DNA of 64,000 nt from Fulvivirga lutea. GTDB lineage: Bacteria; Bacteroidota; Bacteroidia; Cytophagales; Cyclobacteriaceae. The position numbers were made by a program, and so were the translations under genes. Under the pieces are notes generated by a model that searched no databases, was not told the DNA's origin, and saw only the letters and a program-made list of their open reading frames with translations. Positions 1 through 64,000 of the stretch are shown here, in pieces (within the stretch, counting starts at the first letter, position 1; the number at the start of each line of letters is the position of its first letter). Where the stretch lies: positions 1,283,488 to 1,347,487 of the forward strand of contig NZ_CP070608.1 of assembly GCF_017068455.1 (NCBI RefSeq). Reading direction: 5' to 3'.

Positions 1-667
1 AGTCAGAAAATTCCATGCCTAATTTGATGAAACCATTGTAGTCAGCACTTTCTAAATTAGAAAGCATGCTATCTTCAATATCCATCATCTTCACTTTTTC
101 AATAAGATCTCCTCCAAACTTATGAGAAAAACTATTGTTATGTATATTGAAAACGGACTTTGTCTCCTTAAATAACGGATCATTTTTGTAAGTCGTTTTC
201 AAATAAAGTGGAATTAAGCTGGTCATCCAGTCATTACAATGAACTACATCTGGAGCCCATCCTAATTTCTTTACAGTCTCTATAACGCCCTTGCAGAAAA
301 ATATTGCACGTTCGTCATTATCTTCATAAAATTTATTTTCCTTATCGTGGAAAACAGACTTTCTATGAAAATAATCTTCATTATCTATGAAGTAAACCTG
401 AAGCTTAGCATTTGGAATTGATGCTACCTTTATTACCAATGGCTTCTCTTCATCACCCACTGAAATATTGATTCCTGAAAGCCTAACAACCTCGTGGAGC
501 CTGTTTTTTCTTTCATTAATCAATCCAAACCTTGGTACCAGTATTCTTATTTCCATTCCCTTTTCTTGCATAGCCTGAGGCAGCTTTCTTACGAAATCTG
601 CAACCTCTGATGTTTGTAAGAACGGATTTATTTCACTGGCAACATAAAGAATGCGTAGATTTGACAT
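1..667 (-). CDS. glgA: Glycogen/starch synthase, N-terminal part (3' end outside the window)
   Basis: The reverse strand reads from an ATG at 667 without a stop to the window edge, about 222 codons. The product starts MSNLRILYVASEINPF, the nucleotide-sugar-binding opening of the GT5 glycogen synthase fold, and continues with segments such as PDVVHCNDWMTSL, matching the family's DVVHxHDWxT region. The enzyme would add glucose from ADP- or UDP-glucose to glycogen in the cytoplasm. It is divergent from panC, with 116 bp between the two starts. Family assignment is firm for the N-terminal domain; the catalytic C-terminal half cannot be judged here. Confidence 0.8.
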   Translation of the reverse strand, partial: MSNLRILYVASEINPFLQTSEVADFVRKLPQAMQEKGMEIRILVPRFGLINERKNRLHEVVRLSGINISVGDEEKPLVIKVASIPNAKLQVYFIDNEDYFHRKSVFHDKENKFYEDNDERAIFFCKGVIETVKKLGWAPDVVHCNDWMTSLIPLYLKTTYKNDPLFKETKSVFNIHNNSFSHKFGGDLIEKVKMMDIEDSMLSNLESADYNGFIKLGMEFSD

Positions 668-755
668 ATATGTATTGATTTGATTAGTATGCAGAACGAA
701 AGCACAAAAGTACAAAATTTTCTCCTTAATTCAAGATTTTATATTTTGAAAAACT

Positions 756-763
756 TAAGTTTG
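756..763 (+). promoter_or_regulatory. Candidate -7 element for panC
   Basis: TAAGTTTG fits the Bacteroidota -7 consensus TAnnTTTG and lies 20 bp before the panC ATG. No convincing TTTG -33 partner is visible at the usual 19-21 bp spacing, so this is a weak call. Confidence 0.3.
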
Positions 764-783
764 CGACCTTTTAAAAAAATCTG

Positions 784-1623
784 ATGAAGGTTTTTAGTAA
801 GATTTCAGAGCTACAGCATTATGTATTAGAACAAAAGTTCTTAAGAAAATCTATAGGGTTTGTGCCTACGATGGGAGCCTTGCATTCTGGTCATTCAGAA
901 TTGTTGAAACGTGCTAGAGAGCAATCAGATGTAGTTGTATGTAGCATTTTTGTCAACCCTGCACAATTTAACAATCAAGAAGACCTAACAAATTATCCCA
1001 GAACAGCAGAGCGGGATATCGAACTATTAAAAAGTGTTGGTTGTGACGCATTATTTATGCCACATGCAGATGAAGTTTACCGAGAATCAACTTTATTAAA
1101 ATTTAATTTCGGGGAACTTGAATCTGTAATGGAGGGTGTACATAGGCCTGGCCATTTTAATGGCGTAGCACTTATTGTTTCTAAGCTGTTTCATTTAGTT
1201 AATCCTGACTTTGCTTACTTCGGACAAAAGGATTTACAGCAACTTACCATAATCAAACAATTGGTTAAAGACTTGTCTTTTCCTGTTCAAATTGTGAGTG
1301 TTCCCACGGTTAGAGAAGAATCCGGATTGGCAAAGTCATCTAGAAATGAACGGCTGAGTGAGGATGGAAAAAATGTAGCGGCTCAAATCAATAAAAGGCT
1401 GAAAGAGCTAGAAAATCAGATTTTAGAAGGAAGTGATTTTGATGAATGCAGGCCTGAATCAATAGATTTCCTTAATGGTAAAGGCATTGAGGTCGAATAT
1501 TTAGAATTGGTTGATTCAGAAACTATGAAAGCTGTGCCGAACAAATTAAATGGTAAATCTGTTGCATTGTGCATAGCAGCAATAGTTGAAGGCGTAAGAC
1601 TTATAGATAACAGGATTTTTTAG
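784..1623 (+). CDS. panC: Pantothenate synthetase
   Basis: This 279-residue cytoplasmic enzyme joins pantoate and beta-alanine using ATP, the last step of vitamin B5 synthesis. The N-terminal [10 protein letters not shown] is the HIGH-type nucleotide-binding motif, FVNPAQFN and YFGQKDLQQ are the substrate-binding segments of PanC, and [10 protein letters not shown] stands where the family has its KMSKS-like loop (MSSRN in most members). Length is typical. panD follows 13 bp later, so both enzymes that feed into pantothenate are made together. The start is the first ATG after a stop-rich leader. Confidence 0.95.
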
Positions 1624-1636
1624 CAACTTTGCAGTC

Positions 1637-1984
1637 GTGAATATAGAAGTACTCAAATCAAAGATACACCGCGTTAAGGTTACTCAAGCAGAATTACATT
1701 ATGTTGGCAGTATTACAATAGATGAAGATCTATTGGAGGCAGCTAATATGATTGAAGGAGAAAAAGTGCAGATTGTAAACATTAATAACGGTGAACGCAT
1801 AGAAACTTACACCATTAAAGGGGAACGAGGAAGTGGAATGGTTTGTCTGAATGGTCCGGCTGCGAGAAGAGTTCAAGTAGGTGATATCATTATTATTATA
1901 TCATATGCTTCTATGGATTTTGAAGAAGCAAAAACATTTAAGCCGTCAATAATTTTCCCTGACGCTGATAATAACCTTCCTTAA
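1637..1984 (+). CDS. panD: Aspartate 1-decarboxylase
   Basis: The product makes beta-alanine from aspartate for PanC. It is a pyruvoyl enzyme that cleaves itself between Gly24 and Ser25; the YVGSITID motif with G24-S25 is present, as are Tyr22 before it and the later [16 protein letters not shown] core. Length (115 residues with a GTG start) is close to the normal 115-126. The GTG start is chosen because it gives the family's usual position for the cleavage site. It sits between panC and a membrane protein gene with almost no gaps, so it is part of the same operon. Confidence 0.95.
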
Positions 1985-1992
1985 TTCCATTG

Positions 1993-3033
1993 ATGGGAAA
2001 GAAAATTAAAAATTTCCTTAAGTATGTAGTCATGCTACTTGTTACTGCTATTCTCTTATGGCTTTCATTTGGTAGCATTGAAGTAAAAGAAGGAGAGAGC
2101 AAAACTGAATACTTACTTGCAGTCTGGAACTCAGCTGATAAAATTTTCTTGTTCCTTTCAGCCTTTGTTGCCCTTTTAAGTCACTTAATACGGGCGCAAA
2201 GATGGAAACTTCTCCTAAACCCAATTGGCCATAATGTTACTTTAGGGCAGGGCTTTTTGTCCGTAATGATTGGTTACTTTATCAATTTAGCAATTCCAAG
2301 AGGAGGTGAGGTATCCAGATGTTATAACCTGTATCGTTTAAATGGCACTCCCGTAAATGTTTCATTGGGCACTGTTGTGGCAGAAAGGGTAATCGACTTA
2401 TTATTTCTGATTATACTATTATCAATATCATTTTTTGTTGAATTAGATAATCTATTAATGTTTTTTAAATCAGAGGAGGTTCAAGCCTTAACTAGCCAAA
2501 AGAGTGACAGATCATATATTATGATAATTATGGCTGGAGTCCTATTTATATTGGCTATTTGGTTGATATTCACTTTCCTGCTGAAGAAAAGAAGAATACT
2601 CGTTTTACGATTCTTATTAAAATCAAAAAATGCTCTTTCAGGAATAAAAGATGGGGTAAAATCTGTTTTGCAACTTGAAAGCAGAACCCTCTTCATTATA
2701 CACTCACTTCTAATTTGGGTATGTTATTATTTAATGATGTACTTTGTTATGCTGGCTTTCCCGGAAACTCAGAACTTAGGCTTGGGAGCAGCATTAACAA
2801 TATTTGTAATTGGAGGAATAGCTATGGCAATGCCTTTACCGGGTGGTGCGGGAAGCTTTCATGTGCTGGTTTCCACCGGGTTAATTTTGTTGTACATGTT
2901 GCCGAAAGATAAAGCTGTAGCATTTACCTTTATATTTCATGGGTGGCAAACATTGGTTATTATTATTGCAGGTGCGTTATCTATGATTATCAGTCAAGTA
3001 ATAAGATCAAAGAGTGAAAAACACAGCAGCTAA
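1993..3033 (+). CDS. Lysylphosphatidylglycerol synthase TM region/UPF0104-type flippase-like membrane protein
   Basis: About 346 residues with seven to eight hydrophobic segments and the family-like stretch LIRAQRWKLLLNP followed by a long helix ending in LAIPRGGEVSR, as in the AglD/UPF0104 group (lysylphosphatidylglycerol synthase transmembrane region). Members are inner-membrane proteins, some of them suspected lipid or glycan flippases; the substrate here is unknown. A TTG precedes the ATG directly in frame; the ATG at 1993 is preferred. The gene lies 8 bp after panD and overlaps the next gene by 20 bp, so expression is coupled. Confidence 0.75.
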   Translation: MGKKIKNFLKYVVMLLVTAILLWLSFGSIEVKEGESKTEYLLAVWNSADKIFLFLSAFVALLSHLIRAQRWKLLLNPIGHNVTLGQGFLSVMIGYFINLAIPRGGEVSRCYNLYRLNGTPVNVSLGTVVAERVIDLLFLIILLSISFFVELDNLLMFFKSEEVQALTSQKSDRSYIMIIMAGVLFILAIWLIFTFLLKKRRILVLRFLLKSKNALSGIKDGVKSVLQLESRTLFIIHSLLIWVCYYLMMYFVMLAFPETQNLGLGAALTIFVIGGIAMAMPLPGGAGSFHVLVSTGLILLYMLPKDKAVAFTFIFHGWQTLVIIIAGALSMIISQVIRSKSEKHSS

Positions 3034-3502
3034 AATTTTAAAGATTGATGAACTAAAGAGCCTAATGTCTGTATGGAAGGGCTCTGGTGATGAAGTTGTT
3101 TTTACAAATGGCTGTTTTGATATTTTACACCTTGGTCACGTTGATTACCTTGAGAAGGCCAGGGCTTTGGGCGATCGTTTGGTAGTAGCGTTAAATACAG
3201 ATAATTCTGTGAAGAGACTAAAGGGTGAGGAAAGGCCATTAAATAATGAACTATCTCGTGCTAGGTTAATAGCAGCGTTAGAGTTTGTAGATGCAGTTGT
3301 GTATTTCTCTGAAGATACTCCACAAAATGTTATTGAAACCTTAATTCCGGACATTCTCGTTAAAGGAAATGACTATTTGGCAGAAAATATTGTTGGTGCG
3401 GAATTTGTCATAAAGAATGGAGGACGAGTAGAAACAGTTCCGTTGGTTGACGGCTACTCCACCACTAATTTGGTAGAAAAAATAAAAACATTAAATAAGT
3501 AA
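3014..3502 (+). CDS. rfaE2: D-glycero-beta-D-manno-heptose 1-phosphate adenylyltransferase
   Basis: A 162-residue nucleotidyltransferase with FTNGCFDILHLGHVDYLE near residues 30-46, the HxGH cytidylyl/adenylyltransferase motif typical of the RfaE domain II. It would adenylylate heptose 1-phosphate for ADP-heptose, a lipopolysaccharide core precursor. E. coli has this fused to a kinase in HldE; here it is a stand-alone domain, common in Bacteroidota. The start is a GTG inside the end of the preceding gene (20-bp overlap); an ATG further down would remove part of the N-terminal region. Confidence 0.85.
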   Translation: MKNTAAKILKIDELKSLMSVWKGSGDEVVFTNGCFDILHLGHVDYLEKARALGDRLVVALNTDNSVKRLKGEERPLNNELSRARLIAALEFVDAVVYFSEDTPQNVIETLIPDILVKGNDYLAENIVGAEFVIKNGGRVETVPLVDGYSTTNLVEKIKTLNK

Positions 3503-3506
3503 GATT

Positions 3507-4199
3507 ATGATCATTGTGATTATGATAGTTTTCGGTATACTAAGTTTTGCCGTAAGCTCTAGATTAAAAAGTAAATTCAAGAAGTACTCTCAAATACCTT
3601 TGGGAAGAAATCTTTCAGGTGCGGAAATAGCCAAGCTAATGCTAGCCGATCATGGCATTCAGGATGTGGATGTTACATGTGTTGATGGTCAATTAACAGA
3701 CCATTATAATCCTGCAAACAGAACAGTTAACTTAAGCAAAGAGGTATATCATGGACGAAATGCTGCTGCGGCTGCTGTAGCTTCACACGAGTGTGGTCAC
3801 GCAGTGCAACATGCAACAGCATATAGCATGTTAGAATTCAGATCGGCCATGGTACCAATGCAAAATGCCAGTGCTAAAATTCTTAATATCATTTTTATGA
3901 TGATGTTATTTGGAGGTTTTATGTTACCACAATTCATTCCATGGAACATGGCATTATTAATAATCATTGGTGCTTATGGAGTAATGACTTTATTCTCTTT
4001 TGTCACACTTCCTGTAGAATTTGATGCCAGCAAACGAGCATTAGCCTGGATTGATGAAAGGGGCATTGTTAATAGTCAGGAACATGGAATGGCTAAAGAT
4101 GCGCTAAAATGGGCAGCCATGACCTATGTTGTAGTGGCTTTAGGTTCACTAGTAACGCTATTGTACTATGTGAGCCTATTTTTTGGAAGCAGAGATTAA
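3507..4199 (+). CDS. Membrane-bound neutral zinc metallopeptidase (YugP type)
   Basis: The 230-residue product has an N-terminal membrane helix, the zinc motif HECGHAVQH around residue 95 (HExxH with an unusual Cys), and two or three C-terminal hydrophobic segments, in the order seen in the COG2738/YugP family of putative Zn-dependent membrane proteases. The substrate is unknown in the family. It begins 4 bp after rfaE2 and is the last gene of the panC operon; a strong hairpin follows 27 bp after its stop. Confidence 0.8.
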   Translation: MIIVIMIVFGILSFAVSSRLKSKFKKYSQIPLGRNLSGAEIAKLMLADHGIQDVDVTCVDGQLTDHYNPANRTVNLSKEVYHGRNAAAAAVASHECGHAVQHATAYSMLEFRSAMVPMQNASAKILNIIFMMMLFGGFMLPQFIPWNMALLIIIGAYGVMTLFSFVTLPVEFDASKRALAWIDERGIVNSQEHGMAKDALKWAAMTYVVVALGSLVTLLYYVSLFFGSRD

Positions 4200-4226
4200 G
4201 CAATTGTAAAATAAATGTAATTTTGC

Positions 4227-4256
4227 GGGTCAGAAAGAACATTTCTGACCCTTTTT
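4227..4256 (+). terminator. Rho-independent terminator of the panC operon
   Basis: Perfect 10-bp stem GGGTCAGAAA / TTTCTGACCC with a 5-nt loop, followed by TTTTT. It closes the operon before the acyl-CoA dehydrogenase gene. Confidence 0.85.
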
Positions 4257-4287
4257 GTTTATAAATAGGAACGTTTTTTAATAAGAT

Positions 4288-5430
4288 ATGAATTTTGAAT
4301 TGACTGAAGAACAATTGGCGGTTCGTGATGCTGCCAGAGATTTTGCACAAACTGAATTACTTCCTGGAGTTATTGAAAGAGATAATAAACAGGAATATCC
4401 TAAAGAGCAGGTTAAAAAGATGGGTGAGCTAGGCTTCCTCGGCATGATGACCGATCCTAAATACAACGGTGGAGGAATGGATAGTGTAAGTTATGTGCTT
4501 GCAATGGAAGAGCTTTCAAAGGTCGATTCTTCATGTTCAGTAATAATGTCAGTAAATAATTCATTAGTTTGCTGGGGCCTAGAGAAATATGGCAATGAAG
4601 AGCAAAAGGAAAAATACTTAACCAAACTAACTACAGGTGAGCACATCGGTGCTTTCTGCCTTTCTGAACCAGAAGCAGGGTCTGATGCTACAAGTCAGAG
4701 AACAACAGCTGTGGATATGGGCGACCATTATTTACTAAATGGTACTAAAAACTGGATAACCAATGGTGGTACGGCAAGTACTTACATTGTTATAGCACAG
4801 ACTGACCCAGAAAAGAAACATAAAGGTATTAATGCTTTAATTGTTGAAAAGGGGATGGAAGGTTTTGTTGTTGGTAAGAAGGAAGATAAACTAGGCATCA
4901 GAGGTTCTGATACTCATTCTTTGATGTTTACGGATGTTAAAGTACCTAAAGCCAATAGAATAGGAGAAGACGGTTTTGGGTTTAATTTCGCAATGTCTAC
5001 CCTAAATGGTGGTAGAATTGGTATTGCTGCTCAAGCTTTGGGAATCGCTTCAGGAGCATACGAATTAGCCCTTCAGTATTCAAAAGAAAGAAAAGCCTTT
5101 GGTAAACCTATATCACAACACCAGGGAATCCAATTCAAATTGTCTGAAATGGCGACTAATATTGAGGCTGCCAGACTACTAGTACTACAAGCCGCTGCAT
5201 TAAAGGACCAAGGTAAAAACTTCGTAAAAGAAGCTGCTATGGCTAAACTATTTGCATCAAAAGTAGCTATGGAAACTACAGTGGAGGCTGTTCAGGTACA
5301 TGGTGGATATGGCTTTGTAAAAGAATACCACGTAGAGCGATTAATGCGAGATGCAAAAATCACTCAGATATATGAGGGTACTTCTGAAATACAAAAGATT
5401 GTTATCGGTAGAGAGATATTAAAGGACTAG
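4288..5430 (+). CDS. Acyl-CoA dehydrogenase (short/branched-chain type)
   Basis: A 380-residue FAD flavoprotein that forms the 2,3 double bond in acyl-CoA and passes electrons to an electron-transfer flavoprotein. Visible signatures are AFCLSEPEAGSD near residues 125-136, the WITNG segment of the FAD site, the RKAFGKPISQHQ motif, VHGGYG, and the catalytic-base loop IYEGTSEIQ with Glu363. Length is normal. The gene stands alone between a terminator and an AraC-family regulator gene on the same strand. Chain-length preference cannot be read, but similarity of motifs fits butyryl- or isovaleryl-CoA dehydrogenases. Confidence 0.92.
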   Translation: MNFELTEEQLAVRDAARDFAQTELLPGVIERDNKQEYPKEQVKKMGELGFLGMMTDPKYNGGGMDSVSYVLAMEELSKVDSSCSVIMSVNNSLVCWGLEKYGNEEQKEKYLTKLTTGEHIGAFCLSEPEAGSDATSQRTTAVDMGDHYLLNGTKNWITNGGTASTYIVIAQTDPEKKHKGINALIVEKGMEGFVVGKKEDKLGIRGSDTHSLMFTDVKVPKANRIGEDGFGFNFAMSTLNGGRIGIAAQALGIASGAYELALQYSKERKAFGKPISQHQGIQFKLSEMATNIEAARLLVLQAAALKDQGKNFVKEAAMAKLFASKVAMETTVEAVQVHGGYGFVKEYHVERLMRDAKITQIYEGTSEIQKIVIGREILKD

Positions 5431-5454
5431 TTAAGTATCTTCTGTAAAAAATTA

Positions 5455-5473
5455 TACTTTTCTTGAAAAAGTA
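5455..5473. promoter_or_regulatory. Inverted repeat before the AraC-family gene, possible operator
   Basis: TACTTTT and AAAAGTA are perfect 7-bp arms around 5 nt, just upstream of a candidate -7 element. It could be an operator or a weak hairpin at the end of the acyl-CoA dehydrogenase transcript; AT-rich sequence makes chance likely. Confidence 0.25.
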
Positions 5474-5489
5474 CACTCTTAATTATTTT

Positions 5490-5497
5490 TAAATTTG
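5490..5497 (+). promoter_or_regulatory. Candidate -7 element for the AraC-family gene
   Basis: TAAATTTG matches TAnnTTTG and lies 31 bp before the ATG. A TTG at 5463-5465 gives a 24-bp spacer, slightly longer than usual. Confidence 0.4.
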
Positions 5498-5528
5498 TAT
5501 TTTTGAGTTGATTTAATACATCTCGATA

Positions 5529-6452
5529 ATGGAAGATTACAACAAAATAATAGAGTCATTAGGTATAAAATACTTAAAGTCCAATAATATAAAGGTTTCA
5601 ACCCCTTTTACCCTAAAGGACTATGAGGAGACAGAGAATGCAATTTTGTTTCTGAAAAAAGGCGTTATCCGCTTTGGAAAGGATCAGGATGTACTAAAAG
5701 AGGGTAATGCTGTTTTCATTCCAGCAAACAGACTTACTCCACTGTCATTCGGTGAAGTGAGTGAGAAGTCTACTCAACTGAGCTTGGAGGAGTTTGGTTT
5801 TAAGCAATCTGAATATTTTAGATCGGCAGACTCAACTGATGTATCAAATGTTGTAGCTGACTTTACGATGGTTGTTTTTGAAACTAAGGTTTTTGATACC
5901 GTAAATTTCTTTACAACACTTGATATTCCTGCTTTTTCACTGGAAAACAATTCAGTGAATAGTAGTATTTACGATATTGTTAAAGAAACTCAGGAGGAAA
6001 GATCAGGGAATCAACGAGTAATTAAGTTGAAAACGGAATTGCTTGTAATTGAAGTTATACGTCACATTCTTGAGCGTAGGCTATTCGTGGAGCAAATGGC
6101 TACTAATAGTACCTACTTCAAAGATCCGAGACTCATTAAGCTGTTTAAGTACATTAAAGATAATCTTGGAGGTGAACTTACAAACAAGGCTCTCTCTGAT
6201 GTGGCTGATGTTTCAGAAGATTATGTGGGTCAGTATTTCAAAACTTTGACCGGTATCAACCCTCAGGATTATATCGAATACCAGAGAATGGAATATGCTG
6301 TTAAACTCTTGAGAACAACCAAGATGAGTATTCGTGATATAGGTAAGAATTGTGGTTACAAAGACACAGCTTATTTCTGCAGAAGATTTAAGATGATGTA
6401 TGGTATACCTGCAGGTAAAATGAGGAAAAGAGAAACTTTAATGAATGTTTAA
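5529..6452 (+). CDS. AraC-family transcriptional regulator
   Basis: 307 residues. The N-terminal half resembles a cupin-like sensor (FLKKGVIRFG, then EGNAVFIPANR), and the C-terminal ~100 residues carry two helix-turn-helix units: ALSDVADVSEDYVGQYFK and the second helix pair ending in RDIGKNCGYKDTAYFCRRFK, the GYxDxxYFxRxFK signature of AraC proteins. It probably binds DNA near its own or a neighbouring promoter; the ligand is unknown. Its stop overlaps the tail of the GGGP synthase gene on the other strand by 15 bp. Confidence 0.85.
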   Translation: MEDYNKIIESLGIKYLKSNNIKVSTPFTLKDYEETENAILFLKKGVIRFGKDQDVLKEGNAVFIPANRLTPLSFGEVSEKSTQLSLEEFGFKQSEYFRSADSTDVSNVVADFTMVVFETKVFDTVNFFTTLDIPAFSLENNSVNSSIYDIVKETQEERSGNQRVIKLKTELLVIEVIRHILERRLFVEQMATNSTYFKDPRLIKLFKYIKDNLGGELTNKALSDVADVSEDYVGQYFKTLTGINPQDYIEYQRMEYAVKLLRTTKMSIRDIGKNCGYKDTAYFCRRFKMMYGIPAGKMRKRETLMNV

Positions 6453-7199
6453 AGTTTTATTGAAATCATAAATTTTTTCAGAAACCTCAATCATCAGATT
6501 GGGGTTTTTTTCTATCGCATTACCGATAACAATTATATCAGCACCTGCCTTTAATGATTCATTGGCACTTGTGCCACTCCTAATACCGCCTCCTACAATT
6601 AAGGGAACTGTAATAGTTTCACTCACCTTACGTATCATTTTAGGCGTTATGCACTCCTTAGCGCCACTACCCGCATCAAGGTAAATCATGCCCATCCCAA
6701 GATATTCACCAGCTAAAGCTGTGGATGAGGCTATGGAATATTTATCGGCCGGAATTGGTACTGTATTGCTCATGTAGGAAGCAGCAGAGTTGTTTTCTGA
6801 ATTGATTAACAAATAACCAGTTGGAATGACTTCTAAATTACTTCGCTTCAATAGTGGTGCGGCATTTACATGTTGACCAATAAGAAAATCGGGATTTCTA
6901 CCTGAAATAAGACTTAGAAATAATATCGCATCGGCTGAATTTGAAATCTGCATGTTATTGCCGGGAAATAAGATTACCGGTATATCACACTTTTCCTTTA
7001 AAAGCTTAACTATTGGCTGAAAGTTATCCTGGGTGAGTAAGCTTCCTCCTACAAAGAAAAAATCGACATAACATTCTTTTGCCAATGCGATCAGGTTTAA
7101 AATAGAGTTTGGATCTTCTACCTTATCTGGGTCTATTAGAACGGCAAGCGACTTTCTATTGAGCTTTTTCCTCGATTGGATGTCTTTCAGCAGATTCAT
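6438..7199 (-). CDS. Geranylgeranylglyceryl/heptaprenylglyceryl phosphate synthase
   Basis: A 253-residue TIM-barrel prenyltransferase that attaches a polyprenyl chain to sn-glycerol 1-phosphate. The family's LIDPDK segment at the first strand, the FVGGSL loop, the YLDAGSGA loop and the phosphate-binding IVGGGIRSG and IVIGNAIE segments are all present. It belongs to the bacterial/archaeal GGGPS group rather than to prenyltransferases acting on G3P. It is the last gene of a three-gene reverse-strand cluster and overlaps the gene before it by 44 bp. Confidence 0.9.
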   Translation of the reverse strand: MNLLKDIQSRKKLNRKSLAVLIDPDKVEDPNSILNLIALAKECYVDFFFVGGSLLTQDNFQPIVKLLKEKCDIPVILFPGNNMQISNSADAILFLSLISGRNPDFLIGQHVNAAPLLKRSNLEVIPTGYLLINSENNSAASYMSNTVPIPADKYSIASSTALAGEYLGMGMIYLDAGSGAKECITPKMIRKVSETITVPLIVGGGIRSGTSANESLKAGADIIVIGNAIEKNPNLMIEVSEKIYDFNKTLNIH

Positions 7200-7539
7200 T
7201 TCGTGAATTTAAATACTCCACAAGTTTTTCTTTTGCTATACCGAGAAGAAAAACGGTTGCTTCTTTTGCCAGTGCACTTCCAATCTGCCCAAACATCGAT
7301 GCTTCAGTTTCTATAGCTTCTCCTTCAATTGCTTCAGTTCTTTTAACCTTCTTCTTTTTTTTCTTTGGCTCAGAGGAAAATATCGACTTGAAAACAAGAT
7401 ATGATAGTGCTAACCCACCCGCAATCATTAAAGCATTGGTAGCTAATTGACGACCTTTTTCTGTAAGCGCTTCCAGCTCTTTTTCGAGTTCTTTTTCATG
7501 CTCTTCAGATAGGCTTTCTAGTTTAACTTTGCTATTCAT
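7156..7539 (-). CDS. Small single-span membrane protein of unknown function
   Basis: 127 residues: a charged helical N-terminus rich in Glu and Lys, one hydrophobic helix near residues 36-53, then a run of seven lysines and an acidic/amphipathic C-terminal half. I do not recognise a named family; the pattern resembles membrane-anchored stress-type proteins of the YqjD sort. It lies 5 bp after a holin-superfamily-like gene and its 3' end overlaps the GGGP synthase gene, so all three are cotranscribed. Confidence 0.6.
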   Translation of the reverse strand: MNSKVKLESLSEEHEKELEKELEALTEKGRQLATNALMIAGGLALSYLVFKSIFSSEPKKKKKKVKRTEAIEGEAIETEASMFGQIGSALAKEATVFLLGIAKEKLVEYLNSRNESAERHPIEEKAQ

Positions 7540-7544
7540 AAAAC

Positions 7545-7910
7545 TTACTTATCAATACCAAAAATCTTGTTTAATTCTCTTTCTATGGCTTCTTTCAGAC
7601 CAATTTTTTTCTTGAATAACATCAGAACAACGAACAATATAAAGTAGAAGGCTGATACAATTAAAAAACCTTGAAAATAATTGCCCATTTCACGGCCGAT
7701 ATAAATAGATACTCCAACACTTACTAAAAGAAGTGCGAAGAATAATAGGTTGAGTAAGATAATGCTAATAAGGGTATTAGCTAATGCTTTAGCTAATTCA
7801 TCTTTAATTTCAAGCTTAATAAGCTTAACGCGCGTATCTACGAGAGCTTTAACATTATCGAGAATGCCATCAAACCCTAATAGTTTCCATATTCCTTTAG
7901 TACTGCTCAC
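7545..7910 (-). CDS. Phage holin family protein (DUF1469/YqjE type)
   Basis: 121 residues with two long hydrophobic helices (about residues 44-68 and 77-97) between charged ends, the layout of the putative actinobacterial holin-X/YqjE group. Despite the family name these are chromosomal membrane proteins, usually next to small YqjD-like proteins, as here. It leads the cluster with the 127-residue membrane protein and GGGP synthase. No phage genes are nearby, so lysis is not implied. Confidence 0.65.
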   Translation of the reverse strand: MSSTKGIWKLLGFDGILDNVKALVDTRVKLIKLEIKDELAKALANTLISIILLNLLFFALLLVSVGVSIYIGREMGNYFQGFLIVSAFYFILFVVLMLFKKKIGLKEAIERELNKIFGIDK

Positions 7911-7986
7911 TTAAATATTTTTAGTATATAACGAATATAAGCAAAGCATTAGACGAATGAAACAGATGCCTTTTGCAATAAACAGT

Positions 7987-9504
7987 CTAATATTTTTCTA
8001 CAAATGAAGAAAGTGTTTCTTTGGCTATGATTTTGCCGTTTTTATCCTTCTTTATTGTCTGGTATAAAGCATTCTGAATGGCGCTTACTTTATAAGTGTA
8101 AGATATTGAATCAAGCTCTGCCTTATTATAGTATTGAAGGTCGAAAATGTAAACAGAATCTAATGTTTGCGACTCATTAATTTCAATACTTTTTTCAATG
8201 TCAGTAATGCAGATATTAAATTTTCCGTCAGAATTTTCATTATCCCAACAGAAGCCAACATCGTTAAAAATGAAGAAATCTTTATTAAAGAAAACAATAT
8301 TGTTCTTTCTGTTAACATGTACCAGATTATCACTCAGCGTGCCAAAGTCTGATTCATTTTGAGGCATTGTGAATGGATAATCTTTCGAAACTGCTGATTT
8401 GTAAATCACCACACGCTCAGTATTATTCTGATTTAGATAAGTTAATTCTGTAATCTTCGTGTTTGTTTTATTAAAGAAGATTAAGGCAAACGGAATAATA
8501 AAGAATGTAAAAATGATATAGGTAAAACCAATTAGCCTATGCTTAAAGGTCATTGAACCGAAACGACTGGCCATTGATATAATCAAGTTTCGCATTACCG
8601 GAAATGGAAGGAAAATAAGCACACCAATCACATTAAAAAGCAGATGTGTTACGGCAATGCTCATGGCAGCATTAGACTTAAAAAGAACTGCAATAAAGGC
8701 TGTAATGGTTGTGCCTATATTGGCACCCAAAATAAATGGCATTGCATTTTTCAATTCAATTCTATTAGTTGCCACAAAAGGTATAACCAAAGAGGTTGTA
8801 ATTGAACTAGACTGTACTGCAGCAGTAATGCCGGCACCAAAGCCAAATGACTTCCAAGGGTTGTTGAATATCAGGTTTTTGAGGTTATCCTTAGGGTTTG
8901 CTATTAATACATTGGATATCTTCTTAGATAAGTATTTTAATGATGCAATTAACAGTACAAAGGAAATGATGATAGTTATCAGTCCATTTCCAACACCAGT
9001 AATAATAAATTTTGTTATGGGTATAGCATCAAATAGTTTAAAGCCAATAGCAGCATCTGATACACTTAAAGAAGGATCTAAAAAGAAATTAGCAATCTGT
9101 TGTGCAAAATAAGACAAGAAGCCATAGTAATACTCAAGAGGAAAAAGTATTAATGTGGTAAGTATATTGAAGAAATCGTGAACAGTACCTGCGGCAAGAG
9201 CACGCTTAAATTCATTTTTACTTGTTATATAACCGAGCGCAACAATTGTACTGGTTAGAGTCGTTCCAATGTTGGCGCCCATAATCATAGGAACAGCATC
9301 AGCCAAAGTAATTGAACCAGAAGCAACGGCTGCAACGATCATCGATGTGCTCGTAGAACTACTTTGTATAATAGCCGTTATCAAAAGCCCAATGAACAAC
9401 CCGATAAATGGGTTGGAAGTTGCAACCAGTATCGATTCAGCCACTCCTTTACCTACATAATTGAAAGACTCGGCCATTAAGTCTATAGCAAAAAGGAAGA
9501 GCAT
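7987..9504 (-). CDS. Na/Pi cotransporter family protein
   Basis: About 505 residues. Two inverted transport repeats each carry the sodium-phosphate motif, seen as AIIQSSSTSTS and AAVQSSSITTS, with GANIGTT after each. The C-terminal ~130 residues are soluble and not PhoU-like. It probably couples phosphate (or a related anion) uptake to sodium across the inner membrane. The ATG at 9504 is preceded by an in-frame TTG, but in-frame codons further up (LQIIIS) continue the first hydrophobic helix, so the real start may be upstream at a non-standard codon. It is divergent from a second transporter of the same family. Confidence 0.85.
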   Translation of the reverse strand: MLFLFAIDLMAESFNYVGKGVAESILVATSNPFIGLFIGLLITAIIQSSSTSTSMIVAAVASGSITLADAVPMIMGANIGTTLTSTIVALGYITSKNEFKRALAAGTVHDFFNILTTLILFPLEYYYGFLSYFAQQIANFFLDPSLSVSDAAIGFKLFDAIPITKFIITGVGNGLITIIISFVLLIASLKYLSKKISNVLIANPKDNLKNLIFNNPWKSFGFGAGITAAVQSSSITTSLVIPFVATNRIELKNAMPFILGANIGTTITAFIAVLFKSNAAMSIAVTHLLFNVIGVLIFLPFPVMRNLIISMASRFGSMTFKHRLIGFTYIIFTFFIIPFALIFFNKTNTKITELTYLNQNNTERVVIYKSAVSKDYPFTMPQNESDFGTLSDNLVHVNRKNNIVFFNKDFFIFNDVGFCWDNENSDGKFNICITDIEKSIEINESQTLDSVYIFDLQYYNKAELDSISYTYKVSAIQNALYQTIKKDKNGKIIAKETLSSFVEKY

Positions 9505-9574
9505 CAATGAAATGATGATCTGCAGGCTATAATTTATCGTTTTAAAAGTATTCAGAGTGGTGATTTTAAGCCTG

Positions 9575-9582
9575 CAAAGGTA
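9575..9582 (-). promoter_or_regulatory. Candidate -7 element for the reverse-strand Na/Pi transporter
   Basis: On the reverse strand TACCTTTG matches TAnnTTTG exactly. It lies about 70 bp before the ATG at 9504 and leaves room for a longer N-terminus. No clear -33 TTTG is seen. Confidence 0.4.
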
Positions 9583-9785
9583 ACTTTTACTTAGAAACCA
9601 TATTAATCATTGATATGAAGGTAATGTTAATTTTATGACCCACTTCACAGATTCATAAAAAGCGAAAAGATCAAATTTAGAATGACCATAAACTTTAGCT
9701 TAACATAAAGTTAATATGAGAATAGATTTTATTACCCAATTGAAACGCTACTTTTACATGCTGAAAATTAGTGTTTTAAAACTGC

Positions 9786-11495
9786 ATGAGTTATTCCTTT
9801 CTTGATCTCCTAACCCTACTCGGTTCACTGGGATTTTTCATTTACGGCATGAAGGTAATGAGCGAGGGGCTTCAGAAAGTAGCCGGTGCTAAAATGCGTC
9901 AGATACTTCGTGCAATGACCTCCAACCGTGTAGCAGGAGTGCTCACTGGTTTTCTAATTACTTCCTTAGTTCAGTCATCGTCTGCCACTACTGTAATGGT
10001 AGTGAGTTTTGTAAATGCCGGGCTATTATCTTTGGTTGAATCCATAGGAGTAGTGATGGGTGCAAACATAGGCACAACAGTAACGGCTTGGATAATATCA
10101 ATAATCGGTTTTAAAATTAAAATTGGCGCTGCGGCACTACCACTAATCGCATTTGGCTTTCCTCTGATCTTTTCATCAAAGAATAAAATTAAATCTTGGG
10201 GTGAAGTTATTATTGGCTTTGCCCTTTTATTTATGGGTCTTGATTTATTAAAAGACTCTGTTCCAGATATCAAGGCGAATCCTGAAATATTGGCTTTTCT
10301 CTCGGAATACACAGATTTAGGATTTTTATCAACCCTGATTTTTGTAATAATAGGAACCGTTTTAACAGTGGTCATACAATCATCCAGTGCTACAATGGCT
10401 CTTACGTTAGTAATGGCCAATGAAGGTTGGATTACATTTGATATTGCTGCTGCAATGGTTTTAGGGGAAAATATTGGGACTACTATTACCGCGAATATTG
10501 CAGCATTGGTTGCAAATGTGCACGCAAAAAGAACAGCTAGGGCGCACTTTATTTTTAACATATTCGGTGTGTTGTGGATGTTATTATTAATGCCTGTTTT
10601 CCTGAATGTTATTGATGTTTATTTATCATCAGATGGAGGTGTTTCGCCTTTTGATAGCCCAGCCGCTATTCCAATTGCCCTTTCAATTTTTCATACGGCC
10701 TTTAACGTAATAAATGTAATTATCCTTGTTTGGTTCGTTAATTTCATTGCCTCCATTGTAACAAAAATGGTGAAGGCTACTGCAGAAGAAGATGAATACT
10801 TTAAGCTTGAATATATTTCTTCAAGTTTGGTAAGTACCCCGGAAATTAGTCTCGAAGAAGTAGGAAAGGAGCTGGCTAAATTTGGAGAAATTACTGGTAG
10901 GATGTCTGGCTTTACTCAGTCACTCATAAAGAATAAAAAATTTAAGGATAGGTCAAAGATTCTAAAAAGAGTTAGAAAGTACGAGGGTATTACTGATAGA
11001 ATGGAGATTGAGGTGGCAGAGTATCTTTCAAAACTTTCTACAGCCAATTTAACATCAGAATCTTCTTTAAGGCTAAGAGGTATGCTTTCAATTGCTAATG
11101 ATCTTGAACGTATTGCCGACCTATTCTTCCAGGCATCTTTATCTGTTGAGCGAAAGAATGAAAGCGATGTATGGTTTTCTGAAAAGCAGATATCTAATTT
11201 GCTTGAAATGTTTGAACTCATTGATCAGGCATTCGAAGTAATGAATGCTAATCTGGCCAAGGATTACCAAAAGGTTTCTTTGGACGAGGCCATTGCTATA
11301 GAGAAGAAAATCAATAAAAAACGTGATCAGCTTCGTAAAAAACATCTAAAGAACATTGAAAATAAGGCGTACCATGTAATTAATGGTATTGTATATGCAG
11401 ATATGTATAACCTGTTAGAAAGAATAGGTGACCACATCATCAATGTTACTGAGGGTATTACTGGTGAGCTGGCCCGTGACGAGGAAGATCGTTAA
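9786..11495 (+). CDS. Na/Pi cotransporter with PhoU-like C-terminal domain
   Basis: 569 residues. The membrane half (about residues 1-320) has two QSSSAT repeats (LVQSSSATTVM, VIQSSSATMAL) and GANIGTT/GENIGTT motifs of the NptA family. The cytoplasmic remainder is helical with paired E/K-rich bundles, as in PhoU domains that sense or regulate phosphate transport. This differs from its divergent neighbour, which has no PhoU-like tail. Its stop codon overlaps the end of the M20 hydrolase gene on the opposite strand by 4 bp. Confidence 0.9.
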   Translation: MSYSFLDLLTLLGSLGFFIYGMKVMSEGLQKVAGAKMRQILRAMTSNRVAGVLTGFLITSLVQSSSATTVMVVSFVNAGLLSLVESIGVVMGANIGTTVTAWIISIIGFKIKIGAAALPLIAFGFPLIFSSKNKIKSWGEVIIGFALLFMGLDLLKDSVPDIKANPEILAFLSEYTDLGFLSTLIFVIIGTVLTVVIQSSSATMALTLVMANEGWITFDIAAAMVLGENIGTTITANIAALVANVHAKRTARAHFIFNIFGVLWMLLLMPVFLNVIDVYLSSDGGVSPFDSPAAIPIALSIFHTAFNVINVIILVWFVNFIASIVTKMVKATAEEDEYFKLEYISSSLVSTPEISLEEVGKELAKFGEITGRMSGFTQSLIKNKKFKDRSKILKRVRKYEGITDRMEIEVAEYLSKLSTANLTSESSLRLRGMLSIANDLERIADLFFQASLSVERKNESDVWFSEKQISNLLEMFELIDQAFEVMNANLAKDYQKVSLDEAIAIEKKINKKRDQLRKKHLKNIENKAYHVINGIVYADMYNLLERIGDHIINVTEGITGELARDEEDR

Positions 11496-12676
11496 TTCCC
11501 CAAGCTTTTTATAGCTATCCATGCCATTAAACCCGAACCAATTTCAAGCGCATTTTCATCGATATTAAAGGTTGGAGTGTGGACGTATGAAGTAATACCC
11601 TTTTGCTCATTTCTCGTTCCTAACCTATAAAAACACGCAGGTACTTCGTGAGTGTAATAAGAGAAATCTTCTGCACCCATCCATAAATCCAGATCTTCGA
11701 TATTTTCTTTTCCTAAGTACTCTTCTGCTGATTTTCTGGCACTATCTGTTATTGCAGGATCATTTTCCAAGTAAGGGTAACCTTTTGAGATATTAACATC
11801 GCAACTTCCACCCATACCTTCTGCAATGCTTTCGGCCATCTTTTTTATGATTCTATGTGCTTCTGCACGCCATTCTTCATTCATGGCTCTGAAAGTACCA
11901 GCTACTTCTACTTTTTCAGGAATAATATTGGTTGCCCCATTCGCTTCAACTTTTCCAAAACTCAACACAGTAGGTGTTTTTGGACTCGCATTTCTGCTGA
12001 TCACTTGCTGTAAGGCTACTATAATATGTGAGGTAATAAGTACAGGATCGATTGCTAATTCTGGAATGGCGCCATGTCCGCCTTTACCATGAACAGTTAA
12101 ATAAATTTCATCGCAGCTGGCCATGTACATGCCCGATCTAAACCCCACTTTACCTACTGGAATTAATGGCATCACATGCTGTCCGAAAATAGTAGTAGGA
12201 ACAGGATTCTTTAAGGCTCCATCTTTAATCATTAATGAAGCTCCTCCAGGGTTTTTCTCCTCACCCGGTTGAAAAATGAGTTTTACTGTACCTTCAAATT
12301 CTTCCTTTAATGAATTCAAAATTTTGGCACAACCTAGAAGTGAAGCAGTATGAGCATCGTGCCCGCAGGCATGCATAACGCCTTCATTTTTTGATTTGTA
12401 AGGAACATCATTGGCTTCTAGTATGGGGAGCGCGTCCATATCGGCTCTTAATGCTGTAACTTTTTTATCCGGATTTTTTCCTTTGATAATAGCTGTTAGA
12501 CCAGTTTCTGCAACTCCTTCTTTGGGGTCAATTCCAAAATTGCGAAGCTGTTCAGCTACAAATTTTGCAGTATTAAATTCCTGATAAGATAGTTCCGGGT
12601 TGGCATGAATATGTCTTCTAATGTCGATGACATCTTGCTTATACTCCTTCGCTAGCTGCTTTATCTTATTAATCAA
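11492..12676 (-). CDS. M20-family amidohydrolase (N-acyl amino acid hydrolase)
   Basis: 394 residues of the IAA-amino-acid hydrolase/hippurate hydrolase type. HACGHDAHTA near residue 100 holds metal-binding Cys and His, FQPGEEKNPGG follows, and GQHVMP plus WMGAEDFSYY complete the di-metal site. It would release an amino acid from an N-acyl conjugate in the cytoplasm. The N-terminus has no signal peptide. It overlaps the SPOR lipoprotein gene by 8 bp, in the order secA - lipoprotein - hydrolase. Confidence 0.88.
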   Translation of the reverse strand: MINKIKQLAKEYKQDVIDIRRHIHANPELSYQEFNTAKFVAEQLRNFGIDPKEGVAETGLTAIIKGKNPDKKVTALRADMDALPILEANDVPYKSKNEGVMHACGHDAHTASLLGCAKILNSLKEEFEGTVKLIFQPGEEKNPGGASLMIKDGALKNPVPTTIFGQHVMPLIPVGKVGFRSGMYMASCDEIYLTVHGKGGHGAIPELAIDPVLITSHIIVALQQVISRNASPKTPTVLSFGKVEANGATNIIPEKVEVAGTFRAMNEEWRAEAHRIIKKMAESIAEGMGGSCDVNISKGYPYLENDPAITDSARKSAEEYLGKENIEDLDLWMGAEDFSYYTHEVPACFYRLGTRNEQKGITSYVHTPTFNIDENALEIGSGLMAWIAIKSLGN

Positions 12677-13187
12677 TTTCTTCCAGGTATATTTTCTCAG
12701 GTATAATAATTGAGTTAGGGAACTTCCGCTTCAACTTAGCATAAGTTTTCTGAGCTTCTAACCGCGAATAGTATTTGCCAACTTTTACTTTAAAGTTTGG
12801 TTCGTCATACTTTAACGAAGGGGAAGCATCCGATAAAATGGTATAAACCTTTCCTCGTGCTATTTTAGCCTCTTCGCTGCTCGTGCCAGAATAAACCTGT
12901 ACTGTAAAACCATCAACATATTTGATGTTAGCCTTCAGCATGTTAATGCTATCTAATACTGTATTTAGGTATTTAGTAACATCATTGGTTGGCTCAGGGT
13001 AGTTTGCTTTTACCTCCTCAGTATTAGATTTTACTTCTTTGGACTCATCGATTACATCAAACTTTGGGCGATGTACTGATAAATCTTCGTTATACGTTTC
13101 TATGCTTGAGGTGCTCGTAGTTGTTGTGGGAGAACAAGCATAGATGGCCAAACTAAAAACAAGGAAGTATAGACTTTTTTTAATCAT
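12669..13187 (-). CDS. SPOR-like domain lipoprotein
   Basis: 172 residues with a lipoprotein signal (hydrophobic stretch ending AIYAC, Cys18), a Thr/Ser-rich linker, and a C-terminal ~75-residue domain with the SPOR pattern: FTVQVYSGTSSEEA, then KVKVGKYYSRLEAQKTYAKLK. SPOR domains bind denuded glycan strands of peptidoglycan, usually at the septum, so this would be an envelope protein. It begins one base after the secA stop, so it is translated from the secA transcript. Confidence 0.8.
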   Translation of the reverse strand: MIKKSLYFLVFSLAIYACSPTTTTSTSSIETYNEDLSVHRPKFDVIDESKEVKSNTEEVKANYPEPTNDVTKYLNTVLDSINMLKANIKYVDGFTVQVYSGTSSEEAKIARGKVYTILSDASPSLKYDEPNFKVKVGKYYSRLEAQKTYAKLKRKFPNSIIIPEKIYLEEID

Positions 13188-16100
13188 TTAATCTTCTACT
13201 AAAACGCACTTATTATTATTAATATCTGCTTCTACAGTCTTGAATTTAACATCTTTTTTCATACTTCCGTCCATGTACTGCACGGTAACCCTGTCATTCC
13301 TACCGAAAACTTTCTCTGATTTCAACGGTTTGGTAATTTCAGCTGGTGGTCTGTTTGCGGCAGGCTGTCGGCCACCACTAAGTAGCGACCTTGACTCTTC
13401 TTTCTTCTCACTTAACTTCTGTCTGCCACGCTGTCGTGCTTCTTGCACTTGATTTGGATCTTCTACGGGTAAATCGGCTTTCATTAAGAAGGAGATTGTA
13501 TCTTCATTTACCTTAGCAATAAACCTTTTAAATAGCTCGAAGCCTTCAAACTTATAAATCAAAAGCGGGTCTTTTTGCTCATATACAGCATTCTGAACAC
13601 TTTGCTTCAAGTCATCCATTTCACGTAAATGATCCTTCCATAACTGATCAATGATGGCGAGGGTAATCATTTTCTCCATGGACTTAATCATCTCCTTGTT
13701 GTTGGTATCAACACATTTTTGAAGATTAGCCGCTACACCAATTTGTTTCTTTCCATCAGTAAATGGAATTAAGATATTCTCAATAGTAGCACCCCGTGTT
13801 TCAGAAATATTTTTGATAATTGGTAAGGCCTTTTCCGCAATACCATTATTTTTTCTCTTGTATGCTTCGTAAGCTACATCGTAAAGTTTCTGAGTAAGAT
13901 TTTCTTCTGAAATAGAAGAAAACTCATCTTTTGTAATCTCGAAATCAACACCTAGTACGCCCAGCACTGTAAGCTTAAAACTGTCGTAATTATCTGCTCC
14001 TTTTGTATTCAATACAATGTCTTCACATGTATCAAAGAGCATGTTCATGATATCCAGTTGTAGTCGCTCACCATAAAGAGCATTTCTTCTACGCTTATAA
14101 ATTACCTCGCGTTGCGAGTTCATTACATCGTCATACTCGAGCAATCTTTTTCTTATACCAAAGTTGTTTTCCTCTACTTTAGTCTGAGCTCGTTCAATAG
14201 ATTTGGTAACCATGGAATGTGAGATCACTTCACCTTCCTGCAAACCAAGTTTATCCATGATTCTAGCGATACGCTCGGGCATGAACATACGCATTAAGTT
14301 GTCTTCCAAACTCACAAAGAACTGTGAAGAACCAGGGTCTCCTTGTCTACCAGAACGACCTCTCAACTGTCTGTCTACTCGTCTCGATTCATGGCGCTCT
14401 GTACCAATAATAGCCAAACCTCCGGCTGCTTTAGATTCAGGGGTAAGTTTAATGTCAGTACCTCTACCAGCCATGTTGGTGGCGATGGTTACAGTACCCG
14501 GTTTACCCGCCTCCGCAACAACTTCAGCTTCTCTGGCATGTTGCTTGGCATTGAGTACCTGGTGGTTGATTTTACGCATGTTTAACATACGGCTCACTAA
14601 TTCAGATATTTCTACCGATGTAGTACCCACCAATACAGGCCTTCCTTTTTCTGTTAATGCTACAATTTCGTCTACCACCGCATTGAACTTCTCTCGAACG
14701 GTTTTGTAAACCATGTCTTGCTTATCGTCTCTGGCAATTGGCCTGTGAGTAGGCATTACCACTACATCCAATTTATAGATTTCCCAGAATTCACCGGCCT
14801 CAGTTTCGGCAGTACCCGTCATACCCGCAAGTTTGTGGTACATTCTGAAATAGTTCTGTAAAGTGATGGTAGCGTAAGTTTGAGTTGCATCTTCTACTTT
14901 CACATTTTCTTTCGCTTCAATGGCTTGGTGCAAACCATCAGAATATCTACGGCCATCCATTACACGGCCTGTCTGTTCATCTACAATTTTAACTTTACCA
15001 TCAACAATTATGTACTCAGTATCTTTCTCGAAAAGTGTGTAAGCCTTTAATAACTGGTTAACTGAGTGGATTCGCTGTGACTTAATGGAGTAATCCTTAA
15101 TTAGCTCATCTTTTTTAGCTACTTTTTCTTCGTCAGTCAATGCCTCATCTTTTTCCAGATTGGCTATTTCTACACCAATATCCGGCATGATGAAGAAGTT
15201 GGAATCTTCTCCTTCTTTGGTAATCAGGTCGATTCCTTTTTCAGTAAGCTCAATGCTGTTATGCTTTTCATCAATAGTAAAATACAAAGGTTCATCTGCC
15301 TCAGGCATCATTTTCTGATTATCCTGAAGGTAGAAATTCTCCGTTTTTTGAAGAATTTGACGCATACCTGTTTCACTCAGGTATTTGATCAATGGCTTGT
15401 GTTTTGGTAGCCCTCTATAAGCTCTGAATAAGGCAAGGCCACCTTCTTTTTCATTGCCTTCCGAAATTAACTTCTTTGCTTCTACTAAAAATTGCTGTGT
15501 TAATTTCTTTTGGGCATCTACCAACTTTGAAATACGAGGCTTCAAATCATAGAATTCATGCTCATCACCTCTCGGCACAGGCCCTGATATAATTAATGGA
15601 GTTCTTGCTTCATCAATTAATACAGAGTCCACCTCATCAATCATGGCGTAATGATGTTTTTTCTGTACCAGATCATCCGTTTCACGAGACATGTTATCTC
15701 TTAAATAATCGAAACCAAATTCATTATTAGTTCCATAGATGATATCGCATCCATAAGCCGTTTTTCGTTCTTCGGAATTAGGCTCGTGTTTGTCTATACA
15801 ATCAACTGTTAATTCATGGAACTCGAAAATCGGAGCCATCCATTCACTATCACGTTTAGCAAGGTAGTCGTTAACAGTTACTACATGAACACCTCTCTTA
15901 GCCAATGCATTTAAGAATGCAGGCAGCGTTGCTACCAAAGTTTTACCTTCACCGGTTGCCATTTCAGCAATTTTACCTTCATGCAGAACGATACCACCGA
16001 TTAGCTGCTCATCATAGTGCAGCATATCCCATTTAATTTCAGTACCTGCTGCCAGCCATTTATTTTTCCAAATGGCTTTATCACCATCAATTTCTACATT

Positions 16101-16532
16101 AGGCTTTTTGGCTGCTAATGTTTTGTCGTGCATGGTAGCGACCACTTCTAATTGGTCATTGTCTTTGAATCTACGGGCAGTTTCTTTTACAATAGCGAAG
16201 GCACGTGGTAATACTTTCAATAATACCTCTTCGAGATCTTTGTTTCTTTTCTCTTCTAGAGAATCTATTTGATTGAATATTTCTTCCTTTTCATGGATGT
16301 CAAGATCCGGATTGTCATTCACTTTTTGGTGTAATGAAGCAATCTCTTCATCTATTGACTTTAAATACTCATCTATATCGCCTTTAACGGCTCTTGATTT
16401 TTCTCTTAATTCCTGATCGCTGATGCTGCTAAGTTTTGCAAACTCCGCATTTATCTCCTCCACCATCGGCATCAGTTTTTTTATGTCTTTGTCTGACTTT
16501 GTGCCGAATACTTTCGCAATGAATTTTAACAT
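13188..16532 (-). CDS. secA: Preprotein translocase subunit SecA
   Basis: The 1114-residue ATPase motor that pushes preproteins through SecYEG. Walker A is seen as MATGEGKTL, the DEVDS motif (IDEVDSVLIDEARTP) as Walker B, and TNMAGRGTDIKL, GTERHESRRVDRQLRGRSGRQGD-type helicase motifs follow. Bacteroidota SecAs are longer than E. coli's 901 residues, with insertions that are seen here before and after the DEVD region. The C-terminus has no Cys-rich zinc motif; it ends in a basic/Pro linker and a short beta-rich tail. Confidence 0.97.
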   Translation of the reverse strand: MLKFIAKVFGTKSDKDIKKLMPMVEEINAEFAKLSSISDQELREKSRAVKGDIDEYLKSIDEEIASLHQKVNDNPDLDIHEKEEIFNQIDSLEEKRNKDLEEVLLKVLPRAFAIVKETARRFKDNDQLEVVATMHDKTLAAKKPNVEIDGDKAIWKNKWLAAGTEIKWDMLHYDEQLIGGIVLHEGKIAEMATGEGKTLVATLPAFLNALAKRGVHVVTVNDYLAKRDSEWMAPIFEFHELTVDCIDKHEPNSEERKTAYGCDIIYGTNNEFGFDYLRDNMSRETDDLVQKKHHYAMIDEVDSVLIDEARTPLIISGPVPRGDEHEFYDLKPRISKLVDAQKKLTQQFLVEAKKLISEGNEKEGGLALFRAYRGLPKHKPLIKYLSETGMRQILQKTENFYLQDNQKMMPEADEPLYFTIDEKHNSIELTEKGIDLITKEGEDSNFFIMPDIGVEIANLEKDEALTDEEKVAKKDELIKDYSIKSQRIHSVNQLLKAYTLFEKDTEYIIVDGKVKIVDEQTGRVMDGRRYSDGLHQAIEAKENVKVEDATQTYATITLQNYFRMYHKLAGMTGTAETEAGEFWEIYKLDVVVMPTHRPIARDDKQDMVYKTVREKFNAVVDEIVALTEKGRPVLVGTTSVEISELVSRMLNMRKINHQVLNAKQHAREAEVVAEAGKPGTVTIATNMAGRGTDIKLTPESKAAGGLAIIGTERHESRRVDRQLRGRSGRQGDPGSSQFFVSLEDNLMRMFMPERIARIMDKLGLQEGEVISHSMVTKSIERAQTKVEENNFGIRKRLLEYDDVMNSQREVIYKRRRNALYGERLQLDIMNMLFDTCEDIVLNTKGADNYDSFKLTVLGVLGVDFEITKDEFSSISEENLTQKLYDVAYEAYKRKNNGIAEKALPIIKNISETRGATIENILIPFTDGKKQIGVAANLQKCVDTNNKEMIKSMEKMITLAIIDQLWKDHLREMDDLKQSVQNAVYEQKDPLLIYKFEGFELFKRFIAKVNEDTISFLMKADLPVEDPNQVQEARQRGRQKLSEKKEESRSLLSGGRQPAANRPPAEITKPLKSEKVFGRNDRVTVQYMDGSMKKDVKFKTVEADINNNKCVLVED

Positions 16533-16587
16533 ACTTGTATTAACTTTTAACGCTCTAAGTTAAGTCGTTTTTTATAATTTTTACCGC

Positions 16588-17364
16588 TCAATTTAATTCA
16601 ATAACACCCGTAAAAACCTCCAATGCCGGGCCAATCAAATAAATGTTTTTAAACTCCGTTTCTGATACTTTCTGAAAAGCAACTTCAAGTTCACCACCTT
16701 TTGTTTTAATGGCAATCGGACTTTTTAAGCCCTTGCCTGATGAAGCTAAAGCGGCTGCTGTTACTCCCGTACCACATGAAAGGGTTTCATCCTCAACGCC
16801 ACGCTCATATGTGCGCACGTGTATTGTATTACCTTCCACTTCAACAAAATTTACATTCACCCCTTTTTCTTTAAAGGTGTTATTATTCCTAATGGACTTG
16901 CCTTCTTTAAAAACATTTATTGTTTTATGATTAAAGACGAAATCAACCAGATGCGGTGAACCGGTGTCAATAAATATACCATCATCCATTTCTCTGACAG
17001 AATGTACGTCTGACATTTTGAGTTTTACGATTCCATCTTCTAAAATACTGGCCTCATGTGGGCCATCATGGGCAAGAAAAGTAGTAGATGAGGAAATAAG
17101 ACCAAGCTTTTTTGCAAAGTTAACGGCACATCGGCTGCCATTGCCGCACAAGCTCTGGCTACCGTCCGGATTGTAAAATACCATCTCAAAATCGTAATCA
17201 GGATGATTTTGAATGACAATGAGTCCGTCAGAACCAATGCCGAATTTACGATCGCATAATTTTTTCGCCAGATCGACTGAGTGATTGATATCATTCGATG
17301 TATTATCGAGTAGAATGAAATCATTGCCGGTGGCCTGATATTTAAAAAATGGTAATTGTGTCAT
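16588..17364 (-). CDS. dapF: Diaminopimelate epimerase
   Basis: 258 residues. It converts LL- to meso-diaminopimelate for lysine and peptidoglycan synthesis. The two catalytic cysteines are in LCGNGSRCA (near residue 73) and LSCGTGVTAAA (near residue 197), and the N-terminal YQATGNDFI motif is present. Length is slightly under E. coli's 274. It stands 55 bp upstream of secA on the same strand; a terminator for the preceding gene lies just before it. Confidence 0.95.
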   Translation of the reverse strand: MTQLPFFKYQATGNDFILLDNTSNDINHSVDLAKKLCDRKFGIGSDGLIVIQNHPDYDFEMVFYNPDGSQSLCGNGSRCAVNFAKKLGLISSSTTFLAHDGPHEASILEDGIVKLKMSDVHSVREMDDGIFIDTGSPHLVDFVFNHKTINVFKEGKSIRNNNTFKEKGVNVNFVEVEGNTIHVRTYERGVEDETLSCGTGVTAAALASSGKGLKSPIAIKTKGGELEVAFQKVSETEFKNIYLIGPALEVFTGVIELN

Positions 17365-17379
17365 GCTCTGTAAACAAAT

Positions 17380-17404
17380 AAAGTCCCACTACAAGCGGGA
17401 CTTT
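17380..17404 (-). terminator. Terminator after the DUF4834-type gene
   Basis: AAAGTCCC / GGGACTTT stem (8 bp) with a 9-nt loop, followed on the reverse strand by a T-rich stretch. It separates the small membrane protein gene from dapF. Confidence 0.7.
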
Positions 17405-17427
17405 TATATTTTTCTAAATTAATCTCT

Positions 17428-17667
17428 TTATTTCACTTCTTCAAAGTCCACATACTCGCCACCTTTGAAATTTTCCTTCTTAGGTTTTTGATCTTTAGGG
17501 ATGTAATCAACGTTAACATTTCCATTTTTTGGCTTTTGAGAGCTACTCTGTTGTTGGTTACCAAATTGATTCATTGATGAACCTCCAAGAATCATTCTTA
17601 TAAAAAAGCCCAATCCTTTAAAAAAGATGTAACCAAGTATAAATATGATTAAAAGAAACTTTATCAT
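17428..17667 (-). CDS. DUF4834-type small membrane protein
   Basis: 79 residues: a hydrophobic N-terminal helix with FFIRMILGG, a Gln/Ser/Asn-rich linker, then a conserved-looking acidic end GGEYVDFEEVK. This helix-linker-EYVDFEEVK layout matches DUF4834 proteins found in Bacteroidota; no function is known. It lies 23 bp after carB and is followed by a terminator, so it probably shares the carB transcript. Confidence 0.65.
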   Translation of the reverse strand: MIKFLLIIFILGYIFFKGLGFFIRMILGGSSMNQFGNQQQSSSQKPKNGNVNVDYIPKDQKPKKENFKGGEYVDFEEVK

Positions 17668-17690
17668 TTTATTCTTTTTGCTTTATTAAC

Positions 17691-20507
17691 TTATCTACTC
17701 AAGTATAGGTTTCGTTCTGAGTAAATTTTCATGAAATAATCATCCATCAAATCGTCAATAAAGTAGATCGATTCGCCTGTAGATTTCATTTCAGGTCCTA
17801 ATTCTTTATTTACATCAGAGAACTTATGGAATGAAAATACAGGCTCTTTGATGGCATATCCTTTTTTAACAGGATTGAATGTAAAATCTTTCACTTTTTT
17901 CTCACCCAACATCACTTTTACGGCATAATTTACATAAGGCTCCTGATATGCCTTGCAAATAAATGGTACCGTTCTCGAAGCCCTTGGGTTCGCTTCTATA
18001 ATGTAAACTTTATCATCCTTAATGGCAAACTGTATGTTTATTAACCCTACGGTTCTAAGTGCCTTAGCGATTTTCTTGGTGTATTCTTCAATTTGTTTGA
18101 TTACCAAATCTCCCAAGTTGTAAGGAGGAAGAACTGCATACGAGTCGCCCGAATGAATTCCTGCAGGCTCTATGTGCTGCATGATACCAATGATGTAAAC
18201 ATCCTCACCATCGCAAATAGCATCGGCTTCTGCCTCGATAGCACCATCTAAGAAATGATCTAATAGTACTTTGTTTCCTGGTATTTTCTTGAGAATATCA
18301 ACAATATGAGACTCAAGCTCTTTCTCGTTGATAACAATCTTCATACTCTGCCCACCTAATACATAAGAAGGTCTTACAAGAAGCGGGAAGCCTAAATCTT
18401 TTGAAAGTTCGATGGCAGTTTCTGCATCTTCAGCTACACCAAATTTTGGATATGGTATGTCGTTATCCTTAAGGAGCTGAGAGAAACTTCCTCTATCCTC
18501 GGCAAGATCCAGGGCATCGAACGAAGTGCCTAGTATTTTGATACCGTATTTCTCAAGTTTTTCTGCAAGTTTAAGAGCGGTTTGTCCACCTAGTTGAACG
18601 ATAACCCCTTCCGGCTTTTCATGCTGGATAATTTCATAAATGTGTTCCCAGAATACCGGTTCAAAATATAATTTATCCGCAATATCGAAATCAGTTGATA
18701 CTGTTTCAGGGTTACAGTTAATCATAATGGTTTCGTAGCCGCATTCTTTGGCAGCCAAAATTCCATGCACACAAGAATAATCGAATTCAATACCCTGACC
18801 AATTCTGTTTGGGCCAGAACCCAAGACAATAATTTTCTTTTTATCTGATACTATTGACTCATTCTCCTGATCGAAAGAAGAGTAGTAATAAGGTGTCTGA
18901 GCTTCAAATTCAGCGGCACATGTGTCTACCAACTTGTAAACCCTATTAATGCCCAGTTCTTTTCTTTTATCAAATACTTCGCTTTCCCAGCACCGCATTA
19001 AATGGCCAAGTTGACGATCGGCATAGCCTTTTTCTTTGGCTGTTCGCAGGAGATGTTCAGGTACCGTATCAATTTTGTGTTTCTCAATCTCATTTTCGAG
19101 CATTATTAGCTCATCAATTTGATAAAGGAACCACTTATCAATCTTGGTTAGATTTTGAATGGTTTTAAATGGTATACCTAACTTAAAGGCATCGTAAATA
19201 TGGAATAACCTGTTCCAGCTCGGGTTCTCCAGACTGTAAAGGATATCTTGCTGTTTGGTCAGCTCTTTGCCGTCTGCACCCAATCCGTTTCTTTTAATTT
19301 CAAGAGACTGACAAGCTTTTTGTAATGCCTCCTGGAAGTTTCGTCCTATTCCCATTACCTCACCTACCGACTTCATTGAAAGACCTAGCTTTCTATCAGA
19401 ACCTTCGAATTTATCGAAATTCCAACGAGGTATTTTAACGATTACATAGTCAATGGCTGGCTCAAAGAATGCTGAAGTAGTACCTGTAATGGCATTGCTT
19501 AGTTCGTGCAAATTGTAGCCAATGGCAAGTTTGGCAGCAATTTTAGCGATAGGATACCCCGTTGCTTTAGAAGCTAATGCAGATGAACGAGAAACTCTAG
19601 GGTTAATTTCAATAGCGATAATATCTTCTTTTTCATCTGGGCTAACCGCGAATTGCACATTGCACCCACCGGCAAACTTTCCAATAGATCTCATCATATG
19701 AATGGCCATGTCCCTCATTTTTTGGAACGTGGTATCAGATAATGTCATGGCAGGAGCTACAGTGATCGAGTCACCTGTATGTATACCCATCGGATCGAAA
19801 TTCTCGATAGAGCAAATGATGGTGATATTATCATTATTATCCCTGAGTAATTCTAATTCGTATTCTTTCCAACCCATTAAGGCCTTATCGATCATCACCT
19901 CGTGGATGGGTGACATTTCCAATCCTTGCTTTAACAGATTATCAAATTCTTCTTCTTTCCAAACCACTGCGGCTCCTGCTCCTCCTAATGTGAAAGATGA
20001 ACGGATACAAAGCGGGAAGCCATATTCCTGAGCAACTTCTTTCCCTTCCAAGTAAGATTTTGCAGTTGTTTGTGGTGCCATTGGAATACCAATCTTATGC
20101 ATCAGGTTTTTAAACTGCTCTCTGTCTTCCGTTATGTTAATTGCTTCAATATCAACACCCACTATTCTTACACCATATTTTTCCCAAATCCCTGCCTTAT
20201 CACAATCAATAGCCAAATTGAGTGCGGTTTGGCCACCCATAGTAGGTAACACCGCATCGATGTTATGCTTTTCGAGAATTTCTCTGATAGATGCTTTTGT
20301 CAGCGGCTTCAGATAAACATGATCTGCCGTAACAGGATCCGTCATGATGGTCGCTGGGTTAGAGTTGATAAGGATTATTTCAATTCCTTCTTCTCTTAAT
20401 GATCTGGCTGCTTGGGAACCGGAATAGTCAAATTCACAGGCTTGTCCGATAATAATAGGACCGCTTCCGATGATTAATACGGAGCGTATACTACGATCTC
20501 TTGGCAT
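17691..20507 (-). CDS. carB: Carbamoyl-phosphate synthase large subunit, without C-terminal allosteric domain
   Basis: 938 residues with the two ATP-grasp halves of CarB: the N-terminal carboxyphosphate half opens RSVLIIGSGPIIIGQACEFDYSG and the C-terminal carbamate half opens KIIVLGSGPNRIGQGIEFDYSC; EINPRVSRSSALASKATG and EANPRASRTVPF are the matching metal/ATP loops. It makes carbamoyl phosphate for pyrimidines and arginine with CarA. The chain stops shortly after MKSTGES, where E. coli CarB (1073 residues) continues into the ~130-residue MGS-like regulatory domain, so ornithine/UMP control through that domain is absent. Confidence 0.95.
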   Translation of the reverse strand: MPRDRSIRSVLIIGSGPIIIGQACEFDYSGSQAARSLREEGIEIILINSNPATIMTDPVTADHVYLKPLTKASIREILEKHNIDAVLPTMGGQTALNLAIDCDKAGIWEKYGVRIVGVDIEAINITEDREQFKNLMHKIGIPMAPQTTAKSYLEGKEVAQEYGFPLCIRSSFTLGGAGAAVVWKEEEFDNLLKQGLEMSPIHEVMIDKALMGWKEYELELLRDNNDNITIICSIENFDPMGIHTGDSITVAPAMTLSDTTFQKMRDMAIHMMRSIGKFAGGCNVQFAVSPDEKEDIIAIEINPRVSRSSALASKATGYPIAKIAAKLAIGYNLHELSNAITGTTSAFFEPAIDYVIVKIPRWNFDKFEGSDRKLGLSMKSVGEVMGIGRNFQEALQKACQSLEIKRNGLGADGKELTKQQDILYSLENPSWNRLFHIYDAFKLGIPFKTIQNLTKIDKWFLYQIDELIMLENEIEKHKIDTVPEHLLRTAKEKGYADRQLGHLMRCWESEVFDKRKELGINRVYKLVDTCAAEFEAQTPYYYSSFDQENESIVSDKKKIIVLGSGPNRIGQGIEFDYSCVHGILAAKECGYETIMINCNPETVSTDFDIADKLYFEPVFWEHIYEIIQHEKPEGVIVQLGGQTALKLAEKLEKYGIKILGTSFDALDLAEDRGSFSQLLKDNDIPYPKFGVAEDAETAIELSKDLGFPLLVRPSYVLGGQSMKIVINEKELESHIVDILKKIPGNKVLLDHFLDGAIEAEADAICDGEDVYIIGIMQHIEPAGIHSGDSYAVLPPYNLGDLVIKQIEEYTKKIAKALRTVGLINIQFAIKDDKVYIIEANPRASRTVPFICKAYQEPYVNYAVKVMLGEKKVKDFTFNPVKKGYAIKEPVFSFHKFSDVNKELGPEMKSTGESIYFIDDLMDDYFMKIYSERNLYLSR

Positions 20508-20558
20508 GGATTAGTGGTTAGAAATTTGTATGATAAATGACTCGTGCTCAAATTGGCA

Positions 20559-20589
20559 CAAAGGTATATCATACAGCAAGAGAATCAAA
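20559..20589 (-). promoter_or_regulatory. Bacteroidota-type promoter of carB
   Basis: On the reverse strand a -33 TTTG (20586-20589) and a -7 TACCTTTG (20559-20566) are separated by exactly 19 bp, the preferred spacing of the Bacteroidota primary sigma factor. It would give a leader of about 45 nt before the carB ATG at 20507. Confidence 0.65.
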
Positions 20590-20640
20590 AGTAATATTGT
20601 AAAAGAACTGGGGGTATAAGGATTATTTACTGAGTTCAAT

Positions 20641-20693
<53 letters not shown>

Positions 20694-20706
<13 letters not shown>

Positions 20707-20939
20707 ATCTTCTTTACTTTCTGACGATCGCTGGAAGCATCTATCATTTTCAGCCAGCTGATTTGCTTGCCACTTTTTACTGACTCGTAGTAATAGACCT
20801 TATCAATCAGAATTAATTTACTTTTCCCAAGCTCATATCTAAGCACTTCCACAAGATCTCCTTCCATTAATGGATTGTTATCCAAGTCAAATAGGGCAGG
20901 TAAAGTATCTTTTTCTTTCTTCTTGAAAAGTCCAAACAT
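20694..20939 (-). CDS. Small basic protein of unknown function
   Basis: 81 residues starting MFGLFKKKEKDTLP, followed by a compact alpha/beta-looking part (LMEGDLVEVLRYELGKSKLILIDKVYYYESVKSG). No signal peptide or membrane helix. I do not recognise a family; the layout suggests a small SH3-like barrel, which is only inference. Its last residues (KKILDS) come from the heptamer repeat, so its C-terminus may vary between strains. It lies upstream of carB on the same strand but carB has its own promoter. Confidence 0.55.
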
Positions 20940-20982
20940 GGGTTTGAAACTAGGGAATTCTCTAATTTATTACCAGTTAACT

Positions 20983-21192
20983 TTAATTTTTAATCTTGGC
21001 AGTAAGGTGATGAGCCAGGTCGGTAATGATATTCTTTTCTTTGACGGATACATGATTTAAATAGCACCTTACTTCCTGCTCAACATAGGAAACGTGATTG
21101 AGAATCTGGTCTTCTAAATAGGCAAAGCATGCTAACATCAATGCTAGGATGATCAGGCTGGTAATTTTATAGTGCTTTTTGTACATGTTCAT
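20983..21192 (-). CDS. Possible small membrane-anchored peptide
   Basis: 69 residues: a basic start (MNMYKKHYK), one hydrophobic helix containing LALMLACFAYL, then a hydrophilic helical tail rich in His, Glu and Asn. There is no family I recognise and no strong start signal; it fills an otherwise empty gap between two reverse-strand genes, which is the main reason to list it. It could also be a chance reading frame. Confidence 0.4.
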   Translation of the reverse strand: MNMYKKHYKITSLIILALMLACFAYLEDQILNHVSYVEQEVRCYLNHVSVKEKNIITDLAHHLTAKIKN

Positions 21193-21288
21193 TACAACTA
21201 CATGTACGCCAGCCTTGCCTGAATGTTAGTTAAAAATGGTTAATAGCAGCTTTTTATAGATCAATGGCAGATAATTATCGGTAAATGC

Positions 21289-23382
21289 CTACTTGTTTTG
21301 GTCTGCAAATACGATCTCAAATTCCACTCTTCGGTTTTGGGCACGGCCTTCTTCTGTGGCATTATCTGCTACAGGTTTAGTTTCGCCATAGCCAATCGCA
21401 TCGAGTCGATCCTCTTCCACACCATGTTCCATCAGGTATGTTTTTGTAGATTGTGCTCTTTTATGTGATAATATCAGGTTTGTTTCATCATTCCCTTGAT
21501 CATCAGTATGGCCGGATATTCTTAATTTGTAGTCAGGGTTTTGTTGCATCACGTCCACTACTTTATCAAGAATTAAATAAGACTTAGGCCTGATTACGTC
21601 ACTTGCTAATTCAAACTCAATGCCTCTAAGGGCAGCCTGTAGTACTTCTTTAGTTTCAGCGGTAATTTCCGGGCAGCCGTTATTTTCTTTCACACCTGCT
21701 AATCTTGGGCAATCATCAAACTTGTCAATGATTAAATCGCCATCAGCATCGGGGCAACCATTCGTTTCTTTGGGTCCGGCAAAGTTTGGACATTCGTCCT
21801 CTTCATCAATGATGCCATCATCATCGGAGTCTTTATCAACTGGAACAGTCCAATTAGTACCCAGGATTTTTAATTCAATTCTGTCATTAATGTTCGTATT
21901 AGGCTTGAAGTGGATTTTTTCTCTCGCCACATAAGGTATTGTATTTCCATAGCCTTTCACTACAAATCTGGCCGGATGTAACCCTTGGGTGATAAAATAG
22001 GTAACAACTGCTTGTGCACGTTCTTCTGACAGTATCAGATTATCAGTAGCTATTCTTTTTTGAGAAGTATGTCCTCCAATCTCTACATATAGTTGAGGGT
22101 GTTTTTTTAGGATTCCTACAAAACGGTCGAGCTCCAAATAGGCATCCTGAGCGAACTTATCAGTATCTTCCTCAAAGAAAATGTTATGAATATTTACTTT
22201 TTGGCCCTCCTCAATAGGAACAAGGGCAAGGTCACTTTCAATTTCTACATATTCTTTTACCTCACTCATATCTTTATATTGAACAACTCCAATAAAACCC
22301 TCTTTTTTGGCTAGATACTCATATATATGACCGCGTGGCAAAACCATTTTATAATCGCCTCTTTCTGGTGAAGAAACGGCACGTTCAATTTCTTTTCGTT
22401 CCGGCAGGTCTAGAAATGAAATCTCTGCCTTTATTGGTCCCTTTGTTTTAGCATCGTAAACAGTACCGGAGATGAGCAATACAGGATCTGGCCTAAACTG
22501 GTATGGAAGTGTTACCTTGTAAATATCCTTCGATCCATTCACTGACCCTTTAGTGCTTACGAAATAAGCGAAATTACCCGATGCGGGAATGCTGTAATAG
22601 CCTTCAAATTCATCTGAATTAACCTCAGAACCCAAGTTTATTGGTCTCGACCATTTTTTCCAGGTGTCATCCAGTCTTTTAGAATAATAGATATCACTAC
22701 TTCCATATCCTTTAAAGCCCATAGAGGCGAAGAATAAGGTTTTATTGTCAGCCGCTAGAAAAGGTGAAAATTCAGCTTCTGGGGTGTTTATATCTGGACC
22801 CAGGTTGATGGGCTCAGACCAGTGCGTTTCGTCAATCTGCATACTAACGTATAAGTCCTGGTCGCCCATGCCGTCTTCCCTTTCAATCGCCATTAGCAAA
22901 TGGTGACCGTTGTTAGATTGGTAGTAGTCCACAAAATCACTGTTGTTGTAGAAATTCTCGATGACAAGCTTTGTAGGATAACCCCAACTGGATCCTGATT
23001 TATTACTGATGGAGGCTCCGGCAGTTACGCTTCCATCCTGATTATAAGCATTAATTACTAATAGGTGATTCCCATCGGTGGAAACTGAATTAACACCATT
23101 GGGGTATTTATCATTTAAGGGAAATCCAATATTTACACCTCTCGACCAAGACCCATCAGTGTATAAAGAATAATATATATCCTGTGGGTCTTTATCGCCT
23201 TTGAAATTGTCAGGATAGTTCTGGCGAGCAAAGAATAAAATTTTGCCATCGGGAGAAATGATAGGCTTAGACTCGTTGTATGTTGTATTAATATTCGGGC
23301 CGAGATTTTGCTTAATTATCTCCTGACCAAAAGCGTTGATTGAAATTAATAATAGTAAAGCGGATATTTTATTCATTGCCAA
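21289..23382 (-). CDS. OmpA-family outer-membrane protein with PD40-type repeats, TSP3 calcium repeats and two OmpA domains
   Basis: 697 residues with a signal peptide (cleavage near NAFGQE). Residues ~25-290 hold beta-propeller-like WD40/PD40 repeats (ISPDGKILFFARQ, PFLAADNKTLFFAS). A carboxypeptidase-like beta domain follows. Then come a first OmpA-like domain (YVEIGGHTSQKR), two thrombospondin type-3 repeats of the DSDDDGIIDEEDECP kind, and a second OmpA domain (LRISGHTDDQGN, AQNRRVEFEI). OmpA domains bind peptidoglycan, so this links the outer membrane to the cell wall. It starts 7 bp after the dipeptidase gene in the same operon. Confidence 0.85.
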   Translation of the reverse strand: MAMNKISALLLLISINAFGQEIIKQNLGPNINTTYNESKPIISPDGKILFFARQNYPDNFKGDKDPQDIYYSLYTDGSWSRGVNIGFPLNDKYPNGVNSVSTDGNHLLVINAYNQDGSVTAGASISNKSGSSWGYPTKLVIENFYNNSDFVDYYQSNNGHHLLMAIEREDGMGDQDLYVSMQIDETHWSEPINLGPDINTPEAEFSPFLAADNKTLFFASMGFKGYGSSDIYYSKRLDDTWKKWSRPINLGSEVNSDEFEGYYSIPASGNFAYFVSTKGSVNGSKDIYKVTLPYQFRPDPVLLISGTVYDAKTKGPIKAEISFLDLPERKEIERAVSSPERGDYKMVLPRGHIYEYLAKKEGFIGVVQYKDMSEVKEYVEIESDLALVPIEEGQKVNIHNIFFEEDTDKFAQDAYLELDRFVGILKKHPQLYVEIGGHTSQKRIATDNLILSEERAQAVVTYFITQGLHPARFVVKGYGNTIPYVAREKIHFKPNTNINDRIELKILGTNWTVPVDKDSDDDGIIDEEDECPNFAGPKETNGCPDADGDLIIDKFDDCPRLAGVKENNGCPEITAETKEVLQAALRGIEFELASDVIRPKSYLILDKVVDVMQQNPDYKLRISGHTDDQGNDETNLILSHKRAQSTKTYLMEHGVEEDRLDAIGYGETKPVADNATEEGRAQNRRVEFEIVFADQNK

Positions 23383-23389
23383 CCTGAAA

Positions 23390-24607
23390 TTACATTGATG
23401 CTGCTAGTCTGTCTACTTCTTTCCAAACACGGAAAACATTTTTGTAGCATATTTTTTCTATATCTTCCTCTGTATAACCTCGTTTCAGTAGTTCTGCTAT
23501 CAAATTTGGATAGGTAGAAACATCTTTCAAACCAATAGGTAACGAATCTCCCACACCATCATAATCAGAACCAATTCCAACATGATCGATACCGGCTATT
23601 TTTACTACGTGATCAATATGATCAGCCGCCTTTTGTGTGTTAGTATAAAGTGGGTTTTGAGCTAAATACCGTTTCACATAATTGGCAGAAGCTGTGTCAC
23701 TTGGGTTTTGCTGGGCTTTATCGTTATAAGGCTTCACATGATTCCATATTTCTCGTGACTTTTCGTCTAAAAATGTAGAGCCAAAGTTGATTTGTATTAC
23801 GCCATTCTTTTCGCCTAAAAGTTTAATCATATCATCTGACATATTTCGCTCAAAACCAGGTGTAAAGTGCCTGCATGAAGAGTGAGAAGCAATTACCGGA
23901 GCTTTCGATAACTCCATTACCTGATAAAATGTGCTGTCAGAAATGTGAGATACATCGATCATAATACCCACCTTGTTCATTTCTGCCACCACTTGTTTAC
24001 CGAAAGGGCTCAGGCCATTCCATTTTCTTTCGGGGTCGTAAGAAGAATCACATATCTGGTTGTTCTTAGAATGTGTAAGAGTGATATAGCTTACTCCTCG
24101 GTCATTGAAATATTGAACATTTCCTAAGTCATTTTCAATAGGAGCTCCATTTTCGATACCCATAGGGAAGGAAATAATACCAGCTTCAAAATTTTTCTCG
24201 ACATCTGCAGCAGTATGAGCAACAGCGAACTTATCCGGATACGTATTTGCAATGCTCTCCACCATGTTAATTAACGTATCGGCCAGCGCTTTAGCACCAC
24301 CCGTTTCCTGGTAGCTGGCAGGAATATAGATTGACATAAACGGAGCATTAAGGCCACCAGCCACGGCTCTTTCATAATCAAAATTGCCTTTGTCAGTGGC
24401 CAAAATTTCTTCCTTATCTTCTTCAATGTTAAAACCGCTGTCTTTCAACCTGTAGGGTAGGTCAACATGACCATCAAGAATGATAAATTTCTTTGCAAGT
24501 TGCTGTGCTTTTTCTTCAACACTTAACTCCTCAACCTTATCTTCTTTTTGCTCTTTCGGTTGGCATGACAATAAAACAACTGCAATTAATAGTGATAAAT
24601 ATCTCAT
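23390..24607 (-). CDS. Membrane dipeptidase (M19 family), lipoprotein
   Basis: 405 residues with a lipobox ending VLLSC at Cys15, then a zinc dipeptidase domain: LDGHVDLPYRL holds the HxD metal pair, MGIENGAPI contains the bridging Glu, IDVSHIS and ASHSSCRHF supply histidines, and VGIGSDYDGV closes the site. M19 enzymes cleave dipeptides, including D-amino-acid-containing ones, so a role in periplasmic peptide turnover is likely. It is the first gene of a two-gene operon with the OmpA/TSP3 protein. Confidence 0.9.
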   Translation of the reverse strand: MRYLSLLIAVVLLSCQPKEQKEDKVEELSVEEKAQQLAKKFIILDGHVDLPYRLKDSGFNIEEDKEEILATDKGNFDYERAVAGGLNAPFMSIYIPASYQETGGAKALADTLINMVESIANTYPDKFAVAHTAADVEKNFEAGIISFPMGIENGAPIENDLGNVQYFNDRGVSYITLTHSKNNQICDSSYDPERKWNGLSPFGKQVVAEMNKVGIMIDVSHISDSTFYQVMELSKAPVIASHSSCRHFTPGFERNMSDDMIKLLGEKNGVIQINFGSTFLDEKSREIWNHVKPYNDKAQQNPSDTASANYVKRYLAQNPLYTNTQKAADHIDHVVKIAGIDHVGIGSDYDGVGDSLPIGLKDVSTYPNLIAELLKRGYTEEDIEKICYKNVFRVWKEVDRLAASM

Positions 24608-24641
24608 AGTGTGTGTTTTCCAATTATGTCGGAAAGATATA

Positions 24642-24649
24642 TAAATTTG
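24642..24649 (+). promoter_or_regulatory. Candidate -7 element for the cytochrome b5-like gene
   Basis: TAAATTTG fits TAnnTTTG and is 17 bp before the ATG at 24667. A TTTTC at 24616-24620 is a poor -33 partner. Confidence 0.4.
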
Positions 24650-24666
24650 AAGTCATTAAAAACCGC

Positions 24667-24912
24667 ATGGAAGATCAGGAATTACCAATTTATACTCCAC
24701 AGCAATTGGCTATGAGAAATGGACAAGATAGGGAAGAAGTTTGGATAGCATACCGTAATGTGATTTATGACGTGAGTCGATCTAAATTATGGAGGGATGG
24801 CAAGCATTATGAACATTGGGCCGGCCAGGATTTGACCGATGAATTATCTGACGCCCCCCACAATGCGAATGTTTTTGATAAGTTTAAAGCAATAGGGAGA
24901 TTAAAGAGTTAA
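24667..24912 (+). CDS. Cytochrome b5-like heme/steroid-binding domain protein
   Basis: 81 residues. The pattern YTPQQLAMRNGQDREEVWIAY then VIYDVSRSKLWRDGKHYEHWAGQDLTDELSDAPH fits small stand-alone bacterial cytochrome b5-like proteins, with the two candidate heme histidines in GKHYEH and at APH; the eukaryotic HPGG motif is not present. I chose the ATG at 24667: an upstream in-frame GTG exists but would place the start in the promoter region and add non-homologous sequence. The GlcNAc kinase gene begins 2 bp after its stop. Confidence 0.75.
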   Translation: MEDQELPIYTPQQLAMRNGQDREEVWIAYRNVIYDVSRSKLWRDGKHYEHWAGQDLTDELSDAPHNANVFDKFKAIGRLKS

Positions 24913-24914
24913 GA

Positions 24915-25745
24915 ATGAAGCTGATAGCTGATAGTGGATCTACTAAAACAGACTGGCGGTTAATTGACAGTGAAGGTAAAATCAGTCAATTTAAAACGGA
25001 TGGGTTGAATCCCTTTCAGCAGGGTGAAGATCAGATTTATCGAGTTTTGGCAGAACAGTTACCAATAGAATTGAAACCTTCGGAGTTGCATTTTTATGGA
25101 GCTGGTTGTTCATCTGAAAAGGCGATTGAAAGAATCAAATCTGCAGTTAAGAAAAGATTTGAAGAGCTAAGTTTAATTAATATTCATTCCGATGTGCTAG
25201 CTGCTGCAAGGGCATTATGTGGTAAGGAAAAGGGGATTGTTTGCATTCTTGGAACAGGATCAAATGCTTGTGCTTATGATGGCACTCAAATTATAGCCAA
25301 TACACCATCATTGGGATACATCTTAAACGATGTAGGCAGTGGAAGCTGGCTCGGTAAAAGACTCATCCATGATTATTTTGGTAAGAAAATGAGTGTTGAA
25401 ATAAAAAGAGCTTTTGAAAATCACACGAATATTTCGCTGTTGGAAGTATTGGAACGCGTGTATCACAACAATCAGCCATCGGCTTATTTGGCCTCGTTTT
25501 CCGATTTTATTTCAACGCGCATAAACGAGCCTTATTTTTATAGTTTGGTATATGAGGGTTTTAAAAAATTTATGGATGAAAGCATTCAATATTTTAATTT
25601 AGAATGGCCCGTTCATTTTACGGGATCCATAGCCTTTTACTATGGAAACATTCTAAGAAAAGCAGGAGCGGATTCTGGGATCGTGGTGAAGAATATTATT
25701 CAATCTCCAATTGCAGGCTTAACCTTATATCATCAAAACAGTTAA
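24915..25745 (+). CDS. N-acetylglucosamine kinase-like protein (BadF/BadG/BcrA/BcrD ATPase family)
   Basis: 276 residues of the ASKHA sugar-kinase fold. The phosphate-1 loop reads LIADSGSTKTDWRLID at the N-terminus, and CILGTGSNAC near residue 115 is the second phosphate loop, followed by a GSGSWLGKRL segment. The family includes eukaryotic-type GlcNAc kinase. With murQ directly after it, the likely job is phosphorylation of amino sugars released from peptidoglycan. The exact sugar is inferred from context only. Confidence 0.78.
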   Translation: MKLIADSGSTKTDWRLIDSEGKISQFKTDGLNPFQQGEDQIYRVLAEQLPIELKPSELHFYGAGCSSEKAIERIKSAVKKRFEELSLINIHSDVLAAARALCGKEKGIVCILGTGSNACAYDGTQIIANTPSLGYILNDVGSGSWLGKRLIHDYFGKKMSVEIKRAFENHTNISLLEVLERVYHNNQPSAYLASFSDFISTRINEPYFYSLVYEGFKKFMDESIQYFNLEWPVHFTGSIAFYYGNILRKAGADSGIVVKNIIQSPIAGLTLYHQNS

Positions 25746-25753
25746 ACCATTTT

Positions 25754-26569
25754 ATGAGTACTACTGAATCATCATCAAACTATGATCATCTGGAGGAGAT
25801 GTCTGTAAGAGACATTCTAGTGAATATAAACAAAGAAGATACTTCCGTTCCCAAGGCTGTGATGCGTGCCATGCCACAAATGGAAGCTTTAATTCCTGAA
25901 ATTGTTAAGCAACTACAAAAAGGCGGACGTCTGTTTTACATAGGAGCTGGTACGAGTGGAAGATTAGGAATATTAGATGCTTCAGAGATACCGCCAACCT
26001 TTGGCATGGCTCATGGAGTTGTGGTAGGGTTAATTGCTGGTGGCGATGGAGCCATAAGAAAAGCTGTTGAATTTGCTGAGGATGACGAGGAGCAAGCCTG
26101 GAAGGACCTTCAAGAGCATCAGATTAATCATAAAGATGTGGTGATAGGGATTGCAGCTTCAGGCAGAACACCATATGTAATTGGTGGAGTTCGGAAAGCT
26201 AAAGAGGAAGGTTTAATTACAGGTTGTATTACTTGCAACAGGGATTCGGAATTGGCTAAATCAGTAACTTTTCCAATAGAAATAGTGGTAGGGCCCGAGT
26301 TTGTTACCGGAAGTACACGAATGAAAGCAGGAACGGCTCAGAAGTTAGCCTTGAATATGATTTCAACATCATGCATGATTCAGCTTGGCAGAGTGAAGGG
26401 CAATAAAATGGTGGATATGCAGTTGAGCAACAACAAATTAGTAGATCGTGGTGTTAGGATGCTAATGGAGGAGTTGTGCATAGGCAGAGAAGAGGCCGAA
26501 GAGCTTTTAGATTTACACGGTTCAGTGAGGAAGGTAATAGAATTTATACGTAAAGATGCACGAGATTGA
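25754..26569 (+). CDS. murQ: N-acetylmuramic acid 6-phosphate etherase
   Basis: 271 residues, a SIS-domain lyase that splits MurNAc-6-phosphate into GlcNAc-6-phosphate and lactate. Motifs: GAGTSGRLGILDASEIPPTFG carries the catalytic-region Glu, GDGAIRKAVEFAEDD the second acidic residue, and GSTRMKAGTAQK the conserved C-terminal stretch. The ATG at 25754, 8 bp after the kinase stop, matches the family's N-terminus (TTESSSNYDHLEEM); an earlier in-frame start inside the kinase would add unrelated sequence. It overlaps the next gene by 14 bp. Confidence 0.93.
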   Translation: MSTTESSSNYDHLEEMSVRDILVNINKEDTSVPKAVMRAMPQMEALIPEIVKQLQKGGRLFYIGAGTSGRLGILDASEIPPTFGMAHGVVVGLIAGGDGAIRKAVEFAEDDEEQAWKDLQEHQINHKDVVIGIAASGRTPYVIGGVRKAKEEGLITGCITCNRDSELAKSVTFPIEIVVGPEFVTGSTRMKAGTAQKLALNMISTSCMIQLGRVKGNKMVDMQLSNNKLVDRGVRMLMEELCIGREEAEELLDLHGSVRKVIEFIRKDARD

Positions 26570-27143
26570 GCCATACTACCGATGGTTAAACTTTTATAAT
26601 TCTGCAGAGGACGCTCGTTCGCCTTATCATGGTAAAGAGTACAATTATGACATGTATAGCGATACCATTTATGGCTACTACATTGACCCTGCATGGGACT
26701 ATCTGGGTTCGGAGACTTTATACAACAAATTGTTATTCGTTGATTATGAAAAGGGAACAGCTGTAATAGAGCTCATGGGAGAATGGAATGATGCAATCAA
26801 TAACGATATCATGCATTTCAAAAGAAATATTATTGAGCACATGATGCGCGAGGGCATAAGTAAGTTTATTCTTATCGGGGAAAGTGTATTTAATTTTCAC
26901 GGATCGGATGATGAATATTATTCTGAATGGTTTGAAGAAGTTGAAGACAGCGATAATTTTTCTGAGCCGGGTTGGATAGCAGGGGTCAACTTTCCCGATT
27001 TTATTAAGGATGAACTAAGTAACTATAATATTGACTTATATATAAACCTTGGCGGAGAGTTAGATGTTGTCAACTGGAGAACGATGGCTCCAAAGAGGTT
27101 TTGTGAGTTTGTAGATGGGCTTATCCAAAGAAGATTGAACTGA
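26556..27143 (+). CDS. Conserved-looking cytosolic protein of unknown function
   Basis: 195 residues, acidic and rich in Tyr and Asp. After a Tyr-rich start (residues 1-60) a segment of alternating strands and helices follows (KLLFVDYEKGTAVIELMGEW, KFILIGESVFNFHG), suggesting an alpha/beta fold. There is no signal peptide or membrane segment and no motif I can name. It is translationally coupled to murQ (14-bp overlap), which suggests a link with cell-wall recycling or sugar-phosphate use, by context only. Confidence 0.65.
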   Translation: MHEIEPYYRWLNFYNSAEDARSPYHGKEYNYDMYSDTIYGYYIDPAWDYLGSETLYNKLLFVDYEKGTAVIELMGEWNDAINNDIMHFKRNIIEHMMREGISKFILIGESVFNFHGSDDEYYSEWFEEVEDSDNFSEPGWIAGVNFPDFIKDELSNYNIDLYINLGGELDVVNWRTMAPKRFCEFVDGLIQRRLN

Positions 27144-27154
27144 AAAGAATCGCA

Positions 27155-28375
27155 ATGAAATACGAAAAAATAGCCAGGTATTTGTCAGCAGTATTGCTGT
27201 TATTATTCACACTAGTTTTGAGCTCTTGCGACAATTCAGATGATGAAACTCAGCCGGAGCCGCAGATAGAAAACCTGGAGGATGGAACGCGATTAACCGA
27301 AATAAGCATTGCCAACCTCAGTGGTTTAATCGGACTATTTGGTATACCTGAATTGTCAGATTTAGCTGATCAGCTGAACTACGATATTGTAGGGTATGAA
27401 GTCACCTACACTACAACCTATTTAGGTGAAGAGATAACAGCTTCCGGTTTGGTAACCTTCCCTGAAACGACAGATCCGGTTCCGATGCTTAGCTTTCAAA
27501 ACGGTACAATAGCGAGTAATGATGAAGCACCTACAAACAATCAATCTGAGTTTTTTACCTTCAGTGCCATTGCAAGCACAGGCTATATTTTTGTGATTCC
27601 TGATTACATCGGTTTTGGAGCATCAAGCGAATACATTTCACCTTATCATCATGCGGAATATACCGGGAGGGCAGTAATTGATTTGATGAAAGCGGCTAAA
27701 GAGTTAGCAGTGCAGGAAGGCTATAATTTTAATGGCAAGGCCTTCTTAGCAGGGTATTCAGAAGGCGGTTATGCGGCAATGGCATCGCACAAATTAATGG
27801 AAGAGGAACAACCCGAAGGTTTTGAGTTGATAGCTTCAGCGCCTGCTTCTGGCGGTTATGATGTAAAAGGGTTTCAGGAATACCTGTTTGGTCTTGAAAC
27901 ATATGATAATCCATACTTTTTAGCTTTTGTTGCGCTATCCTACAAAACTACTTACGGTTATGATGACCCACTTTCAGATCTTTTTCAGGAGCCGTATGCC
28001 ACTATTATTCCAGATTTATTTGATGGCTCTAACTCAGGCTCTAGAATCAATGGCCAACTTACTACTGTAATTGCAGACCTTATTCAACCGGATATTTTAG
28101 CCAATATAGAAGATCCCCGGTATAGCGATTTTGTAAATGCCTTGAATGATAATTCACTGGTGAACTGGCAGCCGCAAGCACCCATGTTTATGTATCACGG
28201 CACAGCAGATGTTACTGTTCCTTATCAAAACTCTGTAGATACCTATGATAAGTTAATTGCCAATGGGGCCAATCCTGAAAGTATTCAATTAATTGATTTA
28301 GTTGGAGAAGATCACAATTCCGGTGTAGCACCTTATGCACTGGCTATGCTTAGCGTGTTTAATGAGTTGAAGTAA
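27155..28375 (+). CDS. Secreted alpha/beta-hydrolase lipoprotein (lipase/prolyl-oligopeptidase-like)
   Basis: 406 residues with a lipoprotein signal ending LVLSSC (Cys25). The hydrolase domain has the nucleophile elbow GYSEGGYAA (Ser near residue 205), an N-terminal FQNGTIAS strand, the oxyanion area PDYIGFGASSEY, and late acid and His candidates in YHGTADVTVP and GEDHNSG. This resembles secretory lipase (LIP)-like and S9-type serine hydrolases. It would act on the cell surface. The substrate is not readable. It begins 11 bp after the murQ-linked gene, possibly the same transcript. Confidence 0.78.
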   Translation: MKYEKIARYLSAVLLLLFTLVLSSCDNSDDETQPEPQIENLEDGTRLTEISIANLSGLIGLFGIPELSDLADQLNYDIVGYEVTYTTTYLGEEITASGLVTFPETTDPVPMLSFQNGTIASNDEAPTNNQSEFFTFSAIASTGYIFVIPDYIGFGASSEYISPYHHAEYTGRAVIDLMKAAKELAVQEGYNFNGKAFLAGYSEGGYAAMASHKLMEEEQPEGFELIASAPASGGYDVKGFQEYLFGLETYDNPYFLAFVALSYKTTYGYDDPLSDLFQEPYATIIPDLFDGSNSGSRINGQLTTVIADLIQPDILANIEDPRYSDFVNALNDNSLVNWQPQAPMFMYHGTADVTVPYQNSVDTYDKLIANGANPESIQLIDLVGEDHNSGVAPYALAMLSVFNELK

Positions 28376-28382
28376 GTGTTGG

Positions 28383-28985
28383 CTAGGCGGCTTCTACCAA
28401 TGCGGATTTAGAAATCAAGTATTTTCTACCCGATGGTATTTCAACGCAAACAAAGCGTGTTCTTCTCAATGATTCTTTCTTGAATTTTCTTTTACCGAGT
28501 TTAAAGACCTCCCCTTGAGGAATTTCGTCAAGAAACACACCATTTGTTTGATCATACTTAGAAAGCATTTTTGTTAATGCATGATCATTACAACTAGAAG
28601 CTTTTGGGTTTTTGAGATAGTTGGCCAGAGACCTTAAAACGTCATCAGGAAATATACTTGTGTTGAGCAAGGGCAGCATTAGTCTTTTAAACTCATTTTT
28701 CCACTCAGCTCCATGCGGGCTCACTTTTCTTCCATGAGTTTTGAAAGTAACTAAATGCGCTACTTCATGAATATAAGTTATTAAAAAAGAGTAAGGGTTT
28801 AGGTCGTTATTTACGGTGATGTAGTGCTTTTTGGTTCTGGGGTCGTATTTATAATCCCCCAGTTTAGATTGCCTCTTTTTTTTGATTGAAAGCTTAAAAT
28901 CATAATTCACCCACAATTCATAACAATAATTAACGGCAGGTTCAGGAATGAATTTACTAAGAGCTATCTGATACTTATTCATCAT
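28383..28985 (-). CDS. SprT-like zinc metalloprotease-type protein
   Basis: 200 residues. HEVAH near residue 70 is the zinc HExxH, followed about 20 residues on by HGAEWKNEF, as in SprT/Spartan-type domains (HExxH...H). SprT-like domains occur in DNA-protein crosslink proteases and in bacterial proteins of unclear role. No zinc-ribbon of four cysteines is visible at the C-terminus, which instead has a basic RKFKKESLRRTRF stretch. It faces the hydrolase gene tail-to-tail, 7 bp apart. Two consecutive ATG codons form the start. Confidence 0.75.
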   Translation of the reverse strand: MMNKYQIALSKFIPEPAVNYCYELWVNYDFKLSIKKKRQSKLGDYKYDPRTKKHYITVNNDLNPYSFLITYIHEVAHLVTFKTHGRKVSPHGAEWKNEFKRLMLPLLNTSIFPDDVLRSLANYLKNPKASSCNDHALTKMLSKYDQTNGVFLDEIPQGEVFKLGKRKFKKESLRRTRFVCVEIPSGRKYLISKSALVEAA

Positions 28986-28990
28986 AAAAA

Positions 28991-29016
28991 AAGGCCTTAG
29001 TTATCTAAGGCCTTTA
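28991..29016 (-). terminator. Terminator of the acidic lipoprotein gene
   Basis: Perfect 11-bp stem AAAGGCCTTAG / CTAAGGCCTTT with a 4-nt loop; on the reverse strand it runs into seven T residues, ending at the SprT-like start codon. Confidence 0.88.
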
Positions 29017-29036
29017 AATTTAAAGAAGTTTAAAGA

Positions 29037-29273
29037 TTATTCTTCAGAACCTTCTTCCATTTCTTCAACAGCTTCTTCAGCCTCAGCAGCTACAGAATCA
29101 GCTTCTTCCATAACTTCTTCAGTTGCTTCTTCCATTTCTTCTACTGCTTCTTCAGCTGTTTCTTCTACTGCTTCAGTAGTTTCAGCTGCTTCTTCTTTAG
29201 CGCCAGATCCACCACATGCAACGAATGCAAGAGAAAAACTAACTGCTAATAATAATGTTAATAACTTTTTCAT
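29037..29273 (-). CDS. Small, extremely acidic lipoprotein
   Basis: 78 residues: signal peptide and lipobox ending FVAC (Cys20), a short GGSGAK linker, then about 50 residues almost only of Glu, Ala, Thr, Val and Met in an irregular repeat of EEA/VEEMEEA units. It should be helical or disordered and highly negative outside the inner membrane. I know no function; metal or cation binding or a spacer role are possible. It has its own promoter and a strong terminator, so it is probably made in large amounts. Confidence 0.75.
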   Translation of the reverse strand: MKKLLTLLLAVSFSLAFVACGGSGAKEEAAETTEAVEETAEEAVEEMEEATEEVMEEADSVAAEAEEAVEEMEEGSEE

Positions 29274-29301
29274 ATTTCACAGGTTTTGGTTTTGTAAAGG
29301 C

Positions 29302-29333
29302 CAAATATAGCTACATTTAGAGATTCAGGTCAA
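29302..29333 (-). promoter_or_regulatory. Bacteroidota-type promoter of the acidic lipoprotein gene
   Basis: Reverse strand: -7 TATATTTG at 29302-29309 and -33 TTG at 29331-29333, spaced 21 bp. The -7 element is 29 bp before the ATG. Confidence 0.55.
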
Positions 29334-29340
29334 GTCCATG

Positions 29341-30645
29341 TTATTTTTTTCTAAAAAACAACCGAATTGGAACTCCCTCAAAGTCAAAGTGTTTACGAAT
29401 TTTATTCTCCAAAAACCGCTCGTATGGTGCTTTTATGTACTGTGGGAGGTTACAAAAGAATGCAAAAGTAGGTGTATGAATAGGCAATTGAGTGATGTAC
29501 TTTATTTTGATATATTTTCCTTTTATTGCCGGAGGAGGGTAATTTTCTATCTCCGGAAGGAGAACTTCATTCAATTTTGAGGTTGGAATTTTACGAATTC
29601 TGTTCTCATAAATCTCATTAGCCTTCTCAATCGCCTGAAAAATTCGCTGCTTTTTTAATACAGATGTAAATATGATTGGCAGGTAATTTAAAGTTCCCAG
29701 CTTGGCCACCAGTTCTTTCTTAATTTTTTCAGCGGTGTTGGTTTCTTTTTCAATAAGGTCCCATTTGTTAATCATAATCATCATGCCCTTATTATATTTA
29801 TGTGCCAACCCAATGATGCTCATATCTTGTGCTTCTAAACCTCTTTCTGCATCAATTAAAAAGATACAAACATCACTATCCTGCAATGCTTGAATGGAAC
29901 GAAGTACACTGTAGAATTCGATATCTTCTTTTACCCTGGATTTTTTTCTTATACCTGCAGTATCTGTCAGTATAAAATCTTTACCGTATAACTTGTAATG
30001 GGTATTGATAGAATCTCTGGTGGTGCCTGCCTCATCGGTTACTATGGTTCTTTCTTTACCTAATAAGGCATTCAGGAATGAAGACTTACCAACATTTGGC
30101 CTGCCTAAGATAGCGATTTTAGGGATGCCTTCATCAGTAATTTTATCACCATCTTCTAAGTGTTTAACCACCTGGTCCAATAATTCACCAGTGCCCGTTC
30201 CCGTGGCTGATGAAATAGGGAAAACTTCGCCCATTCCCAACTCATAAAATTCCATGGCCATGTGGATACGCTCAGTCGTATCGGCTTTATTGGCTACTAG
30301 AAATACTGGTTTTTTAGACGTTCTGATCACCTTAGCAAAATCTTTATCCAAATCTGTAAGTCCTGCATGAGAATCTACCATAAACAAAATTACAGTGGCT
30401 TCATCAAGAGCCAACTCTACCTGAGTTCTTATTTGTGCTTCAAATTTATCTTCTGATCCGGTGACGTACCCGCCAGTATCTATGACCGTGAAAAACTTAC
30501 CTATCCACTCAGCATACCCATAGTGACGATCACGAGTAACCCCGCTTTCATCATCCATGATCGCTTTCCGCTTTTCTACCAGTCTATTAAATAGTGTTGA
30601 CTTACCCACATTAGGCCTACCAACAATTGCTACTACATTTGCCAT
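29341..30645 (-). CDS. der: Ribosome-assembly GTPase Der (EngA)
   Basis: 434 residues with two tandem GTPase domains: GRPNVGKSTLFN near the N-terminus and GRPNVGKSSFLN near residue 180, each with DTAG/DTGG, and NKAD and NKWD specificity motifs, then a KH-like C-terminal domain ending KIRKHFDFEGVPIRLFFRKK. Der acts in 50S ribosome maturation. The start is placed at the ATG giving MANVVAIVG; an earlier in-frame ATG at 30678 would add 11 unlikely residues. Confidence 0.95.
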   Translation of the reverse strand: MANVVAIVGRPNVGKSTLFNRLVEKRKAIMDDESGVTRDRHYGYAEWIGKFFTVIDTGGYVTGSEDKFEAQIRTQVELALDEATVILFMVDSHAGLTDLDKDFAKVIRTSKKPVFLVANKADTTERIHMAMEFYELGMGEVFPISSATGTGTGELLDQVVKHLEDGDKITDEGIPKIAILGRPNVGKSSFLNALLGKERTIVTDEAGTTRDSINTHYKLYGKDFILTDTAGIRKKSRVKEDIEFYSVLRSIQALQDSDVCIFLIDAERGLEAQDMSIIGLAHKYNKGMMIMINKWDLIEKETNTAEKIKKELVAKLGTLNYLPIIFTSVLKKQRIFQAIEKANEIYENRIRKIPTSKLNEVLLPEIENYPPPAIKGKYIKIKYITQLPIHTPTFAFFCNLPQYIKAPYERFLENKIRKHFDFEGVPIRLFFRKK

Positions 30646-30716
30646 TTTATTAGCTTTAAGCTTTAAGCCATGAGCCACAAGGTAATTATTTAATTCTTGT
30701 AGCCTGTAGCTTATTG

Positions 30717-31604
30717 CTAATTTTTATATCCGAATCTTTTTAAATTAATTTCTTTTTTGCGCCAGTCTTCTGCCACCTTCACAAAGGTCTCTAAATGAAC
30801 TTGCTTACCGAAAAATTCCTCTAAATCTTTTCTGGCAGCAATACCCACCTTCTTTAGGGCTTCGCCTTTGTGTCCAATGATAATTCCCTTTTGACTTTTT
30901 CTCTCCACATATATTTCAGCACGCATTCTTATGATTTTCTCATCTTCTTTGAATTCCATTATTTCTACCTCTGTGCTGTATGGAACTTCCTTCTTATAGT
31001 TTAGGAATATTTTTTCACGCACAATTTCGGCAGCAAAAAATCTTTCTGGCTTATCTGTCAGTTGATCTTTAGGGAAATAGGCAGGATGTTCAGGTAGAGA
31101 TTCTACAATTTGACTAAAAACTTTGTCAATGTTTACACCGTCAAGTGCAGAAATCATGATAAAGGCATCTGCTTTTACATGTTCCTTCCAGTAATTAAGC
31201 TTATCCTCGGCTTGCGTGCCTTTAGCCTGATCTATTTTATTAAGAATGAAAATCAGAGGTACATTTATCTTTTTTAATGTTTCGCCTAATATTTCATCAA
31301 ACGTTTCATAGATATCTGTTACAAAAAGCACTACATCAGCATCAGACAATGAAGAACTAACAAATTTCATCATCGATTGATGAAGCTGGTACTCGGGTTT
31401 TAATATTCCGGGAGTGTCAGAATAGACAATCTGAAAATTATCACCACTAAGAATTCCCATGATTCGATGACGAGTAGTTTGTGCCTTAGATGTGATGATG
31501 GAGAGCTTTTCGCCTACCACCTGATTCATAAGGGTAGATTTGCCAACATTGGGCTTACCAATGATACTTACAAAGCCGGCTTTATGTGGAGAAGTTTTAG
31601 TCAA
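30717..31604 (-). CDS. era: GTPase Era
   Basis: 295 residues. The G1 motif GKPNVGKSTLMN, the Era-type switch region AQTTRHRIMGI, DTPG, NKIDQ and the C-terminal KH domain signature RKSQKGIIIGHKGEALKKVG, which binds the 16S rRNA 3' end, are all present. It checks 30S subunit maturation. It lies 71 bp upstream of der on the same strand, so the two ribosome GTPases may be cotranscribed. Confidence 0.95.
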   Translation of the reverse strand: MTKTSPHKAGFVSIIGKPNVGKSTLMNQVVGEKLSIITSKAQTTRHRIMGILSGDNFQIVYSDTPGILKPEYQLHQSMMKFVSSSLSDADVVLFVTDIYETFDEILGETLKKINVPLIFILNKIDQAKGTQAEDKLNYWKEHVKADAFIMISALDGVNIDKVFSQIVESLPEHPAYFPKDQLTDKPERFFAAEIVREKIFLNYKKEVPYSTEVEIMEFKEDEKIIRMRAEIYVERKSQKGIIIGHKGEALKKVGIAARKDLEEFFGKQVHLETFVKVAEDWRKKEINLKRFGYKN

Positions 31605-31621
31605 TCTGAAATATATTTATG

Positions 31622-31629
31622 CAAAGGTA
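31622..31629 (-). promoter_or_regulatory. Candidate -7 element for era
   Basis: Reverse-strand TACCTTTG matches TAnnTTTG exactly and is 17 bp before the era ATG. The -33 region is AT-rich and not clear. Confidence 0.45.
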
Positions 31630-31736
31630 CTTGATTTTAAAATTTATAACTTCTACTTTTGTAATCCTTTTGAAAAACAGAGGAAAAAACTACGAAAGTG
31701 TAGTAATTAACAAAGATTAAAAATACCAAAATATAC

Positions 31737-31812
<76 letters not shown>

Positions 31813-31816
31813 TCAG

Positions 31817-31838
31817 AGGCCCTTTTTAGGGCCTTTTT
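31817..31838 (+). terminator. Terminator of the tRNA-fMet transcript
   Basis: AGGCCC / GGGCCT stem of 6 bp with a 6-nt loop, followed by TTTTT. Confidence 0.75.
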
Positions 31839-31854
31839 CATTCGTAGTAGAAAT

Positions 31855-32631
31855 ATGCGGGTAAACACTAATAAGTTGAAAAATATTCTTGTTAAGCTGT
31901 CATTCCCTATTCTTATTAGATTAATCTACGTTATAAGGCTTGAAATTAGGCCTAATATTAATAAACCTTTTATTACCTGGAGAGAAAAACAGATTGCCTT
32001 TAGAACTGTCAGGGAAATGATTTCTAATGATTTTTCTTCCAAAGATATATCTAATTATATCGATAGTTATAGTCGCGACCAGGGAGTACTTTCAAAAATA
32101 GAATCAGACTGCCTTTCAACTATCAAAATTGTAGGTGAATATGTAAAATCTAGAAACGAAGAACGAAAATTGTTTATCAATGATTTACGATTGTATGAAA
32201 AAAGTAAGATTAAGTCATTATCAAAAATTGGCTTTAATAATGAGGTAACTTCTGTTGTAAACAATTACGTAAATAAATATGAATGCTTTGAACTTCTTAA
32301 TGATAAAAATTTAGTTACTCCAAGTAATTTATTTACTGAAGACTTAATAAAGAAAGATTATTATCTTCTCGTTAAAGACCAATCAAGATTTACATTACTT
32401 TTAATTGAATTGTTGAAGGAGAAGCTGATAATAGATCACTATGCTGAAGTATTACTTTGTCATACAACAATATGGAGTAAAAGGAGAAGTACTCAAATTA
32501 CAAAAGTCAACACCTTCTCGAAAGCAAAAAACCGTTTACTAACTGATAATTTTGAAGAAAAATATAAAGAGGAACTAAATTCACTTGCATTCCCAAAAAC
32601 TTCATGTCCAAATGACATGATGACATCATAA
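31855..32631 (+). CDS. Protein of unknown function at the tRNA-proximal edge of the accessory region
   Basis: 258 residues, basic, mainly helical, rich in Lys, Leu, Ile and Asn, without signal peptide or clear membrane helix. It starts 42 bp after the tRNA. I recognise no family; the C-terminal half has a helical pattern vaguely like RteC-type regulators of Bacteroides mobile elements, which is only a guess. The AT-rich codons differ from those of the core genes before the tRNA. It is read in the same direction as the mobilization genes. Confidence 0.5.
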   Translation: MRVNTNKLKNILVKLSFPILIRLIYVIRLEIRPNINKPFITWREKQIAFRTVREMISNDFSSKDISNYIDSYSRDQGVLSKIESDCLSTIKIVGEYVKSRNEERKLFINDLRLYEKSKIKSLSKIGFNNEVTSVVNNYVNKYECFELLNDKNLVTPSNLFTEDLIKKDYYLLVKDQSRFTLLLIELLKEKLIIDHYAEVLLCHTTIWSKRRSTQITKVNTFSKAKNRLLTDNFEEKYKEELNSLAFPKTSCPNDMMTS

Positions 32632-32671
32632 TAATACTTTATTCCCCTTGTTTGCTCAAAATCAATTTATT

Positions 32672-32941
32672 ATGAGCAATTATTTACAACTCAGTGACGA
32701 GTTCTTTGATCAAATAGCTCAAAGAATCGCACTCCTGTTAGCCCAGCAGCTGGGACAAACAGCTCCTCAACCTGAATGGTTGACTCCTCAAGAAACCATG
32801 GAAATGCTAAATGTCACCAGTCCGGTGACTATGCAAAACATTAGAGATGATGGTAGACTTAAGTTTACCTACATCACACCACGAAAGGTTCTTTATAATC
32901 GCCAATCAATTCTCGATTATCTAGAATCAAAATCAGTTTAA
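32672..32941 (+). CDS. Helix-turn-helix protein of the excisionase/HTH_17 type
   Basis: About 89 residues. WLTPQETMEMLNVTSPVTMQNIRDDGRLKF followed by RKVLYNRQSILDYL is the MerR-like winged helix of excisionase-family (HTH_17) proteins, common in Bacteroidota mobilizable elements. It may control excision or transcription of the mobilization module. The ATG at 32672 gives the natural MSNYLQLSDEFF start; eight upstream in-frame codons begin at a non-ATG codon. No integrase gene accompanies it. Confidence 0.7.
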   Translation: MSNYLQLSDEFFDQIAQRIALLLAQQLGQTAPQPEWLTPQETMEMLNVTSPVTMQNIRDDGRLKFTYITPRKVLYNRQSILDYLESKSV

Positions 32942-32958
32942 ACTAAATCTTTACAAAA

Positions 32959-33369
32959 ATGAAAAAAATCATAAAATCATATAATGATGCACATATAATC
33001 TATAACAGTGATTCAGAAATTTTCTCTACACTGATGAATGAGTCTCTTAATAAACTTGAAAACAATGCTATATCAGATTATCAGTATGGATTCTTGCAAG
33101 CGGGACTTGACATACTACAACAGGAGGGTGGTATTACTCATGAGCAAAACCAAAAGATAAGATTGAAATCGTACAATCTTAATGTTCAAGCAAAAATGGA
33201 CTTGGTTGAATTTCTGGAAAACAGTCGTGAAGGTCAAACAGATTTATCTGTAATAAACTTTGAAACTGTTAATAGGGAAATTCTTTCGAAGGAGTTCCCC
33301 AAAGCGGATAGGGTTAAAGGCCTTAATTCTGATAAAGAGCGAAATACAGATAATCAACTAGGACATTAA
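32959..33369 (+). CDS. Hypothetical protein of the mobilization module
   Basis: 136 residues, acidic, helical (for example ISDYQYGFLQAGLDILQQEGG), cytosolic. It is placed between the excisionase-like and MobC-like genes with 17- and 5-bp gaps, so it is part of their operon. I do not recognise it; a role in plasmid or element maintenance is inferred from position alone. Confidence 0.6.
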   Translation: MKKIIKSYNDAHIIYNSDSEIFSTLMNESLNKLENNAISDYQYGFLQAGLDILQQEGGITHEQNQKIRLKSYNLNVQAKMDLVEFLENSREGQTDLSVINFETVNREILSKEFPKADRVKGLNSDKERNTDNQLGH

Positions 33370-33374
33370 TTACC

Positions 33375-33638
33375 ATGAGCAAAAGAACTAAAAGAATTAT
33401 GTTCCGCTGTTCTGAAGACGAGTATGACAGCGTTAAAGATAAAGTAAACCAACTTGACACTTTTAAGACTATGGCGGGTTATGTGCGCTACAGAGCATTA
33501 GGATTTCATATACCGTCCTTTTCAATTGAACGTGCAAAGTGTTTGATACTTATTAACAACCTTTTGAGGGATTTATATGAACTACAAAGTGATGAGATTA
33601 ATGAGAGGCTAAAAACGATCAAGCAAATACTACTATGA
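33375..33638 (+). CDS. MobC-like relaxosome accessory protein (probable ribbon-helix-helix)
   Basis: 87 residues. The basic N-terminal strand TKRIMFRCSEDEYDSVKDKV followed by helices with MAGYVRYRALG resembles MobC/ribbon-helix-helix proteins that bind oriT DNA and help the relaxase. It overlaps the relaxase gene by 4 bp, the usual arrangement for these pairs. Confidence in the fold is moderate; the pairing with the relaxase is the strongest argument. Confidence 0.65.
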   Translation: MSKRTKRIMFRCSEDEYDSVKDKVNQLDTFKTMAGYVRYRALGFHIPSFSIERAKCLILINNLLRDLYELQSDEINERLKTIKQILL

Positions 33639-34411
33639 TTATAAAGGTTTTGCCATCACCGCAAAACCTCTATAAAAGTGTTGATTATCTGGTCCAAAAA
33701 GCAAAGGGAACTGAAGTTATTTATGTAAATGGCGTGCAGCCAGACTGTACCATCGGTGAAATGGTTCAGGAGTTTGAGCTTGTGGCGTCATTAGCTGGGG
33801 AAAGACTTCAGCATAAATATCTTCATTCAACTTTGGCGTTTGATGTCAACGACTTTCCAAATGGAATTACCAATGATAAAATGGTTGAATACTCACTATA
33901 CTATTTGCAGCAAATGGGATTTACGGATGAAAATCAAGTAGCAATTTTCCTTCATCATGACAGGGATGAAACCCACTATCATTGTCATGTCACCGCGAAC
34001 CGCGTTGATGTAAATGGAAAAATTGTTAGTGATTCATTTAGTAAGATACAAACATTGGAAATAATTACACAATTAGAGGATTTGCATGATTTACCTAAGC
34101 ATCAAGATAGAATAAATCAAAGAAAAGAAGATGCCTTGAACTTAGTAAGAAAGGTAGGTTACCTTGAATTAGATGAAGCGAGAAATCGGATGTACCTGGA
34201 AGAAGTACTCCGATCGGCTCGATACAAATTATATATAAATAAATACAAAAGTGATTACCGATTGACAGTTTGTGAAATGGGCAGTTTATGCAAATGGAAA
34301 GCCTTTTATGATAGAGATATATTCAACTCGGTATCACGACAAAACAAAATAAAAAATGACAAATCAAAAGAAGAAAATAAACTTGCAAGGGGCGCTGAAA
34401 AAGGCCTCTGA
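33635..34411 (+). CDS. Relaxase/mobilization nuclease (MobB/VirD2-like)
   Basis: 258 residues. The central AIFLHHDRDETHYHCHVTANRV (near residues 108-129) carries the histidine triad of relaxases, HxDxxxxHxH, for metal binding; a Tyr in the N-terminal part (YKSVDYLV) is the likely strand-transfer residue. It would nick oriT and start conjugative transfer with help from another element. It is short for the family, about the nuclease domain only, and no coupling protein or type IV secretion genes are seen, so it would be mobilizable, not self-transmissible. Confidence 0.82.
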   Translation: MIIKVLPSPQNLYKSVDYLVQKAKGTEVIYVNGVQPDCTIGEMVQEFELVASLAGERLQHKYLHSTLAFDVNDFPNGITNDKMVEYSLYYLQQMGFTDENQVAIFLHHDRDETHYHCHVTANRVDVNGKIVSDSFSKIQTLEIITQLEDLHDLPKHQDRINQRKEDALNLVRKVGYLELDEARNRMYLEEVLRSARYKLYINKYKSDYRLTVCEMGSLCKWKAFYDRDIFNSVSRQNKIKNDKSKEENKLARGAEKGL

Positions 34412-34976
34412 GGATAATGCAGAACCAAGAGAAATAGAAATAAGAGTGGTACAAGCTTTAAATGATGAGCAAATACTAGCACTTAAAGAAATCGCCAATG
34501 ACACAAATGATTCCTTCAAATTAAATCATAAACTATTATCAGGCTTTCAGGATAGGGTAATGAAAATCATAGATCAATGGACGCAATCACTAGGTCCTGA
34601 TAATTTTAGGGAGAGTATTGATGCACTGAGACAATTATGCACAGAAACAATTACTCAATTGAAAGACAGAATTGACATAAGTGAAAAATACAGCTTATTC
34701 AAAAGGAGATTTTGGACAGTCATAATGATTTCATCAGGAGTTTCAATTATTACGACTTTTTTGATAACAAGTATCTACTACAAAAAAAAGTATGGTTATC
34801 TAAAGGACAATGAATACTTATATAAGTTCGAATTATTGCAAGCCCCTGAAAATAGCAAGCTAAAAAAGACACGAGAGCAATATATGTTGTACGATAGTTC
34901 TAAAAACAGAATAAAAACGTTCGTTGATGAAAAGCAAAAACAAATTGATACCGACTATAATTTTTATTCCAAATGA
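34356..34976 (+). CDS. Hypothetical membrane protein of the mobilization module
   Basis: 206 residues: a charged helical N-terminal half, one hydrophobic helix near residues 122-143, then a Lys/Tyr-rich cytoplasmic-type tail. It overlaps the relaxase by 56 bp, so a later start is possible, but the overlap is typical for MbpB/MbpC-like accessory proteins. No family is recognised. It could tether the relaxosome to the membrane; this is inference. Confidence 0.55.
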   Translation: MTNQKKKINLQGALKKASEDNAEPREIEIRVVQALNDEQILALKEIANDTNDSFKLNHKLLSGFQDRVMKIIDQWTQSLGPDNFRESIDALRQLCTETITQLKDRIDISEKYSLFKRRFWTVIMISSGVSIITTFLITSIYYKKKYGYLKDNEYLYKFELLQAPENSKLKKTREQYMLYDSSKNRIKTFVDEKQKQIDTDYNFYSK

Positions 34977-35500
34977 TAATCATGTCTAATAATTTGACCT
35001 ATGAGAATTATGATTTAAATCCGGGTTGGATGACATTCGACTACATAAGAAACAAGGTCTATCAAATGAATTCTGAAAGATCTCATCAGGTGGGAAATAT
35101 TTTGAGGAATCATTTTAAGTCCTACGGCTATTTGCCAATCACATATATCAAGGAGTGCATTTCAATAAATGATAAATATTATAGGTATGAGTCTAACATT
35201 GATTATTCAGAGAATATAAGTTCTCACTTAGGAACACTCACGATTAGGTCGTACTATGATGAAAAGCGGTATGACCTATTGATGAAACATTATGTTTCCA
35301 TCAAAGAAGCAGCTATTCCTATGAAGTATATAGTATCAGAGGAAGACTATCCATTTGATTTTGACCTGACGGTTTGTCAAAAGTACAACCTTGTAGAAAT
35401 AGTCGATGATCTGGATGAGCACCATCTCGATTTTAATGAAAATTCTAATGATTGGTGGGATTCTGTTGAACTTGCTCTCAGGTGGAATAAGCTTTGGTGA
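34973..35500 (+). CDS. Hypothetical protein closing the mobilization module
   Basis: 175 residues, acidic, rich in Tyr and Asp, no signal or membrane helix. It overlaps the previous stop by 4 bp (ATGA); a second in-frame ATG at 34982 is also usable. I recognise no domain. A strong terminator 24 bp after its stop ends the operon, which separates it from the restriction genes. Confidence 0.55.
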   Translation: MIIMSNNLTYENYDLNPGWMTFDYIRNKVYQMNSERSHQVGNILRNHFKSYGYLPITYIKECISINDKYYRYESNIDYSENISSHLGTLTIRSYYDEKRYDLLMKHYVSIKEAAIPMKYIVSEEDYPFDFDLTVCQKYNLVEIVDDLDEHHLDFNENSNDWWDSVELALRWNKLW

Positions 35501-35523
35501 TTTTGTTATTCATATTAGTAGTA

Positions 35524-35550
35524 AAAAAGACCGGATTTTCCGGTCTTTTT
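35524..35550. terminator. Strong terminator between the mobilization and restriction modules
   Basis: 12-bp stem AAAAAGACCGGA / TCCGGTCTTTTT with a TTT loop; T-rich on both strands, so it can act in both directions. Confidence 0.85.
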
Positions 35551-35572
35551 ATTTTAACTAGTGTTCGATATC

Positions 35573-35588
35573 TCACCTCTTTAGGTGA
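35573..35588. promoter_or_regulatory. Palindromic operator before hsdM (copy 1)
   Basis: TCACCT-CTTT-AGGTGA is a perfect 6-bp inverted repeat around 4 nt, followed by TTTT. The same arrangement (TCACCT-N4-AGGTGA-TTTT) is found on the reverse strand before the convergent operon at 50081-50096. It lies 75 bp before the hsdM ATG, just upstream of a weak -7 candidate (TATATTTA at 35612). Confidence 0.7.
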
Positions 35589-35623
35589 TTTTACCTATGC
35601 CTACCAAGCCGTATATTTAACAA

Positions 35624-35648
35624 TCCTTTATCTTTAGCTGATAAAGGA
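35624..35648. promoter_or_regulatory. Inverted repeat over the hsdM leader
   Basis: TCCTTTATC / GATAAAGGA, 9-bp perfect arms with a 7-nt loop, ending 14 bp before the hsdM ATG. It could be a second operator or an mRNA hairpin that hides the translation start. Confidence 0.45.
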
Positions 35649-35662
35649 AAGTTTTCTATACT

Positions 35663-37261
35663 ATGGCCAAAGCAGACATCGATTTTGAAAAGGAACTATG
35701 GGACGCAGCTAATGAGTTGCGAGGCGCGGTTTCTGAAAATAACTATAAGAACTATATCCTCCCTCTGGTTTTTGTAAAGCATTTGAGTGAGCGCTATGAG
35801 TTAGTTCATGAAGAGTTGGATGCTTTGCTTCATGATCCTAAATCAGATTACTATACGACAGACAAAGAAGAGATCAGTTATGTATTGGAAGATCAGGATG
35901 AGTATCGTTCTCGAAACACATTTAAGATTCCTAAAACTGCCTCTTGGCAATATTTGAAGGACAATGCCGAACAGGATAACATCAAAGTGATCATTGACGA
36001 TGCTTTTGATGTGATACAAGAATTACTGACTGCTTACAATCCACAACTTAATAATATTCTGCCGAGAATTTTTGTAAGGAGTGAATTATCTCCCAAACAA
36101 ACAGGAGGTATTATTAACTTATTATCTCACCCTAAGTTTTCTGAGAAAGAAAACCCGGAGAGCGACATATTGGGCAGGATTTATGAATACTACATTGGCC
36201 GCTTTGCAATGGCCGAAGGTTCCGGTGCAGGACAATTCTTTACACCGGGTAGCATTGTAAGACTCTTGGTGGAACTTCTGGAACCCTATAAAGGCAGAAT
36301 CTTTGACCCTGCATGTGGTAGCGGTGGTATGTTTGTGCAGAGCTTGAAGTTTGTGAAAGAGCATGGAGGAAACAAAAGCGACATCTCAATCTATGGCCAA
36401 GAGATGACCGCTCAGACCCTGCGTCTTTGTTTGATGAACCTCATGCTCAGAGAGCTGTCGTTTGACATCAAACTAGGTAACTCTTTACTGGATGACAAAT
36501 TCCCCGACCTTAAAGCGGACTTTATCATAGCCAATCCACCTTTTAATGTGAGTAACTGGCATCCCGAAGATTTACCCGATGGTGATCCTCGTTTGTTTGG
36601 GCCTAAGGAAGAATTTACAACGGATGGTAATGCCAACTATATGTGGATGCAAACCTTCTGGCATCATTTGAGTGATACCGGTACAGCCGGAATTGTAATG
36701 GCCAACGGTGCCATGACCTCTAACACTAAGGGCGAAAAAAGTGCCCGACAGCATATGGTAAACAATAGCATGGTAGATGCCATAGTGCGTTTACCCGATA
36801 AGCTGTTTTTAACCACCGGCATACCGGCTTGCTTATTTATACTGAGCAAAAACCGCGATGGCAGAGACGGCATACACCGTGAGCGCACCAATGAAATACT
36901 GTTTATTGATGCCTCTAAAATGGGCACCATGGCCAGCCGTAAGCTTCGGGTATTTTCTGATGATGACGTTAAGAAAATAGGAGATACTTATCATACATGG
37001 CGTACAAACCCCCTCCAAGGAGAGGACAAAGGGGTGGGATACGAAGACACCCCGGGCTTCTGCAAATCAGCTACGCTTGAAGAAGTACAAAAGCAAGACT
37101 ACAAACTGACTCCGGGAATCTATGTGGGCACAGAAGAAGCTGATGCCGATGATGAACCCTTTGAAGGAAAAATGGAGCGTTTGAAAACACAATTGATGGA
37201 GCAGTTTGAGGAGGGGGATAGATTGAAAAAAGCTATCCAATTTAACTTGAATAAAATATAG
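35663..37261 (+). CDS. hsdM: Type I restriction-modification methyltransferase subunit
   Basis: 532 residues, an N6-adenine DNA methyltransferase. The SAM motif FDPACGSGGMFV is at residues 214-225 and the catalytic NPPF at 291-294. The N-terminal ~150 residues are the HsdM helical domain (LRGAVSENNYKNYILPLVFVKHLSERY). With HsdS it methylates the host target and, with HsdR, forms the restriction complex. It is complete and of normal length. It is first in the operon; the KAP-type gene follows after 11 bp, which is where hsdS usually stands. Confidence 0.95.
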   Translation: MAKADIDFEKELWDAANELRGAVSENNYKNYILPLVFVKHLSERYELVHEELDALLHDPKSDYYTTDKEEISYVLEDQDEYRSRNTFKIPKTASWQYLKDNAEQDNIKVIIDDAFDVIQELLTAYNPQLNNILPRIFVRSELSPKQTGGIINLLSHPKFSEKENPESDILGRIYEYYIGRFAMAEGSGAGQFFTPGSIVRLLVELLEPYKGRIFDPACGSGGMFVQSLKFVKEHGGNKSDISIYGQEMTAQTLRLCLMNLMLRELSFDIKLGNSLLDDKFPDLKADFIIANPPFNVSNWHPEDLPDGDPRLFGPKEEFTTDGNANYMWMQTFWHHLSDTGTAGIVMANGAMTSNTKGEKSARQHMVNNSMVDAIVRLPDKLFLTTGIPACLFILSKNRDGRDGIHRERTNEILFIDASKMGTMASRKLRVFSDDDVKKIGDTYHTWRTNPLQGEDKGVGYEDTPGFCKSATLEEVQKQDYKLTPGIYVGTEEADADDEPFEGKMERLKTQLMEQFEEGDRLKKAIQFNLNKI

Positions 37262-37272
37262 CAGTATCCGAC

Positions 37273-40200
37273 ATGACGACCTCAACTAAGAGCACTAAAT
37301 CCTCAAATAGCGATCAAATGACTCTAAAGGAATTCAAAAAGGCCTTAATTGAGTTTGCTATTACATGTATTCCAGAGCAATATGAAGATATATTAGTTAT
37401 TCCTGATACGAGTGAGGAGAACTACATGTATCTAACTACAGTGGAGCGATCGGATATAATTGATTTTATTGATATGCATTTTAACAGGAGTTCTTTATCT
37501 GTACAATTGTCAAATGGAAAAGATATTTCGTCACTAAAAGTTCTAGATGCATTTAATTTCTTAAAAGAATATAATAATAGGTTGGCTTCTGTTCCTTTTA
37601 AAAATAAAGATATTGAGAAGTTACTTGATATAGAAAAGGCTATTCTACAGAACAACATAGAGAAGGTTTTTAGTGACCGTAAAAGCATCATGAAGGATTT
37701 TTTAGAACTCTATATTGATCAGAATAAAAAGAATGAAAAAGTTTATAGACTATCTCAAGTAGCTAGGAAACTAAACGTAGGAATTAAAACAATTATTGAT
37801 TTTTTTGGTGATCGCGGCATTGCACTAGAAAGTTCACCTAATACAAAAATTAGTCAATCCTTATATAATGAATTATCTAAGGAATTTGGTGAAGAATATA
37901 GCCAAAGTACGGATAAATCTGGAGATAACAGTAGTGTAGAATTGGCTTTGGAAAAGTTAATACAGGATCCGGAAATAAAATTTTTTGCAGCAGGTCATAT
38001 TTGGGATGGTAATGACCAATTTAAGAACTTTATTTCAAATTCAATTTGGGAAAATGGCCATGTCAAAAATGATACTAAGGCAGTAAACAGAGCTAAATTT
38101 AAAGATATTATTATCTTAAAATCTACATTTCAAAAATCTGGAAAAGGTTGGTTTAGAGCAAAAGCTATAGGTTTAGTAGTCCGTAATTATTTGGACGGCC
38201 ATAGGCTTTGTGTGAATTGGTTTACTTTTAATGAGCCAATTGATATACCCACAGGCTCTCAGTATAGAAGAACATTTCAAACAATAGAACTAGCATATTT
38301 AAGGCAAATATTATATGAAATATTAAAGACATATCCTGATCTCTTCGAGAAATTAAATGAATTAGAGAAACAAGAAAATAATGGACACCTATATTTTGAA
38401 TCTGTAAATGACCACACTTATGCTGAAGATGGAAAAAGTACAGAGACTAATCAAACAGAAAAAAAGTATTGGTGGTACAGTGATAACTTCTCAAATGATT
38501 ATTTGAAAGTAATTCACAATTCAGAAGAAATAAATGTTCCATTGTATCCAACTGAAATTTATGAATTTTCAAGTGGAGATATGGTTATTTGCTTTGATAT
38601 TCAGGATCAGAATATTTTAGCTATAGCAGAAATCATAGATTATACCACTGACCTAGTTATACTTAAATTTGATTTGATACCCTACTTATCAATTAATAGT
38701 AAGAGTCTGGAGGGTATTTTCGAATCACTGCAAATTGGGGGCGAATTAAATGTTCGATTTCAATCGATATCAAGAACTATATTTGATCAAATAGTAAAAC
38801 AAACTGAGTCTAATTCAAATGAGGAAATAATTGAGAGACAGGACTACCAGGCACCAATTAATCACGATGGTATTACTGATACCAAAGACTTACTGGACAT
38901 TGAAAATGATGTAAGGTCGTTTGCGTTGCTTTTAGCAGCTAGAGAGGTAAAACCACCTATTGCTATTGCTCTTTTTGGTAGATGGGGCTCTGGAAAGAGC
39001 TTCTTTATGAAGCACCTGCAAAAAAGAATAAATGAATTATCGAAACATCAGGGTTTTTTGGTGGATCCAAGTGATGAACCAGTTAATCCTAAGCGAAAAG
39101 AAAAGGACAATTTCTGCACTGGTATAGCTCAAATAGAATTTAATGCTTGGTCTTACCTGGATGCTAATCTGTGGGCTGGTTTGGTGACCAGTATTTTTGA
39201 AAAATTAAATGAATACATAACAGATACCACGAAAAGTGGAGTTGCACAGCTGAGAGTGCAAGAAAAACTAAAGGAGAGGCTAGTATCATTACAACGAGAA
39301 AAGCTTACAAAAGAAGAAAGGCTGAAAAATCTGATTGATCTAAAACATAGCTATCAGATTGAAAGCAAAAATCTTAAAGAGTCAATAAAAACCAACTTTA
39401 CTAAACATATTTTAAATCATATTGATGCCAATGATGAGCTTCGAGCAGCTCATGAAGCTATAGAAAAAGATGAATTACTATCCAGTTTAGAAAAAAAGCT
39501 AAAACTGGATGAGTTAAAAAAAGAAGCTCAGGTATTCAATAGTTTTATTAGAAATGTCAAAGCAACACCTGGCATAAAAAAGTATGTAATATATGCTACC
39601 GTTTCGGTGCTTTTAGGAATAGTCCTTTATCAATTTATGGGTTTTGAATATTCTTGGGCATCCTTTCTTCCTATTCTTACAGGATTTGGAATCGATATCA
39701 AAGCACTAAAAAAACGCTATTCTCAAGTGAAATCCTTCATTACTAAGTTTAATGAAGTGGTCGGAGAAAGTGTAGAGCTTCAGGAGGAAGTTCAAAAACA
39801 TGAAGCGTTAGTTACCGAATCTGAGCAACAAATTGAAGATGCTAAGCAACAAATTGATCAAATAAGCTCCCGAATCGAAGATTTTGAGCAATATATGGTT
39901 AATGAGATTCATCAAGAGACTATTAAAGATTTTATCCAATCACGTGCCGATCATGCTGATTATAAATCTAAACTTGGTATTGTCTCCATCATTAGAAAAG
40001 ACTTTGAAACGTTAAGTCAATTGTTTTACCAAGCCGATAAAGCAAATGGAGAAATTGAAGATGAAGAGTTAAGAAAAGACAGGGAGTTTATAAATAACCA
40101 GTTCAAAACAGGTAAAAACCTTGACAGGATTATTTTGTATATCGATGATTTGGATCGGTGCTCCGATGAAAAGGTGTTGGAAGTGATTCAGGCAGTACAT

Positions 40201-41148
40201 TTGTTAATGGCATTTCCCCTATTTAATGTAGTAGTTGGTGTAGATAAGCGATGTGTTAGAAATGCCCTTTTGTTAAAGACTAAGTTAGAGTACCTGAAAA
40301 TCGCTCCAATTGCCGATGTTAAGAAGTTGGGAATTAACATGGTTGAACCGGGCGATTATCTAGAAAAGATATTTCAGATTCCCTTTGAATTAAAAGACCC
40401 TGGAAACTCCGATGTTGAAAGGTTTATTGATCATCTGTTACAAGATCAAATTGAAACAGAAATTCATGAAGAGGCTGAAACCGAAATTGATACAGCTCCC
40501 GAGATCGAAACTAAAGAAGAAGTCGAAGAGAAATCGGAGAGTGAAGAGGTGGAAGCTTATGATCAACCTATGTTCAAAAGAATTAAGCAGGTTGAAGAAA
40601 AAATGGAGGTACCTGAATATATCGAGCCAATCACAACAAAAGAGCCTGAAGCATTGGTCTCTTCAGCGCCTGAAAGCTTAATGTTAAGTGAACACGAGTT
40701 TAAAGCAATAAAGGAGATACTTTATCTGGTTGGTAGTACTCCACGTACAATCAAGCAATACATAAATATTTACCGAATTATTAGGGCTCATAAACGACCA
40801 GAAACAAACAAAGCTTTTGATGATAATGATCATCTGGCAATCATGTTTTTGCTTGCAATGAAAATCGGTATGTTCAAAAAATACTCTAATGAGCTATTTA
40901 AAAGCCTCAAACTAAATTCGAATAATACATTGGGTGCAGTTATTAATTTCTCATTTCGAATGGAGGACACTTCTGAGGATTTGCGAAATTTCAAAAATCA
41001 AATAGAAGACCTTAATGGCCTATCCACCATAAAACCTTTGCTTGATATGATTTGTGAAGTACTTTGTGAGCATATTGATTTTGTAAGCCGTTTTTCATTT
41101 GGAGAAGAAATCGATAAGGTAGAATTGGTAAAAGAAGAAAAAGCCTAA
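37273..41148 (+). CDS. KAP-type P-loop NTPase with IF2-N-like and EVE/PUA-like N-terminal modules
   Basis: 1291 residues. Residues ~1-150 are helical and unknown. Residues ~157-205 (RLSQVARKLNVGIKTIIDFF) resemble the IF2-N module of Bacteroidota IF-2. Residues ~236-335 (GHIWDGNDQ..IWENG, then KAIGLV) and ~397-530 (KKYWWYS) resemble the two EVE/PUA-like modules of McrB-type proteins that read modified DNA bases. The KAP ATPase has Walker A GRWGSGKS at 569-576, a coiled coil, a membrane hairpin near 771-805, and Walker B IDDLDR at 957-962. An acidic linker (~1058-1100) and a helical tail follow. It is likely a membrane-tethered defence ATPase. Domain calls other than KAP rest on reading motifs by eye. 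Confidence 0.75.
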   Translation: MTTSTKSTKSSNSDQMTLKEFKKALIEFAITCIPEQYEDILVIPDTSEENYMYLTTVERSDIIDFIDMHFNRSSLSVQLSNGKDISSLKVLDAFNFLKEYNNRLASVPFKNKDIEKLLDIEKAILQNNIEKVFSDRKSIMKDFLELYIDQNKKNEKVYRLSQVARKLNVGIKTIIDFFGDRGIALESSPNTKISQSLYNELSKEFGEEYSQSTDKSGDNSSVELALEKLIQDPEIKFFAAGHIWDGNDQFKNFISNSIWENGHVKNDTKAVNRAKFKDIIILKSTFQKSGKGWFRAKAIGLVVRNYLDGHRLCVNWFTFNEPIDIPTGSQYRRTFQTIELAYLRQILYEILKTYPDLFEKLNELEKQENNGHLYFESVNDHTYAEDGKSTETNQTEKKYWWYSDNFSNDYLKVIHNSEEINVPLYPTEIYEFSSGDMVICFDIQDQNILAIAEIIDYTTDLVILKFDLIPYLSINSKSLEGIFESLQIGGELNVRFQSISRTIFDQIVKQTESNSNEEIIERQDYQAPINHDGITDTKDLLDIENDVRSFALLLAAREVKPPIAIALFGRWGSGKSFFMKHLQKRINELSKHQGFLVDPSDEPVNPKRKEKDNFCTGIAQIEFNAWSYLDANLWAGLVTSIFEKLNEYITDTTKSGVAQLRVQEKLKERLVSLQREKLTKEERLKNLIDLKHSYQIESKNLKESIKTNFTKHILNHIDANDELRAAHEAIEKDELLSSLEKKLKLDELKKEAQVFNSFIRNVKATPGIKKYVIYATVSVLLGIVLYQFMGFEYSWASFLPILTGFGIDIKALKKRYSQVKSFITKFNEVVGESVELQEEVQKHEALVTESEQQIEDAKQQIDQISSRIEDFEQYMVNEIHQETIKDFIQSRADHADYKSKLGIVSIIRKDFETLSQLFYQADKANGEIEDEELRKDREFINNQFKTGKNLDRIILYIDDLDRCSDEKVLEVIQAVHLLMAFPLFNVVVGVDKRCVRNALLLKTKLEYLKIAPIADVKKLGINMVEPGDYLEKIFQIPFELKDPGNSDVERFIDHLLQDQIETEIHEEAETEIDTAPEIETKEEVEEKSESEEVEAYDQPMFKRIKQVEEKMEVPEYIEPITTKEPEALVSSAPESLMLSEHEFKAIKEILYLVGSTPRTIKQYINIYRIIRAHKRPETNKAFDDNDHLAIMFLLAMKIGMFKKYSNELFKSLKLNSNNTLGAVINFSFRMEDTSEDLRNFKNQIEDLNGLSTIKPLLDMICEVLCEHIDFVSRFSFGEEIDKVELVKEEKA

Positions 41149-41190
41149 TGCCCAACAATTAGAAAATACATAGCTGGTGAGATATTTTAG
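41148..41190 (+). pseudogene. Remnant of an hsdS 5' end between the KAP and OLD genes
   Basis: The KAP stop reads CCTAATGCCCAACAA (41144-41158), identical over 15 bases to the junction at the true hsdS start (43103-43117), including the TAATG stop/start overlap. The next 14 bases match at 9 positions and all five differences are transitions; the frame is M-P-N-N-stop because TGG (Trp) became TAG. CTGGTGAGATATTT further on looks like a frame-shifted LGEIF, a usual HsdS continuation. It is too short to code for anything. Confidence 0.7.
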
Positions 41191-41313
41191 AATTAAAGTA
41201 CAATATAGGCTTAAAAAGTTATGCAGAATCTATCTGACAAATACCTGAATATTGGACTATAAGACAAATCTTTAACTTATTAAGTTGAAATTATTTTTAA
41301 TTAAGAACGGATT

Positions 41314-43107
41314 ATGAAATTAACTCAGATAGAAATCGAAGATTTTAAGTCCATTAAAAAGCTTAGATGGAAATTGGATCAAAAGATGATTTGTCTTGTT
41401 GGTCAAAATGAAAGTGGTAAGTCCAATTTAATAGAAGTACTGCAATTTATAAAGCCATCAACAATTGAAGATTTGCGTTATGAAGTTCATACAAGAAGAA
41501 GTAGTGATAGGTACGTGCACAATGAGCTTCCTCTGATAAAAGCTATATACCATCTAGATAGCGAGGTAAAAAAAGATTTAGAATTTAAGCTTAAACCCCA
41601 TAACCCAAATGGAAAATCGTTATCAAAATTCACTTCATTTGTTGTAGAATCGGCTCAAAATGAAGATGAGTTTAGCTTAAATTACTTTTTATCTGAAAAT
41701 GATGAATTGGACATACGAGACATCGCTCAAAATCAAACTCAAATTGATGAATGCATAAAAATTATAGAAGATAAGTTAACGGAAATTAGAATTTTAAAGG
41801 ATTCTGAATTAGGAACTTTCACAGCCACATTAGCTAATATCAAATCTTCGGTAGCGGCTGGAACATCTCTTTTTAAACTAATGCAACTTACTGATGTAAG
41901 GGATTTTGCCAAAATTCCCTCCGCTATTCCTCAGTTAAGGAACTACCTTAGAGGGGTTAATAATAGGTTAAACAATAGATTTGTTCAAAAATACTATTCT
42001 CAAGACCCCTCAGTAAGATTTGAGATTATACATGATTCTGGAAGTCTATATCTTGAAATTCATGATAATACTGATGCCCAGTATACTATAGAAGAAAGGA
42101 GTGACGGTTTCAAATACTTCTTTGGGCTGCTAATTGAAGTCGCTACTTTAGGTGGTAGATCAAATAATGTGATATTCGTTTTGGATGAACCAGGTGCAAA
42201 GCTTCATCCAAGTGGTCAACGAGATCTATTACGTTATTTTGAAGAGCTTAGCCTTAATTTTGGAATTATTTACACGACTCATTCACCGTTTTTAATAAAT
42301 CGACTTTACCCAAATAGAGTTCGAGTCATTGAAAAAAATAAAACAGCCGGGACTTTATTTAAGGAAAAAGGGTTTTCAAAAAATTGGAGACCATTACGAA
42401 GTGCTTTAGGACTAACATTGAGTGATAGTTTTTACTATTCAGATAAAGCCTTGATCGTGGAAGGTCCTGAAGACATAATTTATATATCTGCCCTGATAGA
42501 CTATTACAATCAAACAAATAAAGTACAGGTCAATACTGACCTATTTTCAATTATTGATGCTGGTGGGGAAGGAAACCTTCCTGCAATGGTTCAAATAATG
42601 ATAGATGAAGAAAGACCAACCACAGTATTGATGGACTCGGACTCGCAGGGAACATATAATAGAATTGATAAGAAAAAGAAAGGACTTAAATCTGGGATGC
42701 TTGTGGTAACTCAGATTAATGACTTTAAAAAAGATGCCGTATCTATTGAAGATTTGCTACCATCTAAGTTGCTAGTAACTGCATTTAATAGTTGCTTGAA
42801 GGAATTGAAGGAGGAGGGGAGTTTGAAATTAGTTGAGGATAAAAATGAGTCGATCGATGAGAAAAGATTAACCTCTTTTTCCAGATACAAAAATGACTTG
42901 GCCCCATTTGTTAAATCCAACTTTTCAAACCCTAATAAAACTGATGATGAATGGGAAAGAGAAAGAGTACCTATTTCTAAAGTTGGGATAGCCAGGCACT
43001 TTGAAATACATCTTAATAAATGTTTGGCTGAAAATGTTGATATTAAATCTCCAGAATCACTTAGGCTGATAAAGACTTTAATTGAAAAACTTGGATTAAA
43101 ACCCTAA
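41314..43107 (+). CDS. OLD-family ATP-dependent endonuclease (AAA + TOPRIM)
   Basis: 597 residues. Walker A GQNESGKS is at 30-37, Walker B VLDEPG around 289-294, and a C-terminal TOPRIM nuclease domain has Glu383 in LIVEGPED and the D441-S-D443 pair in VLMDSDSQG. This is the class of single-chain OLD nucleases also seen as GajA of Gabija, but no UvrD-like GajB is present. It starts 165 bp after the KAP gene, in a region holding an hsdS remnant, and overlaps hsdS by one base (TAATG). It probably cuts DNA in response to infection, and looks like a later insertion in the operon. Confidence 0.85.
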   Translation: MKLTQIEIEDFKSIKKLRWKLDQKMICLVGQNESGKSNLIEVLQFIKPSTIEDLRYEVHTRRSSDRYVHNELPLIKAIYHLDSEVKKDLEFKLKPHNPNGKSLSKFTSFVVESAQNEDEFSLNYFLSENDELDIRDIAQNQTQIDECIKIIEDKLTEIRILKDSELGTFTATLANIKSSVAAGTSLFKLMQLTDVRDFAKIPSAIPQLRNYLRGVNNRLNNRFVQKYYSQDPSVRFEIIHDSGSLYLEIHDNTDAQYTIEERSDGFKYFFGLLIEVATLGGRSNNVIFVLDEPGAKLHPSGQRDLLRYFEELSLNFGIIYTTHSPFLINRLYPNRVRVIEKNKTAGTLFKEKGFSKNWRPLRSALGLTLSDSFYYSDKALIVEGPEDIIYISALIDYYNQTNKVQVNTDLFSIIDAGGEGNLPAMVQIMIDEERPTTVLMDSDSQGTYNRIDKKKKGLKSGMLVVTQINDFKKDAVSIEDLLPSKLLVTAFNSCLKELKEEGSLKLVEDKNESIDEKRLTSFSRYKNDLAPFVKSNFSNPNKTDDEWERERVPISKVGIARHFEIHLNKCLAENVDIKSPESLRLIKTLIEKLGLKP

Positions 43108-44384
43108 TGCCCAACAACTGGAAGACATATAAACTTTCTGAACTAACCAATAAGATTGGAAGTGGTGCAACACCAAGAGGCGGCAAAGAAGCTTATAAGG
43201 ACAGTGGTATTTCGTTGATTAGGAGTCAAAATGTTCTAGATTTTTCTTTCTCTACAAATGGTCTTGCCTTTATAGATGAAAAGCAGGCAGAAGGATTGAA
43301 AAATGTTACTGTTGAGTCTCGTGATGTTTTATTGAATATTACAGGTGATTCAGTTGCAAGAGTTTGTCAAGTACCTGAAAAATGGCTTCCTGCAAGAGTG
43401 AACCAACATGTTGCAATTGTTAGAGCAAATAGAGAAAAGCTTTCTCCTGAATTTTTAAAATATTCATTACTCTCAAAAGCTAACAAGGAATATTTATTGA
43501 CTTTAGCTAGTGCAGGTGCAACAAGAAATGCCATAACTAAATCAATGATTGAAGATTTTGAAATCTCAATTCCTGACTTAAAAGAACAAAAAGCCATCGC
43601 CTCCATTCTCTCTTCTCTGGATGACAAAATAGAGCTCAACCTCCAAATGAATAAAACCCTAGAGGAAATGGCCATGACCATGTACAAACATTGGTTTGTA
43701 GATTTTGGCCCTTTTAAAGATGGCAAGTTTATTGACTCTGAATTAGGCCCTATTCCTGAAGGGTGGGAGGTACTTCCATTATCAGAAATAACGTCTAAAA
43801 TTACTGATGGCGCTCATCATAGTCCCAAATCGGTAGAGAATGGCTATCCAATGGCTTCTGTTAAGGATATGACAGATTGGGGATTTACGATTGATACATG
43901 TAGAAAAATTAGCGATAATGATTATCAAAAACTGGTTGCTCAAGGATGTCAACCACGAAAGGATGATATTTTAATAGCAAAAGATGGCAGTTACTTAAAG
44001 CATGCTTTTGTAGTTGAAAGGGATTTGGATATTGCATTACTTTCCTCAATTGCTATTTTGAAGCCAAACTTCAAAATGCACCCGCATCTAATTAATCTGT
44101 ATCTAAAGCTAGACGAGGTAAAGGAACGGATGAAATCCATCGTGTCTGGTGCCGTAATTCAACGAATCGTACTTAAAGATTTTAGAAAATTTTCAGTTCT
44201 TGTTCCTGAAATAAAAGTACAAAAGGAGGTTTTAGAGACAATAAATCCTCTTATTTCTCAATGTTGGTTAAACAATAGTGAAAACCAAACCCTCACCAAC
44301 CTCCGAGACACCCTACTCCCCAAACTCATCAGTGGAGAAGTGGGCGTAAAAGATGTGGAACAAAAAGTGGCTGAAGTGTTATGA
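43107..44384 (+). CDS. hsdS: Type I restriction-modification specificity subunit
   Basis: 425 residues with the two-fold HsdS plan: TRD1 from MPNNWKTYKLSEL, a central conserved helix region (KEQKAIASILSSLDDKIELNLQMNKTLEEMAMTMYKHWF, near 157-195), TRD2 from PEGWEVLPLSEIT, and the C-terminal repeat helix (LRDTLLPKLISGEV). The two TRDs set the bipartite target, which cannot be predicted here. It overlaps OLD by 1 base and hsdR by 4 bases. It is intact; a decayed second hsdS start lies at 41148. Confidence 0.93.
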   Translation: MPNNWKTYKLSELTNKIGSGATPRGGKEAYKDSGISLIRSQNVLDFSFSTNGLAFIDEKQAEGLKNVTVESRDVLLNITGDSVARVCQVPEKWLPARVNQHVAIVRANREKLSPEFLKYSLLSKANKEYLLTLASAGATRNAITKSMIEDFEISIPDLKEQKAIASILSSLDDKIELNLQMNKTLEEMAMTMYKHWFVDFGPFKDGKFIDSELGPIPEGWEVLPLSEITSKITDGAHHSPKSVENGYPMASVKDMTDWGFTIDTCRKISDNDYQKLVAQGCQPRKDDILIAKDGSYLKHAFVVERDLDIALLSSIAILKPNFKMHPHLINLYLKLDEVKERMKSIVSGAVIQRIVLKDFRKFSVLVPEIKVQKEVLETINPLISQCWLNNSENQTLTNLRDTLLPKLISGEVGVKDVEQKVAEVL

Positions 44385-47383
44385 CATCCATGCAAGAACT
44401 CACTGTACAGAAGGCGGCCATCGAGTGGTTGCAATCCCTCGGATACACAAATCAGGAAGGCAATAGCCTCACTCGTGATTTAAAAAAGGTAGTGCTGGAG
44501 GAGTCTTTACTAAATTTTCTAAAGCGCACCTATCCCGATGTGCCTTCTACAGCCTTACATGAAGCTCTATCTGCCTTTACGCAGCATGAGGGCATGGATG
44601 TCGATCATCGGAACCAGGATTTCCATCGCAAAATGACACAAGGCGTTTCCATTTCATGGAAGGATGCTCAGGGAAAGGAATATGCCAAGCATATCTATCC
44701 CCTCAATTATGAAGAGCCTGAAGCCAATGAGTTTATCTGTGCAGATGAAGTCACTATCATCGGTAAAAACACCCGCAGAACAGATTTGCTCATTTACATC
44801 AATGGCCTGCCATTGGTGGTGTTTGAGTTCAAAAACATGTTCGATGCTGAGGTTGGTGTAGACAATGCCCATCGTCAGATCGGCCATTACCTGCAAGACA
44901 TCCCGCAGCTGTTTGATTACAATGCCATCACCATCCTGTCAGATGGTAGAGAGGCGTTGCACGGCATGTATGGTGCTTCATTCAAATGGTTTACCCCATG
45001 GAAGAGTTTGTATGGAGAAGAGATAGTGAACAAAGCAGAGCTGCAATTAGAAACGTTGCTCAAAGGCTTATTCCCAAAGGCTACGCTACTCAATTACCTG
45101 AAGAATTTCATCTTTCATGAAGACCATAACGGCAAGATCATCAAGAAAGGGGCTAAGTACCATCAGTATTGGGGCATTACCAAGGCCGCGCAAAGCGCAC
45201 TCAAAAACGTAAAGCCTTTGGGTGATGGTAGGCTTGGGGTCATTTGGCATACGCAGGGTTCCGGCAAAAGTATTTCCATGGCCATCCTTACCGGCATATT
45301 GCGGTCGCTGCCACAGTTAAAAAATCCAACCATTGTCATTCAGGTAGACCGTTCAGATTTAGATCAGCAACTGTATGAAAACTTCGTGCTTTGCAAAGAC
45401 CTGGTAGGTGAGGTGCAACATGCCGAAACCACCGATGAGCTGAGAACCTTGTTGAGTACTGATGGAGGGGGTGTAATTTTTACCACCATTGAGAAGTTTA
45501 GGCTCAAGGAATTGGAAGAAGGCAAAGAGGTGTCTCATCCCGTTTTATCAGAACGTTATAACCTTATTGTAATGGCTGATGAAGCACACAGAACCCAATA
45601 TGGTTTTAAAGATGGTGGTTTCGCACAAAATATAAGAATAGCCTTGCCCAATGCATCCTTTATTGGGTTTACCGGCACACCCGTAGATAGTAAAGGAGCA
45701 GACACGGAACTAGTGTTTGGAGATACCATCCACACCTATGACATCAAACAAGCAGTAGAAGATGGAGCCACGGTGCCTATTTATTACGAACCTAAGATGG
45801 TGCCTCTGAATATTAAAGCAGAATACGCCAAAGAGCTGGAGGCCATTGAAGAAGGTGAAGAAGATGATGTGAAGGGCGTATGGGCAGCAGTAGAAGATGC
45901 CGCAGGTGCTGAAGATCGAGTAAATACAGTAGCCAATGATATTCTCACACATTTTAAGGCCAGAATCGCCTCGTTAGATGGTAAAGCCATGGTGGTGTGT
46001 ATGAGCAGGAGAAATTGTGTAAAGATGTATGATGCGCTTACCGCATTGCCAGACTGCCCGGAGGTTGCAGTAATAATGACCAGTAATATTGGTAAAGATC
46101 CTGAAGCATGGAATCCGCACGTCCGCACTAAAGATAGCATGGAGGCAATTAAAAAGCGTTTCCGCACACCTGAAGATCCATTGAAAATGGTGATTGTTCG
46201 GGATATGTGGCTTACCGGTTTTGACGCACCCTGTGTGCATACCATGTATGTAGACAAAATCATGAAAGGTCATAACCTGATGCAGGCCATTGCGCGGGTA
46301 AACAGGGTATTTGAAGATAAACCTAATGGTTTGGTGGTCGATTTTATAGGTATCTCAGGGTTCTTAGCCGAAGCCACCAAGAAATATACAGGCTCAGGAG
46401 GTGCAGGAAAACCCACGGTAGATATTGATGCAGCCGTGGAGTTATGTTTGGAGCAATTTGAGAAGGTAAAGGATTTGTGTGGTGACTTTGATTTGGAAGA
46501 GATCAAAGCCATGTCTGATGCTGAGCAGTTAAGCTGGTCTAATAGTTTGGTGGATAAGCTGCTCAAATCAGATACCGTAACGGATGAATTTTTAAGAGAA
46601 GAGAAGAAGCTCTCTGAGCTAGTGGCCATGACTAATTCTGACAAACGCATTTGGCCAATTCAGGAGGAAGTGGGAATGATTCAGAAAATTAGGGATGTCA
46701 TCAGGAAGATAAAATATCCGCCAGGTGCGAGGCGAGCAAAGAATGATCGCATCAAAGACCTCATTAGTAAATCCTTAGAGTCGCACAAGATTGTTGATTT
46801 GGCTGCCATGTACGATCTGGATAAGATTGATATTTCCATTATTGATGATTCCTTTCAGGCCATTGTTAAAGAAAAGGGTGGAGAGAATATTAAGATTGAA
46901 CTTCTAAGGAGAATCATCAATGATGAGATCAAGGTGAGGATGGTGAAGAACATTAAGAAAATGACCAGCCTGAAGGAGGAGTTAGAAAAAGTGTTGGGCA
47001 ACTACCATAAAAACAGCTTAGATTCCATTGCGGCTATTAAGCATTTGATAGATATAGCCAATGAGTTCAAAAATGATGATAAAAGAACCAAAGAGCTGGG
47101 CTTGTCTGAAGATGAATTGGCCTTTTATGATCTCCTGTCTGCCAATCAATCAATCATAAATGAAGCGGGCCCAATTCAGGATTTAGTGCATGGGGTAGTG
47201 GCATCAGTCAAGAAGAACCTTCAACTCGACTGGACCAAGAAAGAAGATGCCAAGGCAGCCATTCGCCTAGCAGTGAAGAAAGAGCTGAAAGGGAAAGTGC
47301 CGTTTTCAGCATTAGATAAAATACTTCAAGAAGTAATCGAACAAGCCGAAGGCCAGTATAAAGATTGGCCGATGATGGGGTAA
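44381..47383 (+). CDS. hsdR: Type I restriction endonuclease/translocase subunit
   Basis: 1000 residues. The N-terminal PD-(D/E)xK nuclease has Asp135 (RRTDLL) and E149-F-K151 (VVFEFKN). The SF2 DNA-translocase motor follows with TQGSGKS at 291-297, DEAH at 400-403, GFTGTPVD and the later MWLTGFDAPCVHTMYVDK and IARVNRVFEDKPNG motifs. Complete. It ends 3 bp before the tail of a convergent gene with no terminator between them. Codons look richer in G and C than in the KAP and OLD genes, in line with a separate history. Confidence 0.95.
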   Translation: MTSMQELTVQKAAIEWLQSLGYTNQEGNSLTRDLKKVVLEESLLNFLKRTYPDVPSTALHEALSAFTQHEGMDVDHRNQDFHRKMTQGVSISWKDAQGKEYAKHIYPLNYEEPEANEFICADEVTIIGKNTRRTDLLIYINGLPLVVFEFKNMFDAEVGVDNAHRQIGHYLQDIPQLFDYNAITILSDGREALHGMYGASFKWFTPWKSLYGEEIVNKAELQLETLLKGLFPKATLLNYLKNFIFHEDHNGKIIKKGAKYHQYWGITKAAQSALKNVKPLGDGRLGVIWHTQGSGKSISMAILTGILRSLPQLKNPTIVIQVDRSDLDQQLYENFVLCKDLVGEVQHAETTDELRTLLSTDGGGVIFTTIEKFRLKELEEGKEVSHPVLSERYNLIVMADEAHRTQYGFKDGGFAQNIRIALPNASFIGFTGTPVDSKGADTELVFGDTIHTYDIKQAVEDGATVPIYYEPKMVPLNIKAEYAKELEAIEEGEEDDVKGVWAAVEDAAGAEDRVNTVANDILTHFKARIASLDGKAMVVCMSRRNCVKMYDALTALPDCPEVAVIMTSNIGKDPEAWNPHVRTKDSMEAIKKRFRTPEDPLKMVIVRDMWLTGFDAPCVHTMYVDKIMKGHNLMQAIARVNRVFEDKPNGLVVDFIGISGFLAEATKKYTGSGGAGKPTVDIDAAVELCLEQFEKVKDLCGDFDLEEIKAMSDAEQLSWSNSLVDKLLKSDTVTDEFLREEKKLSELVAMTNSDKRIWPIQEEVGMIQKIRDVIRKIKYPPGARRAKNDRIKDLISKSLESHKIVDLAAMYDLDKIDISIIDDSFQAIVKEKGGENIKIELLRRIINDEIKVRMVKNIKKMTSLKEELEKVLGNYHKNSLDSIAAIKHLIDIANEFKNDDKRTKELGLSEDELAFYDLLSANQSIINEAGPIQDLVHGVVASVKKNLQLDWTKKEDAKAAIRLAVKKELKGKVPFSALDKILQEVIEQAEGQYKDWPMMG

Positions 47384-47386
47384 TAT

Positions 47387-47797
47387 TTATTCCCCATCAT
47401 AAAAATACCCGTTGGCTATTTGTTTATACCAGTCATAGCGGTCATCGCCATAATTGTGTATATGGTAATGACGATCAAACTCCTCTTCGATTACCTCTCT
47501 AATTTGGTTTAAACAGTCTAATACGTTTTGAACTTGAAGGTGCTTAATCCACTCATGTCTACCTGAAACAGCCCATTTTCGTAAGCGCCATTTTAATATC
47601 TGTTCAATGAGTTCAGCCTGCCATCGGTAGGAATAATTGATGCTGTGCACTTTGGTAAAAGGTTCCCCCTCTAATTCTATTTCGTACTCCCTCTGCCGTC
47701 TTAACCAATTTGATGAGATGCCGAATTTGATATACTCATTTACGGTTAGTACGTAGAGTTCGGTAGGTTCGTACCATTTGATGTTCTTGGTTAACAT
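47387..47797 (-). CDS. GIY-YIG/T5orf172-like nuclease-fold protein
   Basis: 136 residues. The N-terminal LYVLTVNEYIKFGISSNWLRRQREYE has the shape of a GIY-YIG-type strand pair (Y-[IV]-L ... [KI]-F-G-[IL]-[ST] ... R), best matching the degenerate T5orf172/MUG113 relatives, followed by a helix with RHEWIKH as a candidate catalytic Glu. It is the last gene of a six-gene reverse-strand operon, 8 bp after the 40-residue gene, and ends 3 bp from hsdR. The nuclease call is tentative. Confidence 0.5.
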   Translation of the reverse strand: MLTKNIKWYEPTELYVLTVNEYIKFGISSNWLRRQREYEIELEGEPFTKVHSINYSYRWQAELIEQILKWRLRKWAVSGRHEWIKHLQVQNVLDCLNQIREVIEEEFDRHYHIHNYGDDRYDWYKQIANGYFYDGE

Positions 47798-47805
47798 AAC
47801 TATTG

Positions 47806-47928
47806 TTAGTCACCTTTTTTATCATCCTTTTTTGGTGGTGGAGGTGATGGGTTTTTTAAGTCTGGAATACTTAGATTTTTATATTTTTCTCCTCCTAAAT
47901 CTTTCCATTTCTTTTTTTCTTTAGCCAT
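47806..47928 (-). CDS. 40-residue Lys/Pro-rich peptide
   Basis: A complete small frame: a basic start (MAKEKKKWKDLGGEKY), a short middle, four prolines (PSPPPPKK) and an acidic/basic end (DDKKGD). It begins 4 bp after the SLATT-like gene's stop and ends 8 bp before the GIY-YIG-like gene, spacing equal to the other members of the operon, which supports translation. It is hydrophilic, with no membrane segment. Function unknown; it could be an antidote or adaptor, but that is a guess. Confidence 0.5.
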   Translation of the reverse strand: MAKEKKKWKDLGGEKYKNLSIPDLKNPSPPPPKKDDKKGD

Positions 47929-47932
47929 ATTT

Positions 47933-48427
47933 TTAAATGTTATAATTTAATTTAGTATAATTCTGTGTTTTCAATTCAGCTTTAGCATTAATACTTTCAC
48001 TATTTTGTAGACCCATGTCTTGGTCAAAATTGTAGGCTTTAGCAAATTCATTTTTAAGTTGAAAGAATTCATTACTAGCTTGTTCTTCAGATAAGTTACC
48101 TTGCTCATAATTGAACCATAGCTTTTCAAAGCCTAGTACTATTGCTGCTGCTGCATTTTTCTTTTCTCTAACTTCTTTCAAATACTTTGAATATGGGAAA
48201 TAGGGTCTTACCACGTTAATTACATTTGATAGAGCTATTAAACCACCCCAAACCATGGGTAACTCTTTCCATACTGCCCAAGCACCAATACTTCCTGAGC
48301 TCATGATGGCTAAAAAGACATTTAAGTTTCTTTCCCATTTTTGATATGCATTAATCATCTCATCTAGGAGGAATGATTTGAACACACTGTTCTGATAATT
48401 ATTCCAGATTTTATCTCTCATACTCAT
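47933..48427 (-). CDS. SLATT-like two-helix membrane protein
   Basis: 164 residues: an N-terminal helix (QNSVFKSFLLDEMINAYQKWERNLN), two hydrophobic segments near residues 37-53 and 59-72, then a long cytosolic helical part. This is the plan of SLATT domains, two-TM effectors often found in nucleotide-activated defence systems. No cyclase or SLOG gene is adjacent, so the assignment is by shape. It overlaps the four-helix protein gene by 4 bp (ATGA). Confidence 0.5.
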   Translation of the reverse strand: MSMRDKIWNNYQNSVFKSFLLDEMINAYQKWERNLNVFLAIMSSGSIGAWAVWKELPMVWGGLIALSNVINVVRPYFPYSKYLKEVREKKNAAAAIVLGFEKLWFNYEQGNLSEEQASNEFFQLKNEFAKAYNFDQDMGLQNSESINAKAELKTQNYTKLNYNI

Positions 48428-48954
48428 GAAGTATTTTGGTTGTCTTTAAGTTTTCCACCTCTATTATCTTTTGGTTTAAATAAGCTCTCATAAATTTCTT
48501 CGAGCTTTAAAGTGGCTCGATCTGAAAATAGCCCTGACAGTGCCGCCAAGGTTAATACTCCATAAATGTTAAGATCAGAGGCTAGTGTATTTCCGGCAAA
48601 TAAGCCTCCCCTGAAAACGAAATAGAAAATCAGCGCCAAGCTCATGCCTATGAATGGTCTTAAGATATACCACCAAAGCCAGGTCACTTCGAATTTACGG
48701 TCTCCTACATAATTGGTAAATGAGCTAACCACATGAACAAAACTTCCTAGAAAACCGGATAGTATCACCAGTAGAATTACTCTTTGATCATCACTCAAGT
48801 TGATACCCAAACCAAAGATTGAAGTTTTACTAGCCCAAGCCAGAGTTTCCCCTTCTAACGGAACGGGCCATAATTCATAAATAAGATATGTGCAAAGTGC
48901 ACAAGAAATTATAGCTCCTATACCGAGAATATTTACTAAGTTTTTACCGAACAT
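48424..48954 (-). CDS. Four-helix inner-membrane protein of unknown function
   Basis: 176 residues with four hydrophobic helices (about residues 8-27, 59-81, 95-114 and 127-146), a WLWWYILRPFIG stretch before the third helix, and a cytosolic tail with LFSDRATLKLEEIYESLFK. Proteins with this WWY-LRPF-IG and FSDRA pattern are seen in various bacteria, but I know no function. It lies 4 bp after the 97-residue gene and is coupled to the SLATT-like gene, so these probably form one membrane complex. Confidence 0.6.
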   Translation of the reverse strand: MFGKNLVNILGIGAIISCALCTYLIYELWPVPLEGETLAWASKTSIFGLGINLSDDQRVILLVILSGFLGSFVHVVSSFTNYVGDRKFEVTWLWWYILRPFIGMSLALIFYFVFRGGLFAGNTLASDLNIYGVLTLAALSGLFSDRATLKLEEIYESLFKPKDNRGGKLKDNQNTS

Positions 48955-48958
48955 TTAC

Positions 48959-49252
48959 TTAAAATAGCGTTGCTAATTGAGGGATCTTCTTGGCTATTTC
49001 AATGGCTACACCTCCTAACTGTTCAATTTTACTTTTTAATGCTGCCTGAGATAGGTTCGATTCACTGGCCATTCTCACAACTTCTATGAGTTCATCGTAT
49101 TTCTCTAGATCTGTTGTATCAGATGTTATTTCATCAATTTCATCTCTTGACAAACCCAATAACGAGTTTAATTCTGATTTATAACGACCTTGAAAAGCTA
49201 CTCTATTTTCTTCTGCTCTTCTTCTTAATTTTTCTTCAAATGACTCTGGCAT
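48959..49252 (-). CDS. Small soluble helical protein of unknown function
   Basis: 97 residues, charged N-terminus (FEEKLRRRAEENRVAFQGRYK), acidic centre and a C-terminal amphipathic helix (SKIEQLGGVAIEIAKKIPQLATLF). No signal or membrane segment. It is 4 bp from both neighbours in the operon. It could be a cytosolic partner of the membrane proteins next to it; nothing in the sequence identifies it. Confidence 0.6.
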   Translation of the reverse strand: MPESFEEKLRRRAEENRVAFQGRYKSELNSLLGLSRDEIDEITSDTTDLEKYDELIEVVRMASESNLSQAALKSKIEQLGGVAIEIAKKIPQLATLF

Positions 49253-49256
49253 AACA

Positions 49257-49970
49257 TTAATTTTGGTTTAATACTTCATTTATTTTATCCTTCACTTCTT
49301 TGAATTTTGCTTCGGCATTTTGGATGTCAGATTGATCGACCTTATCCAATAATTCACTTAATTTTTCTGAGGCAGCGTTTAGTTTGTCAGCCGATTTCGA
49401 CCGTAGATCTTCGATGCCGAAAAGATTTAGAATCTCCTCCTGCGATTCATGCACTTTTCTAACGGAGGCAATGTGTGCAGTTACTATGGAATGGGCATAG
49501 ATGATTTGGTTGTATGATTTATCAATCGCTTGCAGTACCTCCTTTTCTTGTTTATTTATCGGTGCCAAAAGTTCTTTACGATAACCTTCGATATCACTTT
49601 GGACATAGGTGACGAAGAAATTCATTGCCTCTAACGCTCTTTTTTTACCTTGAGCATCGGACGAATTATTAGCAGCCGTGTGAATGAATGAAACTAATGA
49701 TTCAGGATCGCCACTTGTAAAATCAGCATAGTCTTGCTCCAGCAGCTTTCCAATTTGATAGGGAGCATAAACATTGTCCACAAAATCATTTACATCATCT
49801 TTCATTCTAGAGAATAATAAGTTTGCTGTTGCTTTGTGGGATTGATAAACGGTGACCAAATCTTTACCCACTGTTGCAGAGAGGTCAACTGCTTGCTGTG
49901 GTACTTTAGCGCATGATGATATTAAAATAATTATGGACAGAGATGTTATTACTTGTAATAGCTTACACAT
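49257..49970 (-). CDS. Helical lipoprotein leading the convergent operon
   Basis: 237 residues with a lipoprotein signal ending LISSC (Cys20), then an almost fully helical chain with coiled-coil-like heptads toward the end (KLNAASEKLSELLDKVDQSDI...). It should sit at the outer leaflet of the inner membrane or at the outer membrane. First gene of the six-gene operon, and 111 bp downstream of the second TCACCT-N4-AGGTGA palindrome. No family is recognised. A lipoprotein in a defence-like operon is unusual. Confidence 0.65.
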   Translation of the reverse strand: MCKLLQVITSLSIIILISSCAKVPQQAVDLSATVGKDLVTVYQSHKATANLLFSRMKDDVNDFVDNVYAPYQIGKLLEQDYADFTSGDPESLVSFIHTAANNSSDAQGKKRALEAMNFFVTYVQSDIEGYRKELLAPINKQEKEVLQAIDKSYNQIIYAHSIVTAHIASVRKVHESQEEILNLFGIEDLRSKSADKLNAASEKLSELLDKVDQSDIQNAEAKFKEVKDKINEVLNQN

Positions 49971-50080
49971 GTGCTTGTTTTTTTAAGAATGAAATATCGA
50001 TACACTTAAGCATTGTTAATCATATCGACTGATATTGGCAATTAATGCAGGAAAGTTCTGAAAACACTTTGAGTAAAAAA

Positions 50081-50096
50081 TCACCTGTTTAGGTGA
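50081..50096. promoter_or_regulatory. Palindromic operator before the six-gene operon (copy 2)
   Basis: TCACCT-GTTT-AGGTGA; read on the reverse strand it is TCACCT-AAAC-AGGTGA followed by TTTTTT, the same layout as at 35573-35588 in front of hsdM. It stands between the XRE regulator gene and the lipoprotein gene. Confidence 0.7.
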
Positions 50097-50199
50097 GAAA
50101 CAGTAATTTCTATTAAGTTTTCCTTTAGAGTGGTAAAACCAGTCGCGAACGGGGTTGAGATATTTGTTAAAATGGAAGACTATAAATAACCTATGGACT

Positions 50200-50448
50200 T
50201 TACTTTATTAGATCTTTTAGTTCGATATTTAAGGCGAGGCATACTTTAAGTAATGTCTTCAGGGTGAGGTTTAATTTGCCTTGCTCAATTCGAACATAGT
50301 TGCCAGAATCCATTAGGCATCTTCTGCTCATTTCAATAGTACTAATACCTTTAGATTTTCTAAGAGACTTTATTTTCTCTCCGATGTTAATTTGAGTATC
50401 GATTAAGAGTTGGTCAAGTTCCATAATTGGACTTTCGGTACTCTGCAA
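50200..50448 (-). CDS. XRE-family helix-turn-helix regulator
   Basis: 82 residues. IGEKIKSLRKSKGISTIEMSRRCLMDSGNYVRIEQGK is the five-helix Cro/C1 DNA-binding domain, filling most of the protein, so it works as a small dimeric repressor or C-protein-like controller. It starts at the ATG at 50448 (a second is at 50424). It lies directly upstream of the operator and six-gene operon. Placed next to a restriction system, it is the best candidate for the protein binding the shared palindromes, but that link is inferred. Confidence 0.85.
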   Translation of the reverse strand: MQSTESPIMELDQLLIDTQINIGEKIKSLRKSKGISTIEMSRRCLMDSGNYVRIEQGKLNLTLKTLLKVCLALNIELKDLIK

Positions 50449-50457
50449 TCAAATATT

Positions 50458-50492
50458 TACTGTATTTAAAAACACTATCATAAAATACAGTA
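50458..50492. promoter_or_regulatory. Inverted repeat before the XRE gene
   Basis: TACTGTATTT (50458-50467) and AAATACAGTA (50483-50492) are perfect 10-bp arms 15 bp apart, in the divergent region between the XRE gene and the gene at 50525. Likely autoregulatory sites or overlapping divergent promoters. Confidence 0.5.
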
Positions 50493-50524
50493 GTTAGTTT
50501 TTTTTGATATCTTAGAAATAAAAA

Positions 50525-50755
50525 ATGCTATCAGATAAAGCAGCTTACGTTTTGGCAGATGCCTTAAAAAAATTAGCGAGTGCTTCAACTACTAAACGAT
50601 GCGAGCATAAAACAAGCGGAACGTGGCAGCCTGGAAAGTTTCATAAATTCATTCAGGTATCTAACAGTGAAGGCTATGCTAATGCTTTTGCGATTTTAGA
50701 AAAAGATGACGGACAGGTAATTTATTGTGACCCTACAAATATCAGGTTTTTATAA
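50525..50755 (+). CDS. Small hypothetical protein
   Basis: 76 residues. A short helix (ADALKKLAS), a basic stretch with Cys (TTKRCEHKTSGTWQPGKFHKF), then beta-rich sequence (YANAFAILEKDDGQVIYCDPTNIRFL). No membrane segment. I do not recognise it. It is divergent from the XRE gene and shares the inverted repeat in the gap, so it may be controlled by that regulator. Confidence 0.55.
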   Translation: MLSDKAAYVLADALKKLASASTTKRCEHKTSGTWQPGKFHKFIQVSNSEGYANAFAILEKDDGQVIYCDPTNIRFL

Positions 50756-50771
50756 TTGAGCATTTTAATGA

Positions 50772-51314
50772 ATGAAAGCTAAACTGAAAAACCTATTTCA
50801 AGTTCTGAATTTTAGATTGAGCTGGTTAGATGAAAGAATTAACCACGAAATTCGATTTCTATTTTTTGTTATCGAGTCACTACTGATGGCCTTATTCTAT
50901 CTACGACTGGGTCTGAATCTTCAAATTACTATTCCTTATGAATATAATTATTGGCAGTATGTTCTATTACTATTTTACTCTTTTCTTTTCCTCTTAACAC
51001 CTTTGTCATCTCAACCACTTATTCCATTTATTCCAGATAATATCATGAACAAATGGGTGCCATTAACAAGAATATCTTTTGTAGTAAGCTTTCTCATTGT
51101 AATTCTTGCTACGGTTGCAATAAACTCAAAAGTGGTTGCGTGGTCTTATTTAATGATACTTTCATCGCAGGTAGGCATTGTATTCTTGTTGTTTTATACA
51201 ATGAAACTATGTCACAATTTTCGTGATATTACGGATGAACTAAGCTTTGTAAAGTATAGGTTAATGTTTCAAATCTTACAGTTGTCTTTTATACTTATTT
51301 ACCTTGGGTTCTAA
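50772..51314 (+). CDS. Multi-spanning membrane protein of unknown function
   Basis: 180 residues with about five hydrophobic helices (near 30-50, 58-78, 95-117, 124-144 and 163-180) and a short basic N-terminus. No transport or enzyme motif is visible. It starts 16 bp after the 76-residue gene, probably in the same transcript. Function cannot be inferred. Confidence 0.55.
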   Translation: MKAKLKNLFQVLNFRLSWLDERINHEIRFLFFVIESLLMALFYLRLGLNLQITIPYEYNYWQYVLLLFYSFLFLLTPLSSQPLIPFIPDNIMNKWVPLTRISFVVSFLIVILATVAINSKVVAWSYLMILSSQVGIVFLLFYTMKLCHNFRDITDELSFVKYRLMFQILQLSFILIYLGF

Positions 51315-51422
51315 TCTATTATTAGCATTTAATTCTTCAAGGTAGCCTAAGCATTTTTATCAGCTGGATATAGAGACTTGCAAGATGTGTTTAGCGCATG
51401 CGTTTTTCAACAGATTAAAAAT

Positions 51423-51629
51423 ATGGGCTTTCATGATATTCTAGAATATTTTAGCAATCTCAAATGGTACGATTGGATTATGTTTTTTACACTTCTTCCA
51501 ATGATTATTGTATTGCTAATTTTTGCAATTAATATGGATAAATACCTACCATCATTTGATTCTAATAAAGTGAAAAAGAAAAATAAAAGGAATCAAAGCA
51601 CAAAGAAGCCAACTAAACACAGACCCTAG
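51423..51629 (+). CDS. Small single-span membrane protein
   Basis: 68 residues from the ATG at 51423: a short helix (FHDILEYFSNLKWYDW), one strong membrane helix (MFFTLLPMIIVLLIFAI) and a very basic Lys/Asn/Ser/Thr tail (SNKVKKKNKRNQSTKKPTKHR). In-frame codons extend upstream to 51378 but only from a TTG. Its TAG stop is also the first CTAG of the repeat array, so the end of this gene borders or has been cut by the array. Confidence 0.45.
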   Translation: MGFHDILEYFSNLKWYDWIMFFTLLPMIIVLLIFAINMDKYLPSFDSNKVKKKNKRNQSTKKPTKHRP

Positions 51630-52635
51630 TTAGCTACCCTAACTTACACCCTAGCTGCCGTACCCTAGACCCTAGCTCACACCCTAGCTACCGAACCCTA
51701 GACCCTAGCCAGCTACCCTAGCAAACCCTAGCAAGCAGAGCAAGACATCTTAGCTGGCAACCCTAGCAAGACCTAGCAAGCAGAGCAAGACATCTTAGCT
51801 GGCAACCCTAGCAAGACCTAGCTAGCAGAGCAAGACATCTTAGCTAGCAACCCTAGCAAGCCCTAGCTAGCAGAGCAAGACATCCTAGCTAGCCACCCAG
51901 CAAGCCTTTGCTAGCAGAGCAAGTCATCCTAGCTAGCAACCCTAGCAAGCCCTAGCAAGCAGAGCAAGACATCTTAGCTGGCAACCCTAGCAAGCCCTAG
52001 CTAGCAGAGCAAGACATCCTAGCTAGCCACCCCAGCAAGCCTTTGCTAGCAGAGCAAGACACCCTAGCTAGCAACCTTAGCAAACCCTGGCTAGCAGAGC
52101 AAGATACCCTAGCTAGCCACCCTAGCAAGCCTTTGCTAGCAGAGCAAGACATCTTAGCTAGCAACCCTAGCAAGCCCTAGCTAGCAGAGCAAGACATCCT
52201 AGCTAGCCACCCAGCAAGCCTTTGCTAGCAGAGCAAGTCATCCTAGCTAGCAACCCTAGCAAGCCCTAGCAAGCAGAGCAAGACATCTTAGCTGGCAACC
52301 CTAGCAAGCCTTTGCTAGCAGAGCAAGACATCTTAGCTAGCAACCCTAGCAAGCCCTAGCTAGCAGAGCAAGACATCCTAGCTAGCCACCCCAGCAAGCC
52401 TTTGCTAGCAGAGCAAGACACCCTAGCTAGCAACCTTAGCAAACCCTGGCTAGCAGAGCAAGATACCCTAGCTAGCCACCCTAGCAAGCCTTTGCTAGCA
52501 GAGCAAGACACCCTAGCAGACCCTAGCTAAGACCCTGGCTACTGAACCCTAGACCCTAGCTAGCTACCCTAGCTAACACACTAGCTACCGAACCTTAGAC
52601 CCTAGCCAGCTACCCTGGCAAACCCTAGCTAGCTT
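51630..52635. repeat. 45-bp tandem array rich in CTAG/GCTAGC, non-coding
   Basis: The motif GCAGAGCAAG recurs 18 times, first at 51735 and last at 52498, spaced 45 bp except twice 44 bp. Between these, units are built of CCTAGCAAG, CTAGCTAGC and CATCCTAGCTAGC-type words. Every unit has TAG in all three forward frames, and CTAG being its own complement closes the reverse frames too, so it is not coding. The outer ~100 bp on each side are looser and contain a shared 49-bp segment (51684-51732 and 52581-52629, two differences). Confidence 0.92.
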
Positions 52636-52970
52636 AAAAGTTATCCACTATTCGCTTATGTTTTGCTCTGTGTTTCGCTCCAGTTCGCTCTGAAGTTTCG
52701 CTCAGGATGTCTTTTGGTAGTCATGTGTAATTCATTCTTGTTTTGAAAACTCTATCAGGTTATAATATTTAATTTATTACTACTGTATATTAGAAGTAAT
52801 ATGACAAATAAGCTTAGGGTGGTATTTGAATATTTACGAGATCTTTAGCCGACAGTAGCTGTCTATAACCAACTGAAGCAGCAGATGAGCACAAACACCG
52901 GTTGTTGGTTTTTATCTATCTAGGGGAAGCATGTTGAGTCCAAAATGGAGGAAAGGGAGGTAAAACACTT
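52636..52970. other. Intergenic stretch after the array
   Basis: 335 bp without a gene. It starts with TTATCCACT (52641-52649), one base off the DnaA box, then five TTCGCTC-like words within 60 bp. A weak inverted repeat AACCAAC/GTTGGTT near 52868-52910 is followed by TTTT. Nothing else is recognisable. Confidence 0.5.
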
Positions 52971-53483
52971 TTAACTATTCTTAAGTGTCGTTTTTTCTTC
53001 AATAATCCGTTTAAAGTCAGCAATTTTTTCGTGGTCAATACTATCTTGATAAGTATGCAAACCAGTAATATAATTAATGCCTAAATGTTCAGCTGATTTT
53101 TTAAATGGAAGCCAAAAGCTATCTTCCAAATTGTCACCATTAGAACAACTTATAACAGCCATAAATTTATTTCTTAGTTTACGTCCAATATCTTTCTCTA
53201 TTCTCAATAAATCAGTTATTCTGTCGAAAAATACTTTCATTATTCCGCTCATTGAGTACCAATAAACTGGTGTGGCAAAAATCAGTACATCATAATTTTC
53301 TGTTATTCTTTTTAATAAATTGATGTAATCATCATTTCGATTTGAATGTTGATAGTCAAAATGAGAAATATTAAAATCAGTCAAATCAATCATGTCCCAG
53401 CCTGAAATATTGATTAATTCAGTGACAACTTTTTTAGTCTCACCATCCTTTCTTGCGCTTCCTAAAATAATTACTTTTCTCAC
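52971..53483 (-). CDS. NAD(P)H-dependent FMN reductase/flavodoxin-like protein
   Basis: 170 residues. The N-terminal ILGSARKDGETKKV phosphate loop, VLIFATPVYWYSMSGIMKVFFDRITD and the CSNGDN loop are the FMN-site segments of the NADPH-dependent FMN reductase (flavodoxin-like fold) family. It would transfer electrons to quinones, metals or dyes, or reduce free flavin; the substrate is unknown. It stands alone on the reverse strand. Confidence 0.85.
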   Translation of the reverse strand: MRKVIILGSARKDGETKKVVTELINISGWDMIDLTDFNISHFDYQHSNRNDDYINLLKRITENYDVLIFATPVYWYSMSGIMKVFFDRITDLLRIEKDIGRKLRNKFMAVISCSNGDNLEDSFWLPFKKSAEHLGINYITGLHTYQDSIDHEKIADFKRIIEEKTTLKNS

Positions 53484-53762
53484 TTCGTAATTGACCTATA
53501 ATTTGAAACTCTGAATCTAAATAAACCTGCCAGTTTCTAAGTTAATAAATTCTGAGAGCCCTCACTATTTATACCAAATTCTGTTACTTCTGTAAAAGGT
53601 GTTGTTTGAAACAGCATTGTAATCGATCTGGTTTTATCATTTGGGTAAAAACAAAATAGCTTAGTATAAGTAGAATGTAAGGGTTAGCCGTATTAGTATG
53701 AGATTTGGTGCTTGCAGTTGCCGATTAACGTAAAATGTATCTCATGCGTTCTAAATAGATTT

Positions 53763-54287
53763 TTATTTTAACTCCAAATTTCTGATAATGTTATCTTGAT
53801 GATGGATAACATGATAATTTGTGAAGTGCAACATTTCTCTAACAGTCAAAGTACCTAATAAGGGATGGGGGAGCAATAATTTGTCCAATTCTTCTTCGGT
53901 GTATAGTTGAAGAGATTCGGTGATATTTTCAATCAACTGCCGCAGCAATTGAAGAAGATAGGTTTTTTTATTCCAGCTTATTTTCTCAGGAATAAATTGA
54001 CCAAAAGCAGTAGCACCTTCATTAAGTTTGCTTTTATAACGACTAATTACTACGTCATAGTCATTCGAAACCCCATTGCCTTTACCAAAATTAGTAATTA
54101 TGTACTCTTTGTTTGAGAGTATTTTTGACAAAGGTTCCAAGCTTTTTAGAATATGATCAAGATCCTGGCCAGCACTCCACTTCCCGTTCTTACAGACTTC
54201 AAATTCTTCTTTTGTCAGTGAGGATAAATATTGCTCAAATTGCCTATGACTTTTATTTAATGTGTCAATGATAGATTTTTTGTCCAT
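53763..54287 (-). CDS. DinB-family protein
   Basis: 174 residues of the four-helix DinB/YfiT-like fold: WSAGQDLDHI with the first metal-type His, then FTNYHVIHHQDNI near the C-terminus with the HxxxH pair. These metal proteins often act as thiol-dependent transferases, but substrates are mostly unknown. No signal peptide. Neighbouring genes are unrelated small single genes on the same strand. Confidence 0.8.
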   Translation of the reverse strand: MDKKSIIDTLNKSHRQFEQYLSSLTKEEFEVCKNGKWSAGQDLDHILKSLEPLSKILSNKEYIITNFGKGNGVSNDYDVVISRYKSKLNEGATAFGQFIPEKISWNKKTYLLQLLRQLIENITESLQLYTEEELDKLLLPHPLLGTLTVREMLHFTNYHVIHHQDNIIRNLELK

Positions 54288-54458
54288 TTATTAATAACAC
54301 TTATTTAATTCACTTTATAAATGTAAATAGGATATCTGACGACCTTTGGTAAGTGTATCGAGAATTGTGCATAACGTGATGAAGTCTACTCCTACTACAG
54401 GATATCGAAAGATTGGAGCTGGGAGAATAGGGAAAGATTGAACAAGCATGATTGATGT

Positions 54459-55031
54459 CTATTTTAGATTATTAACCTGATTGTTTATCCATCTTTTTCT
54501 CAAAATTTGTGAGAAAATTATAGTTATCAAGTACAGAAAAGCAATTGAGAATGGAATAATGGTAAATATATAAGCTGGAAAGACCATATAAATCAGAGTA
54601 ACTATGATAATTCTTAAGATAGCGTGCGCTGTGAATATCCATGTTCCAAAAGACCAGGCCATGACATAAAAGTCTAAACAATACAAAACGGCCATGACTA
54701 GAATGAGGGAATTAGGTTCAGTCATAGCTGTCAATACAACAAGTGGCAGTGAGAAAAATACAACACACATGTGTGTAATACCTATCAATTTCCCAAGAGT
54801 ATTTTTGGTGGAGAAAGGATCGGCTTTAAAAATTTTTGATAATAGTAATGCCATGGGAAAAATAAAGAAAGTACCCAGTACCAGGTAAATTCTTGATTTT
54901 TCAACAGAATAGTTGTTAGTGACGAATCCAACAAAAATCCAGAAAAAACAACCTGAAGCGAAATATCCAATATTCCATTTACTTCGTTTTGCAAGGTCTA
55001 CCCTCAATGACAATAAGTCTTTCTCAACCAT
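54459..55031 (-). CDS. Membrane protein of unknown function
   Basis: 190 residues with five or six hydrophobic helices spread along the chain and short charged loops; the start is MVEKDLLSLRVDLAKRSKW. No family motif is visible. It is followed by a 170-bp gap and preceded 73 bp upstream by the beta-barrel candidate gene on the same strand. Function unknown. Confidence 0.6.
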   Translation of the reverse strand: MVEKDLLSLRVDLAKRSKWNIGYFASGCFFWIFVGFVTNNYSVEKSRIYLVLGTFFIFPMALLLSKIFKADPFSTKNTLGKLIGITHMCVVFFSLPLVVLTAMTEPNSLILVMAVLYCLDFYVMAWSFGTWIFTAHAILRIIIVTLIYMVFPAYIFTIIPFSIAFLYLITIIFSQILRKRWINNQVNNLK

Positions 55032-55104
55032 TATGAAGTAATCTTACGCAACGTATTAACTGTAAAAATATTGATAAAAACATTGTAGTTAGTTTGAAGT
55101 AAAA

Positions 55105-55716
55105 TTAAAACTTCCAACCCCAGTGCAATGAGGGTAAAAAAGTATGATCAGGTATTTTATATTTCTCATCACCAAGACTAACATCTCTTGCTGTCGGATT
55201 AAACATTGAAGCAAAAAATAAATTTAGATAAAACCCTTTTTCTGGAATTTTTCTATCTTTTATAATAATATAGCGCAGGTCTCTCCTTTTATGACCAAAC
55301 ATTAATCTATATCCAGCTCTTACGCCAAATGATGCTTGTCCTAATGATTTGTTTTCAGAGTCATCAATGACGGGGTCTAATCTTAAATGGGAAAAATATG
55401 TAATCATACCCATGTAAAACCCCTTCAATTTAGGATTTGTGTAATCCCAGGCAAAGCTAACTTTATTTGTTCGTGCAATGATTTGATTATTACCATTGTA
55501 ATCTTCAGGGTATTCAAAGCCTAAAATTCCTATAAAAAGGCTGGAAGAGCCTTTACTTAAACCAAAATAAGCACCGTAGCCTTTTGATGAATAAGCTTTG
55601 GGTATTAACTCCAAGCTATATTTTACTTTTCTTCCAGAGATTGGTTTTTGAGCATAAATGGATTTTGAAATAACTAGGAGAACGAAAAGTAAAGAAAACA
55701 ACTTAAATGTATTCAT
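55105..55716 (-). CDS. Secreted protein, probable small outer-membrane beta-barrel
   Basis: 203 residues with a Sec signal peptide (hydrophobic core, cleavage near SIYAQ), then alternating aromatic/polar stretches typical of amphipathic strands (KVSFAWDYTNPKL, FGVRAGYRLMFGH) and a final Phe (HWGWKF), the usual outer-membrane insertion signal. No enzyme motif. It is divergent from the MBL-fold gene, with an FNR-type box between the two. Confidence 0.6.
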   Translation of the reverse strand: MNTFKLFSLLFVLLVISKSIYAQKPISGRKVKYSLELIPKAYSSKGYGAYFGLSKGSSSLFIGILGFEYPEDYNGNNQIIARTNKVSFAWDYTNPKLKGFYMGMITYFSHLRLDPVIDDSENKSLGQASFGVRAGYRLMFGHKRRDLRYIIIKDRKIPEKGFYLNLFFASMFNPTARDVSLGDEKYKIPDHTFLPSLHWGWKF

Positions 55717-55767
55717 ACATTATTATCATATATGAAGTAAAAATAACTTCTCAGTATTTAAATTCTT

Positions 55768-55781
55768 TTGATAAATGTCAA
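55768..55781. promoter_or_regulatory. FNR-type box 1 (one mismatch)
   Basis: TTGAT-AAAT-GTCAA within TTTTGATAAATGTCAAAT. It lies in the divergent gap, 81 bp before the MBL-fold gene and 51 bp before the beta-barrel candidate. Confidence 0.5.
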
Positions 55782-55862
55782 ATTCAGTTTAGATAAAAAT
55801 CCAGTAGAATAGCACTATCTTTATCTGGCCTTTAATTATGTCTCAAACACTGATTTATTTCT

Positions 55863-56891
55863 ATGAGACCATATCTATTGATATTCTTTTTTCTAGTTTC
55901 AATCTTGAGCCATGGGCAAGAAATAGCGATCTCTGATTGCTTGAAAATCATTAGATTGAGTGATAGTATTTACATGCACTCATGCAAAAACAATAATGGT
56001 CTTATCTATTTTAAAGATGGAGAAGCAATCATTGTATCCACACCAGATTCAGATCACGAAACCCAAAAATTGATTGATTGGGTTCAAAGTAAATACAAAA
56101 TTGTAGCTTATGTTATAGACAGATGGCATCCCGATGCGATGGGAGGCTTGAGACAGGTTCAGTCAAATAATATTAAATCATACTCTTATGAAGGAACAAG
56201 ATTTCTTGCTAAAGAAAAAAATCTACCAATACCTGAGTTCGGGTTTGATAATAAGTTGGAAATACAAATTGGGAATGCAAAAGTCGTTTGTCACTTCTTA
56301 GGAGAAGCCCATACCTCTGATGGAATCGTTGTTTGGTTTCCAGAAGAAAGAATTCTATTTGGTGGTAATGAAATACGAAATCTCGAAGGCTGGGTGGGCA
56401 ATATAGCAGATGCAAATTTAAGTGAGTGGTCTGAAACAGTCAGAAAGATAAAAGCAGAGTATGGAGATGCAGAAATAATCGTGCCTGGACATGGCTCGCC
56501 AGGTGGGCAGAAGTTGATTGATTATACGATAGAACTATATGATTTTAACAAAAATCAAAAAAGCCGCTTTGCTTATCAGGTGAAAGATTTAATAGTCTTA
56601 GATATTATTGATGGATTTAAGTTTATTGCTACTGAAAGCAAGAAAGTACAGAAAGAAGTTCACTATAAAAATGGTTTGGTTTTTTTTTATGGAAAAGGAC
56701 AATCCATTGAAATAATTGCTGACTTATATAGTTATGACCTTAAAAAACGAACTCTTTACGTACCAAGTGGTTTTTTAAAAATTGATTCCCACAATAGGTC
56801 TGAATGTTTTCATTTTAATGAACTTCATATGGGATTAAGAGATGATGAAGTTGAATATACGATAGTAATTAAAGAAGTAACAGAGTTATGA
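55863..56891 (+). CDS. Metallo-beta-lactamase-fold protein with two altered zinc ligands
   Basis: 342 residues with a signal peptide (ILSHGQE). The first ~225 residues follow the subclass B1-type layout, but the usual HxHxD reads R87-W-H89-P-D91, and the Cys ligand position in LFGGC is Asn169 (LFGGNEI). His150 (GEAHTSDG) and His210 (VPGHGSPGG) are kept. Two of six zinc ligands are thus lost. A further ~115-residue beta-rich domain follows. It is exported. It may be a different hydrolase or a non-catalytic binder; beta-lactamase activity should not be assumed. Confidence 0.75.
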   Translation: MRPYLLIFFFLVSILSHGQEIAISDCLKIIRLSDSIYMHSCKNNNGLIYFKDGEAIIVSTPDSDHETQKLIDWVQSKYKIVAYVIDRWHPDAMGGLRQVQSNNIKSYSYEGTRFLAKEKNLPIPEFGFDNKLEIQIGNAKVVCHFLGEAHTSDGIVVWFPEERILFGGNEIRNLEGWVGNIADANLSEWSETVRKIKAEYGDAEIIVPGHGSPGGQKLIDYTIELYDFNKNQKSRFAYQVKDLIVLDIIDGFKFIATESKKVQKEVHYKNGLVFFYGKGQSIEIIADLYSYDLKKRTLYVPSGFLKIDSHNRSECFHFNELHMGLRDDEVEYTIVIKEVTEL

Positions 56892-56960
56892 ATCGAATGA
56901 ATATTGATGACTCAATCATTTTATTGTAAAATCGCCTTTGATTTGATCGTTATTTAATTC

Positions 56961-56988
56961 AAAAAGGGTTGGAGTTTAAGCCAACCCT
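56961..56988 (-). terminator. Terminator after phzF
   Basis: AGGGTTGG / CCAACCCT 8-bp stem with an 8-nt loop, followed on the reverse strand by TTTTT. Confidence 0.7.
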
Positions 56989-57023
56989 ATAACACATGGT
57001 GTAGCCTATAACACATGGTGTAG
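56986..57023. repeat. 19-bp tandem duplication
   Basis: CCTATAACACATGGTGTAG occurs twice in direct succession (56986-57004, 57005-57023). Each copy contains ACAC-ATG-GTGT. TGTAGCCTA here and TAGGCTACA 24 bp on also form a hairpin. Confidence 0.85.
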
Positions 57024-57047
57024 TTTGTTTGGTAGGCTACATATTTT

Positions 57048-57863
57048 CTACAACATTAAACTACCTGACAGTAAAATATGTGCATTACCTGATATTAAAA
57101 CTTTATGATCACTCAATAATTTCACCTCAACTACTCCCGTTCTTTCAGAACTTTGAAAGGCCCTCATTTCCGTTTTGCCTAGCTTATTTGCCCAATATTT
57201 CGCAAGAAAAGTTTGTGTGGCACCTGTCACAGGATCTTCATTGGTGCCACTCCAAGGCCAAAAATAACGCAATTCATAATCCATCTCTGCTTGATCGGAT
57301 TTTGAGGTCACTGCTACCCCGTCAATATCATCGTATGATGAAATTAGTTTATCATAATGGGGTTGGAGTTGCTTTAATTGCTTTGCATTGGCAATTTCAA
57401 TTAATAACATATTCATCTCCCTATTAATAGCAGTGTATATAAATTCGTCTATTCCAAGTGCTTCTAATAAACTTTTTGGAAGATGTATTTGCTCTAAATT
57501 ATATGCCGGAAACTCCATCGAAATGTAATCGCCATTTTTATTAATGTCTAATATTTTCATCTCGCCTGTTTCTAGAATTAAATCTTTTAATTTTTTGTCA
57601 TTGTTAAATAGCACTTTAGATGCTGCTAGCGTAGCATGACCGCATAAAGCTATTTCTTTCTTTGGAGAAAAATATCTGATAGAATGGTGCTTAGAATTGT
57701 CAAGTTTTCGTACAAAAGCCGTTTCTGACAACCCCAACTCCTTAGCGATTTCTAACATTGTATTTGCTTCAATTTCATTATCTACCAAGCAAACTCCTGC
57801 TGGATTTCCTTTGAATGGTTTTTCGGTAAATGAATCCACTATATAAGTCTGTATTAGTTTCAT
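57048..57863 (-). CDS. PhzF-family isomerase-type protein
   Basis: 271 residues. The PhzF start TYIVDSFTEKPFKGNPAGVCLV, the catalytic-Glu region LGLSETAFV, ALCGHATLAA and the C-terminal GTNEDPVTGATQ match PhzF/DapF-fold enzymes. Outside phenazine makers these are isomerases or epimerases of unknown substrates. No phenazine genes are nearby. It is the last of three or four reverse-strand genes with small gaps. Confidence 0.88.
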   Translation of the reverse strand: MKLIQTYIVDSFTEKPFKGNPAGVCLVDNEIEANTMLEIAKELGLSETAFVRKLDNSKHHSIRYFSPKKEIALCGHATLAASKVLFNNDKKLKDLILETGEMKILDINKNGDYISMEFPAYNLEQIHLPKSLLEALGIDEFIYTAINREMNMLLIEIANAKQLKQLQPHYDKLISSYDDIDGVAVTSKSDQAEMDYELRYFWPWSGTNEDPVTGATQTFLAKYWANKLGKTEMRAFQSSERTGVVEVKLLSDHKVLISGNAHILLSGSLML

Positions 57864-57887
57864 AATTTGTATTTAATTATTGATTAC

Positions 57888-58328
57888 TTACTCTATTTTT
57901 ATTTTTGAAACCGTTTTTCCACGTGTTGTTATTGGTTCCTCTGTATCTGAAATAGTAAAATTAATGGCATCTTGTAACAACATTTTTATTTGAGCGTTTC
58001 GATAATCTTCAGGTTTTTGAATAGGAACATGTCTCATTAATTTCCCGATGCCAACTAATAAATTATCACAATCATTCAATACAGTGCCTTTGTTAAACCC
58101 TAAATTCAAATGATTTGTGTAAACTGGTACTACACAAAAAGCATCCGACATTTTTTCAGAAATTGAGAAAACTGTGGCTAATGCATGAGTGTGGTAAAGT
58201 ATTTCATTACTATCAGGGTATACACTAAGTATAAATTGACGTAAATCGCAGAACAGTTCAATTAAGTACTGCTCTTTCATGTCTAACCAATATTGAAAAT
58301 TTGGATGTATTGGTCTTGAACTTCTCAT
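57888..58328 (-). CDS. DUF1801/YdhG-like protein
   Basis: 146 residues. The layout of the N-terminal helix, EILYHTHALATVFS, VPVYTNHLNLGFNKG and RHVPIQKPEDYRNAQIKMLL resembles YdhG/DUF1801 proteins. These are small stress-linked proteins without a defined reaction. It overlaps the VOC gene by 4 bp, so both are made together. Confidence 0.65.
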   Translation of the reverse strand: MRSSRPIHPNFQYWLDMKEQYLIELFCDLRQFILSVYPDSNEILYHTHALATVFSISEKMSDAFCVVPVYTNHLNLGFNKGTVLNDCDNLLVGIGKLMRHVPIQKPEDYRNAQIKMLLQDAINFTISDTEEPITTRGKTVSKIKIE

Positions 58329-58708
58329 CTGGCAGTATTATCGAACTGCATTGCACAGATGAGATTACCTTCTGTATCTAAGAACTTAGCCACCCAACCA
58401 ACATTGGGAATAGCCGTTTTGGACATTACTAATTGACCGTTATGTTTTTTTACACGTTCAATAGTGTCGTCAAGGTTCTCTACACCAATGGTACACTCCA
58501 AACCAATCAGCTTTTCAGAAACGGGAGAATATTTCCTTGCCTGAAGTGCCCTAATTAGTTGACCATCTTCAGTTTTATCAGAATTAATTTGTAAAAAATC
58601 GGATGGTCCATATTTGTTAAAGCCCCAATCAAAAACAGCATCATAAAAATTTCTGGCACGTTCAGTATTATCTGTGTGTATGGCAAAATGAACTAGTCTG
58701 TTTTTCAT
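58325..58708 (-). CDS. VOC-superfamily (glyoxalase/bleomycin-resistance-like) protein
   Basis: 127 residues. VHFAIHTDNTERARNFYDAVFDWGF is the first VOC beta-alpha module with a candidate metal His, and VAKFLDTEGNLICAMQ the last strand-loop with DTEGN. Members bind metals and include dioxygenases, glyoxalase I and resistance proteins; the substrate is not deducible. It follows the glycosyltransferase gene by 11 bp. Confidence 0.82.
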   Translation of the reverse strand: MKNRLVHFAIHTDNTERARNFYDAVFDWGFNKYGPSDFLQINSDKTEDGQLIRALQARKYSPVSEKLIGLECTIGVENLDDTIERVKKHNGQLVMSKTAIPNVGWVAKFLDTEGNLICAMQFDNTAR

Positions 58709-58719
58709 GTCATAAAATT

Positions 58720-59973
58720 TTAGTTGTTGAAAATAAAGCGAGAGAGCCGCTCCTCATAGTGCTCATTTCTCATCTTGAATGATATATCATCTACTTTTCT
58801 TTTATATTTTTTATTTTGTAATAAGTCGCAAATAAGAGGTTTGAGCCGTTTGGCTGAAAGTTTATTAATAGAGATTCCTTTCGGACCAACTCCCAACTTA
58901 TGCACTAATTTATTCCAACCAAATTGGTCAATAATGTGAGGTATAATTAAAGTTGGACAGGCATATTTAAGAGCTAAATGTGTAGTGCCAGAGCCCCCAT
59001 GGTGTATTACTGCATAAACTCTGCTCAAAATCCAATTATAAGGGATGTGTTCTACAAAATGCAAATGCTCTGTAGTTGCGTACTTCCGAATTTTAATTAA
59101 TCCACCAGCGGCAGTATTAATTATAGTTGGAATTTCTAATCGCACTAGAAGTGCATAAATAAGTTCCGAATTCTCTTCAGAGTGCGAATTGACCATACTT
59201 CCAAAAGTTAGAAACAGTACCTTTGGATACTTACTTAAGAATTCAAGTATGGTTAAATTAGGAGTCCAATCATTCATTTTATCTCTCTCATGATAACCTA
59301 AGACTTGAACATTTTCTGGCCAATTGTCAGGGCGTTGAAAAATAGATGGAGAAATAGTATAAATTAGTTTCTTTTGAAACAACGTGTTTTTTATTTCTGT
59401 CTTAGAAAATTTTTGATCTTGTGGCAAATACTTCTGTGAAACATTAATGGTTTTAATCAACCCAAAATTTGAAAGTTTATACGTAAGGCTGTTGATTAAC
59501 GATCCAAAATTCTTATTGAAACCAATGTGAGAGTGACCAGAAACATAATATATGAAATATGGAACAGGGCTTACTAAAATGGTTTGTTTTGCATGTTTCA
59601 AGCCCCATAAAAAAGGATAGATACATTTTACATTATGAATTATCAAATCAGGGTTTTCATATTCTACAATTTCATATTGCTGCTGCATCAGAATACGATT
59701 TACCTGCAGGGATTTTATATATAACCTAAACAAGGCTCTTAGTTTATGGAATAGACTGGCCTTGCCCATTACTATTCTTCCATCTTTACTTTCGATTAAT
59801 TCAATTGCTTTTTCAGAGAGCGGATGATAGTTGGACTTATCGGTTATAAGTGATTTGAACTGTTCAGGAAAAGAATAGGCTACCTCATGACCTTCTTTAT
59901 TTAGAATTTCGCCAATTGCTACAAACGGTTCTATGTCCCCTCTTGTGCCTATAGATGTTAGTAGTATTTTCAT
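58720..59973 (-). CDS. GT1-family glycosyltransferase (UGT/sterol-glucosyltransferase-like)
   Basis: 417 residues. The N-terminal ILLTSIGTRGDIEPFVAIG is the acceptor-domain start typical of sterol- and macrolide-type glycosyltransferases, and the donor-binding C-terminal motif HHGGSGTTHLALKYACPTLI, followed by DQFGWNKLVHKLGVGP, is clear. It would move a sugar from UDP- or dTDP-sugar onto a small hydrophobic acceptor. With the methyltransferase next door it may modify a lipid or small secondary metabolite. Confidence 0.88.
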   Translation of the reverse strand: MKILLTSIGTRGDIEPFVAIGEILNKEGHEVAYSFPEQFKSLITDKSNYHPLSEKAIELIESKDGRIVMGKASLFHKLRALFRLYIKSLQVNRILMQQQYEIVEYENPDLIIHNVKCIYPFLWGLKHAKQTILVSPVPYFIYYVSGHSHIGFNKNFGSLINSLTYKLSNFGLIKTINVSQKYLPQDQKFSKTEIKNTLFQKKLIYTISPSIFQRPDNWPENVQVLGYHERDKMNDWTPNLTILEFLSKYPKVLFLTFGSMVNSHSEENSELIYALLVRLEIPTIINTAAGGLIKIRKYATTEHLHFVEHIPYNWILSRVYAVIHHGGSGTTHLALKYACPTLIIPHIIDQFGWNKLVHKLGVGPKGISINKLSAKRLKPLICDLLQNKKYKRKVDDISFKMRNEHYEERLSRFIFNN

Positions 59974-60045
59974 TCAAAATCCTCGATAAATAAAATACCA
60001 CCTATCGTTAAAGAAGTCATTTTTTGTCTCAATTTAGGTTTATTA

Positions 60046-60795
60046 TTAGAGGCTATTTTTAGAGATTAAAATGCAAAACCCTAGATCAATCTCGGTTAAC
60101 TCTAAAAGATGACCATATTTTTTAAACCAAAAACCTGATTGTAAATCTCTACTTAGTTTAAGAAGCCCCATCTCAGTATTCTTAATTTTGTTAAAAGTAG
60201 ACGTTGCATTACGGACATTAGAAGATAAATATGCTTCTGGTCTACGCCAATATGCGGAACCAAAACCATCACTGCAGTCAAATGGAATAGGAACTTTAAT
60301 CACCTCTACGTTTTTTAATATACGTTGTATTTTACCAATAGCCGGGAAGATTGATTTGTCAATTTGAAGGACTTCCGGAAAATAATCTTGTGACATCCAA
60401 AACCCAGGATGATCAGGATCCCATGTGAACAATAATTGATTATGTGACGTTCTCTGCATTTCACTCAGACCAAGCTCTAAATCATCCCAATGATGAATAG
60501 TTAAAATACCTATCGCCCAATCAAATTGTTTATCGGAAAAGGGTAAATTTTCTGCCGAAGCTTTTATTACCGGAGCAGCATCATAAGGTCTCTGCTTAAT
60601 CATTATTTCAGAAGGTTCTACGGCAATAACATCTTTATTTTTGGGTTCGTATGAGCCTGTTCCTGCCCCTATATTCAATACAGTTTTAGCCGTGGCTAAT
60701 TCTTTATTTATACTTGATTGAATTCTGCTATCAGGTTTACGCAGATTGGAGTAATTTATACCTATTTGATCGTAATATGGCTTAGCCTCAATCAT
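60046..60795 (-). CDS. Class I SAM-dependent methyltransferase
   Basis: 249 residues. Motif I is VLNIGAGTGSYEP, followed by VIAVEPSEIMI (acidic residue binding SAM ribose) and DWAIGILTIHHWDD, the UbiE/type-11 pattern. The substrate is unknown. It overlaps the membrane protein gene by 4 bp and lies upstream of the glycosyltransferase (72 bp), so they may act on the same molecule. Confidence 0.85.
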   Translation of the reverse strand: MIEAKPYYDQIGINYSNLRKPDSRIQSSINKELATAKTVLNIGAGTGSYEPKNKDVIAVEPSEIMIKQRPYDAAPVIKASAENLPFSDKQFDWAIGILTIHHWDDLELGLSEMQRTSHNQLLFTWDPDHPGFWMSQDYFPEVLQIDKSIFPAIGKIQRILKNVEVIKVPIPFDCSDGFGSAYWRRPEAYLSSNVRNATSTFNKIKNTEMGLLKLSRDLQSGFWFKKYGHLLELTEIDLGFCILISKNSL

Positions 60796-61232
60796 ATTGA
60801 GCTAGTTCTTAAAGCCTTATTTTTTTTGGCATAGCTAAATTCCAGGAAAGAAATTAGTGAAATAATAACCGATTCACCGATAAAGTAAATAATTCCAACT
60901 GCGGTGGTATTGCTGTTCAAGAATATAATTAAAGTAATTGTAACTATACAATACACTAAATTAGCTACGGCTATGAATTGAAGATACATTACCCACCGGC
61001 TGGGTTTTAGCCAAAATATAGTGATTGAATATAAGAAGTAACAGGATACTAAAGTTGCCAATTGGTAGAAGATGGATTGATTAACTCCAAATTCACTGCT
61101 AAATATAGGAAGTATTAATCCCAATATTATACACGTAAGAATCGCTCCTATTGCATCGATTAGAAATATAGTTTTTGGAGGCAGGGACATATATTTTTCT
61201 ACAAATCTCATTTTGATATTTATGGGTTTCAA
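60792..61232 (-). CDS. Four-helix membrane protein of unknown function
   Basis: 146 residues with four hydrophobic helices (near 20-42, 53-73, 80-101 and 110-130), MFVEKYMSLPPKTIFL-type start and a basic end. No family motif. First gene of an operon with the methyltransferase; an FNR-type box lies 36 bp upstream of its ATG. Confidence 0.6.
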   Translation of the reverse strand: MKPINIKMRFVEKYMSLPPKTIFLIDAIGAILTCIILGLILPIFSSEFGVNQSIFYQLATLVSCYFLYSITIFWLKPSRWVMYLQFIAVANLVYCIVTITLIIFLNSNTTAVGIIYFIGESVIISLISFLEFSYAKKNKALRTSSI

Positions 61233-61267
61233 TAATTATCAAATCTACAATGTAGGTTCACCAACTC

Positions 61268-61285
61268 TTTTGATAAATATCAAAA
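61268..61285. promoter_or_regulatory. FNR-type box 2 (perfect)
   Basis: TTTTGATA-AA-TATCAAAA, containing TTGAT-AAAT-ATCAA. It begins directly after the Crp/Fnr gene's stop codon and is 36 bp before the membrane protein/methyltransferase operon. Confidence 0.65.
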
Positions 61286-61834
61286 TCACTGAGCCCTAAT
61301 ACGACTGAGTGTTTCTTGCGTGATGCCTAGGTAAGAAGCGATATGGCCTAGATTAACGTTTAAGGGTAGCTGAGAATTACGAATAAGCAACGCTTCATAC
61401 CTCTCTTTTGCAGATAAAAACACCAAACCCTCAAGGCGTTCCAGTAATTCCAAATAAATAGCCTGGGTAAATTTTCTTGCAAGCCTTTCCAAGTCTGGAT
61501 TTTGATCAAGATAGTTTTCCAATTCAATATTATTTACAGAAAAAACCTCAGAATCTTCAAGAGCTTCTATACTGTATTTACTTGGTTTATTGAGTATAAA
61601 TGCGTCTGGAGCTGTTATGGATTCTTTTTGAAATGCGAAATGAGCTGTAATGTCTTTATCCTCTTTAAAATAATAAGCCCTTAAAATTCCTAATCTAACA
61701 AAATATAAATTATGACATATTTTACCTTCAGAATGAACGATGTCCCCCTTTTTAAACCGCTGCAATTTTAATATCTCATGAAAATTTTCAACTACTACGT
61801 TATAAAGATCTTTACTATGATTTAAACTATTCAT
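61286..61834 (-). CDS. Crp/Fnr-family regulator
   Basis: 182 residues. Residues ~20-115 are the cyclic-nucleotide-binding-type beta roll (FKKGDIVHSEGKICHNLYFVRLGILRAYY); the dimer helix follows; the C-terminal HTH ends HIASYLGITQETLSRIRAQ. The recognition helix has E174-T-L-S177-R178, the E-x-x-S-R pattern of FNR, which contacts TTGAT. The N-terminus lacks the Cys cluster of FNR, so it is not an Fe-S oxygen sensor; the signal is unknown. Four TTGAT-N4-ATCAA boxes lie around it. Confidence 0.85.
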   Translation of the reverse strand: MNSLNHSKDLYNVVVENFHEILKLQRFKKGDIVHSEGKICHNLYFVRLGILRAYYFKEDKDITAHFAFQKESITAPDAFILNKPSKYSIEALEDSEVFSVNNIELENYLDQNPDLERLARKFTQAIYLELLERLEGLVFLSAKERYEALLIRNSQLPLNVNLGHIASYLGITQETLSRIRAQ

Positions 61835-62173
61835 TTGTACTATATTTTCCTATTTCAATCCAGACCTGCAACATGCAGAAGAATTTATCGAGTTAATGAT
61901 TGATCTTTCATTCTAATGACAATCATTGACATTTTTAAGTTTGAACAACTTATTGTTTCCCAACTTTAAAACCATTTTTTCAAAGAAACCCTTTTAATTT
62001 CAATTTAAGTTATAAGTATAATCGACCTTAGAATTTTATTTGTAATAATAAAATTTCATGTGGTCTTCAATCTTTTTTGATAACTATCAAAAAGGTGAAA
62101 AAAATTATATAACTAGACTTGTATACGAATTACATAAGAGTTTATGTTGATCAGAAATCAGAAAATATAGATT
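61835..62173. other. Intergenic region between the Crp/Fnr gene and the GNAT gene
   Basis: 339 bp, strongly AT-rich, divergent promoter space for both genes. It holds the FNR-type box 3 at 62074-62093 and an imperfect ATGATTG/CAATCAT repeat near 61898-61928. No gene is seen. Confidence 0.6.
62074..62093. promoter_or_regulatory. FNR-type box 3 (perfect, extended)
   Basis: TTTTTGATA-AC-TATCAAAAA, 9-bp perfect arms, with core TTGAT-AACT-ATCAA. It lies 80 bp upstream of the GNAT gene. Confidence 0.65.
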
Positions 62174-62701
62174 ATGGATATAAAAATAAGGCAGGAAAAG
62201 TCTTTAGATTATGATCAAGTGGAACATACAATAAAAAATGCTTTCAAGGAAGAAAAACATAGCGATCAGACAGAGCATTTGTTAGTAGGTAGATTAAGAA
62301 AATCAACACATTTCATACCAGAACTCTCTATAGTGGCAGAAAAGGATGGTAAAGTGATAGGCCATATTTTGTTATCGAAAGTTACTATTGAAAATGAAAG
62401 AAAAATATTTAATTCTTTAGGGCTAGCACCGGTTTCGGTGCTTCCTGTTTATCAAAAGCAGGGAATTGGTAGCAAATTGATTATTGCTGCGCATAACAAA
62501 GCACTTCAATTGGGCTATGACTCAGTTGTGCTTTTAGGCCATGAAGATTACTATACACGTTTTGGTTATAAGTTGAGTAAAAATTTTGGAATCAAATTCC
62601 CTTTCAAAGCCCCCGAGGAAAATTGTTTTGTTCTAGAATTAAAAAAAGATAGTCTGAAAGAAGTTTCAGGGACAGTTAAATATCCAATGGAGTTTTTCTG
62701 A
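62174..62701 (+). CDS. GNAT-family N-acetyltransferase (YhbS-like)
   Basis: 175 residues. IVAEKDGKVIGHILLSKV (beta 2-3), LAPVSVLPVYQKQGIGSKLIIAA (motif A with the QxxGIGSxL pyrophosphate loop) and VVLLGHEDYYTRFGYK (motif B) are typical of the YhbS group. It acetylates an amine or thiol using acetyl-CoA; substrate unknown. It has an FNR-type box in front. Confidence 0.87.
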   Translation: MDIKIRQEKSLDYDQVEHTIKNAFKEEKHSDQTEHLLVGRLRKSTHFIPELSIVAEKDGKVIGHILLSKVTIENERKIFNSLGLAPVSVLPVYQKQGIGSKLIIAAHNKALQLGYDSVVLLGHEDYYTRFGYKLSKNFGIKFPFKAPEENCFVLELKKDSLKEVSGTVKYPMEFF

Positions 62702-62863
62702 AAGTAGATATCAAGACTTCCAATAATAAGACATTGAAGTTACTGTTTTGAATTTCCGTAAATTAATGAAATGTAGAAGCCACTTAAATGATTAAAAGTA
62801 TATAATTCACCTTACCCAATTGATAAACTTTCTATACAGCTCGAAATATGGCTGGCTTATTCT

Positions 62864-62883
62864 TTTTTGATTTATATCAAAAA
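62864..62883. promoter_or_regulatory. FNR-type box 4 (perfect core)
   Basis: TTTTTGAT-TTAT-ATCAAAAA with core TTGAT-N4-ATCAA, 82 bp upstream of the S41-like lipoprotein gene. Confidence 0.6.
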
Positions 62884-62965
62884 GCCACAAAAAGCATAAT
62901 GATAGATTAGCAAAAAACTGCGGCATTGTCTGCATTGAAAGACTTAATCTCGTTAAATATTGGCC

Positions 62966-64000
62966 ATGATGAATAAACCTTTGTTCTTTTTGCTAATTTC
63001 ATACTTTTTAATAGGCTGTCACGGATCATCCGAATTAATATCTACAGATAAAATAAAAGATGACTTTGATCAACTACTTGAAAATTTAGAAGAACATTAT
63101 ATCTACTTTGAGGAGAAGAATATTGATATTGAATGCATTAAATGTTATTATGATTCCTTAATACCTCGTATTAATAATCGAAATCAAGCTCTGCTTTTTT
63201 TTGAATCTGTCTTAAATGAGTTTCATGATAATCACCTAATACTTAGCGCTAATGTAAGTTCATCTTATCGATTGTATGCACCAATTTATTTAACATACAG
63301 AAATGACGAATTTTATATTTCAAATGTCTGGAGTTCCAACATAATTGATCCTCCGGTAAGCCTTGTTGGTTCGAAATTACTCCAGTTTAACTCTAATGAC
63401 TTCAAGACTTTAATTCAAGAATTCCCGGTCTTCTGTGCCGATAAGAATAACCAGAAAGTTAAAACCTGGATAGCGAATAAAATTATAGCCGGTCGATACG
63501 ACCGTCCAAGGTTAATGACTGTAGAGCAAGCAACAGGTGATGTAAGAACAATTGACCTTGATCAAATTGAGACAAAGCAAGTTGAGGATTTGCTTACATA
63601 CACTATTAGACAAAATATAGGAATTATCTGCATCAACAATTCTCTAGGTAACAATGATTTGATAGGGGTCTTTGATGAAGTATTAGATAATTTGATGGAG
63701 ACGAAGAGCATAATAATTGATCTACGCAATACAATCAACGGAGGAAACACCTATGTTGCTCGTGCTTTAATGGGGCATTTTGTAGACACAGTGCAGGCTT
63801 ACCAGATGCATAGTACATCTGAAAAAGTAGGAAATAATCCTGAAGTAGCTCGAACTTGGGTCGAATACGTTTCACCGAGAAAACCTTTCTACAACAAGCC
63901 AGTATTTATCATAGTTGGTCGATGGACTGGCAGTATGGGTGAAGGCATAGCTGTAGCGTTCGATTCCTTTGAAAACGCTACTGTAATAGGATCAGAGATG
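62966..64000 (+). CDS. S41-family peptidase-like lipoprotein (3' end outside the window)
   Basis: 345 codons are visible, in frame to the window edge. A lipoprotein signal ends LIGC (Cys19). After a helical N-terminal domain (KDDFDQLLENLEEHY, HDNHLIL), the S41-type core appears: IGIICINNSL, then SIIIDLRNTINGGNTYVA, and VFIIVGRWTGSMGEGIAVAF with the Ser-x-Gly-Glu that corresponds to the catalytic Ser loop. No PDZ domain is obvious. It should cleave peptides outside the inner membrane. Two ATG codons in a row open the frame. Confidence 0.72.
   Translation, partial: MMNKPLFFLLISYFLIGCHGSSELISTDKIKDDFDQLLENLEEHYIYFEEKNIDIECIKCYYDSLIPRINNRNQALLFFESVLNEFHDNHLILSANVSSSYRLYAPIYLTYRNDEFYISNVWSSNIIDPPVSLVGSKLLQFNSNDFKTLIQEFPVFCADKNNQKVKTWIANKIIAGRYDRPRLMTVEQATGDVRTIDLDQIETKQVEDLLTYTIRQNIGIICINNSLGNNDLIGVFDEVLDNLMETKSIIIDLRNTINGGNTYVARALMGHFVDTVQAYQMHSTSEKVGNNPEVARTWVEYVSPRKPFYNKPVFIIVGRWTGSMGEGIAVAFDSFENATVIGSEM

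What the first reader, a model, noticed from the sequence alone, without database searches (positions are those of the whole stretch)
35663..47383. Type I restriction operon carrying two further nuclease/ATPase defence genes between hsdM and hsdS
The order is hsdM - KAP NTPase - OLD nuclease - hsdS - hsdR on one strand. hsdM is 11 bp from the KAP gene, OLD overlaps hsdS by 1 base and hsdS overlaps hsdR by 4. Inserting genes inside hsd operons is known (for example prrC or rloC anticodon nucleases), but this pair, an EVE-like/KAP ATPase plus an OLD nuclease, is not an arrangement I know. A reasonable model is layered defence: restriction of unmodified DNA, and the KAP/OLD genes acting when phage DNA is modified or when restriction is blocked.
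Basis: partly seen in the sequence, partly recalled or inferred. Interest (0 to 1): 0.85.

Follow-up and report, generated by a model that had tools for sequence, protein, structure and literature searches.

The report
Swappable defence-gene slot in restriction operon
A bacterial restriction operon carries two extra antiviral-type genes because, across its relatives, the junction between two of its core genes is a slot into which different defence genes are repeatedly swapped and sometimes stacked, and a leftover scrap of an old gene between the two still records such a stacking event.

Summary
In detail: hsdM, a KAP NTPase, an OLD nuclease, hsdS and hsdR lie on one strand with the stated spacings; the 165 bp between KAP and OLD went unmentioned. 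KAP and OLD are not a conserved pair: 0 of 71 related slots holds both. Instead the hsdM-hsdS junction of this Bacteroidota Type I subfamily is a cargo slot. Of 80 loci fetched by HsdM similarity alone, 71 show hsdS; 68 of 71 have at least 300 bp between hsdM and hsdS (median 2.3 kb), against 14 of 67 between hsdS and hsdR. Cargo: 124 ORFs in 72 clusters, 119 on the operon strand; KAP, OLD, Schlafen/AlbA, AbiE-like, STAND, TIR, DRT2, Fic and others. Nine of ten locus pairs with hsdM at least 90% identical share no cargo. The KAP-OLD gap begins with a decayed hsdS 5' end in the junction register; three other loci show the same, and seven slots hold hsdM 3' relics: units stack. Toxins embedded in hsd operons are known; this occupancy and these fossils I did not find in print. 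How KAP and OLD act is inferred.

The parts
35663..37261 (+). hsdM, Type I N6-adenine methyltransferase subunit, 532 aa; its 3' end is the left border of the slot
   Evidence: 63-87% identity to HsdM of the 80 loci kept
37273..41148 (+). cargo gene 1: KAP P-loop NTPase, 1291 aa
   Evidence: PF07693 98 bits, residues 550-1172; nearest relatives about 31-36% identical, in slots and outside them
37729..37923 (+). residues 153-217 of KAP: copy of the N-terminal domain of the host's translation initiation factor IF2 (infB)
   Evidence: 46% identity to a 902-aa ORF of the own genome that reads as IF2 by eye, beside an ORF that reads as NusA by eye (no family search made); no other protein of the cargo set matches it
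37960..38379 (+). residues about 230-369 of KAP: EVE/YTH-like PUA-fold domain
   Evidence: no Pfam hit; AlphaFold block pLDDT 79-95 here, whole model 58.5; Foldseek best hits PH1033, YTH, 2eve (E 1.7e-3 and weaker); found in 8 of the 11 other cluster-0 slot KAPs
38920..40788 (+). KAP NTPase domain, with a hydrophobic stretch read by eye
41144..41219 (+). relic of a former hsdS 5' end, joined to the KAP stop codon in the same register as the living hsdS is to OLD; carries stop codons
   Evidence: exact 15-mer shared with 43103-43117; these are the only 2 matches in the window even at 2 mismatches, 0.20 expected; found independently as repeat D3, 34 nt at 82%; 70% identity over 74 nt to hsdS of L122/L124; matrix score 21.2, background 99.9th percentile -0.4
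41314..43107 (+). cargo gene 2: OLD-family ATPase-TOPRIM nuclease, 597 aa; closest found relative (49%) in the slot of L108 (Xanthomarina)
42436..42642 (+). TOPRIM domain of OLD (residues 375-443)
   Evidence: PF20469; E383, D387, D441, D443, E479 invariant in the 6 slot OLDs aligned
43107..44384 (+). hsdS, specificity subunit; its 5' end is the right border of the slot
43107..43583 (+). hsdS TRD1 region (replaceable), bounded by DNA similarity
43584..43771 (+). hsdS central conserved region, 188 bp, possible recombination arm
43772..44279 (+). hsdS TRD2 region (replaceable), bounded by DNA similarity
44381..47383 (+). hsdR, Type I restriction subunit, 1000 aa
   Evidence: HSDR_N, SWI2_SNF2, T1R_D3-like, T1RH-like_C

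Best explanation
The hsdM-hsdS junction of this Bacteroidota Type I restriction subfamily is an exchangeable cargo slot for defence genes, and the window carries two stacked cargo units: KAP followed by the relic of its former hsdS, then OLD followed by the present hsdS. Conserved hsdM, the centre of hsdS and hsdR serve as shared flanks along which cargo (and, separately, the two hsdS recognition domains) are replaced by recombination between related operons; sometimes a new unit is added beside the old one, leaving hsdS-5' and/or hsdM-3' scraps. Shown: occupancy, turnover, strand bias, junction register, fossils. Inferred: homologous recombination as the route; co-expression with the restriction enzyme; and the functions. 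I think the cargo mostly act as autonomous second-line defences that gain expression and stable upkeep from the RM operon. KAP: probably a membrane-associated NTPase that senses infection through its EVE-like and IF2-like domains and shuts the cell down. OLD: probably an ATP-gated nuclease acting on DNA when phage disturbs DNA repair or restriction.
For: 68 of 71 slots hold at least 300 bp against 14 of 67 hsdS-hsdR gaps, Fisher P 3e-21; 67 of 71 hold an ORF of 80 aa or more. 119 of 124 cargo ORFs on the operon strand; first cargo ORF within 25 bp of the hsdM stop in 42 of 66; 22 of 60 definable hsdS starts read TAATG or TGATG, i.e. allow a 1-nt stop/ATG overlap (frame of the stop not checked for each). 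51 of 71 slots hold a family on my defence/toxin list, plus L118 missed by a start call. Turnover: at least 53 changes of the largest cargo family on the HsdM tree of 71 loci, shuffled mean 56. Of 10 locus pairs with hsdM at least 90% identical in nucleotides and cargo known in both, 9 share no cargo cluster; the tenth is a pair of identical loci. Empty allele L088: hsdM stop overlaps hsdS ATG by 1 nt. Fossils. Slot and non-slot KAPs intermix in the KAP tree, so the slot draws on a common pool.
Against: No experiment. Only the best 80 of 175 matching loci were kept. Turnover is slightly less than random (9 of 200 shuffles as low), so some inheritance remains; L068 and L070 (hsdM 89.7%) share the AbiE-like pair. 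The HsdM tree is a quick one, 21 of 77 inner branches starred. Cargo is not linked to TRD1 or TRD2 (P 0.5 and 0.84), so exchange of cargo together with TRD1 is not seen as a rule. No hsdM 3' relic is detectable in the window's own gap, and a plain alignment of the gap to hsdS starts barely beat shuffles (41 against a maximum of 40 in 60 shuffles). Other Bacteroidota Type I operons carry extra genes too, mostly between hsdS and hsdR (12 of 13), so the phenomenon is wider than this slot. 20 of 71 slots have no family on my list or no ORF; 30 of the 72 cargo clusters were not scanned against Pfam.
Confidence: 0.78

Rival explanations
1. One reading: KAP and OLD are a two-gene module working together as a back-up layer of this RM system.
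For: Same strand, same operon; both intact ORFs of defence-related families.
Against: Pair seen in 0 of 71 related slots; each occurs in the slot without the other; a dead hsdS start lies between them; the closest OLD (L108, 49%) has no KAP in its slot.
Confidence: 0.08
2. Guard model as for PrrC: each cargo protein is held silent by the Hsd complex and released when phage blocks or evades restriction.
For: Precedent of PrrC in a Type IC operon (PMC3710099, PMC12707154, passages read); tight junctions to hsdM and hsdS in many loci.
Against: No domain common to the cargo: phmmer gave 4 cross-cluster similarities at E < 1e-3, KAP-KAP, ATPase-ATPase and two short others (such a search can miss short or remote domains). 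Genes of an autonomous system, DRT2, sit there on the opposite strand (2 loci, one scanned).
Confidence: 0.2
3. Passive defence-island clustering: genes merely land in a tolerant place and nothing links them to the operon.
For: Cargo is a mixed pool also found elsewhere; defence genes cluster in general (recalled).
Against: Position is specific (hsdM-hsdS, not hsdS-hsdR), orientation 119 of 124, junctions often tight.
Confidence: 0.22
4. Site-specific cassette system like an integron, with the hsdS 5' sequence as the attachment site.
For: Discrete units bounded by hsdM-3' and hsdS-5' sequence; the order [hsdS 5' relic][hsdM 3' relic] in L068, L070, L072 is what a circularised unit would leave.
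Against: Relic ends differ (about 35 nt in L070, about 200 nt in L072); L086 shows only an hsdM copy, directly before hsdS. Among the cargo proteins scanned the only recombinase-like match is a Y1_Tnp hit below its cut-off in L081.
Confidence: 0.07
5. A divergent MADS-like system, since PADLOC rings for mad2, mad3, mad5 and, weakly, mad8.
For:: mad2 1.5e-42, mad5 2.2e-41, mad3 3e-17, mad8 0.019.
Against: Type I models score far better (MTase_I 2.1e-145, Specificity_I 3e-136, REase_I 2.1e-243); a full HsdR is present.
Confidence: 0.01

Closest known systems
PrrC in the EcoprrI Type IC operon (and RloC)
   Same: A defence gene with an ATPase, embedded in an hsd operon; repeated toxin displacement in RM systems was proposed (PMC3506569, passages; PMC3710099, passages and section 10).
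   Different: KAP and OLD show no HEPN match; here one junction of one subfamily is filled in 68 of 71 cases by 72 cargo clusters, and junction relics record stacking.
OLD family nucleases (P2 Old, class 1)
   Same: ATPase plus TOPRIM with invariant acidic residues; best PADLOC model Old 1.3e-27.
   Different: Embedded in an hsd operon; 21-49% identical to the 5 other slot OLDs aligned.
KAP P-loop NTPases (PifA, QatA)
   Same: KAP NTPase domain; weak QatA and PifA matches (2e-10, 3e-7); another slot KAP (L094) matches PifA at 6.6e-49.
   Different: Extra EVE-like domain and a captured IF2 N-domain; no other qat genes beside it.
Type I RM associated with EVE proteins (PMC7641849, passages read)
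   Same: EVE domains found next to hsd genes, proposed to read modified bases.
   Different: 'KAP' has 0 occurrences in that paper's main text; here the EVE-like domain is fused to KAP.
hsdMS-linked defence genes in S. aureus islands (PMC12829572, passages read)
   Same: Gene content next to hsdS varies and includes an Avast gene; transfer followed by recombination is proposed.
   Different: In the passages read the genes are near hsdMS, not placed between hsdM and hsdS, and no fossil junctions are described.

Membership tests
Type I restriction-modification system | HsdM, HsdS with two TRDs, HsdR with nuclease and SF2 motor, in one operon | tested here: met
Type I restriction-modification system | active methylation and restriction | not testable with these tools
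   needs SMRT sequencing and plating
PrrC/RloC embedded anticodon nucleases | ABC ATPase fused to a HEPN nuclease | tested here: not met
   no HEPN family among the Pfam hits of KAP or OLD at E <= 0.1
OLD nuclease, class 1 | ABC-type ATPase plus TOPRIM with catalytic acidic residues | tested here: met
OLD class 2 / Gabija | UvrD-like helicase gene next to the OLD gene | tested here: not met
   neighbours are KAP and hsdS
PARIS (AriA-AriB) | AriB effector beside or fused to AriA | tested here: not met
   neighbours of OLD are KAP and hsdS; the fused AriAB model (6e-16) and the AriA models are outscored by Old (1.3e-27)
KAP NTPase family | KAP_NTPase profile above curated cut-off | tested here: met
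   98 bits against 20
QatABCD | qatB, qatC, qatD beside qatA (gene set recalled) | tested here: not met
   neighbours are hsdM and OLD
EVE domain | EVE profile or fold | tested here: inconclusive
   no Pfam match; Foldseek best hits are PH1033, YTH, THYN1 and 2eve, prob 0.66-1.00, E 1.7e-3 to 9.4e-2, TM to target 0.36-0.50, 0 of 269 matches at E <= 0.001 (that PH1033 and 2eve are EVE proteins is recalled)
MADS | mad1-mad8 gene set (recalled) | tested here: not met
   only mad2, 3, 5, 8-like matches seen in the listed rows, outscored by Type I models
Integron-like cassette array | integrase and constant attachment sites | tested here: not met
   junction ends vary; none of the five operon genes is an integrase

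The most novel reading that the evidence does not exclude
The hsdM-hsdS junction of this subfamily is a dedicated capture platform: defence genes travel between restriction operons as units bounded by hsdM-3' and hsdS-5' sequence, are exchanged or stacked there, take over the hsdM-hsdS translational coupling, and are kept in populations by the addictive RM enzyme. The RM operon would be a chassis for modular immunity, and the KAP protein in the window would in addition carry a copied host IF2 domain as bait for phage attack on translation.
Probability: 0.35. Interest if true: 0.85.

Novelty: new variant of a known kind. Interest (0 to 1): 0.7.

Why it matters
It turns a single odd operon into a rule: in one Bacteroidota restriction subfamily the place between hsdM and hsdS predicts where defence genes sit, probably including unnamed ones (20 of 71 slots hold no family on my list, or no ORF; part of their proteins were not scanned). 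That is a targeted way to look for new antiviral genes. The junction relics also give direct evidence of how defence genes accumulate in one place, a question usually argued from clustering alone.

Tried and rejected
Rejected: KAP-OLD as a conserved pair. Rejected: cargo linked to the hsdS recognition domain next to it; 6 of 99 TRD1-sharing pairs share cargo, 5.7 expected, P 0.5; TRD2 3 of 78, 4.6 expected, P 0.84 (one of the identical twins L097/L098 dropped). Rejected: KAP inherited from a common ancestor with Roseivirga ehrenbergii (L069); the two share only the EVE segment strongly (41% over 185 aa; KAP part 22%). My notebook entry, which calls L069 the ancestral state, is withdrawn. Rejected: an adaptor domain common to all cargo. 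Rejected: an hsdM 3' relic in the window's own gap (53 of 60 shuffles scored as well). A nucleotide alignment of the gap to hsdS starts with shuffled controls was not decisive by itself (best 41, maximum of 60 shuffles 40, mean 28.7); the 15-mer, the junction register and the matrix test decided it. Nothing found: KAP in genome contigs by peptide patterns, OLD and HsdM in viral contigs. No repeat of the tRNA-Met end was found between 31650 and 64000 that would bound an element. Paper searches on the arrangement; two searches returned mostly noise.

Rows left out of counts: 9 of 80 loci without hsdS found on the held DNA; 12 of 72 without a definable hsdS start in the relic test; L118's OLD, missed by a start call; L097 and L098 are identical and both counted in the 71, one dropped. 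L078 and L104 appear to be the same loci as G459 and G011 (L043, L044). In the KAP tree 19 of 29 proteins were used; left out were the 5 of cluster 5, pSD15, L034, L069, L079 and L090. The 17 distant loci are 16 from the head of the list and one, not a random draw.

Full report
What is there. The five genes are as described and all have the expected families. The Type I enzyme looks complete by profile. KAP and OLD are intact ORFs; in OLD the ATPase and TOPRIM residues expected of the family are invariant among the six slot OLDs aligned. The KAP protein has an unusual front: residues 153-217 are a copy of the N-terminal domain of the host's own translation initiation factor IF2 (46% identity; the ORF reads as IF2 and its neighbour as NusA by eye), and residues about 230-369 form a domain without Pfam match whose predicted fold has EVE and YTH structures as best matches, none at E <= 0.001 (overall model poor, mean pLDDT 58.5, but 79-95 per block in this part).

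Is the pair conserved? No. Relatives of the window KAP are scarce in whole genomes (7 of 97 other genomes and 1 of 394 at E 1e-20, one of the 7 through the EVE segment only), and of the window OLD more so (1 of 97 at E 1e-20). But the HsdM search led to the real pattern. The plasmid pSD15 of Microscilla has an HsdM 96% identical over 362 residues, followed by a different, truncated KAP, RelE and ImmA/IrrE genes and a broken hsdS. G459 has another KAP there, G011 a HigB-like plus an HTH-ImmA/IrrE gene.

The slot. A scan of genome contigs with an alignment of five HsdMs, blind to cargo, confirmed 175 loci and kept the best 80, HsdM 63-87% identical, Bacteroidota as far as their titles tell (assignment of genus names recalled). 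71 of 80 show hsdS on the held DNA; 68 of 71 have at least 300 bp between hsdM and hsdS, median 2335; the hsdS-hsdR gap is that large in 14 of 67, median -4. A divergent, unrecognised hsdS could be mistaken for cargo; none of the 40 cargo proteins scanned-46 matches Methylase_S. In 17 more distant Type I loci (HsdM about 43-51% identical) the pattern is different: 9 of 15 hsdM-hsdS gaps and 12 of 13 hsdS-hsdR gaps reach 300 bp, in three of them partly with further hsdS genes; two showed no hsdS. So extra genes are common in Bacteroidota Type I operons, and their preferred place depends on the subfamily.

The cargo. 124 ORFs of 80 aa or more in 72 clusters, 119 on the operon strand. I scanned 42 of the 72 clusters, mostly through one member each, and extended the names to cluster members: KAP (16 of 71 slots in two clusters), Schlafen/AlbA with HATPase (8), AbiEi with a weakly AbiEii-like partner (6), OLD (4, plus L118), ImmA/IrrE (4), nSTAND3 (3), TIR (3), AAA_15 (2), Fic (2), RhuM (2, one a 97-aa piece), DRT2 on the opposite strand (2), and single SIR2-TIR, AbiC, HD-CE, Ppl, NACHT, metallophosphatase-STAND and others. 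51 of 71 slots hold at least one family on my list, which counts ImmA/IrrE; L118 would make 52. No domain common to the clusters was found.

Turnover. On a quick HsdM tree (21 of 77 inner branches starred) the largest cargo family needs at least 53 changes over 71 loci; shuffled labels need 56 on average and 9 of 200 shuffles were as low. The 12 loci with cluster-0 KAP (window included) need 9 changes, shuffled mean 11.4. Of 10 pairs with hsdM at least 90% identical in nucleotides and known cargo, 9 share no cargo cluster, for example L130/L131 (hsdM 93.1%; hsdR 91.6% over 2.0 kb); the tenth, L097/L098, is a pair of identical loci. TRD1 and TRD2 of hsdS turn over too, but independently of cargo. 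In a tree of 19 KAPs slot and non-slot genes are mixed, with at least three changes forced by starred branches: the slot draws on a general pool.

The fossils. hsdS starts with a conserved sequence, and 22 of 60 definable starts read TAATG or TGATG, so that the ATG can overlap a preceding stop by one base, as it does in the window. EcoKI's hsdM and hsdS overlap by one base too and are translationally coupled (PMC3510504, start of the abstract in the listings), and the empty allele L088 shows the same register. In the window, the 15-mer spanning this junction occurs twice: at the living hsdS and at the KAP stop. The repeat finder gave the same pair independently, and the relic can be followed for about 74 nt at 70% identity to hsdS of L122 and L124, with stop codons. 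A matrix built from 60 hsdS starts, applied to 70 internal cargo stops, gives 4 scores of 19.7 or more (window, L068, L070, L072), the rest -8.9 or less; of 56,868 other stops the 99.9th percentile is -0.4 and a single one scores 15 or more, which in the scan is the start of a second hsdS in L093. In L068, L070 and L072 the relic is followed by a relic of the hsdM 3' end (49 aa at 73%, 39 aa at 95%, 49 aa at 96%). L086, L093, L138 and L142 also have hsdM 3' relics; in L086 it lies directly before hsdS, and L138 and L142 were not in the hsdS-relic test. That makes seven of 72 slots searched, at E <= 1e-3 without a separate background control. The window's gap shows none. These scraps are what is left when a unit hsdM-3' - cargo - hsdS-5' is joined beside an older one. 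The arrival order of KAP and OLD cannot be read from this alone. The closest OLD, in L108, is followed by an hsdS whose TRD1 is 76% identical to the window's, which suggests that OLD and TRD1 came together; that is one case, and there is no general linkage.

How it may work. The Type I enzyme is the first barrier. The cargo genes are, I think, autonomous defences that profit from the operon: expression from its promoter, placement in a translationally coupled junction, and retention because losing an RM system is costly (known for RM systems in general, recalled, not tested here). For KAP the best guess is an infection sensor with an NTPase and a membrane segment (read by eye), for OLD an ATP-gated nuclease. 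A PrrC-like guard relation with the Hsd complex is possible for some cargo, but the absence of a shared domain and the presence of DRT2 argue against it as the general rule.

What is known. Toxins embedded in R-M operons, with repeated displacement, were proposed in 2012-2013 (PMC3506569, passages; PMC3710099, passages and section 10); PrrC is the tested case; EVE proteins near hsd genes are described (PMC7641849, passages); the 2025 review mentions accessory genes coupled to RM (PMC12707154, passages); the Type I review describes PrrC as embedded (PMC3874165, passages). I found no paper describing this slot or junction relics in the searches; I judged most hits from the listings only, and the library lacks most subscription journals and bioRxiv, so this is weak evidence of absence. 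Verdict: a new, unusually clear variant of a known kind.

Noticed in passing
window 37729-37923: The KAP protein contains a copy of the N-terminal domain of the host's own IF2 (infB, named by eye); no other protein of the cargo set matches it. It could be a captured bait domain.
   Followed up: partly
window 51704-52633: Array of about 21 copies of a 45-bp unit rich in CCTAGCTAGC, with flanking ACCCTAGCT repeats from 51636.
   Followed up: no
L044 11536-13647 / L104 10001-12112: HsdM with an in-frame insert of roughly 170 aa after residue 458 that looks like a small nuclease-type ORF (by eye, recalled as DUF559-like), bordered by PPF/LLQGE-like repeats; the window HsdM has a short extra stretch (PLQGED) at the same place.
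   Followed up: no
L063 7562-14017 (plasmid pSD15): Decayed copy of the same operon on a mobilizable plasmid: hsdM frame broken after residue 362, truncated KAP, broken hsdS, an IS21 element nearby, no hsdR recognised on that stretch.
   Followed up: partly
window 31737-35500: tRNA-Met followed by genes without Pfam match and a MobA/VirD2-type relaxase (33635-34411) just upstream of hsdM: perhaps a mobilizable element; no bounding repeat found. Of 11 flanking genes searched in 85 loci only the relaxase (weakly, 2 loci) and a GTPase gene (1 locus) matched.
   Followed up: partly
L046-L062: In more distant Bacteroidota Type I operons the filled gap is mainly between hsdS and hsdR (12 of 13), less between hsdM and hsdS (9 of 15).
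   Followed up: partly
L116 11602-13920, L124 8514-10847, L142 5122-7125, L075 4924-6450: Slot proteins with no Pfam match (L116, L124) or only weak matches below the curated cut-offs (L142, L075), in a place where known defence genes sit: candidate new defence families.
   Followed up: no
L034 7333-10518 (own genome): A second KAP gene elsewhere in the same genome, with no close similarity to the window's KAP.
   Followed up: no
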